In this document: piece by piece, positions 1 to 64,000 of the stretch
Layout: each line of letters starts with the position of its first letter
How positions within the stretch are numbered: position 1 is the stretch's first letter
Assembly (NCBI GenBank): GCA_902598825.1
Contig: CACKDD010000002.1
Location: 1 to 64,000 of the forward strand
Direction of reading: 5' to 3'
Origin: an uncultured Pelagibacteraceae bacterium
Lineage (GTDB): Bacteria > Pseudomonadota > Alphaproteobacteria > Pelagibacterales > Pelagibacteraceae
DNA length: 64,000 nucleotides
Notes under the pieces: model-generated
Seen by the model: the letters and a program-made list of their open reading frames with translations, nothing else
Told to the model about the DNA's origin: nothing
The model's database searches: none
Program-made: the position numbers and the translations under genes

Positions 1-314
1 CCATATCTAAAGCCAGCTTTAATTATTCGAGTATAGCCCCCTGCTCTTTTTTCATATCTCTTTGATAAAGTTTTTTTTACCTTAGTAGCTGATTTAACAT
101 CTTGTAACTGAGAGACTAGAATTTTAGTATTATGTAATGTATTTTTTTTGCCTAAAGTAATTAATTTATCTGCTTGAGGTTTTAAAAATTTAGCTTTAGG
201 TAAAGTAGTTTTAATTTGTTCGTACTTTATAAGTGAATTTAGCATGTTTTTAAGAAGAGCTTTTCTATGCTCAGAAGTTCTGTTTAACTTCTTGTTCGCC
301 ATTCCGTGTCTCAT
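1..314 (-). CDS. rplQ: 50S ribosomal protein L17 (partial, C-terminus beyond window)
   Basis: Minus-strand frame from CAT at 312-314 reads [42 protein letters not shown]..., typical L17; immediately follows rpoA. Confidence 0.93.
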   Translation of the reverse strand, partial: MRHGMANKKLNRTSEHRKALLKNMLNSLIKYEQIKTTLPKAKFLKPQADKLITLGKKNTLHNTKILVSQLQDVKSATKVKKTLSKRYEKRAGGYTRIIKAGFRY

Positions 315-1342
315 TATATAGCTTCCTCTAATTTTTTAGACATTTCGGCAATATTATCAGGAGGCCAATTAGGAATTTCCATACCTAAATATAATGACAT
401 TCCAGTTAATACCTCTTTTATTTCATTTAAAGATTTTCTTCCAAAATTGGGAGTTCTAAGCATTTCACCTTCAGATTTTTGAACAAGATCACCAATATAA
501 ATAATATTATCATTTTTTAAACAATTCATTGATCTTACAGAAAGCTCAAGTTCATCAACTTTTCTCAATAAATTTTTGTTAAATTCGGGCTCAGATGATG
601 TTTCTTTCACAGGTACTTCAACCGGCTCATCAAAATTTATAAACATTTTTAATTGATCTTGGAATATTCTAGCTGAATAAGCCACAGCGTCTTCTGCAGA
701 AATGGAACCATTAGTTTCAACTTCCATAGTCAATTTATCATAATCTAAAGCTTTGCCTTCTCTAGCTGTACTTACAGAGTAAGAAACTTTTTTGACTGGG
801 CTATATAATGAGTCAATTGCTATTAAACCTAATGGTGGTTCTTCAGGTTTATTAAGATCTGCTGGTACATAACCTTTTCCAGTATTTAAATTCATTTCCA
901 TATGAAAATTAGTATTTTCATCTAAATTACAAATAACTAAATCTGGATTTAATATTTCAACATCAGCAACTGAAGTAATATCTGAAGCTTTAATTTCACC
1001 TGGACCTTTTGCGTCTAAAACAAGTTTTTTAGTTCCTTCAGTAGTACACTTTAGAGCTAAAGATTTGACATTTAAAACAATGTCTGTGACGTCTTCTCTT
1101 ACACCTTTTATAGACGTAAATTCATGAAGAACACCATCAATTTGAATTGAAGTAACAGCTGCGCCTCTTATCGAGGATAATAAAATTCTTCTTAAAGAAT
1201 TTCCAAGTGTTAGTCCATAACCTTTCTCAAGAGGTTCTGCTACTATAGTTGCGTGAGTCAAATCATCACTAATTTTAACATCAAGTTTTGCTGGTTTGAT
1301 TAATGATTTCCAATTTTTAATATTCACATTTTCTACTTCCAT
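314..1342 (-). CDS. rpoA: DNA-directed RNA polymerase subunit alpha
   Basis: ORF with [23 protein letters not shown] and the C-terminal domain [14 protein letters not shown]. Confidence 0.98.
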
Positions 1343-1791
1343 TAAACTCTCCTTTTTTTTGGTGGTCGCGTACCATTATGTGGCATTGGTGTTGTATCTT
1401 TAATTGATAAAATTCTAAAACCTCTTGCTTGTAAAGCTCTTAAAGCAGTTTCTCTGCCTGAACCCGGTCCTTTAACCTCTACAGATAAAGTCTTCATTCC
1501 AAACTCTAGAGCTTTTGAAGCCGCCGCATCAGCTGCTATTTGTGCAGCATATGGTGTTGATTTTCTTGAACCTTTAAAACCTTTTTGACCTGCTGAAGCC
1601 CAAGAAATTACATTTCCATTAGTATCAGCTATAGATATAATTGTATTGTTAAATGTAGATTGAACATATGCAATACCATTTAAGATATTTTTTTTAATTT
1701 TTTTTTTTTTGGAATAAGAACTTTTATTTGATTTTTTTGGTGACTTATCTACGTTTTGATCCTTTATCTCTGATTTTTCAATTTTTACCAT
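1342..1791 (-). CDS. rpsK: 30S ribosomal protein S11
   Basis: [46 protein letters not shown]; Lys-rich N-terminal extension. Confidence 0.97.
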
Positions 1792-1793
1792 AA

Positions 1794-2177
1794 TTATTTT
1801 TTAAGTGGGGTTAATTTCTTACCAGCAATAGCGATTGCTTTACCTTTTCTGGTTCTAGCATTACATCTAGTTCTTTGACCTCTTACGGGTAATTTTTTTC
1901 TGTGTCTAGAACCTCTGTAAGAAGCTAAATCAATTAATCTTTTTATACTTAAAGAATAATCTCTTCTTAAATCACCTTCTACTTTAAAATTTTGATCTAT
2001 ATACTCACGAATCTTTAAAATCTCTTCGTCAGTTAATTGATTAACTCTTTTTTCTTTGGGTATTTCAAGAGAAGAGCATATTTGTTTTGAAAATCTATCA
2101 CCAATACCGTAAATATATGTAAGTCCAATATGAACTAATTTATTTTGTGGGATGTTAATTCCTGCAATACGAGCCAT
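1794..2177 (-). CDS. rpsM: 30S ribosomal protein S13
   Basis: [40 protein letters not shown]. Confidence 0.97.
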
Positions 2178-2232
2178 AAATAAGTGATAAATTTCAGCCT
2201 TTTATATAAGAAGATCTTTTAAAGTCAACGCA

Positions 2233-2796
2233 TTAAACATTAAGAAAACCTTCTATTTTGGCAGTTATTTGATCAATTTTAAGACTGCCATCAATTTCAT
2301 AAAAATTTGGATTTTTGGAGTAAAAATCTAAGACTGGATTAGTTGTTTCCATGTATTTGTCGTACCTTTTTAGAATAATATCCAAATCATCATCAGTTCT
2401 GTTTTCTAAGACTTTTCTTTTTTTAATTCTTTTAATAATAGTCTCTTTATTTACATTTAGAAAAAAAATAAAATTTATTTTTTGGTTTGAGTTACTTAAC
2501 AACAAATCTAAATTTTCAGCTTGTTTTATTGACCTTGGGTATCCATCGAAAATTAACTTATTTTTTTTAAGTGGATCAGATATTGCTTTATCTATAAGTT
2601 TGTTAACTATTTCATCACTTACAAACTTTCCATCATTCATATCATTAATTATTAATTTTCCTATTTCAGTATTATTTTGAATTTCATTTCTCAACATGTC
2701 GCCTGTAGATACTTGAAAGCCATTTAACTTTTCAACTAAATATCTTGCTTGAGTGCCTTTACCAGCACCAGGAGGTCCAAATAAAATCAAATTCAC
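2233..2796 (-). CDS. adk: adenylate kinase
   Basis: MNLILFGPPGAGKGTQA P-loop; FDGYPRSIKQAE. Confidence 0.97.
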   Translation of the reverse strand: MNLILFGPPGAGKGTQARYLVEKLNGFQVSTGDMLRNEIQNNTEIGKLIINDMNDGKFVSDEIVNKLIDKAISDPLKKNKLIFDGYPRSIKQAENLDLLLSNSNQKINFIFFLNVNKETIIKRIKKRKVLENRTDDDLDIILKRYDKYMETTNPVLDFYSKNPNFYEIDGSLKIDQITAKIEGFLNV

Positions 2797-2801
2797 TTGT
2801 C

Positions 2802-4082
2802 TTATCTACCAAATTTTGTTTTTTTAATTAATTGTTCATATTGGGAACTCATTAATCTTGTTTGAATTTGAGTAACTGTGTCTATCGCTACTACAACAAC
2901 AATCAAAATTGAAGCACCACCCAAATAGAAAGGTATTGGATAGTTTGCAATTAAAAACTCAGGCATTAAACACACTAATGTTAAGTATAATGCTCCAATA
3001 GTAGTTAATTTAGTCAAAATATTTTCAATATATAAAGCTGTACTTTCACCTGGTCTTATTCCTGGAATAAAACCACCATATTTTCTTAAATTATCAGCTG
3101 TCTCTGTTGGATTAAAAGTAATCGAAGTATAAAAAAAAGTAAAAAATATTATTCCTGATCCATAAAGTAACATGTAAAGGGGCTGGCCTTGAGTAAAGAA
3201 AGAACTTATATTTAAAAAAGTTTCATTATCTGAAATATTAAAATTCGAAAAAGTCACAGGTAACAATAGTAAAGCTGAAGCAAAAATTGCAGGGATAACT
3301 CCAGCCATATTAATTTTTAATGGAAGATGTGATGACTCACCACCATACATTTTATTACCCATTTGTCTTTTGGGATAATTAATTAATATTTTTCTTAGTG
3401 CCCTTTCCATAAAAACTACAAATAATATCGTAACAATCAATAATACAAATATTGCTAAAATCATAATTGTAGAAATAGCTCCAGTCCTTCCAAGTTCAAA
3501 AGTTGTTACTAATGCTCTTGGAATTTCAGCAACTATACCAGCAAAAATAATTAGAGAAATACCATTACCTATTCCTCTTTGAGTGATCTGTTCACCAAGC
3601 CACATTAAAAAAATTGTACCAGCAACTATAGTTGTAACGGTAGAAATTTTAAAAAAAATTCCAGGATTAATTACTAAACCTGCTGAAGACTCTAATCCAA
3701 CTGCAAGTCCAAAACCTTGAACAGTCGCTAACAAAACAGTACCATACCGAGTAATTTGAGTTAATTTAGCTCTGCCTGTTTCTCCTTGTGATTTTAAATT
3801 TTTAAAATAGTCTGATACTCCAGCTAAAAGTTGTACAATAATAGCAGATGAAATGTATGGCATGATACCTAGAGCAAAAATAGCCATTCTGCTGACAGCT
3901 CCACCAGCAAATACGTTGAACATACCTAGTAATCCCTTCTGATTACCTTCCATCATAATTTTTAACTGTTCAGGATCAATTCCAGGTAAAGGGACAAATG
4001 TACCAAATCGATACACTGTTAAAATTGCTAGAGTAAATAGTATTCTATTTCTTAAATCATTATTTGAGGGTGAAGAGCTCAT
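2802..4082 (-). CDS. secY: preprotein translocase subunit SecY
   Basis: Multi-TM; PYISSAIIVQLL, GIGNGISLIIFAGI, IPGIRPGESTALYIENILTKLT. Confidence 0.97.
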   Translation of the reverse strand: MSSSPSNNDLRNRILFTLAILTVYRFGTFVPLPGIDPEQLKIMMEGNQKGLLGMFNVFAGGAVSRMAIFALGIMPYISSAIIVQLLAGVSDYFKNLKSQGETGRAKLTQITRYGTVLLATVQGFGLAVGLESSAGLVINPGIFFKISTVTTIVAGTIFLMWLGEQITQRGIGNGISLIIFAGIVAEIPRALVTTFELGRTGAISTIMILAIFVLLIVTILFVVFMERALRKILINYPKRQMGNKMYGGESSHLPLKINMAGVIPAIFASALLLLPVTFSNFNISDNETFLNISSFFTQGQPLYMLLYGSGIIFFTFFYTSITFNPTETADNLRKYGGFIPGIRPGESTALYIENILTKLTTIGALYLTLVCLMPEFLIANYPIPFYLGGASILIVVVVAIDTVTQIQTRLMSSQYEQLIKKTKFGR

Positions 4083-4092
4083 TTAATAATAT

Positions 4093-4545
4093 TTATTTCT
4101 TTAATTGGATAGATCCACCAATTTTTTCTAGTTTCTCTACAGCTGATTTAGATGCCAAATCTGCTTCAATATTAATTTTATCTTTAATCACACCTGACCC
4201 TAAGATTTTTAATTTTACTGAGTTTTTATTTATCAAGCTCAACTTTTTTAACAGATCTGAATTCAAAATATCAGAAGTCTTAATATTTTTTTTATCAATA
4301 TATGATTGAATTTTATCTAGATTTAAAATTGCAATATTGTCTTTACTAACTGGATTAAAGCCCCTTTTAGGCAATCTTCTATATAAAGGCATCTGGCCAC
4401 CCTCAAAACTTTTTATTGCAACACCTGATCTAGATTTTTGACCCTTAACACCTCTACCTGATGTTTTGCCTTTTCCTGAGCCAATACCTCTACCAACTCT
4501 AATTTTTGTTTTATTTCTTTTAGTTCTGTTATTTAAACTTATCAT
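4093..4545 (-). CDS. rplO: 50S ribosomal protein L15
   Basis: KTKIRVGRGIGSGKGKTSGRGVKGQKSRSG; GGQMPLYRRLPKRGF. Confidence 0.96.
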   Translation of the reverse strand: MISLNNRTKRNKTKIRVGRGIGSGKGKTSGRGVKGQKSRSGVAIKSFEGGQMPLYRRLPKRGFNPVSKDNIAILNLDKIQSYIDKKNIKTSDILNSDLLKKLSLINKNSVKLKILGSGVIKDKINIEADLASKSAVEKLEKIGGSIQLKK

Positions 4546-5060
4546 TATCCTCTTTTTTCAATAATTTCTGAAATTTTTTTATTTCTAATTGATGATATTT
4601 GTTTTGGAGAGTTTTGTTTTAACAACGCTTTCATTGTAGCTCTTATGACATTATGAGCATTTGAAGTACCCATTGATTTAGCAACAATATCTTTTACTCC
4701 TAAAACCTCACATACCGCTCTTACAGGACCACCTGCTATTATACCTGTCCCTTTTGATGCAGCTCTTAGTACAATTCTTCCCGATCCATCTTTTGCTTTA
4801 ACATCGTGATGAATAGTTCTACCTTCTCTTAATGGAATTTGAATTAATTTTCTTCTTGCCATTTCATTTGCTTTCTTAATAGCATCAGGAACTTGTTTTG
4901 CCTTTGCATGTGCTATACCAATTTTACCTGACTGATTACCTACTACAACTAATGCAGAAAATCCAAATCTTCTTCCACCTTTCACGACTTTTGTAATACG
5001 ATTTATATGGACTAATTTTTCTAGTATGTCGTCATTTTTTTTGTCTTTAAAATTTTCCAT
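4545..5060 (-). CDS. rpsE: 30S ribosomal protein S5
   Basis: VKGGRRFGFSALVVVGNQSGKIGIAHAKAKQVPDAI. Confidence 0.97.
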   Translation of the reverse strand: MENFKDKKNDDILEKLVHINRITKVVKGGRRFGFSALVVVGNQSGKIGIAHAKAKQVPDAIKKANEMARRKLIQIPLREGRTIHHDVKAKDGSGRIVLRAASKGTGIIAGGPVRAVCEVLGVKDIVAKSMGTSNAHNVIRATMKALLKQNSPKQISSIRNKKISEIIEKRG

Positions 5061-5062
5061 TT

Positions 5063-5419
5063 TTAAAACTCCATTCCATTTTTACGAAGAGTTTCTGCAA
5101 AAATCTTTACTCTCCCGTGATACTTGTAAACACCTCTATCAAAATAAATCTTTGTTATTTTCTTTTCTTGTGCTTTTTTTGCTAACTTTTCTGCAACAAT
5201 TTTTGATAATTCAGTTTTATTAGTTTTTGTTCCAGATTTAATATCTTTTTCTATAGATGAAGCTGATAGAAGAGTTATATTTTTTAGGTCATCAATAATT
5301 TGAGCAGAGATGTTTTTAGATGATCTAGAAATACTTAATCTAAACCTATCATTAGAAGAGACTTTTTTGACTTTATTACTAACTCTAAACCTTTTTCTTT
5401 TAGTTGTGTTTAATTTCAT
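5063..5419 (-). CDS. rplR: 50S ribosomal protein L18
   Basis: [18 protein letters not shown]...[26 protein letters not shown]. Confidence 0.95.
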
Positions 5420-5958
5420 TATTTTTTCTTTCCTTCTTTTTTAAGAACATATTGTCCTTTTTCTCTGACCCCTTTACCTTTATATGGCTCTATTTTTCGT
5501 AAAGTTTTCAGCTTTGAAGCAATTGCTCCTACTTGCTGTTTGTCTGCACCTGTAATTTTTAAAGTTGTTTGCTTTTCTACTGTAATTTTTATTCCTTCAG
5601 GAATATCAAAATTAATATCGTGACTATATCCTAATTGTAAATTTAGCTGATTTCCTTTTAGGGCAGCTCGATATCCTACTCCAATTAACTCAAGTATTTT
5701 TTCATATCCAGCACTAGATCCAATAACTGCATTATTGATCAAACTTCTATTCATTCCCCATAATCTTTTTGTTTCTTGGTCAATTTTTTTAGGTTTAATA
5801 GAAATTTCCTTACCATCTTTAATATCAAGATTAAAAATCTCTAAATTGATATTTATTGTTTTTTTACCTAATGGACCCTCTATGTTTAAATTATTACCTG
5901 CCAAAACAACTTTTACTTTTTCAGGAATAGAAATATTTATTTTACCAATTTTAGACAT
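5419..5958 (-). CDS. rplF: 50S ribosomal protein L6
   Basis: [46 protein letters not shown]. Confidence 0.96.
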
Positions 5959-6353
5959 TAAAATACCTTACAAATTATTTCACCACCAACTTTTTGTTTT
6001 CTTGCATCTATATCGGTCATAACTCCTTTTGGAGTTGAGACAATAGCAATACCTAATCCATTATTTATTTTAGGCAAACTATCAGCACTTGAAAATATTC
6101 TTCTACCGGGTTTAGAAACTCTTTCAAATGTACTTATAACTGGATTGCCTGAGTGATATTTCAACTCTAAAGATAAAAGTGATATATTATTTTCTTTATT
6201 GATTTTAAAATCTTTAATAAATCCTTCATTTTTTAGAATATCAGCTATTTTCATTTTAAAATTAGATGATGGTAAGTCTACCTTTTTGTGATTTCTCACT
6301 TGAGCATTCTTAATTCTTGCTATCATATCTCCAATTGGATCACTTAAACTCAT
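5958..6353 (-). CDS. rpsH: 30S ribosomal protein S8
   Basis: MSLSDPIGDMIARIKNAQ; GLGIAIVSTPKGVMTD. Confidence 0.96.
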   Translation of the reverse strand: MSLSDPIGDMIARIKNAQVRNHKKVDLPSSNFKMKIADILKNEGFIKDFKINKENNISLLSLELKYHSGNPVISTFERVSKPGRRIFSSADSLPKINNGLGIAIVSTPKGVMTDIDARKQKVGGEIICKVF

Positions 6354-6363
6354 ATATTCCTTT

Positions 6364-6669
6364 CTACCAACTTGATTTAACTAATCCTGGTATCTTTCCT
6401 TGTAAACCAAGTTGTCTTAACGCTATTCTTGATATTTTTAATTTTCTATAAACCCCATGTGGTCTTCCAGTTATTTGACATCTATTCATAACTCTAACCT
6501 TTGCTGAGTTTCTAGGTAATTTCGATAATTTTTGTTGAGCCTTAAATCTTTCTTCTAAGGGAAGTTTTTTATTCATAACTATCTTTTTTAATTTTTCTCT
6601 CTTTGAATACAATCTATTAGATAATTTAATTCTTTTATTATTTTTATTAATTGAACTTAACTTAGCCAT
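6364..6669 (-). CDS. rpsN: 30S ribosomal protein S14
   Basis: [49 protein letters not shown]. Confidence 0.96.
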
Positions 6670-6670
6670 T

Positions 6671-7225
6671 TTAGTTTTCTCCTTTTTTTATAAACGGAAA
6701 GTTTAATTTTTCTAATAAAGCAAAACTATGTTCTTTGCTTTTTGACGTAATAACTACAATTATGTCTATGCCTCTAACTTTATCAGCTCTATCAAAACTT
6801 ACTTCAGGAAAAATTATATGTTCTTTTACACCAAACGTATAATTGCCAAATTTATCAAAACCTTTAGATGATAAACCTCTAAAATCTTTTATCCTAGGTA
6901 ATGCTATATTTACTAATCTATCTAGAAACTCATACATTTTATCTTTACGTAAAGTTACTTTTAATCCAGCATTAGACCCTTTTCTGGTTTTAAAATTAGC
7001 AACAGATTTTTTAAATTTCGTTATAACTGGCTTTTGTCCAGTAATTTTAGCTAAATCTTCTTCACATGATTTTAGAATTTTGGAATCATTGCCATCTAAG
7101 CCAAGACCCATATTTAAAACAACTTTTTCAATTTTTGGACCCATGTATAAGTTTTTAAAACCAAATTGGTTTTTCAATGAAAGTTGTATTTCTTTATAAT
7201 AAAGTTCTTTTAATCTTGGAGTCAT
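6671..7225 (-). CDS. rplE: 50S ribosomal protein L5
   Basis: [42 protein letters not shown]-type motif. Confidence 0.96.
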
Positions 7226-7473
7226 TATTTTTTAGCCTCAGTTTTTTTATTTTTATTTTTTTCAGTAATTAATTTTAAGTTAGATATGTGAATAAAGCTT
7301 TCTTTTGAGATAATTCCACCCTTTTTTTCTTTTGTTGTTTTAACGTGTTTTTTAACCATATTTATTTCTTTAACTTTAGCTCTGTTTTTAGATCTATCAA
7401 TTTCGATTACTTCACCCTCTTTTTTTTTATCTTTTCCAACTAAAATTTTAACTTTTAAACCTTTTTTAATCAT
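7225..7473 (-). CDS. rplX: 50S ribosomal protein L24
   Basis: [24 protein letters not shown] motif; position in spc order. Confidence 0.93.
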
Positions 7474-7841
7474 TATAAAACCTCTGGAGCTAATGAAATA
7501 ATTTTCATTTGTCCTTTATTTCTTAATTCTCTTGTAACCGGACCAAATATTCTTGTTCCTACTGGTTCACCTTTGTCATCTACTAAAACTGCTGCATTAT
7601 TATCAAATCTTACTTTTGACCCATCATCTCTATGAATCCCTTTTTTTACTCTTACGACTACTGCTTTATGAACAGAACCTTTTTTAACTTTACCTTTTGG
7701 AATTGCTTCCTTTACAGCAATAACAATTGTATCACCAATACTAGCATATCTCCTTTTCGATCCACCTAAAACTTTAATACATTCAATTCTTTTTGCACCA
7801 GTATTATCAGCTACATTTAATTCTGTTTGAACTTGTATCAT
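7473..7841 (-). CDS. rplN: 50S ribosomal protein L14
   Basis: [27 protein letters not shown]. Confidence 0.97.
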
Positions 7842-8077
7842 TATTTTGAATTCTCCATTACTTGAAATTTTTTATTTTTTGAAAATGGTTTACTTTCTAT
7901 GATTGAAACTTTATCCCCTAATTTAAATTTATTATTTTCATCGTGAGCATTATATTTTTTTTTGACTTTAATTACTTTTTTTAATAAAGGGTGTGAATAC
8001 TTTCTCTCTACCATAACTGTAATAGTCTTATTTGGTTTATCACTTACAACTATACCGGTTAAAATTTTTTTAGGCAT
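7841..8077 (-). CDS. rpsQ: 30S ribosomal protein S17
   Basis: [31 protein letters not shown]. Confidence 0.95.
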
Positions 8078-8270
8078 TTAATTTTCCTTTTAGCATTGTT
8101 TTTAATCTTGCGATTGTTTTTCTTGTTTCACTAATTTTTGCAGAGTTTGTTATTTGAGAATTAATTTTTTGAAACCTAAAATTAAATAAGTCCTTTTTAG
8201 ATTTATCTATATTTTTCATAATTTCATCTTTTGATAATTTTTTAATCTCTTTTTTTTTCATTTTAAGCAA
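8070..8270 (-). CDS. rpmC: 50S ribosomal protein L29
   Basis: Small Lys-rich [37 protein letters not shown]10/spc order. Confidence 0.93.
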
Positions 8271-8673
8271 ATCTTTTAATAGTTTTTGTTTTAATTGGTA
8301 ATTTAGCAGATGCTTTATATAAAGCTTCTTTAGCTATTTGTTCTGAGACTCCATCAACCTCAAATAAAATTCTTCCTGGTTTAACCCTACAAGCATAAAA
8401 TTCAGGTGAACCTTTACCTTTTCCCATTCTTACTTCAATAGGTTTTTTAGAAACTGGAATATTTGGAAAAATTCTAGTCCAGACTCTACCTTGTCGTTTC
8501 ATATGTCTTGTAAGCGCAACTCTCGCTGCTTCTATTTGTTTCCCTGTTACTCTTTCTGGTGACAACGCTTTTAGAGCATAAGCTCCGTAGTTTATAAAGT
8601 TAGCTCTTGAGGCAGTTCCATGGATTCTACCTTTATGAGCTTTTCTCCATTTTGTTCTAACCGGTTGCAACAT
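8263..8673 (-). CDS. rplP: 50S ribosomal protein L16
   Basis: [60 protein letters not shown]. Confidence 0.97.
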
Positions 8674-9354
8674 TTATTTTCTATCCTCTTTTGGTGTTAC
8701 CTTATTAGTTTCTTGACTAAATTCTCTTGCAAATACTTCCCCCTTATAGATCCATACTTTTATCCCTATTATTCCATAAGTAGTTAATGCTTCTGCTTCT
8801 GCATAGTCTATATCTGCTCTTAATGTATGAGAAGGTATACTTCCATCTCTTAACCATTCTGTTCTAGCTATTTCATTTCCACCTAATCGACCACTAACAG
8901 ATACTTTAATCCCTCTTGCTCCTAATCTTAAACAAGATTGCATAGCTCTTTTCATTGCTCTTCTGTATGAAATTCTTTTTACTAATTGTTGAGCAATATT
9001 TTCAGCTACAAGATATGCATTGGTCTCAGGTTTTTTAACTTCTTTAATATTTAATGTGACTTCATTAGTTGTAAATTTTGATAAATTATTTTTGATTTTA
9101 TCTATATCACTACCTTTTTTTCCTATTACAAATCCTGGTCTAGACGTGTAAATAGTTACGTAACACTTATTAGCTGTTCTTTCTATCATAACTTTAGATA
9201 CACCAGAGTTTATAACATTTTTTTTGATATATTCTCTTATCTTGAAGTCTTCTATAAGATAGTTTCCGAAGTCTTTCTTTTTAGCATACCAAACAGAGTC
9301 CCAACCTCTGTTGACACCTAATCTAAATCCAACTGGATTAACTTTTTGTCCCAT
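8674..9354 (-). CDS. rpsC: 30S ribosomal protein S3
   Basis: [26 protein letters not shown]-domain [12 protein letters not shown]. Confidence 0.97.
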
Positions 9355-9736
9355 GACTCTCCATTTTTTTTATTTCTGATAAAATTATAGTTACACTTGA
9401 ATATGGTTTTAATATTGGCGCCGCTCTTCCTTTGGCTCTAGGTCTGAATCTTTTCATTGTAATTTTTTTTCCACAATATGCTTCTTTAACAATCAATTTA
9501 TCAATATCATATTGAAAATTATTTTCTGCATTAGCAACTGCTGAGCTTATTGTTTTTCTTATATCTCGAGTAATTCTTTTTTCAGAAAATTGTAGATCTC
9601 TAATAGCTATATCGACTTTTTTTCCAACTATACCTTTTAAAATAGGATTTAGTTTTCTGACACTAGATCTAACATTGTTATTAATAGACTTAACTAGTTT
9701 ATCTTTATTTTTATCAATTTTCTTTTTTTTACTCAT
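9338..9736 (-). CDS. rplV: 50S ribosomal protein L22
   Basis: [57 protein letters not shown]. Confidence 0.95.
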
Positions 9737-9738
9737 AA

Positions 9739-10038
9739 TTACTTCTTAGGAGCCGCCTCAGCCGGCTTTGCTTTTTTATCTGCAGGTGTATGTCCAAAAA
9801 AAGTTCTTGTTGGTGCAAATTCACCTAATTTATGTCCAACCATATCTTCGGAAACTGTTATTGGTATAAATTTTTTTCCGTTATAAATTAAAAAACTTAC
9901 TCCAACAAAATCAGGGATTATAGTAGATTTTCTTGACCAAGTTTTAATAGGTATTTTTTTAGGATCAGTCTTGTATTTATCGACTTTTTTTATTAAGCTC
10001 TCTTCGACAAATGGTCCTTTCCAAACTGCTCTAGCCAT
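9739..10038 (-). CDS. rpsS: 30S ribosomal protein S19
   Basis: [32 protein letters not shown]. Confidence 0.97.
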
Positions 10039-10877
10039 TATTTTGTATCCTTCCTTTTGTTTCTTCTTCTCACAATAAATTTATCTGTTCTTTTATTATC
10101 TCTAGTTTTGAGACCTTTGGCTGATTGACCAGTTGGAGACACTGGATGTCTTCCTCCTGCAGATTTACCTTCTCCACCTCCATGTGGGTGATCGACTGGA
10201 TTTTTAACTACACCCCTTGTATGAGGTTTTCTTCCAAGCCATCTAGATCTTCCAGCTTTTCCTATTTTAATATTTTTTTGATCGGGATTGCTTAAGACAC
10301 CAATTGTGGCTAAAGATCTAGAGTCAATTTTTCTTACCTCACCTGAAGCTAGCTTTATCAGACTATAATTACCATCAATACCACTTATAGTAACAGAGGT
10401 ACCAGCTGATCTAGCAATTTTTCCACCAGCACCTGGTTGAATTTCAACATTATGAATATCAATACCAACAGGTATGTCTTGTAATGGCATACAATTTCCA
10501 ACTTTAATTTCTTTTTTAGATCCGTTTTCTATTTTATCACCTACTTTAATTTTTTGAGGAGCTAAATAGTATGCGTGAGAATTGTCTTCAAATTTAACAA
10601 GCATTATGTAGCAAGACCTATTTGGATCATATTCAATTCTTTCTACAATTGCAGGCATATCAATTTTTTTTCTATAAAAATCAACTTGTCGATACATCTT
10701 TTTATGTCCACCAGCTCTGTTGATAGAAGTAATATGTCCATTATTATTCCTACCCTTCATTGCATTTTTTGGAGATACTAAAGATTTAAAAGGTTTACCT
10801 TTCCATAATCCTGTTCTATCTACTAGAATGGTACCTCTAGTTGATTTTGTGTACGGTTTAAAAGTTTTTAATGCCAT
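10038..10877 (-). CDS. rplB: 50S ribosomal protein L2
   Basis: [60 protein letters not shown]. Confidence 0.98.
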
Positions 10878-10879
10878 TT

Positions 10880-11173
10880 TTAAATTCCTGTAGTTAGGTC
10901 GATACTTTGACCTTTTTTAAGTGTAATTATAGCTTTTTTAAATCCTGAAACTTTTACTTTTTTTCCTCTTGTTAGCTTAATTCTATTCTGTTTATTGATT
11001 ATATTAATTTTAGTAACATTTACTTTAAATATTTTTTCAATGTTAGTTTTTAAATTTTTTTTATTAGCATTTGAGGGAACTTTAAAAACAATCTTATTCT
11101 GCTCAGATAAATTAGTTGATTTTTCTGTAACCAAGGGAGACAAAATTTTATCGTATAAATGTATTTTATGCAT
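10880..11173 (-). CDS. rplW: 50S ribosomal protein L23
   Basis: YDKILSPLVTEKSTNLSEQNKIVFKVPSNANKKNLKTNIEKIFKVNVTKIN. Confidence 0.95.
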   Translation of the reverse strand: MHKIHLYDKILSPLVTEKSTNLSEQNKIVFKVPSNANKKNLKTNIEKIFKVNVTKINIINKQNRIKLTRGKKVKVSGFKKAIITLKKGQSIDLTTGI

Positions 11174-11174
11174 T

Positions 11175-11798
11175 TTATGAATACCTTTTTTCTAACTCTT
11201 TTATTGAAGTTTCTGTAAATACTACTTTTTTGAATTTAACAATATCAAAAGCACTAAAATGATTTATATCAGTTATCTTAATATTTGGGATATTCCTTAT
11301 TGATTTTTCTATTTTTTCTTTTGATGTTTTGTCTAATATTATTATTGAGTTTGTTATTTGAAATTTTTTTAAAATAATATCCATTTCTTTAGTTTTTTTT
11401 ATTTCTGAATTGAAATCATTAAAAACTAATAAGTTGTTATTTTTAACTTTGTCACTTATTAGAGATACTATACTTTGTTTTTTTTCACTCTTATTCAATT
11501 TTCTTTTTTTATAAGCTAATTGACCTTTTGGTCCATGGGCAACACCACCACCCACGAATATTGGAGCCTTTCTACTTGCGTGTCTTGCATTACCTGTACC
11601 TTTTTGAGCATAAATTTTTGATGTTGGACCAGCTACCTCATTTTGTTGTTTTGTTTTTGCATGTCTTCCTTTGTAATTAGCATTTGTTTTATACAAAACA
11701 GTTTCAACTAACTTCCTATTAACTTTTGCAGAAAAAATATTATCTAAAACTTCAATACTATTTTTTTTACCGTTTAAATCTAATTTATCTATTTTCAT
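11175..11798 (-). CDS. rplD: 50S ribosomal protein L4
   Basis: AGPTSKIYAQKGTGNARHASRKAPIFVGGGVAHGPKGQLAYKKRKLNK. Confidence 0.96.
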   Translation of the reverse strand: MKIDKLDLNGKKNSIEVLDNIFSAKVNRKLVETVLYKTNANYKGRHAKTKQQNEVAGPTSKIYAQKGTGNARHASRKAPIFVGGGVAHGPKGQLAYKKRKLNKSEKKQSIVSLISDKVKNNNLLVFNDFNSEIKKTKEMDIILKKFQITNSIIILDKTSKEKIEKSIRNIPNIKITDINHFSAFDIVKFKKVVFTETSIKELEKRYS

Positions 11799-12508
11799 TA
11801 TTTTTTCTTTTTTTCTGGTGTTTTCTTTGCTTCTTCTGCTTTTTTAATTTTTTCACTCATTGTCAATTTACTTATGTTTTTAACTGATCCTTTAACTAAG
11901 ATTTCAGCATTTTTTGCTCCAGGTATAGAACCTTTTAAATAAAGAAGTTCATTTTCTAAATCTGTTTTGATTATCTCTATATTTTGCATAGTTCTAAGTT
12001 TATCACCCATATGACCAGCCATTTTTTTTCCCTTAAAAACTTTTCCTGGATCTTGTCTTTGACCAGTTGATCCATGAGATCTATGAGATATAGAAACACC
12101 GTGAGTGGCTCTTAAACCACCAAAATTATGTCTTTTCATTGCACCAGCAAAACCTTTACCTATGGTTTTAGACCTTGTATCTACAAATTTAATGTCTTTA
12201 AATATCTCTAGTCCAAATTCATTTCCCTCTTTAAAGTTTTCGGTATTTGTAACCCGATATTCCTTCAATTTCTTTTTAGCTTCTGTGTTTTTTTTAGAAA
12301 AAAACCCTTTCATAGCTTTTGTTAACTTTGAGTTTTTAATTTTTCCATACCCAAGTTGAACAGCTTTATACCCTCTTTTATCTTCTTCAATAACTTGAAT
12401 AACTCTTGCTTTTTCCATTTTTAAAACAGTTACAGGAACTAACTGACCTGATTTATAAAATTCTCTAGTCATTCCTATTTTTTTTCCTAATAAAGCTATC
12501 TCACTCAT
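11798..12508 (-). CDS. rplC: 50S ribosomal protein L3
   Basis: LLGKKIGMTREFYKSGQLVPVTVLKM; HGVSISHRSHGSTGQRQDPGKVFKGKKMAGHMG. Confidence 0.97.
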   Translation of the reverse strand: MSEIALLGKKIGMTREFYKSGQLVPVTVLKMEKARVIQVIEEDKRGYKAVQLGYGKIKNSKLTKAMKGFFSKKNTEAKKKLKEYRVTNTENFKEGNEFGLEIFKDIKFVDTRSKTIGKGFAGAMKRHNFGGLRATHGVSISHRSHGSTGQRQDPGKVFKGKKMAGHMGDKLRTMQNIEIIKTDLENELLYLKGSIPGAKNAEILVKGSVKNISKLTMSEKIKKAEEAKKTPEKKKK

Positions 12509-12510
12509 AA

Positions 12511-12819
12511 TTAAATTTTAATCTCCACGTCAACACCAGATGCTAAATCAAGTTTCATTAATGCTTCGACTGTTTGGGGTGTTGGTTCAATTATATCTAT
12601 TAATCTCTTATGTGTTCTAGTCTCAAATTGTTCTCTACTTTTTTTGTCTATGTGTGGTGACCTTAAAACTGTATATCTTTCAATTCTAGTGGGTAATGGT
12701 ATTGGTCCTTTTATAGTAGCGCCAGTTCTCTTAACAGTATTAACAATTTCCTCTGTTGAAGCATCTAATATCTTATTATCATACGCTCTAAGTTTAATTC
12801 TAATATTTTGTTTTTCCAT
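12511..12819 (-). CDS. rpsJ: 30S ribosomal protein S10
   Basis: [56 protein letters not shown]. Confidence 0.98.
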
Positions 12820-12821
12820 TA

Positions 12822-14900
12822 TTAACCTGCAATCTTTTTAGTTACTTCATCTTGAACGTTCTGTGGTACTTTTGAATAATGATCAAAGAACATAGAATAT
12901 TGAGCTCTTCCTTGAGACATTGATCTTAAATTATTTATATATCCAAACATATTGGCAAGAGGAACCATCGCAGTAATTACAGTAGCATTTCCTCTTTGTT
13001 CTTGAGTGCTTATTTGTCCTCTTCTACTATTAAGATCACCAATTACGTCACCCATATAGTCTTCAGGTGTTACAACTTCAACTCTCATAACTGGTTCTAA
13101 TAATTTAAGAGTTCCCTTAGTACATGCTTCTTTAAAACATGCTCTACTAGCTAGCTCAAATGCTAACACACTAGAGTCTACATCGTGATGTAATCCATCT
13201 AAAATTGTTACTTTATAATCAATCATTGGAAATCCAGCTAAAATTCCACCATCAGAAACTGTTTCAATTCCTTTTTCAACACCAGGTATAAATTCTTTTG
13301 GAATAGCTCCACCTTTAATTTTACTTTCAACAGATCTACCCGCGCCTGGCTCTTGAGGTTCTACTAAAAGTTTAACTTTAGCAAATTGACCTGCACCACC
13401 ACTTTGTTTTTTATGAGTATATTCAACCTCAGAAGCATTTTCTAATGTTTCTCTATAAGCAACTTGGGGAGCTCCAACATTAGCCTCTACTTTAAATTCT
13501 CTTTTCATTCTATCTACAATTATATCTAGATGAAGTTCTCCCATTCCTTTAATTATAGTTTGTCCAGACTCTTCATCTGACGTTACTCTAAATGAGGGAT
13601 CTTCTTTAGCTAATCTACCTAAAGCTTCACCCATTTTCTCTTGGTCAGCTTTAGTTTTTGGTTCAACAGCAATTTCAATTACCGGATCAGGAAATTCCAT
13701 TGGCTCTAATAAAACGGGTTTTTCTTCATCACACAAAGTGTGACCTGTAATAGTATATTTCAATCCAGCCAAAGCCACGATATCACCTGCATTAGCTTCT
13801 TTGATATCTTCTCTTGAATTAGCATGCATTAGAAGCATTCTGCCAACTCTTTCTTCTTTTTCTTTAGATGAATTATAAATTCCTGTTCCAGTTTTAATTG
13901 TACCTGAATAAACTCTTATAAAAGTCAGAGAACCAACGAATGGATCGTTTGCTACCTTAAAAGCTAATGCAGAAAAACCAGCTGCATCCTCAAATTTCAT
14001 TTCTAATTCTTCTTCAGAACCAGGTTTTGTTCCCTTTATGGAACCAATATCTATTGGGCTTGGTAAATAATTAATCACAGCATCAAGTAAAGGCTGCACA
14101 CCTTTATTTTTAAATGCAGAACCAGTTAAAATTGGGACAAAACTAAAATTAAGTGTACCTTTTCTAATACATTTTATTAAATCTTCTTCTTTAATTTCAT
14201 CACCATTTAAATAAGATTCCATTAATTTTTCATCTTGCTCAACAGCCATTTCAACTAATTCTGTTCTATATTTTTGAGATATTTCTTTTAGTTCATCAGG
14301 AATTTCTTTATATTCCCACTCAGCTCCCAAAGCTTCATTTTTCCATACTTGAGCTTTCATTTTAACTAGATCCACAACTCCAGTTAAAGAGGACTCAATA
14401 CCAATAGGAACTTGTATTGGTAATGGTTTAGCACCTAGTCTATCTCTAATCATGTCAATACATCTAAAAAAATCTGCACCAGTTCTATCCAGTTTATTAA
14501 CAAAACAAATTCTCGGTACTTTGTATTTGTCTGCTTGTCTCCAGACAGTTTCTGATTGAGGTTCTACACCTGCTACACCATCAAAAACAGCGACCGCACC
14601 ATCTAAAACTTTTAAAGATCGTTCAACTTCAATAGTAAAATCAACGTGGCCAGGGGTATCAATAATATTAATTCTGTGATCTTGCCAAAAACAAGTTGTA
14701 GCGGCTGAGGTAATCGTGATACCTCTCTCTTGTTCTTGCTCCATCCAATCCATTGTTGCTGCACCATCATGCACTTCACCAATCTTATGACTTTTTCCAG
14801 TATAGTATAAAACTCTTTCAGTAGTTGTTGTCTTACCAGCATCAATGTGGGCCATGATACCAATATTTCTATACTTATCTAATGTATGAGTTCTAGCCAT
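12822..14900 (-). CDS. fusA: elongation factor G
   Basis: [50 protein letters not shown]. Confidence 0.98.
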
Positions 14901-14906
14901 AATCTA

Positions 14907-15377
14907 TTACCACCTAAAATGTGCGAAAGCTTTATTTGACTCAGCCATCTTATGCACATCCTCTCTTTTTTTAACTGCAGCACCTTTTTTTTCATATGCA
15001 TCGTAAAGTTCATTAAAAATTTTATCTGACATATGTTTATCTTTTCTTTTTCTAGCAGAATCTACTAACCATCTGATTGCTAAAGCTTGAGCTCTTTTAC
15101 TTTTTACCTCAACAGGTACTTGGTAAGTAGCTCCTCCAACTCTTCTAGATCTAACTTCTACGGTTGGCTTTATGTTGTTTATGGCTTCGTTAAAAATATT
15201 TATTGGCTCATCTTTTGATTTTGTTTTAATTTTTTCTATAGCATCGTATACTATTTTAGCAGCTACACCTCTTTTGCCATCGTACATAATGTTATTAATT
15301 AATTTTGGAATAATAGTTGAGTTAAATTTTGGATCTGGAACGATATTTTTTTTAGGTTGAGTTTTTTTTCTAGACAT
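14907..15377 (-). CDS. rpsG: 30S ribosomal protein S7
   Basis: MSRKKTQPKKNIVPDPKFNS; RRVGGATYQVPVEVKSKRAQALAIRWLVDSARKR. Confidence 0.97.
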   Translation of the reverse strand: MSRKKTQPKKNIVPDPKFNSTIIPKLINNIMYDGKRGVAAKIVYDAIEKIKTKSKDEPINIFNEAINNIKPTVEVRSRRVGGATYQVPVEVKSKRAQALAIRWLVDSARKRKDKHMSDKIFNELYDAYEKKGAAVKKREDVHKMAESNKAFAHFRW

Positions 15378-15379
15378 AA

Positions 15380-15751
15380 TTATTTACCTTTTTTCGTTCC
15401 ATATAAAGATCTTCTTTTTTTTCTATTTGCAACACCTTGTGTATCTAGATTTCCTCTTAAAATATGATAACGAACACCAGGTAAGTCTTTAACTCTTCCA
15501 CCTCTTATCAATACAACAGAATGTTCTTGTAGATTGTGACCTTCACCAGGAATATAAGCAGTTACTTCAAAACCATTTGATAATCTCACCCTTGCAACTT
15601 TTCTTAAAGCTGAGTTTGGTTTTTTTGGTGTCGTTGTGTAAACCTTAACACAAACACCTCTTTTTAGAGGTTGCTTTTGCAATGCAGGAACCTTGTTCCT
15701 TGCTAATGGTTTAGTTCTTTTTTTTCTTAACAACTGGTTAATAGTTGGCAT
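15380..15751 (-). CDS. rpsL: 30S ribosomal protein S12
   Basis: [60 protein letters not shown]. Confidence 0.98.
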
Positions 15752-15917
15752 AAATTCTGTTTTAAATATTAGTTTATTTTTGAGTGAAATAACTGACAGG
15801 TTATTTGTGGCAGCGTTTAGTGTGATAAGTTAACACTACATTCCAACCAAAAATATCGCCAAATTACTTATTAATTTGACTTTGTCAAACTAAAACTAAG
15901 AAACTGATGTGTTATTT

Positions 15918-18900
15918 TTATTGATTTGTAGGCGTTTCTGACTGTTCAATCTTCTCTTGCTCAGAAAGAAATTTATTGTCATCTTCAAGGGCTTTTTTAT
16001 TCCATTTGTTCTTAATGTTTCCAGTTCCGGCTGGGACTAGTCGTCCAACAATTACATTTTCTTTAAGACCATTTAATGGATCAACTTTACCTTTAATTGC
16101 AGCATCTGTAAGAACTCTTGTTGTTTCTTGAAAAGAAGCAGCTGAAATGAAAGACTCTGTTTGTAGTGATGCTTTAGTAATCCCCATTAGCACTCTTTCA
16201 CCTGTTGCTGGAGTTTTTCCATCAGCTTTTAATTTCTCATTTACATTGTCAAATTTTATTCTGTCTATTATCTCACCAGGAAGATAGCTTGAGTCTCCTG
16301 TAGTTTTAACTTCAACTTTTTTCAACATTTGTCTTAAAATAGTTTCAATGTGTTTATCATTAATTATAACACCTTGAAGTCGATAAACTTCTTGAACTTG
16401 ATTAACAAAATACTCAGTTAATTCTTTTATACCCAAAATACGCAATATATCGTGAGGTAAAGGTTGACCGTCTAACAAATATTCACCTTTTTTAATTTTT
16501 TCACCCTGGTTAAAATTAATATGTTTACCTTTTGGAATTAAATAATTTGATGGTTCTGCTCCATCTTCTGGTACTATTGATACTCTTTGTTTCCCTCTTA
16601 CTTCTTTACCAAAAACAACTTGTCCATCGTTTTCAGCAATGATTGCACTATCTTTAGCTTTTCTTGCTTCAAATAATTCTGCAACTCTAGGTAATCCTCC
16701 AGTAATATCTTTAGTCTTAGTGGTTTCTTTTGGTAATCTAGCAATTACATCTCCAGCAGAAACTTTTTGACCATCTTTAACAGATAAAATTGAGTCAGGT
16801 ACTAAATAATACCTAGCTTCATTATCATCAGCTTTTTTAATTACGTTACCCTTTTCATCTCTAAGAGTTATTCTAGGTTTTAAGTCTGAACTTTTAGATT
16901 GCGATCTCCAATCAACAACAGATTTTGATGATATACCAGTTGCGTCATCAGTTGTTTCTTGAATTGAAACACCATCTATTAAATCTACAAAACCTGCAAT
17001 ACCACTTTTCTCAGCGATAACAGGTGTTGTATAAGGATCCCATTCACAAATTTTTGTATTTGCTTTAACTTTGTCTCCATTTTTAAAAAATACTTTTGAA
17101 CCATAAGCTACTTTATAAACTGCTATTTGTACTCCATTGTCATCTTCAATTGACAGCTGAGTATTTCTACCCATAACAATTAAATTTTTCTTTGAGTCTT
17201 CTAAAATGTTTGAATTTAATATCTTTAAAGTACCCTCGCTTTTGCTTACTATTTGAGAATCTTGTTTGACTGAGGCTGTACCACCAACGTGGAACGTTCT
17301 CATTGTTAATTGAGTACCTGGTTCTCCAATTGATTGGGCTGAAATCATTCCAATTGCTTCTCCAACATGAACCATTTTACCCCTTGATAAATCTCTTCCA
17401 TAAGAAGTTGCACAAACACCTTCTTTACTTCCACAAGTCATTACAGAGTAAACTTTAATTGATTTTACTCCTGCTGCATCTATTTTGTCACAACCAGCTT
17501 CATCTATCATTGTTGATTTTTTGATAACAATGTCACCTGTAAGTGGATTTTTTACATCATCAAATGTAATTCTTCCTAAGGCTCTTTCTGATAAACTTAC
17601 TACAACATTACCACCCTCTAATATTTCAGAAAGTTCAATAAATCCTGGATTTTTACAATCACATTCTTTTTTAGTTACAGTTAAGTCCTGAGCAACATCG
17701 CAAAGTCTTCTTGTTAAATATCCTGAACTTGCAGTCTTAAGTGCTGTATCAGCTAATCCTTTTCTAGCTCCATGAGTAGAATTGAAATATTCAAGAGCTG
17801 TTAAACCTTCTTTGAAATTTGAAGTAATTGGACTTTCAATAATTTCTCCAGACGGTTTAGCAATTAATCCTCTCATACCTGCTAATTGTTTCATCTGGGC
17901 AGCAGATCCTCTAGCTCCACTATCAGCCATCATAAATACTGAATTAATCTTAAGTCCTTCAGAAGTTTTTTCTGTCGCTGAAATACCCTTCATCATTTCT
18001 CCTGCAACTTTATCCGTACATTTAGACCAGGCATCAACAACTTTATTGTATTTTTCACCTCTTGTGATCAAACCTTCAGAATATTGTGTTTCATAATCAG
18101 CAATTAATTTTTTTGTATCATCAATTAATTGAGTTTTGTTTGGTGGAATAACCAGATCATCTTTACCAAATGAAATTCCTGCTTTAAATGCATGTTTAAA
18201 ACCTAAATCTTTTAATTTATCACAAAAAATAACAGTTGTTTTTTGACCACAAAATCTAAAAACTATATCAATTATTTCTGAAACAGTTTTTTTAGGAAGT
18301 AATCTATCAATTAATGAAAATTTGATATCTTTATTTTTTGGAAGTAAATTCGCTAACAAAAACCTTCCTGCTGTAGAAGTGTATTTTTCAAATTTCTTAT
18401 TTCCTTTTTCATCAACAGTTTCAAATCTAGATATAATTGTACTATGTACTTTTATTTGTCCTGAAGATAATGCAAACTCTATTTGATCTGCATCTAAGAA
18501 ATATCCTGAAGGTTTGTCAGTCACTGGTTCTTGAGATAAATAATAAATTCCCAAGATCATATCCTGACTAGGTACAATAATTGGTTTTCCATTAGATGGA
18601 GATAAAATATTATTTGTAGAAAGCATCAATATTCTAGCTTCTAATTGAGCTTCTAAACTTAATGGAACGTGAACAGCCATTTGATCTCCATCAAAGTCAG
18701 CGTTGAATGCAGCACAAGTCAGAGGGTGCAATTCAATTGCATCACCTTCAATTAATTTTGGTTCAAAGGCTTGAACGCCTAATCTATGAAGAGTTGGTGC
18801 TCTGTTTAACAAAACTGGATGTTCTCTAACTATTAATTCTAAAGCATCCCATACAGCATTTGTTTCTTTTTCAACTAATTTTTTTGCTTGTTTAATAGTT

Positions 18901-20087
18901 GACGCTAAACCTAATTTATTAAGTCTTGCATATAAGAATGGTTTAAATAATTCTAGTGCCATTTTTTTTGGCAATCCACATTCATGCAACTTTAAATCTG
19001 GGCCAACTACAATTACAGAACGCCCAGAATAATCAACTCTTTTACCTAGTAGGTTCTGTCTAAATCTTCCTTGTTTACCTTTTAGCATTTCTGCTAAAGA
19101 TTTAAGTGGTCTTTTACCTGTTCCTGTAATTACTCTGCCTCTTCTACCGTTATCAAACAATGCATCTACAGATTCCTGCAGCATCCGTTTTTCATTTCTT
19201 ACAATTATATCTGGAGCTTTAAGATCCATTAATCTTTTTAAACGGTTATTTCTATTAATAACTCTTCTATAAAGATCGTTTAAATCAGAGGTAGCAAATC
19301 TACCACCATCAAGAGGAACTAATGGTCGTAATTCAGGTGGAATTACTGGAACAACAGTCATAATCATCCACTCTGGTTTTTGTCCAGTCTCAATAAAAGA
19401 CTCAATTAATTTTAGTCTTTTTATTGCTCTTTCCTCATTAACTTTTGATTTAGTCTCTTTAATATAACTTGCTAAATTTTTTCTTTCTAATTCTAAGTCA
19501 AGATTTTTGAGCATTTCAAGAACAGCTTCAGCTCCAATGCCAGCAGTAAAAGCCTCTTCACCATATTCGTCCTGATATTTAGCTAATTCTTCCTCACTTA
19601 AAATCTGATTTTTTTGTAAGCCAGTTAAACCAGGTTCAATTACAATAAAATTCTCAAAATATAATACTCTTTCTACTTCTTTTAATTTCATATCCACAGC
19701 AAGAGCTATTCTGCTTGGTAATGACTTTAAAAACCAAATATGTGCTACTGGTGTTGCTAAATTTATATGACCCATTCTTTCTCTTCGAACATTTGATTTT
19801 GTTACTTCAACACCACATTTTTCACATATTATCCCCCTAAATTTCATTCTTTTATATTTTCCACATAAACATTCGTAATCTTTTATTGGGCCAAAAATTC
19901 TAGCACAAAAAAGACCATCTTTTTCAGGTCTGAAAGTTCTATAGTTTATTGTTTCAGGTTTTTTAATTTCACCATAAGTCCATGACTTAATCTTTTCAGG
20001 GCTAGCTAAAGATATTTTGATGCTATTAAAATTTTGTGCTTCAGAAATTTCTGAGTTTTTAAATAGATCTGTTAATTCTTTTTTCAT
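15918..20087 (-). CDS. rpoC: DNA-directed RNA polymerase subunit beta'
   Basis: [20 protein letters not shown] catalytic motif; [23 protein letters not shown] zinc finger. Confidence 0.98.
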
Positions 20088-20089
20088 AA

Positions 20090-23000
20090 CTAGTTTAACT
20101 CCACATTTAATGCTAAAGATTTAATTTCTTTTACTAATACGTTGAAAGATTCTGGTATACCAGATTCAAAGTTTTCTTCACCTTTTACAATAGTTTCATA
20201 AACTTTAACTCTTCCAGCGACATCATCTGACTTAACAGTTAAGATTTCTTGAAGAGTGTATGATGCACCGTATGCCTCTAAAGCCCAAACTTCCATCTCA
20301 CCAAATCTTTGACCACCCAGTTGTGCTTTTCCTCCTAAAGGTTGTTGAGTAACTAAGCTGTATGGACCTGTAGATCTTGCGTGAATTTTATCTTCCACCA
20401 AGTGATGTAGTTTAAGCATATAAATTATTCCTACAGTAACTGGTCTATCAAATTTTTCTCCAGTTCTTCCATCCCATAAATATGTCTGTCCAGATTTAGG
20501 GAGATTAGCAAGTTCAAGCATTTCTGTTACATTTTTCTCTTTAGCACCATCAAAGACTGGTGTTGAGATAGCTATTCCATTTTGTAAATTTTCACATAAG
20601 TCTCTAAATTCAGTTTTACTTAGTTTGTCAACTTTTTGATTAAATATTTCCTCTCCATAAACAGATTTTAAAAAACATTCTATTTTTTCATTTCTTTCAA
20701 TTTTTTTGTTATTTTCATTAACTAATTTTTTAATTTGTTCCCCAAATTCTTTACACGCCCAGCCAAGGTGTGTTTCTAATATTTGACCAACGTTCATTCT
20801 ACTTGGAACTCCTAATGGGTTTAATACTATGTCAACAGGTCTACCATCTTCTCTATATGGCATATCTTCTACGGGAACAATTTTACTAACAACACCTTTG
20901 TTACCATGCCTTCCTGACATTTTATCACCTGGTCTTAATCTTCTTTTTATAGCTACAAAAACTTTTACCATTTTCATAACGCTAGGCAGAAGATCATCGC
21001 CACTTCTGATTTTTAGAACTTTATCTTCAAATCTTTCTGTAATATCTTGTTTTGCTTGATTATATTGTTCTTTTAATTGAGCTAAAGTTGCTTCATCTTT
21101 AGTGTTACTTGGTATTATCTTAAAAACATCATTAATATTAATTTGACTGATAATTTCAAAATCTAATTTTGTTCCAGCTTCAATATCTTTTATTTTCTTG
21201 TTTAAAGATGAACCAGTTAAGATTTGAGATGCTCTTTGTTTAATACTTCTCTCTAAAATTTCTTCTTCCACTATTTTATCTTGTTGAACTTCTTCAATTT
21301 CAGCTCTTTCAATAGTTATTGATCTTTCATCTTTTTCAATTCCATGTCTATTAAAAACTCTAACATCTACGACTGTACCACTGCTGCCTCTAGACATTCT
21401 TAAAGAAGTGTCAGTAACATCAATTGCTTTTTCACCAAAAATAGATCTTAATAATTTTTCCTCTGGTCCTGATGCTGAATCCCCTTTTGGTGTTACTTTA
21501 CCAACTAAAATATCACCTGCATTAACTTCAGCTCCTATGTAAACTACACCAGACTCATCTAAATTCTTTAAAGCTTCTTCATTTACATTAGGAATGTCTC
21601 TGGTAATTTCTTCCTCACCTAATTTAGTGTCTCTCGCCATAATTTCATATTCAACAATGTGAACTGATGTAAATACGTCATCTGTAACACATCTCTCTGA
21701 AATTAAGATTGAGTCTTCAAAATTATAACCTTGCCATGGCATGAATGCGACTGTCACATTTTTTCCAAGAGCCAATTCACCAAGTTTAGTTGAAGGTCCA
21801 TCTGCTATTATATCACCAGTTTTAACTTTATCTCCAACTCTTACCAACGGTCTTTGATTGATACATGTATTTTGATTAGACCTTTTAAATTTTTGAAGAT
21901 TATATATATCTACACCTGATTTTGAAAAATCAGTTTCTTCAGTAACTTTAATTACTATTCTCTTACCATCAATTTTATCTACTACTCCATCTCTTTTTGC
22001 TACAATTGTAACTCCTGAGTCTAAAGCTACATCACTTTCAATACCAGTACCAACCAAAGGTGCTTCTGGTTTTAAAAGAGGAACTGCTTGTCTCATCATA
22101 TTTGAACCCATAAGAGCTCTATTTGCATCATCATTTTCTAAAAAAGGAATCAATGAAGCAGCAACTGAAACTAATTGTTTAGGAGATACATCTATGTAAT
22201 CAATTGTTTCTGGTTTGGACAAAAGAAAATTTAAATTTTCTCTACAAGAAACTAATTCTTCAATAATTTTTCCATTTTTATCAATTTTTGTATTCGCCTG
22301 AGCAATAGTAAACTTGGTTTCCTCCATAGCAGATAAGTATTCAACATTATCTTGAACTACCCCATCCTTAACTCTTTTATATGGACTTTCTATGAAACCA
22401 TATTTGTTAATTTTTGCATAAGTAGAAAGACTATTAATTAAACCAATGTTTGGGCCCTCTGGTGTTTCAATTGGGCAAATTCTTCCGTAATGAGTTGGAT
22501 GAACATCTCTAACTTCAAAACCAGCTCTTTCTCTAGTTAATCCACCAGGTCCTAATGCAGAAACTCTTCTTTTATGAGTAATTTCTGAAAGTGGATTTGT
22601 TTGATCCATAAATTGAGAAAGTTGTGAACTTGCAAAAAAATCCTTTAAGGAAACAGTGAGTGGTTTTGCGTTAATCAGATCTTGGGGCATTGCTGACTCA
22701 ATATCTAGAGTAGTCATTTTTTCCTTGATGGCTCTTTCCATTCTATAAACACCAATACGTGCTTGGTTTTCAACTAGTTCACCAACTGATCTAACTCTTC
22801 TATTTCCTAAATGGTCAATATCATCAACTTCATCTTTGCCATCTCTGAGGTCTAACATTTTATGAATAATTGCAATAATATCATCATTTCTTAAAATAGT
22901 AATTTTATCAGAGGACTCTAAATTAAGTCTGGAATTCATTTTTACTCTACCTACATCAGATAAATCGTATCTATCAGAACTAAAAAATAAATTATTAAAA

Positions 23001-24178
23001 ATTTGTCCAGCTATTTCAATTGTAGGTGGTTCACCGGGTCTAAGCATTTTGTATATTTCTGTTATAGCTTCATCTTTATTATTATTTTTATCATTAAGTA
23101 TTGTTGTTAATAAATAGGGTCCTTTATTGATAGAGTTTGTAACCGAAATATTTAATGAATGAATGTTTGCGTCCAATATTTGTTGTATAACGGTATCATT
23201 TAACTCAGTACCAATTTTAAAAATTCCTTCCTCTTCATCACTTATCTTTATATCTTCATGTAAAAATTTACCATACAGTGACTCTCTTGAAACAAATATG
23301 TCTTTTAAACCATCATTTGCTAACTTCTTTGCATTTAAAAAATTAATTTTTTCACCTAAAGTGATGACTACTTTTCCAGTTTTTGCATCTACTACTTCCT
23401 CAGAAAAATTTTTTGCTTTATAGTTTTCTGGGTTAAATTTAGTTTTCCATTTCTCTGTTTTAGTATCATAAGTATATTTTTCATTTTCATAAAATTCATT
23501 AGCAATTTCTGATTTTGTAAAGCCTAATGCAAGTAATAATGTTGATGCAAGGATTTTTTTCTTTCTATCAATCTTGAAATATAAATAATCTTTAACATCA
23601 TATTCAAAATCTAACCAAGATCCTCTGTTAGGAATTACTCTACAATTAAATAAAAGTTTTCCACTAGCATGTGTTTTTCCTTTATCATGGTCAAAGAACA
23701 CACCTGGGCTTCTATGCATTTGATTTACTACTACTCTTTGAACACCATTTGTAATAAATGTTCCACTATTTGTCATCATTGGAACTTCACCCATGTAAAC
23801 TTCCTGTTCTTTAGCAGACAATATATCTTTAGTATTATTTTCAGGATCAATTTCGTAAACTACAAGTCTCAAAGTACATTTTAAAGCAGACGAGTAAGTT
23901 AGTCCTCTAGTTATACATTCTTCAACGTCAAACTTTGGCTTTTCTAATCTATACGAAATGTATTCTAAAGTAGCTTTATCGTTAAGATCTTCTATTGGAA
24001 AAATACTTTTAAAAACTCTATCAAACCCTTTTGTTAAATCTCCTGCATTAGCGTCAAAAAAAGTCAACTCATCATATGAATTTTTTTGAACTTCTATAAG
24101 GTTTGGAATAGATAAACTTTCTTTTAGTTTACCAAAACTTTTTCTTACGTTCTTTTTTTCCGTAAAAGATATTTGCAT
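20090..24178 (-). CDS. rpoB: DNA-directed RNA polymerase subunit beta
   Basis: [65 protein letters not shown]. Confidence 0.98.
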
Positions 24179-24189
24179 CTATGTTCAAT

Positions 24190-24211
24190 ACTGATTAAAA
24201 AATTAATCAGT
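24190..24211 (-). promoter_or_regulatory. Perfect 9-bp stem hairpin in the rplL-rpoB gap (candidate attenuator/processing site)
   Basis: ACTGATTAA-AAAA-TTAATCAGT read directly; sits between rplL stop and rpoB start. Confidence 0.5.
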
Positions 24212-24232
24212 AATTAAAAATTTCCTATTAAT

Positions 24233-24598
24233 TTACTTAAGTTCTACTTTTGCGCCTGCAGCTTCTAACTTAGCTTTTATCTCTTCAGCTTCTTTTTTTG
24301 GAACACCAGTTTTTACTTCTTTCGGTGCACCTTCAACTAAATCTTTTGCTTCTTTCAGACCAAGGGATGTAGCTGCTCTTACTTCTTTAATGACATTAAT
24401 CTTTTTATCTCCTGCAGAAACTAACATGATTGTGAAGTCATCTTTATCCTCTGCTGCTGCTGCTGCACCTGCTGCTGCTGGAGCTGCTGCTGCCATTGGG
24501 GTTACTCCCCATTTTTCTTCTAGTTGTTTTGAAAGATCTGCAGCTTCTGCTACAGTCAAACTTGATAAATCTTCTATAATTTTATTTAGGTCTGGCAT
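24233..24598 (-). CDS. rplL: 50S ribosomal protein L7/L12
   Basis: Ala-rich hinge; [42 protein letters not shown]. Confidence 0.98.
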
Positions 24599-24603
24599 AA
24601 TGT

Positions 24604-25125
24604 CTACTCTTTAGGTTGTGTTTCAGAATTTTCTGGTGGTAAATTACTCATTTTTTCCGATCGTGCAAGTAAAATACTCACTAATTTTGAAGCTGAGGCA
24701 TTCAGAATTCCCACAATATTTGCTCTGGCTTCATCTAATGTAGGTAAATTAGCGACATTTAATACTCCGGCTTGATCCAGAACCTCATTATCCATTATTC
24801 CACCAATTAATTTGAGATTCTCATTATCTTTAGCAAATTTTGATAAAATTCTAGCAGACATAATTGCATCCTCTCCGAAAGCAACAGCTGTAGGTCCAGT
24901 AAATAAATTAGATAAACCTTTACACTTAGTTTTTTCTAAAGCTAATTTAGTAATTCTGTTTTTTGTAATTTTAAAAATAATCCCATGCTCTCTCATTTTA
25001 GATCTTAATTCATCTAATTGTACCATTGTTAAACCTTGATAATGAGTGACCATGATTGCTTTACTATTTTCAAATTGAGAAGTCATCTCAGTTATATAAT
25101 TTTTCTTTTGTTCTTTATTCATCAT
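24604..25125 (-). CDS. rplJ: 50S ribosomal protein L10
   Basis: [40 protein letters not shown]. Confidence 0.96.
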
Positions 25126-25130
25126 AATAA

Positions 25131-25820
25131 TTAAATATTTTTACCCAATTTCAATTTATAAGAAACACCCATAGTTGAAGTTATAAACGCTGATTTTATT
25201 AAATCTCCTTTAACAGTATTATTAGATTTTTCTTTTTCTAGTGTATCTAACACTGCATTAAAATTTTTAATTAGTTGTTCGTCATTAAAAGATTTTTTTC
25301 CAATACTAACACCAATATTTCCATCTTTATCATTTCTAATTTCTGCTTGACCTGATTTAGCATTTAAAATTGCAGTTTTTAAATCTTCTGTAACTGAACC
25401 TAGTTTTGGATTAGGCATTAAGCCTTTAGGTCCAAGAACTTTACCTAATTTAGATAATTTAATCATCATTGAAGGCGTACAGATTAATTTTTCAAAATTC
25501 ATTTCACCATTTTTTATTTTTTCAATAAAATCATCTCCTCCAATAATATCTGCACCAGCAGTTTTTGCTTCAGAAGATTTTACATCTTCACAAACAACTG
25601 CTACTTTAACTTTTTTTCCAGTACCCCCTGGAAGATTTACAACGGTTCTTATATTAATTTCACTTTTCTTTTGTTTATTATTAATTTGGAAACTTATATC
25701 AAGTGACTCATCAAATTTTGTAGTACAATTTTTTTTAACAACAGGTAAAAGATTTTCAATCATTTCTGATGGAAGATCAGATGTTTTTACAGGAAGTTTT
25801 TTAAATCTTTTAGACTTCAT
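25131..25820 (-). CDS. rplA: 50S ribosomal protein L1
   Basis: NLPGGTGKKVKVAVVCE; LGKVLGPKGLMPNPKLGSV. Confidence 0.97.
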   Translation of the reverse strand: MKSKRFKKLPVKTSDLPSEMIENLLPVVKKNCTTKFDESLDISFQINNKQKKSEINIRTVVNLPGGTGKKVKVAVVCEDVKSSEAKTAGADIIGGDDFIEKIKNGEMNFEKLICTPSMMIKLSKLGKVLGPKGLMPNPKLGSVTEDLKTAILNAKSGQAEIRNDKDGNIGVSIGKKSFNDEQLIKNFNAVLDTLEKEKSNNTVKGDLIKSAFITSTMGVSYKLKLGKNI

Positions 25821-26251
25821 TATTCTTTAACCTCTATACCCATTGATCTAGCTGAACCTGAAATAATCTTTACTGCTTGCTCTAAATCTATTGCGTTTAA
25901 ATCTGACATTTTTTGTTTAGCTATATCTTCAGCTTGTTTTTTTGTAATTGATGCAACTATATTTCTTCCTGGTTCTTTAGATCCACTTTTTAATTTTGCA
26001 GCTTCTCTGATAAAAAATGATGCTGGTGGAGATTTTATTTTAAAATCAAATTTTTTGTCTTTATAGACTGTAATTTCAACTGGAACAGGTTTACCAGCTA
26101 ATGATTTAGTTTTATCATTAAATGCCTTACAGAATTCCATAATGTTAACACCACGTTGTCCCAATGCAGGTCCAACTGGGGGTGCAGGATTAGCTTGGCC
26201 ACCTTTAATTTGTAATTTTATAAATCCACTTATTTCTTTTTTTGCTGCCAT
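25820..26251 (-). CDS. rplK: 50S ribosomal protein L11
   Basis: [37 protein letters not shown]. Confidence 0.98.
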
Positions 26252-26255
26252 AGTT

Positions 26256-26786
26256 TTAACTTGCTTTCTCCACTTGATTATATTCTAAATCAACAGGGGT
26301 TGGTCGACCAAATATAGAAACTGAAACTTTCAATCTAGATTTTTCCTCATCTATCTCTTCAACCATTCCACTAAATGAAGCAAATGGTCCGTCTATAACT
26401 TGAACTTTTTCTCCAACTGCGTACTCTATAGCAGATTTTGGCTGAGCTACACCATCTTTTATTTGGCCTAAAATCTTGTCAATTTCTTTATCAGATACTG
26501 GAACTGGCATTCCTTTTGTTCCTAAGAAACCACTAACTCTCTTTATGTTTTTTATCATATGATAAATGTTGTTGTCCATTTCACTTTTAATTAGAACATA
26601 TCCAGGAAAATATTTCTTTTTTCTTTGAATTCTCTTCCCTCTCTTAACTTCTGTAACATCGTGAGTAGGTACTATAATTTCTTCAAATTTATCTGAAATT
26701 TTAGCCTTATCAGCTTCTTCTCTAATTAGTCCAGCTACTTTGTTTTCAAAACTTGAATGTGATTGAACTATGTACCAATTTTTCAT
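26256..26786 (-). CDS. nusG: transcription termination/antitermination protein NusG
   Basis: [53 protein letters not shown]. Confidence 0.97.
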
Positions 26787-26977
26787 TAAATACTCACCTT
26801 AAGTAAAATCTCAAGAAAGAACTTTAAAACCTGATCTAAAAGTAAAAAAAATAATGACATTACAACAGCCATTGCAAAAACCATTAATGCACCTTGAAGC
26901 GTCTCTTTTCCAGTTGGCCAAGTTACTTTAAAAGCTTCTTGTTTTACTTCTTGAATAAATTTAAACGGGTTTTTCAT
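26786..26977 (-). CDS. secE: preprotein translocase subunit SecE
   Basis: FIQEVKQEAFKVTWPTGKETLQGALMVFAMAVVMSLFFLLLDQVLKFFLE; directly upstream of nusG. Confidence 0.95.
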   Translation of the reverse strand: MKNPFKFIQEVKQEAFKVTWPTGKETLQGALMVFAMAVVMSLFFLLLDQVLKFFLEILLKVSI

Positions 26978-26995
26978 AAAAATTTAACTCTTGAT

Positions 26996-27071
26996 TGGCA
27001 GGAGCGGAGGGACTCGAACCCTCAGCCTCCGGTTTTGGAGACCGGCGCTCTACCAATTGAGCTACACTCCT
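26996..27071 (-). tRNA. tRNA-Trp (anticodon CCA)
   Basis: Reverse complement AGGAGTGTAGCTCAATTGGTAGAGCGCCGGTCTCCAAAACCGGAGGCTGAGGGTTCGAGTCCCTCCGCTCCTGCCA folds as cloverleaf with encoded CCA. Confidence 0.96.
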
Positions 27072-27080
27072 ATATAGAGC

Positions 27081-28271
27081 TTACTCTATAATTTTAGTTA
27101 CTACTCCAGCTCCAACAGTTCTACCACCTTCACGAATTGCAAAATTTAATTTTTCTGACATAGCTATTGGTGTAATTAATTTAACTGTAAATTTAGCATC
27201 ATCACCTGGCATAACCATTTCTGTACCAGCTGGTAATTCTACTTCTCCAGTTACATCTGTTGTTCTAAAATAAAACTGTGGTCTGTACTTTGTAAAAAAT
27301 GGAGTATGTCTTCCACCCTCTTCTTTTTTAAGCACGTAAGCCTGAGCTTCAAATTTAGTATGTGGTGTAACTGAACCAGGCTTACAAAGAACTTGACCTC
27401 TTTCGATATCAGTTCTTTCAACACCTCTTAAAAGTACTCCAACGTTATCACCAGCTTCACCAGAATCTAAAAGCTTTCTAAACATTTCTACTCCAGTACA
27501 AACTGATTTTTTAGTTTCTCTAATACCAATTATCTCAATTTCATCACCAGTTTTAAGTACGCCTGACTCAACTCTTCCTGTTGCAACTGTACCTCTACCA
27601 GAAATGGAAAAAACATCCTCCACAGGCATTAAAAAAGGTTTATCTTTTGGTCTGTCAGGTTGTGGAATAAAAGCATCAACATTTTTCATCAATTCTAAAA
27701 TTGAATTCTTTCCAATTTCATCATCTCTTCCCTCTACTGCTGCAAGTGCAGAACCTTTAGCAATTGGAGTTTTGTCACCTGGAAATTTATAAGAAGTTAA
27801 TAGTTCTTTTATTTCTTCCTCTACCAGGTCAATCATTTCTTTATCATCAACTTGATCAACTTTATTTAAGTAAACACATATAGCGGGGACACCAACTTGT
27901 CTTGCTAAAAGAATATGTTCTCTAGTTTGTGGCATAGGACCATCTGCAGCGTTAACAACTAAAATTGCTCCATCCATTTGAGCTGCACCTGTAATCATGT
28001 TTTTTACATAGTCTGCGTGTCCAGGACAATCTACGTGTGCGTAGTGTCTTTTTTCAGTTTCATATTCAACGTGCGCAGTAGAAATTGTAATACCTCTTTC
28101 TTTTTCTTCTGGAGCTTTATCAATTTGATCATACGCTACTGCTTGAGCACCACCTGTTTCAGACAAAACTTTAGTGATAGCTGCAGTCAAGGTTGTTTTA
28201 CCGTGGTCGACGTGACCAATTGTACCTATGTTACAATGCGGTTTATTTCTTACAAATTTTTCTTTTGACAT
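27081..28271 (-). CDS. tuf: elongation factor Tu
   Basis: [49 protein letters not shown]. Confidence 0.98.
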
Positions 28272-28316
28272 TACTTATTTCCTCACATTTCTTTTTTTTA
28301 ATAATTTCTTAATTCT

Positions 28317-28390
28317 TGGAGCGGGTAAAGGGAATCGAACCCTTACATCCAGCTTGGAAGGCTAGCGTTCTACCATTGAACTACACCCGC
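28317..28390 (-). tRNA. tRNA-Gly (anticodon TCC)
   Basis: Reverse complement GCGGGTGTAGTTCAATGGTAGAACGCTAGCCTTCCAAGCTGGATGTAAGGGTTCGATTCCCTTTACCCGCTCCA. Confidence 0.96.
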
Positions 28391-28436
28391 ACAACCCCAA
28401 GAGTAACACTCCAGTGTTAATTAAAAATTTATTGAA

Positions 28437-28522
28437 TGGTGGAGGGGGAAAGATTCGAACTTTCGAAGACCGAAGTCAACGGGTTTACAGCCCGCCCCAT
28501 TTGACCGCTCTGGAACCCCTCC
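28437..28522 (-). tRNA. tRNA-Tyr (anticodon GTA)
   Basis: Reverse complement GGAGGGGTTCCAGAGCGGTCAAATGGGGCGGGCTGTAAACCCGTTGACTTCGGTCTTCGAAAGTTCGAATCTTTCCCCCTCCACCA; class II long variable arm. Confidence 0.96.
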
Positions 28523-28650
28523 TTTGGGGAAGTGTCCCCTGTTCAATAAAGCTTCAAACAACATGCGTTTTATATATTTTATTTGTGCAAATGCAATACG
28601 TGATTTAGTGGGAAAATATTCAAAAAAACGTGTAAAACTAGGATAAATTT

Positions 28651-29395
28651 ATGAATAAATCATCATTTTTTATCATTGGTCAGCACGCTGTAATAGAAGC
28701 ATTAAGAAATCCAAAAAGGAAGGTTTTAAGAGTTTTTTTAACCGAAGAAAGTAAAAAAAATATTCATCGAAAAAGTCCAAAAAAAAAATCTACTAGAAGA
28801 TGTTAAAGTGTACTTTAAGACCAAAAAAGAATTAGATAAATACAGTACCAAGGAAAATTTATTACACCAAGGTTATGTGGCAGAAGTCGAGCATCTTGAA
28901 AAGCCAATCCTTAAAGATTTTATAAAGGAAAAAAAAGAAACAACTCTTGTTTGTTTGGATGGAGTAACTGACCCAAGAAATATTGGATCGTTAATAAGAA
29001 GTGCAGCTTCATTTAAAATCGATGGAATTATAATTAAAGAAAGACACTTTCCAAACGAAAGTAAACTCATGTATAAAGCAGCAAGCGGATCTATAGAATA
29101 TATGAATATTTTTGAAGTATCAAATATTAATTCAACCTTAAAAAATTTAAAAAACAAAAATTTTTGGGTTTATGGTTTTGATGGATATGGTGATAAAGAT
29201 TTTACAGATATTAAATGGCAAGGAAACAACGTTTTACTTTTTGGGTCGGAAGGCTCTGGTATGCACGAACATACTTCCAAATATGCTGATTTTTTAGTTA
29301 AAATAGAAATAGATAAAAAAATTGAGAGTTTGAATATATCAAATAGTGCAGCTATTGTATTCCATCATTTAAATTATTTAAAAAAAAAGAGTTGA
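28651..29395 (+). pseudogene. rlmB: TrmH/SpoU-family 23S rRNA 2'-O-methyltransferase (RlmB-like), reading frame broken at an A10 run
   Basis: ATG at 28651 reads MNKSSFFIIGQHAVIEALRNPKRKVLRVFLTEESKKNIHRKSP... then stops; the continuation (LLEDVKVYFKTKKELDK...LVCLDGVTDPRNIGSLIRSAASFKIDGIII...LFGSEGSGMHEHTSKYADFLVKIEI) is in another frame, joined at A-run 28779-28788. Confidence 0.75.
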
Positions 29396-29428
29396 TTATT
29401 TTGTAAATTCAAAATAATTGTTGCACAT

Positions 29429-29504
29429 GCCCTTGTAGCTCAGCTGGTAGAGCAATTGATTTGTAATCAATAGGTCCGCGGTTCGAATCCGTGCGGGGGC
29501 ACCA
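29429..29504 (+). tRNA. tRNA-Thr (anticodon TGT)
   Basis: GCCCTTGTAGCTCAGCTGGTAGAGCAATTGATTTGTAATCAATAGGTCCGCGGTTCGAATCCGTGCGGGGGCACCA. Confidence 0.96.
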
Positions 29505-29535
29505 TCACTCAATAAAATCAACACTAATTATTTTT
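29454..29535 (+). repeat. Left copy of 82-bp direct repeat (attL-like; overlaps 3' half of tRNA-Thr)
   Basis: Matches 31079-31160 at 79 of 82 positions by eye (differences C/T only). Confidence 0.9.
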
Positions 29536-29629
29536 GCAAAATAAATATTTTATTAAATTTTAACACTAAGTGCAGACATAGTGCAGACAGATTGTGTATC
29601 AATCAAGTAGTCGTTGAAAAGTTTTTCCA

Positions 29630-30292
29630 CTAATAACATCTTGCCTTACCATATTTTTTTTTATTAAAGTCCCAAACTGTAATTGTAAATCCTCTGAGAT
29701 TATATTCTGACTTTGCAATTCTACAGGCTAACTCTGCATAAAGATCTGCGTTTGGTGGTGGGCTTTTCAAAAATATCCAGAAAGACTCCTTTTGAGGAAA
29801 ACCAGCCTCAGTATAACCAGGATCATACCATCTCTTGACTAATGCTTTTCTTCTTTCAGCTTCTGAATTATTCGAGGATGAAGTTGAGCTTTGATTTGAT
29901 GATGTTTGTGATGATGAATCATTAGCTTTTGTATTTTCTTTTTTTGGTAAAGATGCTCTTGCCTCAACCAATGTATCGTGCCAAGATTCAAGAGTTCCAT
30001 TTCCAAGTTTGCATAATAAAATTCCACAAGAAACAGGTTCAGAAACATATCTAAATACATAATATTTTTTTGTATTTTCTCCCCAAATAATTTCAGTATC
30101 TATATCTGAATAAAATTCAGACCCTCCACTAGGGATAAACGGATCATCACCAGGGTAAGAAACTATGAACGCATCCTGTAGCTGGCTTTTAGAAATATTT
30201 TTTTTGATTTTTCCACTTGAGACAATACTCTCTGTTGTAGCACAGCCACTCAACAGCAAACCCAGAACCACGATCGCTAAAAGTTTTTTCAT
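29630..30292 (-). CDS. hypothetical lipoprotein
   Basis: Lipobox LLLSGC after hydrophobic N-terminus (MKKLLAIVVLGLLLSGCATTES); Ser/Asn-rich linker. Confidence 0.75.
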   Translation of the reverse strand: MKKLLAIVVLGLLLSGCATTESIVSSGKIKKNISKSQLQDAFIVSYPGDDPFIPSGGSEFYSDIDTEIIWGENTKKYYVFRYVSEPVSCGILLCKLGNGTLESWHDTLVEARASLPKKENTKANDSSSQTSSNQSSTSSSNNSEAERRKALVKRWYDPGYTEAGFPQKESFWIFLKSPPPNADLYAELACRIAKSEYNLRGFTITVWDFNKKKYGKARCY

Positions 30293-30987
30293 TTATCTAA
30301 ATTATTCATTCTTTGACTTCGAGCCAAAACAAAGTTCGATAAATTATACTTATATTGCTTATATTCTTCAATATCATTTGGTAAAGGATAATTCTCGAAA
30401 GATTTAAAAGGTATAAAATATTTAATAGATGAATAATCATTAGAGACTAAATCTTGAAGTAGAAAAAAATCAACATATCCCTGAAAACTTTCAAACAAAT
30501 TAAAGAATTGTTTATACCTCTCAAAAGTCTCATTTAATGGACTGTCCTCTTTAATATAATATCTTCTAATACACTCTAGTGTTAAATCAAATCTATCTCT
30601 TATCTTTTTATTAACCCCTCTTGCTCCATTAATTGTCATTTGATTATTAATTCTTTCAGATGGAAAAATTATATAGCCACCTATTGTGCTACATAAAGAA
30701 ACGAATTTCTCTAACTCCTTTGTATCTATTTTTTTAACAATATTCGTTGTACTTTTTATATTGCTATAAGTATGTGCAATTGAGTCACTCGATAAAACAA
30801 ATTCACCTAGATCTGATTTATGATGAAGTCGCATTGGAATAGTTTCATCTAGTTTAAATAACAAACCATTTGGGAGTTTTTTGCTCCACAAGAATTTATG
30901 ATAATTTCTTAGAGTGGGACTATGACTATCAGGGTCCCTACCTTTTGGTGTATCACTATAAACGTTAAAGCTAGTATCTATATTCAC
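30289..30987 (-). CDS. hypothetical protein (MNIDTSFNVYSDTPKGRDPDSHSPTLRNYHKFLWSKKLPNG...; possibly DUF6994-like, from memory)
   Basis: Full-length ORF overlapping the next gene by 4 nt; no confident family call. Confidence 0.65.
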   Translation of the reverse strand: MNIDTSFNVYSDTPKGRDPDSHSPTLRNYHKFLWSKKLPNGLLFKLDETIPMRLHHKSDLGEFVLSSDSIAHTYSNIKSTTNIVKKIDTKELEKFVSLCSTIGGYIIFPSERINNQMTINGARGVNKKIRDRFDLTLECIRRYYIKEDSPLNETFERYKQFFNLFESFQGYVDFFLLQDLVSNDYSSIKYFIPFKSFENYPLPNDIEEYKQYKYNLSNFVLARSQRMNNLDK

Positions 30988-31078
30988 TAAAAAAACTTTA
31001 TCACTGCAGATATATTGCAGTCAAACTGAATGAAAATTTATTTAAACGTTGAAAAATAATACTTATTCAAAAAATGAT

Positions 31079-31160
31079 AATTGATTTGTAATCAATAGGT
31101 CCGCGGTTCGAATCCGTGCGGGGGCACCATTACTTAATAAAATCAATACTAATTATTTTT
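31079..31160 (+). repeat. Right copy of 82-bp direct repeat (attR-like; orphan tRNA-Thr 3' half)
   Basis: AATTGATTTGTAATCAATAGGTCCGCGGTTCGAATCCGTGCGGGGGCACCATTACTTAATAAAATCAATACTAATTATTTTT; no tRNA 5' half precedes it. Confidence 0.9.
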
Positions 31161-31889
31161 CATATATTCACGATATTCTTTTGCTTTAATACTATATATT
31201 CCTCTCATCAAAGAATCTTCATACATCTCATCACTAACATCATTATTTCTTTCTAAAATAATATAATCAGCTTTAATCTTTTTATCTAAGATTCCACTCT
31301 CTTCTAGAACTCCATATACAACAATCTTATAATAATAGAATGCATACGAGTCTAATTTATCAATCAAATCTTTTATTTTAGGAAATTCATCTATATTTGT
31401 AATTATTACCTCAGTTGTTCTTACATTGGTATTACCATCATCATTAAGTGTTTGCTGTTTTAAACACACATAATATCCTTGAGCATAACAACTAGCACCA
31501 AAAAAACTTCTTTCTGTTTCACCACCAGCAATTAATATTTTTTTATTTTTAAGGCTTTCCCCAGATCTAAAATCAGTTATTTCATTTGCTGATGTGTATG
31601 AATATTCTAACAAATTTATATTAGGTTCCAGCTTTTTTAAATCATCAATTTTATTTTCAATTTTCTGAACTTGTTTTTTATATTCTGGCCATTTTTCCTT
31701 AGATTTTTTTTCTGAAATCTTAAATGCATAACTAGAATAGCTATCTAAACATTCTTGGTCAGAAGTTTTAAAATGCTCTAAACATATTTTTTTTGCTTTA
31801 TTTGCCTCTTTTAATTTTTGATTATTATCGTTAATAAAATAACCAGCTATTAGGGCAATTATGATAGCGAACCAAAAGCCTTTTTTCAT
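31149..31889 (-). CDS. hypothetical membrane-anchored protein
   Basis: N-terminal hydrophobic segment MKKGFWFAIIIALIAGYFI; no recognised domain. Confidence 0.6.
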   Translation of the reverse strand: MKKGFWFAIIIALIAGYFINDNNQKLKEANKAKKICLEHFKTSDQECLDSYSSYAFKISEKKSKEKWPEYKKQVQKIENKIDDLKKLEPNINLLEYSYTSANEITDFRSGESLKNKKILIAGGETERSFFGASCYAQGYYVCLKQQTLNDDGNTNVRTTEVIITNIDEFPKIKDLIDKLDSYAFYYYKIVVYGVLEESGILDKKIKADYIILERNNDVSDEMYEDSLMRGIYSIKAKEYREYMKNN

Positions 31890-31904
31890 TTCGGTTCTAC
31901 CATC

Positions 31905-32675
31905 TTATGATGTTTCTCTTCTTAGCTGTTCAATCTTAATTTTTTTTTGAAGACTTTTAGTTTTATCATATAAAAGATTAAAACTAATTTTTTGGTTAGT
32001 TTTAATAGTTACATTTTTTGCATTTCTTACTTCAATATTATCAGCTACAGCACTTATGGGTCTTTTTTTTGGATTTAAGTTTTTAATAACAATTTTTGAT
32101 TTATCACTAACTATTTTTCCTTTCCATCTACGTGGTCTAAAAGGACTGATGGGTGAAATAGATAATTTTTTTGAATTCAGACTCAATATTGGCCCATGAA
32201 CTGAGAGATTATACGCAGTACTTCCAGCTGGTGTTGAAACGAGTACACCATCAGATACTAATTTTTTAATAATTTGTTTAGTCCCATAATTTATAGATAA
32301 TGAAGCAGCTTGCCTACTTTGTCTTAAAATTGAGACTTCATTAATTGCTAAATATTTTCTAATTTGATTTTTATTATTCTTAACAATCATTTGTAATGGA
32401 GAAATGCTAATCATTTTTGCTTTTAATAAATTTTTAATAATTGCTTTAGATGAAAACTTATTCATCAAAAAACCATAATTACCTGAATTTATTCCATAAA
32501 AGATTTTTTTGGATTTCTGATTCTTCTTTAATGTTTGAAGCATAAAACCATCTCCACCAATAACAATTACTGTATTAGGTCTAATAATTTGAGTTTTCTT
32601 AAATTTATTTAATAGTTGTGTTTTAATCTTTAATGATTTTTGATTTGTATCAGAAATTATTTGAATATTTTTCAT
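31905..32675 (-). CDS. nadK: NAD kinase
   Basis: VIVIGGDGFMLQTLKK (GGDG motif), VSTPAGSTAYNLSVHGPIL; start trimmed to MKNIQIISD because the longer ORF start lies in tRNA-Leu. Confidence 0.88.
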   Translation of the reverse strand: MKNIQIISDTNQKSLKIKTQLLNKFKKTQIIRPNTVIVIGGDGFMLQTLKKNQKSKKIFYGINSGNYGFLMNKFSSKAIIKNLLKAKMISISPLQMIVKNNKNQIRKYLAINEVSILRQSRQAASLSINYGTKQIIKKLVSDGVLVSTPAGSTAYNLSVHGPILSLNSKKLSISPISPFRPRRWKGKIVSDKSKIVIKNLNPKKRPISAVADNIEVRNAKNVTIKTNQKISFNLLYDKTKSLQKKIKIEQLRRETS

Positions 32676-32681
32676 CAGGAG

Positions 32682-32767
32682 TGGTGCCCTCGGCCAGACT
32701 CGAACTGGCACTCCGCAAGCGGCAAGGATTTTAAGTCCTTTGTGTCTACCAATTTCACCACGAGGGC
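32682..32767 (-). tRNA. tRNA-Leu (anticodon TAA)
   Basis: Reverse complement GCCCTCGTGGTGAAATTGGTAGACACAAAGGACTTAAAATCCTTGCCGCTTGCGGAGTGCCAGTTCGAGTCTGGCCGAGGGCACCA. Confidence 0.95.
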
Positions 32768-32840
32768 ATTAATGAATTTCATGAGTATTTATGCTAATAT
32801 TTATAATTGAACAAGACTAATAAGTAAATTTTTTTTATTT

Positions 32841-33242
32841 TTAAATAGTTTTCTCTTTTAATAAATAATAGTAAAAATAAATTGTTAATATTTCTCTAAT
32901 TATTACACCAATCGACTTTGAATTCCACCCAGCTTCATTTGCTAAAGATATATCTCCAATAAGTACTAACAAAATAGTGATGAGGGGTAATATTGTTACA
33001 AAAATTATATCATAATTCTTATAAATTTTTGTAACTGCTAATGCAGATACATATCCTGCAATTAAACCGGAGATAACAGTCGGTCCAGTATTAATAATAA
33101 AATCTGGTAATCTTAAACCCATAACTTTATCATAAATATAGTATAAAACTTCGCCTATATAAAAGCCTATCCCTTGGGATAATATCGTAACTGGAATAAA
33201 AATAATTGAAACTAATACGCTATAAAACTTAATTTTCATCAT
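32841..33242 (-). CDS. small polytopic membrane protein, unknown
   Basis: 133 aa, several hydrophobic segments. Confidence 0.6.
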   Translation of the reverse strand: MMKIKFYSVLVSIIFIPVTILSQGIGFYIGEVLYYIYDKVMGLRLPDFIINTGPTVISGLIAGYVSALAVTKIYKNYDIIFVTILPLITILLVLIGDISLANEAGWNSKSIGVIIREILTIYFYYYLLKEKTI

Positions 33243-33670
33243 CTCTTTTTAATTTTTTTTCTTTTTTTAATTACTTTTTTAAAAATTTTCTTAGTCTTTT
33301 TTTTAGGTGTAACATTTATAGGTTCATCATTTGAAGCAGCTGTTGAGCTAAAATTATTCGAAAAACTATTTTCATTTTTCCTGTCAACTAATGTTGAAAT
33401 AGCGCCAGTAACCAATGCTGGAACTATAAAAAGAAGTCCCGGTGCAGCAAAAGCTAAAGCACCATACCAAGGCCATCCCCAAACATCTAATGCGCCAAAA
33501 AAAGTTCCAATAGTAAGTGGAAACATTATTCTAAAGAAAAAACCTATAAATAAAGCACCAAAAGCAAATCCTGATCCTAAATGATATTCAATACCAATGA
33601 ACCCAACATAGATTTGAACTATACCAACTATGAGAAATAATATTCCTCCTAAAACACCAAATGCTGCCAT
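33239..33670 (-). CDS. small membrane protein with very basic C-terminal tail
   Basis: Hydrophobic segments, then KKKTKKIFKKVIKKRKKIKKR. Confidence 0.65.
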   Translation of the reverse strand: MAAFGVLGGILFLIVGIVQIYVGFIGIEYHLGSGFAFGALFIGFFFRIMFPLTIGTFFGALDVWGWPWYGALAFAAPGLLFIVPALVTGAISTLVDRKNENSFSNNFSSTAASNDEPINVTPKKKTKKIFKKVIKKRKKIKKR

Positions 33671-33683
33671 ATAATTTTAATAC

Positions 33684-34550
33684 TTATCTTTTTATTTTTA
33701 ATGGGTTTTTACCAAATCTATTTTGTTTACTATCACCAGCTGTACAATACAAAACAATAAGATAAATTGAACAACCAAATCCTATTACTGCAAAAATTAT
33801 CTCAAAAGTTGTTTGACGATTTACAGAAAATATTGCCTCAATAACACCAGCTGGTAAAGGAAGTGCTACGAACCACCCACTTTTATTAATATCGTGTAAG
33901 CGTCTTACTGCAACACTAATCCAAGGAATTATAATTGCTATTATAAAAATTGCTAATAACCAAAATAATTGACTAGCAGCAAATATTAAACCAAATCCAA
34001 TGGCATAACCAATTACTATAAAAAGAACAAAATACCAATATTCAGATCGACTTGCTCTTCCTTTAAAATCAAAATATTTTTTAAAACATATTTTTACAGA
34101 TTCAGGTAAATTTAATCCCATATCTTCCTCCTCTTCCTCATTATCTTTATTAAATTTTTCTGTATAATAATCTGAATTATCACCAGTGTCTTCATTATTG
34201 TCCTCATCCACCTCTACTTCTTCCTCTACAATTTCTTCAACATACTCATATTCATCATCATCTTGAGCTTTTGTTTTTGACTCTTTTTTGATTTCTTCTT
34301 GAGGTGCAGAATTTTCTGATTGAGTTATAAAAGACTTTATATCTTCTTCTGGTTCTGGTGTATTTTGAATTTCCTCTTCTTTAATAAAGCTCAATCCCTC
34401 TATTTCTGATGCTTTTGTCCACTTCCCTCTTAATCCAGCTTTTACTTTAGTGCTTTCATTAATAGTATCACTATCAACCAAACTCTGTAAACTTTCTAAA
34501 GAATTAACTGAAATTTCTGAACCATTATTATCTATAAATTTATAAATCAT
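33684..34550 (-). CDS. DUF805 membrane protein with N-terminal GYF_2-like domain and acidic linker
   Basis: FDFKGRASRSEYWYFVLFIVIGYA...ISVAVRRLHDINKSGWFVALPL...GDSKQNRFGKNP is DUF805-like; N-terminus MIYKFIDNNGSEISVNSLESLQSLV...LRGKWTKASEI. Confidence 0.8.
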   Translation of the reverse strand: MIYKFIDNNGSEISVNSLESLQSLVDSDTINESTKVKAGLRGKWTKASEIEGLSFIKEEEIQNTPEPEEDIKSFITQSENSAPQEEIKKESKTKAQDDDEYEYVEEIVEEEVEVDEDNNEDTGDNSDYYTEKFNKDNEEEEEDMGLNLPESVKICFKKYFDFKGRASRSEYWYFVLFIVIGYAIGFGLIFAASQLFWLLAIFIIAIIIPWISVAVRRLHDINKSGWFVALPLPAGVIEAIFSVNRQTTFEIIFAVIGFGCSIYLIVLYCTAGDSKQNRFGKNPLKIKR

Positions 34551-34551
34551 A

Positions 34552-36459
34552 TTAAGTTGGGAAAACTATTTTTCCTGCTCTTTCAACTACAAATCCAGCA
34601 CCACCTTTTCTTAATACAGATGGTTCACATGTATAATTAGTTCCAGTTGAAATAGAAAACACGCCTTTAAATTCTCTACTAGCTTTTTCAAAATCTAAAT
34701 TCATATAAGTTGCCATATTTGATCTCACAGTAGATCCAGCAAATGCAAAGTATTTATCACTAAAAGTTACACACCATATATCTGCTTTTTCAAATGCTCT
34801 TGGTGAACTTACTAAAATAGTTTTAGTTCCATCTTGTCTTTCTTTTCTACTTAAAGCTAAACCATTCCACTTTTGTTTAAATTTAGCAACTTTAGCAAAA
34901 TCATCTAAAGCCTCTCTGTAGTCGGAAACTAATTCATCATATTTTGCAGCTATAATTTCCTCTTGTGATTTAGGTTTTTCTTCAAGTACTTGCTCTTGTT
35001 GTGAAGCTCCAGATTGTCCCGATCTAGCTGCAGCTCTACCTACAGATTTAATTTGTTCTGATGTATCTTTTAATTTTCCTTCAAAATCGCTTTTTAATGA
35101 TCCAACCTTTTTATCCGCTTCTTCTTGTAATTTTTGTATTCTTCGATTGTTAAAATAAACATAAGCACCAACACCACTAATAACTAGAAATACAATAATA
35201 CCAATAATAATTAAATTCCATGGAAGCTGACTTCCAAATTCTTCCTCCAAGTTATTAATTTCTAAAATTAAAGTATCAATATTGTTAACTATATTAGTTT
35301 CAGCCTCTTTAATCTCAGCACTCAAAGCACCAATCTTATCACCTTGTTTTATATTGAGTTTTGAATTTTCTAATCTTTCCCAACGAACAAAAAACCCTTT
35401 CTTTTTATTCGTGAATTGTCTCTTTTTCTTTCCTTTGGCCACATCATCTCTAAGATTTTCTAAATCTTTATAATTTTTATAATTTTTACCTTTAATTCTT
35501 TTTGTTGCTTTGAATTTGGTTTTAAAATCATCTAAAATATTTTCTGATAAAAACGCCCTTTTAGCTGATCTTAAGGCTTTGGCTTTTTCTTTTAATTCAT
35601 TTTTTGATCTATCAACGTCCTCTAGTTTGTCCTCAACTTCTATTATTTTTTCTTTAAAATCATTTTCAAATTTCTCATAATCAATCTTTAATTGTTTGTA
35701 TTCGTTATTGATTTCTGCAATTTGATCGTCAAAAGTATTAATTTTTTTATCAATTTTATCTAAAAGTTTCTGTTGGTTTGCTGCTAACCAATCCTTCTCC
35801 TCTTTAGCTTTTTTATTTGCCTCTGCTTTTTTTTCTTCCTCTACTTTAATTCTTTTTTCCTCATCAATAATGAATTGTGCTTTTGAATATATCAATTTAG
35901 TATCTTCAACAGCTAAACTAATTGCTCCAATTTCAAATATATCATTTCCAATTTCTGATTTTCTGTTTTCTCTTCCATTGATAATTGCAATTTGGTCATA
36001 TAATTTTGCCGTAGATGAATTTTGAGAAATCTTAAATACCTTTAATTTACCTTCTTGTGGTTTTTCTTGGACACAATAATAAGCCAATAATTGCTCAACA
36101 GAATACTGTGAGCTTATGTAGGGCATTTTTTTAATGTTTTTTAATATTGAAAAATTTAAAGTATCAGGGGCATTTTGAAATTTATTAGAATGATATGAGT
36201 TTATTTCAAAAATTGATTTTTTCTCTACCTTTTTATTACTTTGTTCTTCTTCATTTTCAGATTTATCTATGATGGGTATTTTTCTTTCATCTACATCTGC
36301 AGTACAATATCTAGTTTGATAATCTTTTTTTTTATCTCCTTCGTTTTTGTCTATTGATATTGAGGAAGTTCCATTTTTATGAAAAGCAAAACTGTTAGAA
36401 TTAATTAATAAGATTGATAAAAATATTGTTAAAGTTATTTTTATTAAAGATTTGTACAT
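34552..36459 (-). CDS. large membrane-spanning coiled-coil protein
   Basis: Signal-like N-terminus; long charged helical stretch; TM LPWNLIIIGIIVFLVISGVGAYVYF; second globular C-terminal part. Confidence 0.7.
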   Translation of the reverse strand: MYKSLIKITLTIFLSILLINSNSFAFHKNGTSSISIDKNEGDKKKDYQTRYCTADVDERKIPIIDKSENEEEQSNKKVEKKSIFEINSYHSNKFQNAPDTLNFSILKNIKKMPYISSQYSVEQLLAYYCVQEKPQEGKLKVFKISQNSSTAKLYDQIAIINGRENRKSEIGNDIFEIGAISLAVEDTKLIYSKAQFIIDEEKRIKVEEEKKAEANKKAKEEKDWLAANQQKLLDKIDKKINTFDDQIAEINNEYKQLKIDYEKFENDFKEKIIEVEDKLEDVDRSKNELKEKAKALRSAKRAFLSENILDDFKTKFKATKRIKGKNYKNYKDLENLRDDVAKGKKKRQFTNKKKGFFVRWERLENSKLNIKQGDKIGALSAEIKEAETNIVNNIDTLILEINNLEEEFGSQLPWNLIIIGIIVFLVISGVGAYVYFNNRRIQKLQEEADKKVGSLKSDFEGKLKDTSEQIKSVGRAAARSGQSGASQQEQVLEEKPKSQEEIIAAKYDELVSDYREALDDFAKVAKFKQKWNGLALSRKERQDGTKTILVSSPRAFEKADIWCVTFSDKYFAFAGSTVRSNMATYMNLDFEKASREFKGVFSISTGTNYTCEPSVLRKGGAGFVVERAGKIVFPT

Positions 36460-36461
36460 TT

Positions 36462-39400
36462 TTACTTAAGTTTTAATTTACCACTAGTAACTTCATTAAT
36501 TAATTGTTTTAAACCTTGGATAAATACTGGTTCAATTATTGAAGATGTTTTTTGTAATTCAGCTAAACTGTCATCACCTTCGACAGATTGCATATTCTTT
36601 TTAAGATCTTGAGCTCTAGCCTGACCATTTTTTAACTCTGCATTAATTTTTCCTTCTAAATCACCTTCAAATTTTTTTGTAAGTTTGACTGGTATTTTTG
36701 AATAAGCTTGTAAATATTTTAAGAAAGTTTTTAATTGTGAAATATCTTTTACACGCCATGCACTATCTACAACTTTATTAAGTCCTGAAACTGTTCCTAT
36801 TTTATCTTTTCCAACCACAATATCTTCACCCAATACTGTTTCATGAGATCGATCTGTTAAATCAAGATCTGTTGCACCAGTTTTATCAACAAGTAAACCA
36901 TAAGAAACCTCATGTTTTGGGGTATCCGTAAATACGATTCCAATACTAGTAAAAATTCCGTTAGTTACTTTAGAAACCATTTTAGATAGGCTTTCCTGAT
37001 CTTCACTGTCTTCAAAAACAACTTTATAAAGTGTACTTGCTTTTCCACCTAAACAAATTCTAAGTGATTTAGATTTGTTAGCACCAGATTGAAATTCTCC
37101 ATTTTCAATTAAATGATTAAGAACTTGTGAAACATAGTAAAGAATTCCTGATAAAGCTAATTCAGTTAAATCCTTAAGCTCCTTCCCTTTTTCTTTACCA
37201 CTAAAAATATCAAATTTCTTTTTAAATGCTTCACCAAATTGTGGGCTGTTAACTAATAATTCAATACCATTAGCTAATTTAGCTTTATTGGTTTTAATAC
37301 TTTGTAAAGTTTGATAACTTTCTAATAATAAATCATCATTTCCACTAATTTCTTTAATTAATGTTAAATTGTTAGTTAAATAATTTATTAAAACATCTTT
37401 ACCAGCAAGCTTAAACGAGTTTCTCCATAGTAGTTTAGTATCTTGCCAAATTGATAAATCTGAAGTCCCACCTCCTATATCAATTGTGACTACATTTTCT
37501 GTGAAAGGAACTTCTTGTCCTTTTGCAAAATATAGTGCACTAGAAATACTTTCAGTTTCAAAACCTGTTTTTTCTTGAGTTTTATAATTTTCATCATGTA
37601 AGCCAATATTAACAGCTCTTCTTGTTATCCTTTTAAAAGCTCTTAAATGGTCAGTATTGTATGCTTCAGGATAAGAAAAATTAAAGGTTAAATTTTCTCT
37701 TTTAACCCCATTCGCTGCAGCTTCTACAGCTGCTTGTAATACTGCTTGAGAAACAAAATATTGTACTTTTGTACGACTTTGTTCAGCTTCATCCCATTTT
37801 AAATTAAATTTAAGTGGTCTTTTATCATCAGGTAAATCTTGGATTGCATACAAAACTTGATCTACGTAGTAAATAAAATTACTTCTGAAAGGTAAATTTT
37901 CAACTGTAGACTCTTTGTACGCTCTTTCTCTAAGGATTGTCATGAAAGGAATAGTAACTAGTCTACTTGGAACAAACTCTTTATGGGCCTGCATAACTTC
38001 TTCAATCTCTTCTTCATCAGTTCCAGGCTCATATGGAAGATTTACTCTATTTTTATAGTTTAATTCCTTAGGGTTTTCTTTGTTCTCTTTAAAATAGACA
38101 CAAGAGTTTGTTGTACCAAAGTCTATACCAACAGACCATTGATTACTTGTTTCTTGAACTTCTTGAGCATCTGGAAATAAAATTAAGCCAACATCTACCC
38201 TCTTATTATGTTCTGTATAAGATTTTCCACCTGATTGAGTTGCAACGTTACAAAGAATGGCCTCTGGTGAAGATCTTAAAGTTCTAAGCTCTGTGACTGC
38301 AGTTGTTTGTTGAATTGGAATTTCTTCACCAATTACTTGATGTGAATGCATCATATTATCAATAAACTTAACTTTGTCATCTCCAGACAAGCTCTCTAAT
38401 TTATTTCTAATATCACTTACTGCAAAAATATTTTTAGGCAAAATGTTTACCTGAGCATTACCATCATAGAAAAAGAAATATTGATCCCAATTTTCAAATT
38501 TAATATCAGGCCAAACACTAAATCCAAGCGGTACCCCTCTATTTTTAACTACATCTTTAGCTTTATAAATCTTTTCTAAAGTATAATTCATAGTGTTACC
38601 CTTTTCACTTACGAACTCTAAATAAATAACTACTTTATAGTTATCACCATCAGGTGTAACTATGCAGTTTGTTGATAGTGATTTTGGATCCATAAACATT
38701 AACAAAGCACTATTTACTGGATAAGCAAATTGGTTACCGTCGCTTGAATGTTCTTTTAATTTTCTATTATCTCCTGCAAACACCACTAATTTTTCAGTAA
38801 ATATTGTCTCTGGTGTTAGATATATGTAACCTTCTTTCTCACACTCATTTTTTAATGTTTTAGAAAGATTTTCGTCTTGTCTTAAAGAGTTAAGAGAATA
38901 ATTATTCCACACTCTAATATCAGATAAAGTTTTTCCTGTTGATTGAGCAACCCTAAAGTCTGCAAATATTCCACCTTTAATTTGATCTTCAAACTCTGGT
39001 CTAATTTTTAAACCACAATCAAATTTAGCATTTTGATCTGTAGCTCCAATAAAGATTTGTGCTAAACGATCGTAAACAGGTTGAGCTGGTAAATTAAGGT
39101 TCACTTTAGTTGGTGTCCAGCTAGAAAACTCTACATTCCCTACTTTTGCATCACAAGAACTTTTAAATTCCTGAAGTCTACCCATTACAGCATTAAATAC
39201 TTCCATGTTAGAAGGGCTCAAGCTTTGAATGCCATTAATTAAATTTCCTAAGTAATGAGATAAAACAGCATATTGCTCATTTCTCATATCTTTAGCGTTA
39301 CAAGGATCTTTTAAAAAACCATCTTCATACCAGGGTAATTTTCGAATACTTTCAATAGACGTATAGTCCCTTGCAGCTGCAACCATCGTATATGGATTGA

Positions 39401-39884
39401 TAACTGCTATAGCACTTTTGTTAAAGTTAAGAACACCAATAGCATTCCAATCTTGACCTTGGGCCATAGTATCTTTCGGAATTACATCAAATAAAATTTT
39501 TCCAATATGTGCATAATTTGAACCAGCAGGTGCACCACCTGTAAATGGATTATTTTTAATGTCTTGAATGTTTACTATGCTGGAGTTTAATTCATAAATA
39601 TGTTTGTAGTAAGGAGCTAGTGCTAGTAAAGCCAATGTTCCTCTCCACTCATCTACAATAGATTTACTGCCATCAACTAATCCATTTCTAACAATTAAAA
39701 CTCTTGCCCAAACATCAGGAACTGAATTAATATCTGCCGCAGATACCACTTCTTCACCACCCATCTTTAAGCCTTTAGCTAATTTTTCTAAAAATGTAGC
39801 ATCTTCTGCTTTCCACTCACCAGAACTAGCTATATTTGGAACTTGGTTCTGATCATTTAACGGCGGTAATACTTTTCTAACCAT
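36462..39884 (-). CDS. 1140-aa protein: unknown N-terminal region plus C-terminal HSP70/actin-like ATPase region
   Basis: Phosphate-1 WSVGIDFGTTNSCVYF and phosphate-2 VVTIDIGGGTSDLSIW motifs of the actin/HSP70 superfamily. Confidence 0.8.
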   Translation of the reverse strand: MVRKVLPPLNDQNQVPNIASSGEWKAEDATFLEKLAKGLKMGGEEVVSAADINSVPDVWARVLIVRNGLVDGSKSIVDEWRGTLALLALAPYYKHIYELNSSIVNIQDIKNNPFTGGAPAGSNYAHIGKILFDVIPKDTMAQGQDWNAIGVLNFNKSAIAVINPYTMVAAARDYTSIESIRKLPWYEDGFLKDPCNAKDMRNEQYAVLSHYLGNLINGIQSLSPSNMEVFNAVMGRLQEFKSSCDAKVGNVEFSSWTPTKVNLNLPAQPVYDRLAQIFIGATDQNAKFDCGLKIRPEFEDQIKGGIFADFRVAQSTGKTLSDIRVWNNYSLNSLRQDENLSKTLKNECEKEGYIYLTPETIFTEKLVVFAGDNRKLKEHSSDGNQFAYPVNSALLMFMDPKSLSTNCIVTPDGDNYKVVIYLEFVSEKGNTMNYTLEKIYKAKDVVKNRGVPLGFSVWPDIKFENWDQYFFFYDGNAQVNILPKNIFAVSDIRNKLESLSGDDKVKFIDNMMHSHQVIGEEIPIQQTTAVTELRTLRSSPEAILCNVATQSGGKSYTEHNKRVDVGLILFPDAQEVQETSNQWSVGIDFGTTNSCVYFKENKENPKELNYKNRVNLPYEPGTDEEEIEEVMQAHKEFVPSRLVTIPFMTILRERAYKESTVENLPFRSNFIYYVDQVLYAIQDLPDDKRPLKFNLKWDEAEQSRTKVQYFVSQAVLQAAVEAAANGVKRENLTFNFSYPEAYNTDHLRAFKRITRRAVNIGLHDENYKTQEKTGFETESISSALYFAKGQEVPFTENVVTIDIGGGTSDLSIWQDTKLLWRNSFKLAGKDVLINYLTNNLTLIKEISGNDDLLLESYQTLQSIKTNKAKLANGIELLVNSPQFGEAFKKKFDIFSGKEKGKELKDLTELALSGILYYVSQVLNHLIENGEFQSGANKSKSLRICLGGKASTLYKVVFEDSEDQESLSKMVSKVTNGIFTSIGIVFTDTPKHEVSYGLLVDKTGATDLDLTDRSHETVLGEDIVVGKDKIGTVSGLNKVVDSAWRVKDISQLKTFLKYLQAYSKIPVKLTKKFEGDLEGKINAELKNGQARAQDLKKNMQSVEGDDSLAELQKTSSIIEPVFIQGLKQLINEVTSGKLKLK

Positions 39885-39886
39885 AA

Positions 39887-41431
39887 TTATAGCTCACATG
39901 ATCTAAAGAGAATATCCATAAAAATACCTAAACCCTTTTGATCTCTATTAACTTTTTTATAACAAATGTTACTCATAACATTTAAAAGTTTTAAATTTTT
40001 ACTGTCATTAATTAATGTATTGAATTGATTTTTTTCAGATGAATTTAGTTTTTCTTTTATGTTAACTCTCTTAGAAGTATTTTTAGCTGAAAACTCTGAG
40101 AAAAACTCAGCAGCTATTAGATCCATTTTTTGATCAGTATTGACAACTGTAGAGTATTGCATATCTGTAATCCAAATGAGAACATCTTGACAATATTCTT
40201 GCATGGAAGAAATGATTTCCTGATTATGTTCATGCCCTATTTCACAAGCTTTAGATTCATCATTATAAGTATTTTTATAAACTAATCTTTTAAACCAGTT
40301 TTCATTTTGATATTTCTTAATTTTACTCCAACTTCCAGTTAATGCTGGGCCATACATCCAGTTATAAGAAAAAGCAAACCTAATAAGTTTTGATAAGCTT
40401 TCTTTTGAATTTAGATCTGCAGACACATTTGGAATATCACTCCATAAAATATCTGATGTCTCATTTTTACCAATATGAAATATCTCTTGAGTATCATTAA
40501 TCTTATTATCTTCACTAAAGAATTTTAAAGCACCTAAAGCTGCGTAAAGCTCAGGGAATAAAGGAGGATTGTTTTGTAAATTTCCACCCATTTTAAAATT
40601 AGCTAGTTTTGATAGAGGATCCCATCCTGTTACATAGACTTGATCAAAAATTTTATCATATTCAAATAATTTAGAATAATATTGAAGCGCTCCTTTGGTT
40701 TGATCTAAAAATTCTTCAGGTCTTGCAAACAATTCACCTTCCATATTTTCTTCAGGAACTTGATAATTAAAATAAGGAAGCATCAATGCCCCACCTAAAT
40801 GAAAGTTTGATGTTACGTTTTTTTCTTTTTGAATTTGTTTAATTCTTCTTGCTATATTTGGAAATCCTGCAGCACCTGTTCCACCAAAGATTGAACTGAT
40901 TATAAATACTCGGACTTCTTCACCACCTCTTGCAGCATCTATAGCTTTATATATTTGTGACCAAAAAGGATCATCCTCATTAGCAGTTGTTGCAAGCATT
41001 GCTGCTGCTCCAATGTTAGGTCTTGCTCTAAAGCCTTCTGATAGATTTTGTTTTTTCTCCTCAGGATCATACAAACAATCCATCAAACCCTTAACTTCAG
41101 GTTTTAATACATTATAAGAAATTACTTCTTCTAAAGTGGGGTCCGCACCCTTCAAAGGTAACCAAACAGAATCATTATTTGTAATGATATTAGTTTTGAA
41201 AAGATCACTATCTTCAGCTAAATCATTTTTACCCTCATCTCTAAGCGTGCTTCTTAAATTCATATATTTAGAAAGTAAGATTTTTGTTCTACTTACATTT
41301 CCATTAGCTTCATCTTGATCAACCATTCCAACCCAAAGGTTTCTTGGACCAAGACCTGATGCACAACTGTGTAGTAAATGCTCTAAACATTTCGCACCTG
41401 TTCCACCAATTCCAATTATAAAATTTTTCAA
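39887..41431 (-). CDS. tubulin/FtsZ-like protein (Tubulin_2-type)
   Basis: N-terminal MKNFIIGIGGTGAKCLEHLLHSCASG and glycine-rich FGGTGAAGFPNIARRIK, matching the tubulin signature pattern. Confidence 0.75.
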   Translation of the reverse strand: MKNFIIGIGGTGAKCLEHLLHSCASGLGPRNLWVGMVDQDEANGNVSRTKILLSKYMNLRSTLRDEGKNDLAEDSDLFKTNIITNNDSVWLPLKGADPTLEEVISYNVLKPEVKGLMDCLYDPEEKKQNLSEGFRARPNIGAAAMLATTANEDDPFWSQIYKAIDAARGGEEVRVFIISSIFGGTGAAGFPNIARRIKQIQKEKNVTSNFHLGGALMLPYFNYQVPEENMEGELFARPEEFLDQTKGALQYYSKLFEYDKIFDQVYVTGWDPLSKLANFKMGGNLQNNPPLFPELYAALGALKFFSEDNKINDTQEIFHIGKNETSDILWSDIPNVSADLNSKESLSKLIRFAFSYNWMYGPALTGSWSKIKKYQNENWFKRLVYKNTYNDESKACEIGHEHNQEIISSMQEYCQDVLIWITDMQYSTVVNTDQKMDLIAAEFFSEFSAKNTSKRVNIKEKLNSSEKNQFNTLINDSKNLKLLNVMSNICYKKVNRDQKGLGIFMDILFRSCEL

Positions 41432-41997
41432 AATCCCCCCGGTAATTTATTTGCAAATAAAACAGAAGATCTAGCAAATCTAGCAGTTCCTAAAAGCACA
41501 CCTAAATAATATGGTAGTACATAAATAATTAAAGACATTGAATAAATCCAAACATGTCCACCAGTACCAATTAAATCAGCTGTGGAATACATTGTGGTGC
41601 CTGTAAAATACCAAACTATACCAAAAACTGACCCAACAAATATTCCTGAAAAAACTAACCAGTGCAAGGCATAAATTTTTGCTTTACCTGGGGCATCAAT
41701 ATTTAAATAATGACTAACAACAGACCAAGCAATAGTCATTGTGGTCGTAAAAATTATTAGAGTTAAATTCATATGAAAGAATAATTCAGTAAAAAAATTA
41801 GTCGAAATTTCTGCAAAACTTTCAAATCCTAAATTTTCATAATTTTCAGCAGCTATTATTTTATCATCAAAAAAAGCTACTATATTGCTATCAGGTCCTG
41901 GATCAGAAAATGATCTAATTATCAAATATATACTAATCCATCCAAAACTTGCCAGACCAGCAAGAGTGTAAATGATTGATTGAATAATATTTTTCAT
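41428..41997 (-). CDS. polytopic membrane protein, unknown
   Basis: 189 aa, about four hydrophobic segments; overlaps the tubulin-like gene by 4 nt. Confidence 0.65.
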   Translation of the reverse strand: MKNIIQSIIYTLAGLASFGWISIYLIIRSFSDPGPDSNIVAFFDDKIIAAENYENLGFESFAEISTNFFTELFFHMNLTLIIFTTTMTIAWSVVSHYLNIDAPGKAKIYALHWLVFSGIFVGSVFGIVWYFTGTTMYSTADLIGTGGHVWIYSMSLIIYVLPYYLGVLLGTARFARSSVLFANKLPGGF

Positions 41998-41999
41998 AT

Positions 42000-43370
42000 T
42001 TATTTTGTTAAATTAAAATCTAATGCAATACTGGCTATTAATGTTGGTTCAAATTCATTGTTTGCAACAGAATTTAGTTGTCTAATTAATTTAGTTAAGT
42101 TTAAGGTTTTAAACTCTACAGGGTTTCCATCTTTAAATTCCTCTGCCTCAGATGGTCTAATCGACCATTCTTTAAATGTTTCTTCAGATATGGTTCCTGG
42201 TTTTTCAGCATAAATTTCTGCAACATAAAAATATCTCATACCTCTAAATAGTTTCTTTAATGAAACTTCTTTAAACATTTGAAGTCTTAAAGTATTTTCA
42301 TTCTGTTCCCATTTACTTATTTGCTCAAATTTAGATTTTCTCCAATTGATATCTTTACATTTTGGTTCTTGACTGACCCAAAGGCTTTCTTTAACTTTAA
42401 AATTTGAAACTCCAGTAGATCCTGGAACAATTATTTCAGAATTTTTAATTAGAAAATTAAGTTTTCTTTTTTTATTTGTATTAAATGTGAAGATTGGCAA
42501 ATTATTTGATGAGTAATCAAACTTAAATTTTTCTGCATTTGAAATATTTTTTATAGATTTTTCTGAAATTAATTTTTTGTCATTTAAATTTTGTAAAATG
42601 GGTGTGCTTGTAATTAAAGAAAATTTATATTTATCCTCTGGATCTGTGAAATGTTGTTCCTCTAAATTTTTTTTGACTTGATTTATTTCTTTTTGATCAC
42701 CTATTATAATAATGTAGAATGGCCTCTTCTGTGCTTCGGTATAAGATACAGTTCCACCTTCTCTTGTTGGAATGTCATAAATAGTTCCATTAAATGAACT
42801 CATCACACCTATAATGCCAACTGATTTACCTTTTTTTAATATAGACTTTAAAGGTTTTGTTAATTGACCTAATGTTCCGCCTACTAATTGATTATCAGCC
42901 AAAAATAAATCTGTTACAATTATATATGTTCCATCAGGATTAGCTTTTGCCATCTTAAAAGGTAAATGAATTTTAGATTCTTGGTTGTTACATTCAGATG
43001 CAGCACCTGTACATTCATAAAATCCTGGTTTAATTACCTGTGCAATTTTATTTTCTTTAATTGGTTTAATTGTTTTTCCAAAGCTATGATAATAGGTTTT
43101 GCTACCTACATTTTCAGCTATTTGTTGTAAGTCATCGATTACATTTACATAAAGATTATTTTGTCCTGGTTGGTCCTTTGCATAACCTTGCATACTCAAA
43201 CTTTGATCAAAGTATATAAAGACTGATTTATCTTCACTTTCCTCTGCAGATTGACTTGATGTTGTGGACTTTGAAATTTCAAACTCAGGGTAACAAGTAT
43301 CTTTTGCATTTACCGATGTTGAGAAAACCAACAAAAAAGCCACTAAAATTCTAACAAAAATTCTTTTCAT
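42000..43370 (-). CDS. secreted von Willebrand factor A-like protein
   Basis: Signal peptide MKRIFVRILVAFLLVFSTSVNA; MIDAS-like VFIYFDQSLSMQGYA and YIIVTDLFLAD. Confidence 0.7.
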   Translation of the reverse strand: MKRIFVRILVAFLLVFSTSVNAKDTCYPEFEISKSTTSSQSAEESEDKSVFIYFDQSLSMQGYAKDQPGQNNLYVNVIDDLQQIAENVGSKTYYHSFGKTIKPIKENKIAQVIKPGFYECTGAASECNNQESKIHLPFKMAKANPDGTYIIVTDLFLADNQLVGGTLGQLTKPLKSILKKGKSVGIIGVMSSFNGTIYDIPTREGGTVSYTEAQKRPFYIIIIGDQKEINQVKKNLEEQHFTDPEDKYKFSLITSTPILQNLNDKKLISEKSIKNISNAEKFKFDYSSNNLPIFTFNTNKKRKLNFLIKNSEIIVPGSTGVSNFKVKESLWVSQEPKCKDINWRKSKFEQISKWEQNENTLRLQMFKEVSLKKLFRGMRYFYVAEIYAEKPGTISEETFKEWSIRPSEAEEFKDGNPVEFKTLNLTKLIRQLNSVANNEFEPTLIASIALDFNLTK

Positions 43371-43475
43371 ACTCGTTATGATTTAATTTCTATAAAATAG
43401 ATCTTAGATTTAAATACTTCCCTATGTAAAGAATAAAAGCTAAGCTCAAAAATATATAATAAAAACCAGATAATT

Positions 43476-44531
43476 ATGAATTTATTTATAAATATTTGCT
43501 CAAGATTGACTCTTATTTTACCTTTATTATTGCTTATTTCATGTGGGGATAGCGGTAGTCAACTATCTAAAGGGCATAGAGATGCCATCAAAATTCAATG
43601 TGAGGACTCATCAGATCCTAAAGCTTGTGGACTTGAGGTTAGACAAAACTTTTTAGAAGACGGCAATGAATTTATTATATTGGATGATGGTGAACTAAAT
43701 GATGATCAGATTAGAAAAATAAAAATGGAATGTATTAGATCTAAAAAATTTGGTCTTGAAACTTATAATAATTGTTTAGGTGAATATAAAACTGCTGCAT
43801 TAGATGGTAAATTGTTTGAAAAGAAATTTGCTGCCAAACCTAAAAACAATATTGAAGATCTTGAAGAATCTGTAGTTTATATTGAAATGGTTTTAACAAA
43901 TTATACCAAAGAGAGAGAAATGGTATATGGCACAGGTTCAGGTGTAATAATAACTGACACAGAAATAGCAACGAATTGTCATGTAGCATTAGCTAAAGCA
44001 GATAAGGAAGTTCTTAAATATGCACAAGATGAACTTAAATGGAACACAGCTAGTGATGATTTACAAGAAAGGATTTGGATTAAATTATTAAATGGTGAAG
44101 ATTGGGCTGAAGCAAAGCTGACAAAAAAAGATGTTAATAAAGATATTTGTATAATAAAACACAATCCAAAAGAGCTATTCAAAGTTTCAATGAAACCAAT
44201 AGAAAAATTTACATCCTTTAAAAAATTAAAAAAAGGGAGCTTTGTTAGAGCAATGGGGTCACCTGGAGGATTAATTGGTCATACATCTACTGGGGATATA
44301 CAATGGTTAGGAACTGCAGAACAAATGCAAAATACTTTCCCAACTATATTAAAACAGTTCGATAAAGATACAAAATTTATAGTCCATGGTGCTAAAATTC
44401 ACTCTGGTAGTTCAGGTGGACCTTTGTTTGATAAAGATGGTTATATTATAGGATTAAACACTTTAATATCTGACACTGCGGCTGAAAATATTGCAGTTTC
44501 TTCAGATCATATTAAAGAGTTGTTAAAATAA
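43476..44531 (+). CDS. trypsin-like (S1-fold) serine protease lipoprotein
   Basis: Lipobox LLLISCGDSG; triad contexts ATNCHVALA, NKDICIIKH, HSGSSGGPLFDKDGYIIGLNTL. Confidence 0.8.
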   Translation: MNLFINICSRLTLILPLLLLISCGDSGSQLSKGHRDAIKIQCEDSSDPKACGLEVRQNFLEDGNEFIILDDGELNDDQIRKIKMECIRSKKFGLETYNNCLGEYKTAALDGKLFEKKFAAKPKNNIEDLEESVVYIEMVLTNYTKEREMVYGTGSGVIITDTEIATNCHVALAKADKEVLKYAQDELKWNTASDDLQERIWIKLLNGEDWAEAKLTKKDVNKDICIIKHNPKELFKVSMKPIEKFTSFKKLKKGSFVRAMGSPGGLIGHTSTGDIQWLGTAEQMQNTFPTILKQFDKDTKFIVHGAKIHSGSSGGPLFDKDGYIIGLNTLISDTAAENIAVSSDHIKELLK

Positions 44532-44533
44532 TT

Positions 44534-45364
44534 ATGAAAAATAGATTTTACGTTTTTTTAAATTACTTACTCCTTTTTTTATCAATAATTGTAATAGCTT
44601 TAATTTTAAGTACAAACAATACTTTTGCACATAAAGTAAAAGATGAAAACGGCAGGATGGTGGAGCATGAACCTATAAAATGTATACCACAAGAAGAAAG
44701 AAACATGGTAGAAAAATATCTTTGCAAAGTTGCTATTAAATCCCATCGTTTATGTAAACAAGATGAACATTGTGCAATTTTAGAAATAGAGAAATTACAA
44801 AAAGAAAATGCTGAACAGGTAGAAAAATTAAAAGGTGTGGGCGATTGTGGAGATCTTCCATTTAATCATAAAGCATCCAAAAAATCAAAAATTTATATTA
44901 AAGCAAGCAAAGATAGTAAAGTTATTGGTGAAGTTAATAAAGGTCAAAAATTATTATTCTATGCTGTCTCTACAAAAGATAAAAATTTCTCAAGGGTAAA
45001 AATAAGAAAAGATGATATTTGTGCAGAGGGATATATAGAGTCTAAATATTTAGTTAAAAAAGACTCAGAGGATACTGTTGTAAAAGTTGGTCCTAAATTA
45101 ATTGAAATTAATGAACCTAAATGGGCCAAAGAAGGAAAATTGATACTAGTAGATGCCGAGGGCACAGTTTCTATTAGCGGGGCTATTCAAGAAGGTAAAA
45201 TAGATCAAATTATTATTAATGAGGAAGAAGAAATAATTAATGGTGATAATACATTTACTTATCTACTTTTTGTTCCAAATAGTGGAGCTGAAATCAGAAT
45301 AGTAGGAAATAAAAATGGTAAAAAAGTAAAGGAACTAATCTTTACAATTAAAGTAGGAAATTAA
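44534..45364 (+). CDS. membrane-anchored/secreted SH3b-like domain protein
   Basis: N-terminal TM; SKIYIKASKDSKVIGEVNKGQKLLFY...FSRVKI...EGYIESKYLVKK resembles bacterial SH3; beta-rich C-terminus. Confidence 0.65.
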   Translation: MKNRFYVFLNYLLLFLSIIVIALILSTNNTFAHKVKDENGRMVEHEPIKCIPQEERNMVEKYLCKVAIKSHRLCKQDEHCAILEIEKLQKENAEQVEKLKGVGDCGDLPFNHKASKKSKIYIKASKDSKVIGEVNKGQKLLFYAVSTKDKNFSRVKIRKDDICAEGYIESKYLVKKDSEDTVVKVGPKLIEINEPKWAKEGKLILVDAEGTVSISGAIQEGKIDQIIINEEEEIINGDNTFTYLLFVPNSGAEIRIVGNKNGKKVKELIFTIKVGN

Positions 45365-45532
45365 AAAAATAAGCTTACAAAATTAATAAAATCAATAAAA
45401 AATTCCATTAATTATTCGTATATAATTATCTTCATGTTTAATAGTCCTTTAATAGTCTAGGCAAAATTAAAATGTCTAATTAGGACAAAATTAACAATGA
45501 ATAAATATCATTAATAATTATCATAGTGCATA

Positions 45533-45736
45533 ATGAAAAAAGATATTGTTAAATCTCACTTAAAAAAAAAAGCACAATCAAAACTTGCTTTATCAATTAG
45601 TCTATTTATTGTGCTTTTAACCTCTACTGGATACATCTTTAATTCTAAATCAATAATTTTTCTATTCTACATTTCTTGTTTTGTATTTTTCTACAATTTA
45701 GTAATACACTTTATACTAGAAAAGTTTGAAAATTAA
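45533..45736 (+). CDS. small two-TM protein, unknown
   Basis: 67 aa with two hydrophobic segments. Confidence 0.55.
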   Translation: MKKDIVKSHLKKKAQSKLALSISLFIVLLTSTGYIFNSKSIIFLFYISCFVFFYNLVIHFILEKFEN

Positions 45737-45738
45737 TT

Positions 45739-45885
45739 ATGATTAAAAAACTCATTAAATTAAAGATATTAAAATTTGTACTAATTGGTGGTGTGTCAGC
45801 AGCTTATGCTTTTAAGAGATATTGTGATAAAAAAAAAGAATTAAAAATTAAAAAAGATAAAAAAACTTTGCTTATTAATCGATAA
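45739..45885 (+). CDS. very small membrane protein, unknown
   Basis: ATG at 45739 reads MIKKLIKLKILKFVLIGGVSAAYAFKRYCDKKKELKIKKDKKTLLINR*; tightly packed between neighbours. Confidence 0.45.
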   Translation: MIKKLIKLKILKFVLIGGVSAAYAFKRYCDKKKELKIKKDKKTLLINR

Positions 45886-45891
45886 AAACTT

Positions 45892-46683
45892 TTGGTAGTA
45901 ATATTTACAGATTTAGATGGTTCTCTTTTACATCGAGATACTTTTAAGTTCGACTCAATTAAAGACTATATTAAAAGTCTAATAAATATTGGAATAATCA
46001 TAATTCCGAATTCTAGTAAAACTGAAAAGGAAATTGAAAAATTTAATGAAGAGCTTGGTATTGAACTTCCCTATATTTCAGAAAATGGTTCAGTTATTCG
46101 TGGACTAAACTTAATTAACCAAAATTTTCCAAATAAAATAATTCTTAGTAGAGAAAAAGAAGAATTACTAAAAATTTTTAATGAAAAGACTCCTGAAAAA
46201 TTATTAAATAAATGTGTTCAAATTTCTAAACTGAGTAAAAAAGAACAAGAAAAAATATTTGGACAAAAAGATGATAGACTTAAAGACGCATTACAAAGAA
46301 AGTATACTTTACCCTTTTTATTTAATGGGAATAATTCTGAAAAAAATAAATTATTAAAAGTCTTAAGTTATAATTCTTTATCATTACAGGAAGGTGGTCG
46401 TGTTTTAAATCTTTGTGATAACATTAATAAAATAAAGTCAATGAATAGAGTAATTAAAATCTTAAAAAAAACTGAGGATAAAATTAAGACTATTGCTGTT
46501 GGAGACAACTATAATGATCTCGAAATGTTAAAAAATAGTGACATACCATGTTTAGTTTTCAATGATCAATTTAAAATGGACAGAATTAATATTGATAATA
46601 TTATATTTTCTAACAAGCCATCACCTGAGGGCTGGGCTGATGTGATAAAAATAGCGCTAGGAAAAATAGGATATAGTGATTAA
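45892..46683 (+). CDS. HAD-family mannosyl/glucosyl-3-phosphoglycerate phosphatase
   Basis: VVIFTDLDGSLLHRD HAD motif; AVGDNYNDLEML; PYISENGSVI; adjacent GpgS-like gene; TTG start. Confidence 0.8.
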   Translation: MVVIFTDLDGSLLHRDTFKFDSIKDYIKSLINIGIIIIPNSSKTEKEIEKFNEELGIELPYISENGSVIRGLNLINQNFPNKIILSREKEELLKIFNEKTPEKLLNKCVQISKLSKKEQEKIFGQKDDRLKDALQRKYTLPFLFNGNNSEKNKLLKVLSYNSLSLQEGGRVLNLCDNINKIKSMNRVIKILKKTEDKIKTIAVGDNYNDLEMLKNSDIPCLVFNDQFKMDRINIDNIIFSNKPSPEGWADVIKIALGKIGYSD

Positions 46684-46691
46684 AATTTAAA

Positions 46692-47912
46692 ATGAGCGAA
46701 TTTTCCCAGAATGGAATAATTTCTACCCTGCACGACTTTGGTACAAGGTCAACAACCGAAATTGAAAAAGATCTTTTTACATTTTCAAAAGAAAGAAAGA
46801 TGGAGTTAATTTTACCATGTCTTTATTCAGAATTAGAAGGTACGGCACTTCCCAATATAGTCGAAGAAATTAGTAAGACAAAATATCTAGACCATATCAT
46901 CGTAGGTCTTGATAGAGCTAATGAAAATCAAGCCAAAAAAGCTTGGAAATTTTTTAAAAAATTAAAAACCTCTTTCTCAATTTTATGGAATGATGGACCA
47001 GGTTTAAAAAAACTTGATAAAGAATTAAAGAAAAATGATCTATCTCCAAATGAGTTGGGTAAAGGTAGAAATGTTTGGTATTGTATTGGCATGTCTATAG
47101 CGAGAGATACTGCTCGTTCAGTTGCATTGCATGACTGCGATATAAAAACTTATGATAGAAGAATGCTAGCTAAACTTTTTTATCCAGTTGTAAATCCTCT
47201 TTTTAACTTTGAATTTTGTAAAGGATATTACCCAAGAGTTGCTAATAATAAGATGAATGGAAGAGTTGCTAGATTACTTGTTTTTCCTTTATTAACTGCT
47301 TTAGAAAAAACCATTGGTAAAAGCGATTACTTAGAGTTTATGAAGTCTTTTAAATATCCATTAGCTGGTGAGTTTTCATTTAGACGTAACGTTTTACCTG
47401 AACTAAGAATATCTTCAGATTGGGGTATTGAAGTAGGAATTCTTTCTGAAATGCAAAGAAGCTTCTCTCCTCAAAATATTTGTCAGGTAGATTTGGCTGA
47501 TACTTATGACCATAAACATCAAGTTTTATCTATGGACGACGAAACTAAAGGTTTATCAAGGATGTCTATAGATATAATAAAAACCTTTATCAAAAAACTA
47601 GCTACTCAAGGTAATTCTTTTAGTAGAGAAAAATTCAGATCTCTAAAAGCAACCTATTATAGATCTGCGTTAGATTTAATTGATATATACAGAAGTGATG
47701 CTGATATGAATGGGCTTAAATTTGACTCTCATACTGAAGAAAAAGCTGTTGAACTATTTGCAATAAATATAATGAAAGCTGGAGAAGCTTTTATCTTAAA
47801 TCCAATGGATACACCGTTTATACCGACTTGGAGTAGAGTGAAGAGTGCTATTCCAAACTTTTTAACTCGATTAAAAGAAACAGTAAATGAAGATAACAAA
47901 AAATATAGATAA
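46692..47912 (+). CDS. glucosyl-3-phosphoglycerate synthase-like glycosyltransferase
   Basis: LPCLYSELEGTALPNIVEEI...GKGRNVWYCIGMSIARDTARSVALHDCDIKTYDRRML. Confidence 0.82.
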   Translation: MSEFSQNGIISTLHDFGTRSTTEIEKDLFTFSKERKMELILPCLYSELEGTALPNIVEEISKTKYLDHIIVGLDRANENQAKKAWKFFKKLKTSFSILWNDGPGLKKLDKELKKNDLSPNELGKGRNVWYCIGMSIARDTARSVALHDCDIKTYDRRMLAKLFYPVVNPLFNFEFCKGYYPRVANNKMNGRVARLLVFPLLTALEKTIGKSDYLEFMKSFKYPLAGEFSFRRNVLPELRISSDWGIEVGILSEMQRSFSPQNICQVDLADTYDHKHQVLSMDDETKGLSRMSIDIIKTFIKKLATQGNSFSREKFRSLKATYYRSALDLIDIYRSDADMNGLKFDSHTEEKAVELFAINIMKAGEAFILNPMDTPFIPTWSRVKSAIPNFLTRLKETVNEDNKKYR

Positions 47913-49639
47913 TGTTATCTCAGATAGATCAAAAAAAAATTAAATTAAAGCTTAAAAATATATATAGACACCATTTATCAGAGATTGAGATTAGTGATTG
48001 TTGCAAAGAAATTACAAAATCAATTAATAAATTTAATAAAAAAAGAAATAAAAAAAAAAAGATAATTTCAGAAAAAACCTCAATAGTTATATCCTATGGA
48101 GATAGTCTTTTTTCTAGCTCACAAAGACATTTATTAAAAAATTTTCAAAGTTTTTTTCAAAAGAAGTTAAGTAAATATTTTAATACAGTGCACTTTTTAC
48201 CTTTTTATCCTTCAAGTAGTGATAGTGGTTTTGCAGTAAAAGATCATTACAAAATCGATAATAGGCTTGGTAATTGGTCAGATATCAAAAAATTTTCAAA
48301 AAAAAATGATATAATGGCAGATGTAGTAATTAATCATTCATCAGCTAGAGGTCTGTGGTTTAAAAACTTTCTCAAAAAGAAAAAGCCAGGAAAGGATTAT
48401 TTCTTAACAGTTAATTCTAATTTTAATGTATCAAAAGTAATTAGACCTCGAGATCATCAATTGCTTAAAAAAATTAATATTTTTAAAAAGTCCGAGTATT
48501 TGTGGAGAACTTTCAGTCCAGATCAATTGGATATGAATTTTAAAAATCCTTCAGTTTTATTGAGATTCATAAAAATTATGATTAATCTTATAAATCATGG
48601 TGTAACAATCTTTAGATTAGATGCGATTGCCTACCTTTGGAAAGAGAGTGGAACTAAATGTATTAACTTAAGAGAAACACATGAAATAATAAAGCTTTTA
48701 AGAATAATTTGTAGTTTATTAAATGTTGAAAGTATTATTGTTACTGAAACAAATTTGCCAGAAAAAGAAAATATAAGTTATTTTGGAAATGCTGATGAAG
48801 CTAATTGGATTTATAATTTTTCACTACCTCCCCTACTAATTCATAGTTTTTTATTTGAAAATAGCTCATACCTTAACAGTTGGAACAAAAATTTACCACA
48901 AACCAAAAAAGGAAATAGCTATCTAAATTTCATTGCTTCACACGATGGTATTGGAATGAGACCAGTTGAAGGTATTATGAATAAAAATAATAAAGACAAG
49001 TTTCTTAAAAGATTAAAAAAAAACGGCTCAAAATTTTCATATAGGAAAGTTCAAAGTAAATCGAAAAAAGTTTATGAGGCAAATATTACAGTTTTTGATG
49101 CGTTAAAAAAATCAGACAATGACCCAAAAGGTAAATTCTTTTTGGAAAGATTTATTTCAGCTCACTCGATTATGATTTCTTTCGAAGGAGTACCAGCAAT
49201 ATATTTTAACTCTTTATTTGGAACATCTAATGATGAGGCTAAATATATAATAACTGGAAATAATAGAGATTTAAATAGATACAGGTGGAACCATAAAAAC
49301 ATTAATGAAAAATTGAAAAATACGAAATCAAAACAAAGTATTTTTTATAAAAATATTACCGACTTGTTAGAAATAAGAAGAAAACAAAAGGCTTTTCATC
49401 CGAATGGGTTAAGATCTAATATCAATATGGGTCCAAAAATATTTTGTTTTAAGAGACAGAGTTTAGATAAAAAACAAACTATTATTTGTATAACTAACTT
49501 ATCCTCTAAAAATCAATTTCCTAAAATTGATAAAAATTTTATTAAATGGAAAAACCTCTTAAAACCAATTCCAAAAATAAAAGATAAAAAATATTTTGAA
49601 CTCAAACCATTTGAAACAATATGGTTATCTAATATCTAA
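47912..49639 (+). CDS. GH13 sucrose/glucosylglycerate phosphorylase-like enzyme
   Basis: VHFLPFYPSSSDSGFAVKDHYKID; DVVINHSSARGLWF; FRLDAIAYLWKESGTKCINLRETHEI; FIASHDGIGMRPVEGI. Confidence 0.8.
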   Translation: MLSQIDQKKIKLKLKNIYRHHLSEIEISDCCKEITKSINKFNKKRNKKKKIISEKTSIVISYGDSLFSSSQRHLLKNFQSFFQKKLSKYFNTVHFLPFYPSSSDSGFAVKDHYKIDNRLGNWSDIKKFSKKNDIMADVVINHSSARGLWFKNFLKKKKPGKDYFLTVNSNFNVSKVIRPRDHQLLKKINIFKKSEYLWRTFSPDQLDMNFKNPSVLLRFIKIMINLINHGVTIFRLDAIAYLWKESGTKCINLRETHEIIKLLRIICSLLNVESIIVTETNLPEKENISYFGNADEANWIYNFSLPPLLIHSFLFENSSYLNSWNKNLPQTKKGNSYLNFIASHDGIGMRPVEGIMNKNNKDKFLKRLKKNGSKFSYRKVQSKSKKVYEANITVFDALKKSDNDPKGKFFLERFISAHSIMISFEGVPAIYFNSLFGTSNDEAKYIITGNNRDLNRYRWNHKNINEKLKNTKSKQSIFYKNITDLLEIRRKQKAFHPNGLRSNINMGPKIFCFKRQSLDKKQTIICITNLSSKNQFPKIDKNFIKWKNLLKPIPKIKDKKYFELKPFETIWLSNI

Positions 49640-49716
49640 TAAATATTATTTTTTATAAAACTCTCAATGAGTACAAGATTAACATTAGTTTAAACTAGTT
49701 TGTTAAGTCTAATTTT

Positions 49717-50415
49717 CTAATCTCTAATTTGGTATAAGTTATCAACAAAAGACAAAAAAGGAAATCTGAACTGTTTTATCAATAAAAAATTGTTTTTTTT
49801 CAAAAATTTTAAAATTTTTTGACTAGAATATCCTTTGTACATTTTTGAGAAATGAATCTCAATAAGTAAATATTTGATCTTACTTTTCCTAATACTTTTT
49901 AATGATCCTTCTAATATATCAAGTTCATGGCCCTCTGTATCAAGTTTTAAAAGACTTAGATTTTTTATTTTTTTTTTCTTAATATAATTATCAATTGTTT
50001 TGGGTTTAATGATAATTTTTTTTTTTATTGGGTTTTTTTTATTCAATATCTTATTTTTAATTTTTAACCATGTGGAGTCTTTATTCAATTTAGAGAATGT
50101 AGAAGTACTAGATAGTTCATTAATATAAAAAGTTTTATCAATTTCATTTTTGCTAAATGCTAAATTGTTTAATACAACTTTTTTATTTTTTTTATATTTT
50201 TTTTGTAAATCTTTAAAAATATTTACTTGTGGCTCAAATGAATATATTTTTTTTATATTTCTAATCTTTAATAAATAATCTATTGTTTCACCTCTGTGTG
50301 CTCCAACATCAAAAGCATTCTTAATATCTAAATGTCTTAAGGATCTTAAGATATTTGGTTGGTGCCAATAGACTCTAACTAAATCAAGAAAAAATAAAAC
50401 TAAAAATTTGATCAT
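49717..50415 (-). CDS. FkbM-family methyltransferase
   Basis: AFDVGAHRGETIDYLL; LLKLDTEGHELDILEGSL. Confidence 0.82.
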   Translation of the reverse strand: MIKFLVLFFLDLVRVYWHQPNILRSLRHLDIKNAFDVGAHRGETIDYLLKIRNIKKIYSFEPQVNIFKDLQKKYKKNKKVVLNNLAFSKNEIDKTFYINELSSTSTFSKLNKDSTWLKIKNKILNKKNPIKKKIIIKPKTIDNYIKKKKIKNLSLLKLDTEGHELDILEGSLKSIRKSKIKYLLIEIHFSKMYKGYSSQKILKFLKKNNFLLIKQFRFPFLSFVDNLYQIRD

Positions 50416-50429
50416 TGTTGTAAATAAAT

Positions 50430-51422
50430 CTAAGAATTTTTCTTTAAAAAATCAATTGCATCATTTATTCCATTTTCAATTGATATTTTGGGAAAAAATT
50501 TATATTTAATTTGTAAAGATCTTGACCCACCTCTTGCAAAAACGCCTTCTGGTTTTGTTGAATTTCCTCTCACTTGAATGTTTCTTTTCCCTAAGATATT
50601 AAGAATTTTTTTTGATAAATTTATAAAGCTTAAAAATTTTCCTGAAGATAGATTTACTGCTTTTCCATTCTTAACTTTTTTAGCAATTAATAATGAACCT
50701 CTTATAACATCTTTAATGTGTATAAAGTCTCTCATTTGATACCCACTGCCCCAAACAATGAATTTTTTATTTCCTCTATGACTCAAGGCTCTTTTAATAA
50801 TGCTGGGAAAAGGGTAATTTAAATCTTGATCTGAGCCATATCCTGTAAAAGGCCTAAAGATTGTATTTTTAATTCCATATTTTTCATAAGCTAGTGATGC
50901 TAAATATTCATTGTTTAATTTAGCCCAACCATATGAAAGATCGGGTTTGCCCATATAATTTTTTGAAAAATCAATATCTGACTCTTTTAATAATCTATAT
51001 CTACCCTTTTTTTGTAAATTTATTGGATATGCTGCACTAGATGAATAAGTTATAATATGTCTGATTTTACTTTTGTTTTTTACAACCCATCTCCAAAAAG
51101 CTGTGTCAATCTCTAGATCTTCAGCTACAGCAAGTGGATTATACTCAATGACTTCTCTACCCCCTACTATTGCAGCAAGATTAATTACAAGCTCATAATT
51201 TTTATTTAATTTTTTCTTAAAAAATTTTCGACAATCTAATTTAGAAAATTTAAATTTTTTTTTAAATTTATTTGGATTAAACACCTTCCATTTTCTTGGA
51301 TGTATTCCGCCAGATAATGGAGCTAAGTTATCTACAATCTCAACATTCTTGCCTTTTTTAAGAAAATATTCTGTATAATATCTACCTACAAAACCAGCAC
51401 CTCCTAAAATTAAAATACTCAT
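50430..51422 (-). CDS. NAD-dependent epimerase/dehydratase
   Basis: MSILILGGAGFVGRYYTEYFLKKG Rossmann motif; SYGWAKLNNEYLA (YxxxK-type). Confidence 0.85.
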   Translation of the reverse strand: MSILILGGAGFVGRYYTEYFLKKGKNVEIVDNLAPLSGGIHPRKWKVFNPNKFKKKFKFSKLDCRKFFKKKLNKNYELVINLAAIVGGREVIEYNPLAVAEDLEIDTAFWRWVVKNKSKIRHIITYSSSAAYPINLQKKGRYRLLKESDIDFSKNYMGKPDLSYGWAKLNNEYLASLAYEKYGIKNTIFRPFTGYGSDQDLNYPFPSIIKRALSHRGNKKFIVWGSGYQMRDFIHIKDVIRGSLLIAKKVKNGKAVNLSSGKFLSFINLSKKILNILGKRNIQVRGNSTKPEGVFARGGSRSLQIKYKFFPKISIENGINDAIDFLKKNS

Positions 51423-51426
51423 AAAA

Positions 51427-52335
51427 TTAATCTGTTATTTTTTTCCATTCATCGAAAGCAAGAGAACTTTTTTTTGGTAAAAATTTATAAATATTATTTG
51501 AGTCTTTATATAAATTTTCAACTAAATTTAATGAATTTGTGTAACCAATATACTCATCCTTAAAATCTTTAATCAAATTGTGTACATTCCTTTGTTGATA
51601 AACGGTAGGTTCATTATAAATAACTTTATATTTTTTTGAAGTAACATAAAAAGAAGCCCAAATATCATCCATTCTTCCAATATGAGGAAATAAAAAATAA
51701 TCTCGAACTACTTTTCTCGATATCAAGGTATTTTGAGAATTAAAAGGAGATATTTTCTTAGAAAAAAAAGGAAACAGACTTTTTTTAAAATTACATTCAG
51801 GTTTAAATATCATTCTACAAACTGCATCAATATCAGGGTCACCATTCCAAAAATTTGCTTGAATATCCGGTCTAATTAGATTTTTTTTACCAATTTTATA
51901 TTTTCGATTATTAACTAGTTCCAATGGAAGTCCCCTGTGCCAAAGATTTGAGTGGTTTGTGTACCCAACAGGATCAAATATTTTTTTATTAGTTAGAATT
52001 TCCTTACAATTTATTTTTTTATCAACATAAATATTTTTAAACCAATTTTTATATGGAATATTATCATCATCTATTAAAGCTATAATTTCAGCACCTCTAT
52101 TGTAGGCTTCCAATATTGCAAAATTTCTTCTTTGTATACAATTCCATCCAATTAGTTTTGATAACTTGGGCCATTTTTTTTCTTGATATTTTGTGCTAAG
52201 TACAACTGAATTCTTTAAGTTAAATCTTTTAGATTTTTTATCCAAAGCGACAATAAGTTTACAATTCTTATTTTTTGCAAAAAGTTTTAAAGCTTTAGTT
52301 GGAGGATTAATTGTAGTTGTAGCGATATAAATCAT
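51427..52335 (-). CDS. STELLO/DUF288-like glycosyltransferase
   Basis: IYIATTTINPPTKALK; QRRNFAILEAYNRGAEIIALIDDDNIPYKNWF. Confidence 0.65.
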   Translation of the reverse strand: MIYIATTTINPPTKALKLFAKNKNCKLIVALDKKSKRFNLKNSVVLSTKYQEKKWPKLSKLIGWNCIQRRNFAILEAYNRGAEIIALIDDDNIPYKNWFKNIYVDKKINCKEILTNKKIFDPVGYTNHSNLWHRGLPLELVNNRKYKIGKKNLIRPDIQANFWNGDPDIDAVCRMIFKPECNFKKSLFPFFSKKISPFNSQNTLISRKVVRDYFLFPHIGRMDDIWASFYVTSKKYKVIYNEPTVYQQRNVHNLIKDFKDEYIGYTNSLNLVENLYKDSNNIYKFLPKKSSLAFDEWKKITD

Positions 52336-53033
52336 ATATTTTTAAATAGAACCTTTAAATAAGAAATATAACTTTGTAAAGTTATTGAAGAATTTCCTTC
52401 TGTTCTTTTTTTCCATTTGGCTGGTATAGTTACAACATTATAACCCTTTTTTATAGGTATTAATAACATTTCCAATGCAAATCCGTGTCTCAGTTCATTA
52501 ATTTTATATCCTTCAAACACCTTACTTGGATAAACTCTATAAGCAAAAGTGAAATCTAAAATTTCATAACTAAAAAATAATTTAATTAGTTTTTGAAAGA
52601 AAAAATTTGCTAAAAACTTAACTATTCCATAATTAGAAAAACCTTTTTTGCTAATCCACCTATCTGCAGAAATAATTGATTGTGGATTTTTTTTACTCAT
52701 TGAAATCATATTTTTTAATTCATATGGATTAGTTTCTAAATCTGCTGCCATAATTGCTAAATATTTATTTTTCGAGTTTTTGATCCCTAAGTCTATGGCT
52801 CCACCAACAAAAGGTCTTTTTTGGGGGAAAAAATTTAAATTTTTATGTTTACTTTTTAGATATAAAAGCTGTTTTTTAACTATTGAAGGTGTAAACTTTT
52901 GAGAATAAATAATTAAATACTCCTTTTTAACTTTAATTCTTTCCAAAATTTTAATAGTTTTTTTTAATGAATTTATTTCATCCATTATAGGGATTATAAT
53001 TGAAAGAGAATATAAATTTTTTTTTTTAGTCAT
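52332..53033 (-). CDS. GT2-family glycosyltransferase
   Basis: LSIIIPIMDEINSLKKTIKIL; YLAIMAADLETNPYELKNMI; AKWKKRTEGNSSI. Confidence 0.8.
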   Translation of the reverse strand: MTKKKNLYSLSIIIPIMDEINSLKKTIKILERIKVKKEYLIIYSQKFTPSIVKKQLLYLKSKHKNLNFFPQKRPFVGGAIDLGIKNSKNKYLAIMAADLETNPYELKNMISMSKKNPQSIISADRWISKKGFSNYGIVKFLANFFFQKLIKLFFSYEILDFTFAYRVYPSKVFEGYKINELRHGFALEMLLIPIKKGYNVVTIPAKWKKRTEGNSSITLQSYISYLKVLFKNI

Positions 53034-53883
53034 CTAATAAAGATCTAATCTTATCATTATTAGTTTCTGACAGAGAATCTTTCGAATAAATACCTATATA
53101 TCTGCCATAATCTTTATTTTTAAAATCATGGAGTGTATAAATAAGACCTTTGCCTAAAGGGAATTTAAAGTCTGTAATATGATCAAGTGTTTTTCCTAAT
53201 TTTAAATCTTCAAATTGATTATTAAATTCTTTAATTGCTAATGGTTCACCATTTATATCATTTAAAACATAATCGCTAACAAATAGATCATCAAAATAAC
53301 AAAACACTCTTGGTAATAATAAATTCCTTTTTGATAATTCAGGAATTTTATCTAAAAAAATTTTGGTTGATGAATAAAGGTCTAGATCAAAGATAATCAA
53401 TCCTATTTTTGATTTTTTTTCAGATATATATTGATCTAATGTTAAGGAAATATTTCCTTCAAATATCTTAATACACCTATCCTCATTTTCTAAGTTTTTA
53501 ATATTTCTATTAGTGTAATCTCCTTGTTTCCAAAAAAAAGGTAGGTCCTCTTTTATACCCGATTCTGGCAAGCCAGTTCCTGAGTCAAAACCAATTATGT
53601 TAATCTTAATTTTTAAAATTTTTTCAATTTTTCTTTTGTATTTAAGAATTGATTTAATGCCATTACCACCGGCTACACCTAATTCAATTATATCTATTTC
53701 ATTAAAACCTAATTTAATTGCATTTTTAGAAGTTTCAAAAATTAATGACTCATAATGTGGTCTAAAAGTAGGAAATTTAAGACTTAAATATTTAATTAAT
53801 GCTACACGCAAAGGCTTTTCGTAACACAAAATTCTTAGAAATAACAATTTTATTTTATAAAGAAAATTTATCATTAGACTCAA
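53026..53883 (-). CDS. class I SAM-dependent methyltransferase-like protein
   Basis: IDIIELGVAGGNGIKSILKYKR...NIIGFDSGTGLPESG; LIIFDLDLYSSTKIFL. Confidence 0.6.
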   Translation of the reverse strand: MSLMINFLYKIKLLFLRILCYEKPLRVALIKYLSLKFPTFRPHYESLIFETSKNAIKLGFNEIDIIELGVAGGNGIKSILKYKRKIEKILKIKINIIGFDSGTGLPESGIKEDLPFFWKQGDYTNRNIKNLENEDRCIKIFEGNISLTLDQYISEKKSKIGLIIFDLDLYSSTKIFLDKIPELSKRNLLLPRVFCYFDDLFVSDYVLNDINGEPLAIKEFNNQFEDLKLGKTLDHITDFKFPLGKGLIYTLHDFKNKDYGRYIGIYSKDSLSETNNDKIRSLLDD

Positions 53884-53893
53884 ATAAATTATT

Positions 53894-55372
53894 TTAAAAA
53901 TAATTACCGTAACAATTATTTATATTTATAAGCATAAATATATCATGATCGATTAAATCCTCACAATCTACAAAAAGATTATTCTTTTTAATAATTATAT
54001 GTGAATTATTCTCAATTTTTTGTATTTTTTTAAGACTATCTATTTGTTCATCTAAAGATTTACTATTATAGAAAATACTTGCCAAATCCATTCGATTTTT
54101 CCAATCAATGATTTGATCATACCTGAAAGCCGGATGTTTCCAATCAACAAAAATTGGTAAACCACTATACATTCTTACATAATCTAGATTTACAGGTATT
54201 AAGATTCTTTCGATAGATCCAGACATCTTTTTTAAATCTTTTGTTAGTTGAAGTTTTTCCCTAAAATCTGAATTAAGATTTTTAACTACATGTGATTTTA
54301 ATCCAAAAAAAATTGTAGATATAATTAAAAAACCATAGATGAATACGCTTACTTTTGTCATATCCATTCTTAATCTGACAATTAGATATGATATTATGAT
54401 TAATGAAGAAATTGGTGCAATAAAAACTGAGCTCCTCCAAGGAAAAGTCAAAGCTAATGACTCACTATTCAAAAAAAATTGAGCTGAACTAAGTAAAATT
54501 GAACTAAATCCAAATATAAAAAATAAGATAAAAAAACGTTGATTTTTTCTTATTATATATAAAGAGGTAAAGTAAATTAGCAAAAAAATTATATCTTTAT
54601 AAGAGAACCAATAGTGGATATCAGCATGATGAGGTATTCTATTAAACATTATTTTTTGACCAATAATAGCTAACTCTTTATCAATCATCATAAAATTTAT
54701 CATTACAAAAGTCGTAATTGGTAAAATTAAACAAATATAAAAAAATAAGACTTTTAAAAAATCTTTATAATTTTTAAAAATCAAATTAGAAATTAGAATT
54801 CCAGCAACTAAAAAACCTGAGTGTAAAACATAAGTTGGATGAAATGATGCAGCTAAACAAATAAAAAATACAGTTAATAAGTTTTGATTTTTTAAAAAAA
54901 AATAAATTCCTAAAAAAATAAATATCCCAAAGCTTGCAGGTTGGTAACCAGCATCAATAACTTTTTGACCAGCTACACCAGTAAAAAAACTATTTTCATG
55001 AAATAAAACAATATATGTAGCAAACCATAATATATAAAGATTTCTATTCGACAGTTTGGGAAATAAATTTTTTGATATTAAAAACAAAGATAAAGTACAT
55101 ATTCCCAATAATAATGAGTGAACAATATATACAACTTTGCTAGAAAAAAGTTTTATTACGATATAGTTAAAATAGGTAAAAAGAGGAAGGTGATGTTCCT
55201 GATTTGCAATCCAATCATTTTGTAATTTATTATCGTCAAAATGTTTAATAGAATGAATCAAATGAGCGGCATTACCCTTATAAACATCAAATATTTGAAC
55301 TGTTAATACAAATAATAAGCTTAATAAAACATAAAATACCTTATCATTTTTAAAATATGTTTTTTTTACCAT
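53894..55372 (-). CDS. polytopic membrane protein, glycosyltransferase-like (GT39/EpsG-type region)
   Basis: Many hydrophobic segments, within glycan locus. Confidence 0.55.
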   Translation of the reverse strand: MVKKTYFKNDKVFYVLLSLLFVLTVQIFDVYKGNAAHLIHSIKHFDDNKLQNDWIANQEHHLPLFTYFNYIVIKLFSSKVVYIVHSLLLGICTLSLFLISKNLFPKLSNRNLYILWFATYIVLFHENSFFTGVAGQKVIDAGYQPASFGIFIFLGIYFFLKNQNLLTVFFICLAASFHPTYVLHSGFLVAGILISNLIFKNYKDFLKVLFFYICLILPITTFVMINFMMIDKELAIIGQKIMFNRIPHHADIHYWFSYKDIIFLLIYFTSLYIIRKNQRFFILFFIFGFSSILLSSAQFFLNSESLALTFPWRSSVFIAPISSLIIISYLIVRLRMDMTKVSVFIYGFLIISTIFFGLKSHVVKNLNSDFREKLQLTKDLKKMSGSIERILIPVNLDYVRMYSGLPIFVDWKHPAFRYDQIIDWKNRMDLASIFYNSKSLDEQIDSLKKIQKIENNSHIIIKKNNLFVDCEDLIDHDIFMLININNCYGNYF

Positions 55373-55376
55373 TTAA

Positions 55377-56162
55377 TTAATTAATGTGTTTTGAAAATAA
55401 AGAATTGTGTTGAAAACAAATAAGATCTTTGTCGATTTTGATAAATTCATAATTGTTTACTTTTAATAAATTAATTATGTTTTCAGCTATTTGTTTTTTC
55501 ATGTGTATCCATTCAAAAATTATTACAGGTCTTAATTTTGAATTTTCAATAAAATCTTTTACAAGAACACTATCATAACCCTCAGTATCCATAACTATAA
55601 GGCCTAATTTGTCAAAATTGTATTGTAATATTAAATCATTAAAGGTTATGCAATCAACATCATGTGAATGTATATGATTAATCTTTATGCCATGGTTTGT
55701 TAGATGATCTTTTTCAAACGAAGCTAAAACAGTCAACCAGCTTACGTCATTACTTTCATACTTTTTTTTATAATTTTCATAATAATCTGGATTAACTGAG
55801 TATATCTTCTTTTTACCTTGTTTTGTATCAAGAGCTTTATTAATAAATTCTACATTATTATAATCAGAGTAATTTTTTTTTAATTCTAGAAATGCACTTT
55901 TAATTGGTTCTACTAGTAATATTTTTGTATCCTGGTTGATAGAATTTCGTAAAAAATCATCACTTTTTCCATCATTTGCTCCTACCTGAATAATTTGATC
56001 TATTTTTTTTTCATTAACTAAAAATTTTATTAAGTCAGAACAGCTAAATGTGTATGATTCAATAAGTCTCTCTGTTTTAACTGTTTCTTTGGGTAAAATT
56101 TTATAACCAAATAAGCCTAAAAATTTTTTTAATAGTTTATTTTTTTTTATATCATGACTCAT
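55377..56162 (-). CDS. FkbM-family methyltransferase
   Basis: IDQIIQVGANDGKSDDFLRNS; LGLIVMDTEGYDSVLV. Confidence 0.8.
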   Translation of the reverse strand: MSHDIKKNKLLKKFLGLFGYKILPKETVKTERLIESYTFSCSDLIKFLVNEKKIDQIIQVGANDGKSDDFLRNSINQDTKILLVEPIKSAFLELKKNYSDYNNVEFINKALDTKQGKKKIYSVNPDYYENYKKKYESNDVSWLTVLASFEKDHLTNHGIKINHIHSHDVDCITFNDLILQYNFDKLGLIVMDTEGYDSVLVKDFIENSKLRPVIIFEWIHMKKQIAENIINLLKVNNYEFIKIDKDLICFQHNSLFSKHIN

Positions 56163-56204
56163 TTTTTTACAGACTATAGACTATCAATTTTATTTTTAAC
56201 AAAA

Positions 56205-56230
56205 AAAAAGGACCCCTAAGGGTCCTTTTT
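56205..56230 (-). terminator. Rho-independent terminator (downstream of outer-membrane protein gene)
   Basis: AAAAAGGACCC-CTAA-GGGTCCTTTTT stem-loop with T tract on the minus strand. Confidence 0.88.
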
Positions 56231-56250
56231 AAATTGTTTTAATTCTTTAA

Positions 56251-56910
56251 CTAAAATGATTTAGCTATAGATATGGAGAAAGTTGTTAACTCAGCTTCAG
56301 CAGTCTTTTTTACATTATCAGAACCATTTGAACTAGTTGTTACACTAATATCATCATAGTCTGTGTAAGTAGCTTCAAGCCTAGCAACTAAACCATTAGC
56401 AAGTTCGTTAGTTTGGAAACCAATTCCAATCATAGGACCTTCCAATTTAGTACTTTGCGAGTTAACTGTAGTTGTTGGTGTTTCCACTCCATCGTTTTTT
56501 GTCTGAGTGATAGTACCAATATCAGCCATTGCGTAGCCAGCTTTCACATAAACTCCACCATTACCCGTACTGTACATGTACTGGCCGTAAAAAGTTCTGT
56601 GATCACTAAGTTCAGCACCTGTCATTGCTTCTTTAGCATTCTCCAACATTATCGTAGCTGTAAAAGGAATTACCTCTACACCAAGCGATAAACCATCTAA
56701 TGCAGGAAGTTCAATTTCTGCAAATATTGCACCATACTCATGGTCTTTCGCTTTGCTTGCGGCTGCATAAGTATTATTTCCTGCAGTGTAAGCATTTTTA
56801 GTAGCGTCTAATTCTCCAGTACCATACTTAATTCCAATCACACCTTCAGCTTGCGCAGAGGTAGCTAAAAGTAAGCTTGCTCCGAATAATATAGATAGTA
56901 TTTTTTTCAT
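56251..56910 (-). CDS. outer-membrane beta-barrel protein
   Basis: Signal peptide MKKILSILFGASLLLATSAQA; alternating strands, terminal ...LTTFSISIAKSF. Confidence 0.75.
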   Translation of the reverse strand: MKKILSILFGASLLLATSAQAEGVIGIKYGTGELDATKNAYTAGNNTYAAASKAKDHEYGAIFAEIELPALDGLSLGVEVIPFTATIMLENAKEAMTGAELSDHRTFYGQYMYSTGNGGVYVKAGYAMADIGTITQTKNDGVETPTTTVNSQSTKLEGPMIGIGFQTNELANGLVARLEATYTDYDDISVTTSSNGSDNVKKTAEAELTTFSISIAKSF

Positions 56911-57028
56911 ATTTAACCCTATATTTAAATAATTAATTATTTACGTACAGAAAGCACCATAGTTAAATATGGCGATTCTACAAATTAAAAATCCCCATAT
57001 TTAAGTTATTAAAGAAAAAAAAACTAAA

Positions 57029-57048
57029 TTGTTGTAATAATACAACAA
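57029..57048 (-). terminator. Candidate terminator hairpin downstream of the GGCT-like gene
   Basis: TTGTTGTA-ATAA-TACAACAA perfect 8-bp stem; minus-strand flank TTTAGTTTTTTTTT. Confidence 0.5.
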
Positions 57049-57083
57049 AAAAGTATTGATTTTATTGATATTTTTTAAATTCT

Positions 57084-57485
57084 CTAATTTCTAAGTGCTC
57101 TAATAAGGTAATTTTTATCTAACTTACAGTCTTTATAGCCTTTTATGACAATATTTAGGTATCTTTCTGTGGGATAGGTAAAAGGAGTTTTTTTTGCCAT
57201 AGTATATGTCATTACTTTTTTACTATAATAATAAAAATAATACTTTTTATAAAGTAATGGATAGTCTTCATAAATATCCAATTTTTTTTCATCACTTTTT
57301 GATATTTCAAACAGCCCGCCAACGACTTTAAAGTTTTTCTTTGGCTCAATATCAGCGGCCCTGTACTTACTTCTAAAGGTTAATCTAAAATTGTTTAGGT
57401 TTATTTTTTTAAGGAAAACACTATCTTTACACCTTCGTTTCATTTGAAAATGATTTAAATTACTTCCGTAGGCAAAATAAAGCAT
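57084..57485 (-). CDS. gamma-glutamylcyclotransferase-like protein
   Basis: MLYFAYGSNLNHFQMKRRC; VVGGLFEIS; LDIYEDYPLLYKK. Confidence 0.8.
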   Translation of the reverse strand: MLYFAYGSNLNHFQMKRRCKDSVFLKKINLNNFRLTFRSKYRAADIEPKKNFKVVGGLFEISKSDEKKLDIYEDYPLLYKKYYFYYYSKKVMTYTMAKKTPFTYPTERYLNIVIKGYKDCKLDKNYLIRALRN

Positions 57486-58235
57486 TTATCGATCTACAAT
57501 TTCAATTTTTTTTTCTTTAACAAATTTTAAAATTTGAGAGTTACAATGATCAATTTCAGATTGGTTTTCTGAGCGAATAACAATTGAAACCCCTAATTTA
57601 CCTGCATGAAAAAAAGGATAGCTACCAATTTCTACATCTTTATTTTGATTTTGAATCTTTGATAAAGAATTTGCAATTTCACTCTCAACAGTTTTAAGGT
57701 TAACAGTATGACTTAAAATAGGCTCTCCGCCTATAATTCTATTTTTTAATCCACCCAACATAGATTTTAAAATTGAAGGAACCCCAGGAAGACAAAAAAC
57801 ATTTTCAACATTAAAACCTGGTGCACCACTAGTGGGATTTAAAATTAATTTTGCATTTTTGGGCATCCATGTCATTTTTTGTCTACCGCCATTAAATTCA
57901 CCTGTCTTATAATATGCTTTTAGAATTTCAAAAGCTTCTTTATGGATTTCATATGTTAAACCAAAAGCTTTTGAAACTGACTTAGCAGTAATATCATCAT
58001 GAGTTGGGCCTATACCACCAGTGGTAAAAACATAATTATTTGATTTTCTTAAGAAATTAAGAGTATCAACTATTGTCATTTCAATATCAGGAATAACTCT
58101 TACCTCGCTTATTTTAACACCCATTGAATTTAACCATTTAGCTAATGTACTGGTATTAGTATCTTGAGTTCTTCCAGATAAAATCTCATTACCTATAATT
58201 AATATAGCTGCATTTACTTTTGTATTATTTTTCAT
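57486..58235 (-). CDS. CinA/MoaB-like molybdopterin-binding domain protein
   Basis: ILIIGNEILSGRTQDTNT; FTTGGIGPTHDDIT; PTSGAPGFNVENVFCLPGVPSIL. Confidence 0.88.
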   Translation of the reverse strand: MKNNTKVNAAILIIGNEILSGRTQDTNTSTLAKWLNSMGVKISEVRVIPDIEMTIVDTLNFLRKSNNYVFTTGGIGPTHDDITAKSVSKAFGLTYEIHKEAFEILKAYYKTGEFNGGRQKMTWMPKNAKLILNPTSGAPGFNVENVFCLPGVPSILKSMLGGLKNRIIGGEPILSHTVNLKTVESEIANSLSKIQNQNKDVEIGSYPFFHAGKLGVSIVIRSENQSEIDHCNSQILKFVKEKKIEIVDR

Positions 58236-58256
58236 TTTAAAATGTATAATTTAATT

Positions 58257-58955
58257 ATGCAATTTACCAATTCTTTAATAAAAGGCAAACTAATCAGAAG
58301 ATATAAACGTTTTTTTGTTGATGTTAAATTAAAAAATGAAATCGTAACAGCTCATTGTCCAAATACTGGATCAATGAAGGGTCTTTTAGATAAAGGTAAC
58401 GAAGTTTACCTCCTTAAAAATAATAATCCAAAAAGAAAACTGAAATATGGTCTTGAAATAATAAGAGCAAAAAAGAATTTAGTTGGTGTAAATACTCATA
58501 TGGCTAATAAAATTGTAAGTCATGGCTTATCCAATAATTTAATAAAAGAATTAAAAAATAATGACTCAATTATACCTGAGGTTTTTTTTAATAAAGAAAC
58601 TAGATTTGACTTTCTCATTGCAAAAAATAGTCAAAAAAGTTTTGTAGAAGTTAAAAATGTGACACTTTTTAGAGATGAAAAAACTGCTGAATTTCCTGAT
58701 GCAATTACTACAAGAGGTTCGAAACATTTAATTACCCTTATTGATGCCATAAAAAAAGGTTATAAAGCGTACTTAATATTCCTTGTTCAAGTACAAAATA
58801 TGGAAAAATTTAAGATAGCGAAAGATATAGATAGCGAATATTATAGAAATTATTTAGCTGCAAAAAAGGCAGGTGTTAACTTTTTAGCTTATAGATGTAA
58901 AATAAATTCAAAAGAAATTTTAATAGAAAAAAAATTAAAAATTATTAATGACTGA
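58257..58955 (+). CDS. sfsA: SfsA-family DNA/RNA nuclease-like protein
   Basis: KGKLIRRYKRFFVDVKL; AHCPNTGSMKGLLDKG; FVEVKNVTLFRDEKTAEFPDAITTRGSKHL; start trimmed to MQFTNS. Confidence 0.9.
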   Translation: MQFTNSLIKGKLIRRYKRFFVDVKLKNEIVTAHCPNTGSMKGLLDKGNEVYLLKNNNPKRKLKYGLEIIRAKKNLVGVNTHMANKIVSHGLSNNLIKELKNNDSIIPEVFFNKETRFDFLIAKNSQKSFVEVKNVTLFRDEKTAEFPDAITTRGSKHLITLIDAIKKGYKAYLIFLVQVQNMEKFKIAKDIDSEYYRNYLAAKKAGVNFLAYRCKINSKEILIEKKLKIIND

Positions 58956-59721
58956 TTATTCTGAAAAATTTGAAAAAATGCGGATTGCAGGAAAACTTGC
59001 AGCTCAAACTTTAGATATGCTTACTGATAATATCAAAGAAGGGATTTCAACAGCTTATATAGATAAACTTGGATATGAGTTCATTCGAGATAATGGTGGA
59101 CACTCAGCACCTTTATTTTACCGAGGATTTAGTAAATCACTATGCACTTCACTAAATCATGTTGTTTGCCACGGTATACCCTCAAGAGATAGAATTTTAG
59201 AAGATGGTGATGCAGTAAATGTTGATGTTACAGCAATTATAAACGATCATTATGGAGACACATCTAGAATGTTTTGTGTTGGACAAACTTCAGTAAAACT
59301 AAAGAATTTAATAGACGCAACCTACGAGTCCATGATGAAAGCAATACAGATTTTAAAACCAGGAATTAAACTTGGAGATATTGGATATGAAATTCAATCT
59401 TATGTCGAAAAAAAAGGTTTTTCAGTTGTTAGAGATTTCTGTGGTCATGGAATTAGCACGACATTTCATGAGCCACCTAACATATTGCACTACGGGAATA
59501 AAAATACGGGAATGGAACTTAAGCCTGGAATGACATTCACAGTTGAACCTATGATTAATGCTGGAAAATATGATACTAAAATGCTGAATGATGGATGGAC
59601 TGCAGTAACTAAAGATAAATCTTTATCAGCGCAATTTGAACATACAATAGGTATTACAGAAAATGGTTATGAAATCTTTACAGAATCTGCTAAAGGTTAT
59701 TCCAAGCCTCCGTACTTATAA
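58948..59721 (+). CDS. map: type I methionine aminopeptidase
   Basis: NHVVCHGIPSRDRILEDGDAVNVDVTAIINDHYGDTSRMF; FCGHGISTTFHEPPNILHY. Confidence 0.97.
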   Translation: MTDYSEKFEKMRIAGKLAAQTLDMLTDNIKEGISTAYIDKLGYEFIRDNGGHSAPLFYRGFSKSLCTSLNHVVCHGIPSRDRILEDGDAVNVDVTAIINDHYGDTSRMFCVGQTSVKLKNLIDATYESMMKAIQILKPGIKLGDIGYEIQSYVEKKGFSVVRDFCGHGISTTFHEPPNILHYGNKNTGMELKPGMTFTVEPMINAGKYDTKMLNDGWTAVTKDKSLSAQFEHTIGITENGYEIFTESAKGYSKPPYL

Positions 59722-59724
59722 TTA

Positions 59725-61017
59725 ATGATAAAAAGATACTCGCGAAAAGAAGTTACTGATATTTGGTCAGAAGAAAATAAATATAAAATTTGGCTAGATG
59801 TTGAAGTAGCTGCGGCACAAGCAATGGAAAAACTAGGTCAAATACCTAGAGGTGTTTCCTCGGTAGTAAGAAAAAAAGCTAGAATAAATGTTAAAAGAAT
59901 TCATCAAATTGAAAGTCAAGTTAAGCATGATGTTATTGCCTTTTTAACTTCAGTTACAGAAAAAGCTGGTATTAAAGCTAGATACCTTCATCAAGGTATG
60001 ACTTCCTCAGATGTATTAGATACAAGTTTTAATATTCAATTAGTTCAATCAGGAAATATAATTCTAAAAGACCTAGATCAAATTTTAAAAGTTCTAAAAA
60101 AACAAGCTGGAAAATATAAATTTACTCCTTGTATGGGTAGAAGTCATGGTATTCATGCTGAACCAATAACATTTGGTTTAAAACTAGCTTCCTTTTACGA
60201 AGAATTTAAAAGAAATAAAAAACGATTAGTTGCTGCTATAGATGAAGTTTCAACTTGTGCTATTTCGGGTGCGGTTGGAACTTTCGCAAATATTAATCCA
60301 AACGTAGAAAAATATGTTGCAAAAAAACTTGGTTTAAAAGTTGAACCTATTTCAACACAAGTAATTCCAAGAGATAGACATGCCTTCTATTTTTCGGTTT
60401 TAGGTATTATTGCTGGTTCAATTGAAAGAGTCGCTATTGAAATAAGACATTTGCAAAGGACAGAGGTTTATGAATTGCAAGAATACTTTTCAAAAAATCA
60501 AAAAGGTTCTTCTGCAATGCCTCATAAAAAAAACCCAATATTGAGTGAAAATTTAACAGGTCTTGCAAGAATGGTGAGGAGTGCAGTGACACCTGCTCTT
60601 GAAAATATAGCCTTGTGGCATGAGAGAGATATTTCTCATTCAAGTGTTGAAAGAAATATAGGTCCTGATGCGAATGTTAATCTGGATTTTGCATTAGTAA
60701 GATTAACCAATATTTTAGATAACATGATAGTTTATCCAAAAAAAATGTTAGAAAATCTTAATATTACAAAAGGATTAATTTTTTCTCAGGAACTAATGCT
60801 TGAACTTACAAAAACTGGTTTAAGTAGAGAAAAATCTTATAAAATGGTTCAGAGCTATGCAAAAAAATGTTTTGCTGAAAATTTAGATTTGTTTACTGTA
60901 ATTCAATCTGATAAATATATAATGAACAATATTTCACCAAAAAAGCTTAAATCTATTTTTAGTTACTCTAAACACTTTAAGAATGTGAATTTAATTTTTA
61001 GGAGAGTTTTTAAATAA
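59725..61017 (+). CDS. purB: adenylosuccinate lyase
   Basis: EYFSKNQKGSSAMPHKKNPILSENLTGLARM signature; HQGMTSSDVLDTS. Confidence 0.97.
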   Translation: MIKRYSRKEVTDIWSEENKYKIWLDVEVAAAQAMEKLGQIPRGVSSVVRKKARINVKRIHQIESQVKHDVIAFLTSVTEKAGIKARYLHQGMTSSDVLDTSFNIQLVQSGNIILKDLDQILKVLKKQAGKYKFTPCMGRSHGIHAEPITFGLKLASFYEEFKRNKKRLVAAIDEVSTCAISGAVGTFANINPNVEKYVAKKLGLKVEPISTQVIPRDRHAFYFSVLGIIAGSIERVAIEIRHLQRTEVYELQEYFSKNQKGSSAMPHKKNPILSENLTGLARMVRSAVTPALENIALWHERDISHSSVERNIGPDANVNLDFALVRLTNILDNMIVYPKKMLENLNITKGLIFSQELMLELTKTGLSREKSYKMVQSYAKKCFAENLDLFTVIQSDKYIMNNISPKKLKSIFSYSKHFKNVNLIFRRVFK

Positions 61018-61802
61018 TGAAAAAGGGTAAAAAATTATACGAAGGAAAAGCTAAAATAATTTATGCTACTCAAGATAAAGATTTAGTAATTCAGTACTTC
61101 AAAGATGACGCAACGGCATTTAACAATCAAAAAAAAACTACTATTGAGGGTAAAGGGGTTTTAAATAATAGAATTTCTGAACATATCCTCTCAAATTTAG
61201 CTCAAATTGGTATCAAAAATCATTTAGTTAAAAGATTAAATATGAGAGAACAGATCATAAAGTTGGTTGAAATAATTCCTATTGAATTCATAATTAGAAA
61301 TGTTGCAACTGGTTCTCTTACTAAAAGACTAGGCATCGAAGATGGTACTGTTCTTAAAGAACCCTTAATTGAATACTGTTTAAAAGATGACAAACTTGGT
61401 GATCCTTTAATTGCAGAAGAGCATATTTATGCTTTTGAATGGGCTAATAAAAAAGAAATTGAAAAAGTAAAAAAAATGATCCTTAGAATTAATGACTTTA
61501 TGATTGGCATGTTTAGAGGAATAGGAATTAAGTTAATTGATTTTAAATTAGAATTTGGAAGATTAAAGATTAATGGTAAAAATGAAATAATTCTAGCAGA
61601 TGAAATAAGTCCTGATACTTGTAGATTGTGGGACTCAATCACTGATAAAAAACTTGATAAAGATAGATTTAGAAAAGATCTTGGAGATTTAATACCAGCT
61701 TATACTGAAGTAGCAAAAAGACTAGGCATACTTCATGAACAATCAAATGTTTCAGCTGTCAACGTAACTCAACTATCTTCAGTTAAGAAAAAAAATAAAT
61801 GA
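61017..61802 (+). CDS. purC: phosphoribosylaminoimidazole-succinocarboxamide synthase
   Basis: KKLYEGKAKIIYATQDKDLVIQYFKDDATAFN; LADEISPDTCRLWD. Confidence 0.97.
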   Translation: MKKGKKLYEGKAKIIYATQDKDLVIQYFKDDATAFNNQKKTTIEGKGVLNNRISEHILSNLAQIGIKNHLVKRLNMREQIIKLVEIIPIEFIIRNVATGSLTKRLGIEDGTVLKEPLIEYCLKDDKLGDPLIAEEHIYAFEWANKKEIEKVKKMILRINDFMIGMFRGIGIKLIDFKLEFGRLKINGKNEIILADEISPDTCRLWDSITDKKLDKDRFRKDLGDLIPAYTEVAKRLGILHEQSNVSAVNVTQLSSVKKKNK

Positions 61803-62041
61803 TAGTTTCAGCAATAATAACTTTAAAAAAAGATGTTTTAGATCCTCAAGGTAAGGTGATTCATCAAACATTAGACGGTATGGGTTTTAAAAATGTAAAC
61901 GAGGTAAGACAAGGTAAGTATTTTGAAATTGATGTAAATGAAAACGACCCAACCAAAGCTAAAGGTATAGTTGAAGATATGTGCAAAAAACTCTTGGCTA
62001 ATCTTGTCATTGAAAATTATAAAATTATTGAGACACAATAA
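61799..62041 (+). CDS. purS: phosphoribosylformylglycinamidine synthase subunit PurS
   Basis: DVLDPQGKVIHQTLDGMGFKNVNEVRQGKYFEID. Confidence 0.95.
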   Translation: MIVSAIITLKKDVLDPQGKVIHQTLDGMGFKNVNEVRQGKYFEIDVNENDPTKAKGIVEDMCKKLLANLVIENYKIIETQ

Positions 62042-62044
62042 TTA

Positions 62045-62728
62045 ATGAAATCATCTGTTATTACCTTCCCTGGTTCAAATTGCGATCGAGATATGGATGT
62101 AGCTTTAAGTAAATTTGGATTTAAGAACAAAATGGTCTGGCATAACGATAAAGAACTTCCAAAAAGTGATCTTGTTGTTTTACCTGGAGGTTTTTCCTAT
62201 GGTGATTATCTCAGATGTGGAAGTATGGCATCAAAATCTAAAATAATGCATTCAGTAATTAATTTTGCTAAATCAGGTGGGTTAGTAATGGGTATTTGTA
62301 ATGGTTTTCAGATATTAGTTGAGACAGGATTGCTTCCTGGTGTTTTATTAAGAAATAAATATTTAGAATTTATTTGTAAAAATGTTTACGTCAAGGTTGA
62401 TAATAGACAAAATCCTTATTTTAAAAATTTAGATAAAGAAATATTTGAATTTCATATAGCACACAATGAAGGAAACTATTTTTGTACAAAAGATCAACTA
62501 GACGAAATTAAAGATAATAATCAAATAGCAATTTATTATTGTGATAAAAATGGTCAAACAGAGGAACAATATAACCCAAACGGTTCAATGAAAAATATTG
62601 CAGGTATATTCAATAAAGAAAAAAATGTCTTAGGAATGATGCCACACCCTGAAAGAATGATTGATCAAAGTTTATCAGGTGAAGATGGTTCTTTATTTTT
62701 TAAAAATCTAATTAATAATTTGAAGTAA
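62045..62728 (+). CDS. purQ: phosphoribosylformylglycinamidine synthase subunit PurQ
   Basis: [52 protein letters not shown]. Confidence 0.97.
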
Positions 62729-64000
62729 TGATTGTTAATGAGAAAATTGCCATAGAACATGGTCTTAAATCTGATGAATATAAAAAAATTTGTGATCTTT
62801 TAAAAAGAACACCAAATATAACTGAACTTGGAATTTTTTCAGCAATGTGGAACGAACATTGCTCCTATAAATCTTCTAGACTTCATTTAAAAAAATTGCC
62901 AACAAAAGGTAAAAAAGTCATTCAAGGACCTGGTGAAAATGCTGGAATTATAGATATTGAAGATGGTGATGCTATAGTATTTAAAATTGAAAGTCACAAC
63001 CATCCCTCTTTCATTGAGCCTTATCAAGGAGCAGCAACTGGAGTAGGTGGAATTATGAGGGACGTATTTACTATGGGTGCTAGACCAATAGCTAATTTAA
63101 ATTCAATTCACTTTGGTTCTCCCCAGCATAAAAAAACTAAAAATCTTTTAAGAGGTGTTGTTCATGGAATTGGAGGTTATGGTAACTGTATGGGTGTACC
63201 AACAATAGCTGGTCAAACATCCTTTGACAGCTCTTACAATGGGAATATTTTGGTTAACGCGATGACTTTAGGGTTGGTTAAAAAAAATAAAATATTTTAT
63301 TCAAAAGCAGCAGGATTAAATAAACCAGTTATTTACGTAGGCTCTAAAACCGGAAGAGACGGTATTCATGGTGCGAGCATGGCTTCCGCAAGTTTTGATG
63401 AAAAGATTGAAGAAAAAAAACCAACTGTTCAAGTTGGAGACCCTTTTACTGAAAAACTGCTATTAGAAGCATGTTTGGAATTAATGGCTGGTGACTCTAT
63501 TATTGCTATTCAAGATATGGGTGCAGCAGGTCTTACATCTTCAAGTATTGAAATGGCATCAAAAGGGAATTTAGGAGTTGAAATAAATCTAAATAAAGTT
63601 CCTTGTAGAGAAACTAAGATGACACCATATGAAATTATGCTTTCTGAAAGTCAAGAAAGAATGTTGATTATATTAGAAAATGGTAAAGAAGAATTAGCAA
63701 AAAAAATATTCGATAAATGGAATTTAGATTTTGCAATAATTGGTAAAACTACTGATACAAAAAATATTGAATTATTTTTTGACGATAAACAAGTTGTGAA
63801 TATTCCAGTAAACACATTGGTTGAAAACTCACCTATGTATGATCGAAAATGGAAAAAATCTAAATTGCCAAAAAAAATTAAAATAAAAAAGAACACTTTT
63901 AACGGTCTTAAAATTAAAGATGTATTAAAAAAAGTTTTATCAAACCCAAATATATGTAGCAAAGAATGGATTTGGCAACAATATGATCATACAGTAATGG
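62728..64000 (+). CDS. purL: phosphoribosylformylglycinamidine synthase subunit PurL (partial, runs off window)
   Basis: ATG at 62728: [58 protein letters not shown]; open to window end. Confidence 0.95.

Follow-up and report, generated by a model that had tools for sequence, protein, structure and literature searches.

A conserved, mobile gene module pairing tubulin-like and HSP70/actin-like NTPases in SAR11 and distant bacteria, predicted to span the cell envelope

Four genes encoding a vWA-like protein, a small transmembrane (TM) protein, a tubulin-like protein and an HSP70/actin-like ATPase make up a conserved unit with a fixed gene order. The unit was examined in a stretch of 64,000 nucleotides from an uncultured Pelagibacteraceae bacterium (hereinafter, the window) and in related loci. 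The window is part of a SAR11 genome, and single-cell genomes of Pelagibacteraceae match it most closely. It is very probable that these genes represent a real, conserved, mobile and envelope-spanning module built around the tubulin-like and HSP70/actin-like proteins. The features of the window that are relevant to the module are as follows:

g8, 42000..43370, minus strand: secreted vWA-like protein, 456 aa, with an N-terminal signal-like helix; core gene 1
g7, 41428..41997, minus strand: small multi-TM protein, 189 aa; core gene 2
g6, 39887..41431, minus strand: tubulin-like protein (Tubulin_2), 514 aa; core gene 3
g5, 36462..39884, minus strand: HSP70/actin-like ATPase, 1140 aa; core gene 4
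g4, 34552..36459, minus strand: lineage-variable membrane component with a signal-like N-terminus, a coiled coil and one internal TM segment (416-434)
g3, 33684..34550, minus strand: weak GYF_2-like N-terminus and DUF805 membrane domain
g2, 33239..33670, minus strand: small membrane protein at a variable cargo position
g1, 32841..33242, minus strand: small membrane protein at a variable cargo position
Divergent intergenic region, 43371..43475, no strand: 105 bp, presumed promoters
g9, 43476..44531, plus strand: putative lipoprotein with an HtrA/trypsin-like protease domain
g10, 44534..45364, plus strand: exported SH3b-like protein
tRNA-Leu(UAA), 32682..32767, minus strand: edge of an insertion hotspot beside nadK

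All open reading frames were found at the coordinates and on the strands given in the initial annotation, which had also regarded the tight minus-strand run as probably a single operon. The spacing within this run of eight genes (32841-43370) ranges from -4 to 13 nt, namely 2 nt between g8 and g7, -4 between g7 and g6, 2 between g6 and g5, 2 between g5 and g4, 1 between g4 and g3, 13 between g3 and g2, and -4 between g2 and g1. The operon is not a chance arrangement, because three phyla keep the same order of genes. The divergent pair g9 and g10 is separated from the run by 105 bp (43371-43475), as had been described, and a promoter and terminator scan, with results at or below the shuffle expectation, was uninformative for this gap. 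According to the hydropathy analysis, an export-type hydrophobic helix opens g8, g9, g10 and g4, the last of which also has one internal TM segment; g7, g1, g2 and g3 are multi-TM proteins. The g5 and g6 proteins possess neither a TM segment nor an export helix and should be cytosolic. Together, the exported, TM and cytosolic parts span the inner membrane, in agreement with the envelope-spanning topology suggested by the initial annotation, the physical assembly of the parts being a prediction.

The identification of g6 as a tubulin-like protein is supported by the match to Tubulin_2 (PF13809, E = 5.3e-11, over the Pfam cut-off) and by the FGGTGA-x-G loop, which is invariant in the alignment across phyla, from SAR11 to Prevotella. 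The PDB profile search with the alignment of tubulin-like proteins gave no useful match.

The ATPase fold of g5 is located towards the C-terminus, behind an N-terminal region of about 575 aa that is conserved and in which no fold was recognised (pLDDT below 50 over the first ~580 aa). The phosphate motifs D588-x-GT and D802-x-GG are invariant across phyla in the alignment, and a profile of g5 relatives matched HSP70/MreB in the PDB (E = 5e-6). The AlphaFold model of the segment ~690-985 also matches HSP70/MreB, with 223 PDB matches at E<=1e-3 in the Foldseek search, BiP and MreB (3e-7) among them. The earlier HSP70/actin-like assignment of g5 and the fold expected for it are thus borne out as regards the ATPase fold, and the label "HSP70" covers this fold only. 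By its motifs and structure match g5 resembles the HSP70/MreB/FtsA superfamily, but it differs from canonical HSP70 chaperones: g5 remains below the Pfam cut-offs, with no Pfam HSP70 match, the NCBIfam DnaK model aligns with only 19 residues of it, and no canonical substrate-binding half is found in it. The PADLOC match of g5 to PDC-M61B (E = 0.0013) is limited to residues 525-631, around the first phosphate motif, and is not convincing.

The motifs D55xS57xS59-M60-x-G62, of the MIDAS type, and TD154L of g8 are conserved across three phyla in the alignment; the DxSxS/TDL motifs are kept in most relatives and are degenerate in the IMG/VR locus L025. The g8 model contains a Rossmann-like core of low confidence. 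Several vWA proteins are among its sub-threshold Foldseek matches, in which complement C2a, factor B and PTMP1 appear at E 0.03-0.25 only. No Pfam match, vWA included, was obtained for g8, and the PDB profile search with the vWA-like alignment produced no useful match. Since the motif is conserved but the core is of low confidence and the Foldseek matches are below the threshold, the vWA identity of g8 is probable and not proven; what stands of the secreted vWA-like protein described earlier is the MIDAS-type motif and the N-terminal hydrophobic helix, while Pfam and fold support for vWA are absent or weak. The adjacent g7 has three hydrophobic segments by hydropathy, and its second position is held in all relatives. 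In the loci outside SAR11, position, size and TM content, not BLAST, mostly served to place the small TM gene, and the vWA-like gene of L025 was placed likewise.

The core occurs in the same order in the SAR11 loci L004-L006 and L008, in another Pelagibacterales family (L009), in two other Alphaproteobacteria (L017 and L018), on the cyanobacterial plasmids L020-L022, where the vWA-like gene of L020 (Gloeothece) is on the opposite strand, in Prevotella (L023) and in four IMG/VR contigs (L024-L027), which were retrieved blind by a tubulin profile. The SAR11 relatives keep the order protease, SH3, vWA, g7, tubulin, HSP70, g4 and DUF805; one further locus, L007, is incomplete and begins inside the HSP70-like gene. 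The tubulin and HSP70 queries returned the same records, with the exception of Prevotella (plasmid set, tubulin only) and L025 (IMG/VR), so the co-occurrence of the two genes that the initial annotation proposed to look for extends to other Alphaproteobacteria, cyanobacterial plasmids, Prevotella and IMG/VR contigs. The correlations of tree distances were 0.98 for the tubulin-like and HSP70-like proteins, 0.92 for the HSP70-like and vWA-like proteins, and 0.90 for the tubulin-like and vWA-like proteins, and SAR11, cyanobacterial and Bacteroidota-type groupings come out alike in the trees of all three of these larger proteins. The module is rare in SAR11 (three of the 198 genomes of the order) and was found in 2 of 386 genomes of the class and 3 of 399 of the phylum, the window's own genome being counted and one of the finds being a weak match within a frame of 1931 aa. 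A search of phage records with two tubulin queries found none.

The multi-component machine proposed earlier was wider than the conserved unit: the vWA-like, g7, tubulin-like and HSP70-like genes are conserved, and outside this four-gene core the DUF805 protein, g1, g2 and the protease/SH3 pair belong to particular lineages as accessories. The g3 protein contains the DUF805 domain, as had been annotated (E = 2.1e-23), and a GYF_2 match below the Pfam cut-off (E = 0.003). The description of g4 as a membrane-spanning coiled-coil protein agrees with its TM segment and composition, from which the coiled coil was judged; this protein is fast-evolving. For g9, Trypsin_2 of Pfam (E = 8.8e-16) and HtrA-type models of NCBIfam match, the residues H169, D223 and S313 are present in the alignment, and the N-terminus of this putative lipoprotein is lipobox-like as read from the sequence. 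The g10 protein has an N-terminal hydrophobic helix and a match to SH3_3 below the Pfam cut-off (E = 0.0014). The protease/SH3 pair holds as far as these matches go. Its arrangement is not conserved: the two genes diverge from the core in the window and in L004 and L005, but are found upstream of it, in the same direction, in L006 and L008. Beyond DUF805, the cargo varies from one SAR11 locus to the next: in L004 and L006 a further protein carries the trypsin-type motif GNSGGP, and L006 has an M16-like peptidase, both read from the sequence. SH3-like partners recur in Alphaproteobacteria (L009, L017 and L018). In genome G482, a nuclease-like (SNase) gene lies 316 nt upstream of the gene in the protease position, whose own protease match is weak, and no protease was found among the scanned cyanobacterial or IMG/VR operon genes. 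Membrane proteins are predicted by hydropathy in nearly every locus, and a kinase is found near the core in L021 only. Several distant loci have no obvious toxic effector, an observation that speaks against defence.

Among the window, L004 and L005, the dS of core genes is mostly 0.08-0.6, with g7 against L005 reaching up to 1.0, whereas that of the adjacent nadK is 1.2-2.0. The values are also uneven within one locus, g7 having a dS of 0.08 in comparison with L004 and 0.88 in comparison with L005. The low core dS relative to nadK and its unevenness between genes point to the spread of the SAR11 module by horizontal transfer with mosaic exchange. The hotspot upstream of tRNA-Leu/nadK holds about 25 different neighbour genes across 30 SAR11 genomes, including those for autotransporter, methyltransferase, aminotransferase and caspase-like proteins; it also carries ordinary metabolic and surface genes, which is a point against defence. 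L025 lies near a phage terminase. Between the window and L008, at saturating dS, the dN is 0.07 for the HSP70-like and 0.10 for the tubulin-like protein versus 0.42 for the vWA-like protein, 0.54 for g7, 0.51 for the protease and 0.59 for the SH3 protein, with g4 within 0.42-0.59. Slow cytosolic NTPases with fast exported and membrane partners would fit a constant engine whose outward-facing side changes. This pattern is consistent with an arms race without proving one, as rapid divergence of exported proteins is common even where there is no arms race.

In L026 and L027 the core runs on into genes of a ZorA-like protein, a ZorB-like protein, a DUF4357 protein and a nuclease, and no gap is larger than 12 nt. 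The PADLOC matches, obtained for L026, are modest (E = 6e-5 for the ZorA-like protein and E = 2e-7 for the ZorB-like MotB/OmpA protein). The DUF4357 protein matches the candidate-defence model PDC-S14, and the exported nuclease is of the NucA type (DNA/RNA). MotAB-type motors are known in roles other than defence as well. ZorA and ZorB form a peptidoglycan-binding motor required for phage defence (PMC11890865). This operon is the strongest single link to defence, but it comes from one branch, represented by two closely similar IMG/VR loci. Like Zorya, it includes genes of a peptidoglycan-anchored MotAB-type motor with a long cytoplasmic tail; unlike Zorya, for which no core of tubulin or HSP70 is described, the module has no ZorA/ZorB among the genes of the window according to PADLOC, and no such pair in most relatives. 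PADLOC gave no convincing defence-family match for the core proteins, and the membership of the core in a known defence family was rejected on these grounds.

The closest published systems are related in part. The initial annotation had cited a proposal that FtsZ/tubulin relatives encoded next to vWA proteins remodel membranes, and this proposal is present in the work of Makarova and Koonin (2010), where FtsZl1 is accompanied by vWA, GTPase and OmpA partners (PMC2875224). In those systems a P-loop GTPase or Ser/Thr kinase partner is frequent and not universal, and the majority of FtsZl1 proteins have a coiled coil and a helical C-terminal domain. The module resembles those operons, as described there, in the Tubulin_2-type protein beside a vWA protein (a probable one in the module), the membrane partners and the patchy distribution, and differs in the 514-aa tubulin-like protein, the fixed HSP70/actin-like partner, the small TM protein and the lack of Pfam matches to a P-loop GTPase or kinase in g1-g10. 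Kaur et al. (2020) reported conflict systems of the DO-GTPase/GAP1 type, whose tubulin/vWA and HSP70 themes do not overlap in their account and which they found to be nearly absent from cyanobacteria (PMC7159879). Tubulin, HSP70, vWA, SH3 and GYF/trypsin modules near the membrane, mobility and variable components are common to these DO-GTPase/GAP1-N2 systems and the module. On the tested features the module is outside the DO-GTPase family: it unites tubulin with HSP70 and occurs on cyanobacterial plasmids, and neither DO-GTPase and GAP1 (Pfam, NCBIfam) nor FNIII repeats (Pfam) were found in g1-g10. Unlike the MoxR-vWA ternary systems, which include a MoxR AAA+ ATPase, g1-g10 have no AAA+ match in Pfam. 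We place the module with the Tubulin_2/vWA kind; in its working it most likely resembles the conflict systems. No exact match to a characterised system was found. The word "undescribed" used earlier holds for this combination and order in the literature searched, but not for neighbouring combinations, which are published; beyond PMC2875224 and PMC7159879 the four-gene unit was not met with, and Additional File 6 of the former may list such families. What is new here is the four-gene order kept across Alphaproteobacteria, cyanobacterial plasmids, Prevotella and IMG/VR contigs.

There is nearly an even chance that the module is a mobile NTPase machine spanning the envelope, which would detect a disturbance outside the cell and respond to it inside, chiefly in an anti-phage or conflict role. 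In such a machine, lineage-specific periplasmic modules (SH3b-like protein and protease in SAR11, OmpA/MotB-like protein in one other branch) and the vWA-like protein would detect envelope disturbance, and the TM proteins would carry the signal inward. The tubulin-like protein would then assemble, with the HSP70/actin-like ATPase driving or resetting the assembly, and the output would be provided by swappable downstream components, for example membrane proteins, proteases and nucleases. For an anti-phage or conflict function as such, which we infer, the chances are about equally balanced. It is supported by mobility (low core dS, plasmid carriage, the hypervariable hotspot, the terminase near L025), by the arms-race-like dN pattern together with variable downstream genes, and by the L026/L027 operon with its motor, PDC-S14-type protein and nuclease. 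The modest ZorA/ZorB matches in one branch, and exported-protein divergence that is no proof, stand on the other side. More tentatively, the module may be an undescribed class of immune machine, in which tubulin-like and actin/HSP70-like NTPases act as one envelope-linked unit whose effectors and periplasmic sensors are swappable, a Zorya-type motor being one of these sensors, and which is carried by plasmids and islands in at least three phyla.

Several other functions can be considered. Tubulin-like filaments at the inner membrane, under the control of the vWA-like protein and the ATPase, could reshape the membrane or form vesicles with no relation to defence, as was proposed for FtsZl1/vWA operons (PMC2875224) and as the membrane proteins of nearly all loci would allow; this is unlikely, the very sparse, mobile, hotspot- or plasmid-borne distribution being a poor fit to housekeeping and the downstream proteases and nucleases being variable. 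The HtrA-like domain of the SAR11 loci, as well as the GNSGGP-motif protein and M16-like peptidase of the L004 and L006 cargo, would suit a role in envelope stress or proteostasis, with the protease and HSP70-like ATPase handling damaged envelope proteins on a tubulin-like scaffold. However, the ATPase lacks both a canonical substrate-binding half and a DnaJ/GrpE partner, and the scanned cyanobacterial and IMG/VR operons have no protease, which makes this role quite improbable.

A machine for secretion, adhesion or contact-dependent targeting of other cells could account for the exported vWA-like and SH3b-like proteins, a PKD-like domain and the exported nucleases of some loci; as neither an outer-membrane channel nor any injection part or immunity gene was recognised in the scanned loci, it is given only a slight chance. 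Maintenance of a plasmid or another element by TubZ- or ParM-like filaments is very improbable: the tubulin and actin folds and the carriage by cyanobacterial plasmids would agree with it, but the SAR11 copy is a chromosomal island, the exported vWA-like and TM core proteins are ill-suited to DNA segregation, and the plasmid of L020 carries a ParA/ParB pair apart from the module.

We know of no characterised bacterial system in which tubulin-fold and actin/HSP70-fold proteins are obligate partners. The module provides a concrete and testable handle on how divergent tubulins (Tubulin_2) work, including in the most abundant bacteria of the ocean. If its function is defence, it would tie cytoskeletal NTPases to envelope sensing of the Zorya type.

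In the IMG/VR contigs L026 (8299-19343) and, likewise, L027, ZorA/ZorB-like motor genes share a single operon with the core module, which comprises the genes of a vWA-like protein, a small transmembrane protein, a tubulin-like protein and an HSP70/actin-like ATPase. The operon also encodes an exported Endonuclease_NS and a DUF4357 protein, the latter matching the candidate-defence model PDC-S14 (E=1.6e-24). The IMG/VR contig L025 carries a core-like operon (53-19978) with an enlarged HSP70-like protein of 1504 aa, and a phage terminase large-subunit gene is located approximately 6 kb upstream of it.

In the SAR11 relative locus L008, the 536-aa protein encoded after DUF805 (16428-18038) is similar to part of the coiled-coil membrane component g4 (32% over 161 aa). 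This partial likeness suggests that the coiled-coil component was duplicated.

The site upstream of tRNA-Leu(UAA)/nadK (window 32682-32767 and upstream), which adjoins the window operon, is a SAR11 hypervariable hotspot. About 25 unrelated neighbours occur there across 30 genomes, and a different genome encodes a caspase-domain (Peptidase_C14) protein at this site (L032, 1-1269). Other window genes include:

30289-30987, full-length DUF6994 protein (E=2.4e-89), close to the hotspot
45892-49639, HAD-type phosphatase, 406-aa protein and alpha-amylase-family protein, consecutive

The latter gene row possibly serves glucosylglycerate-type sugar metabolism.
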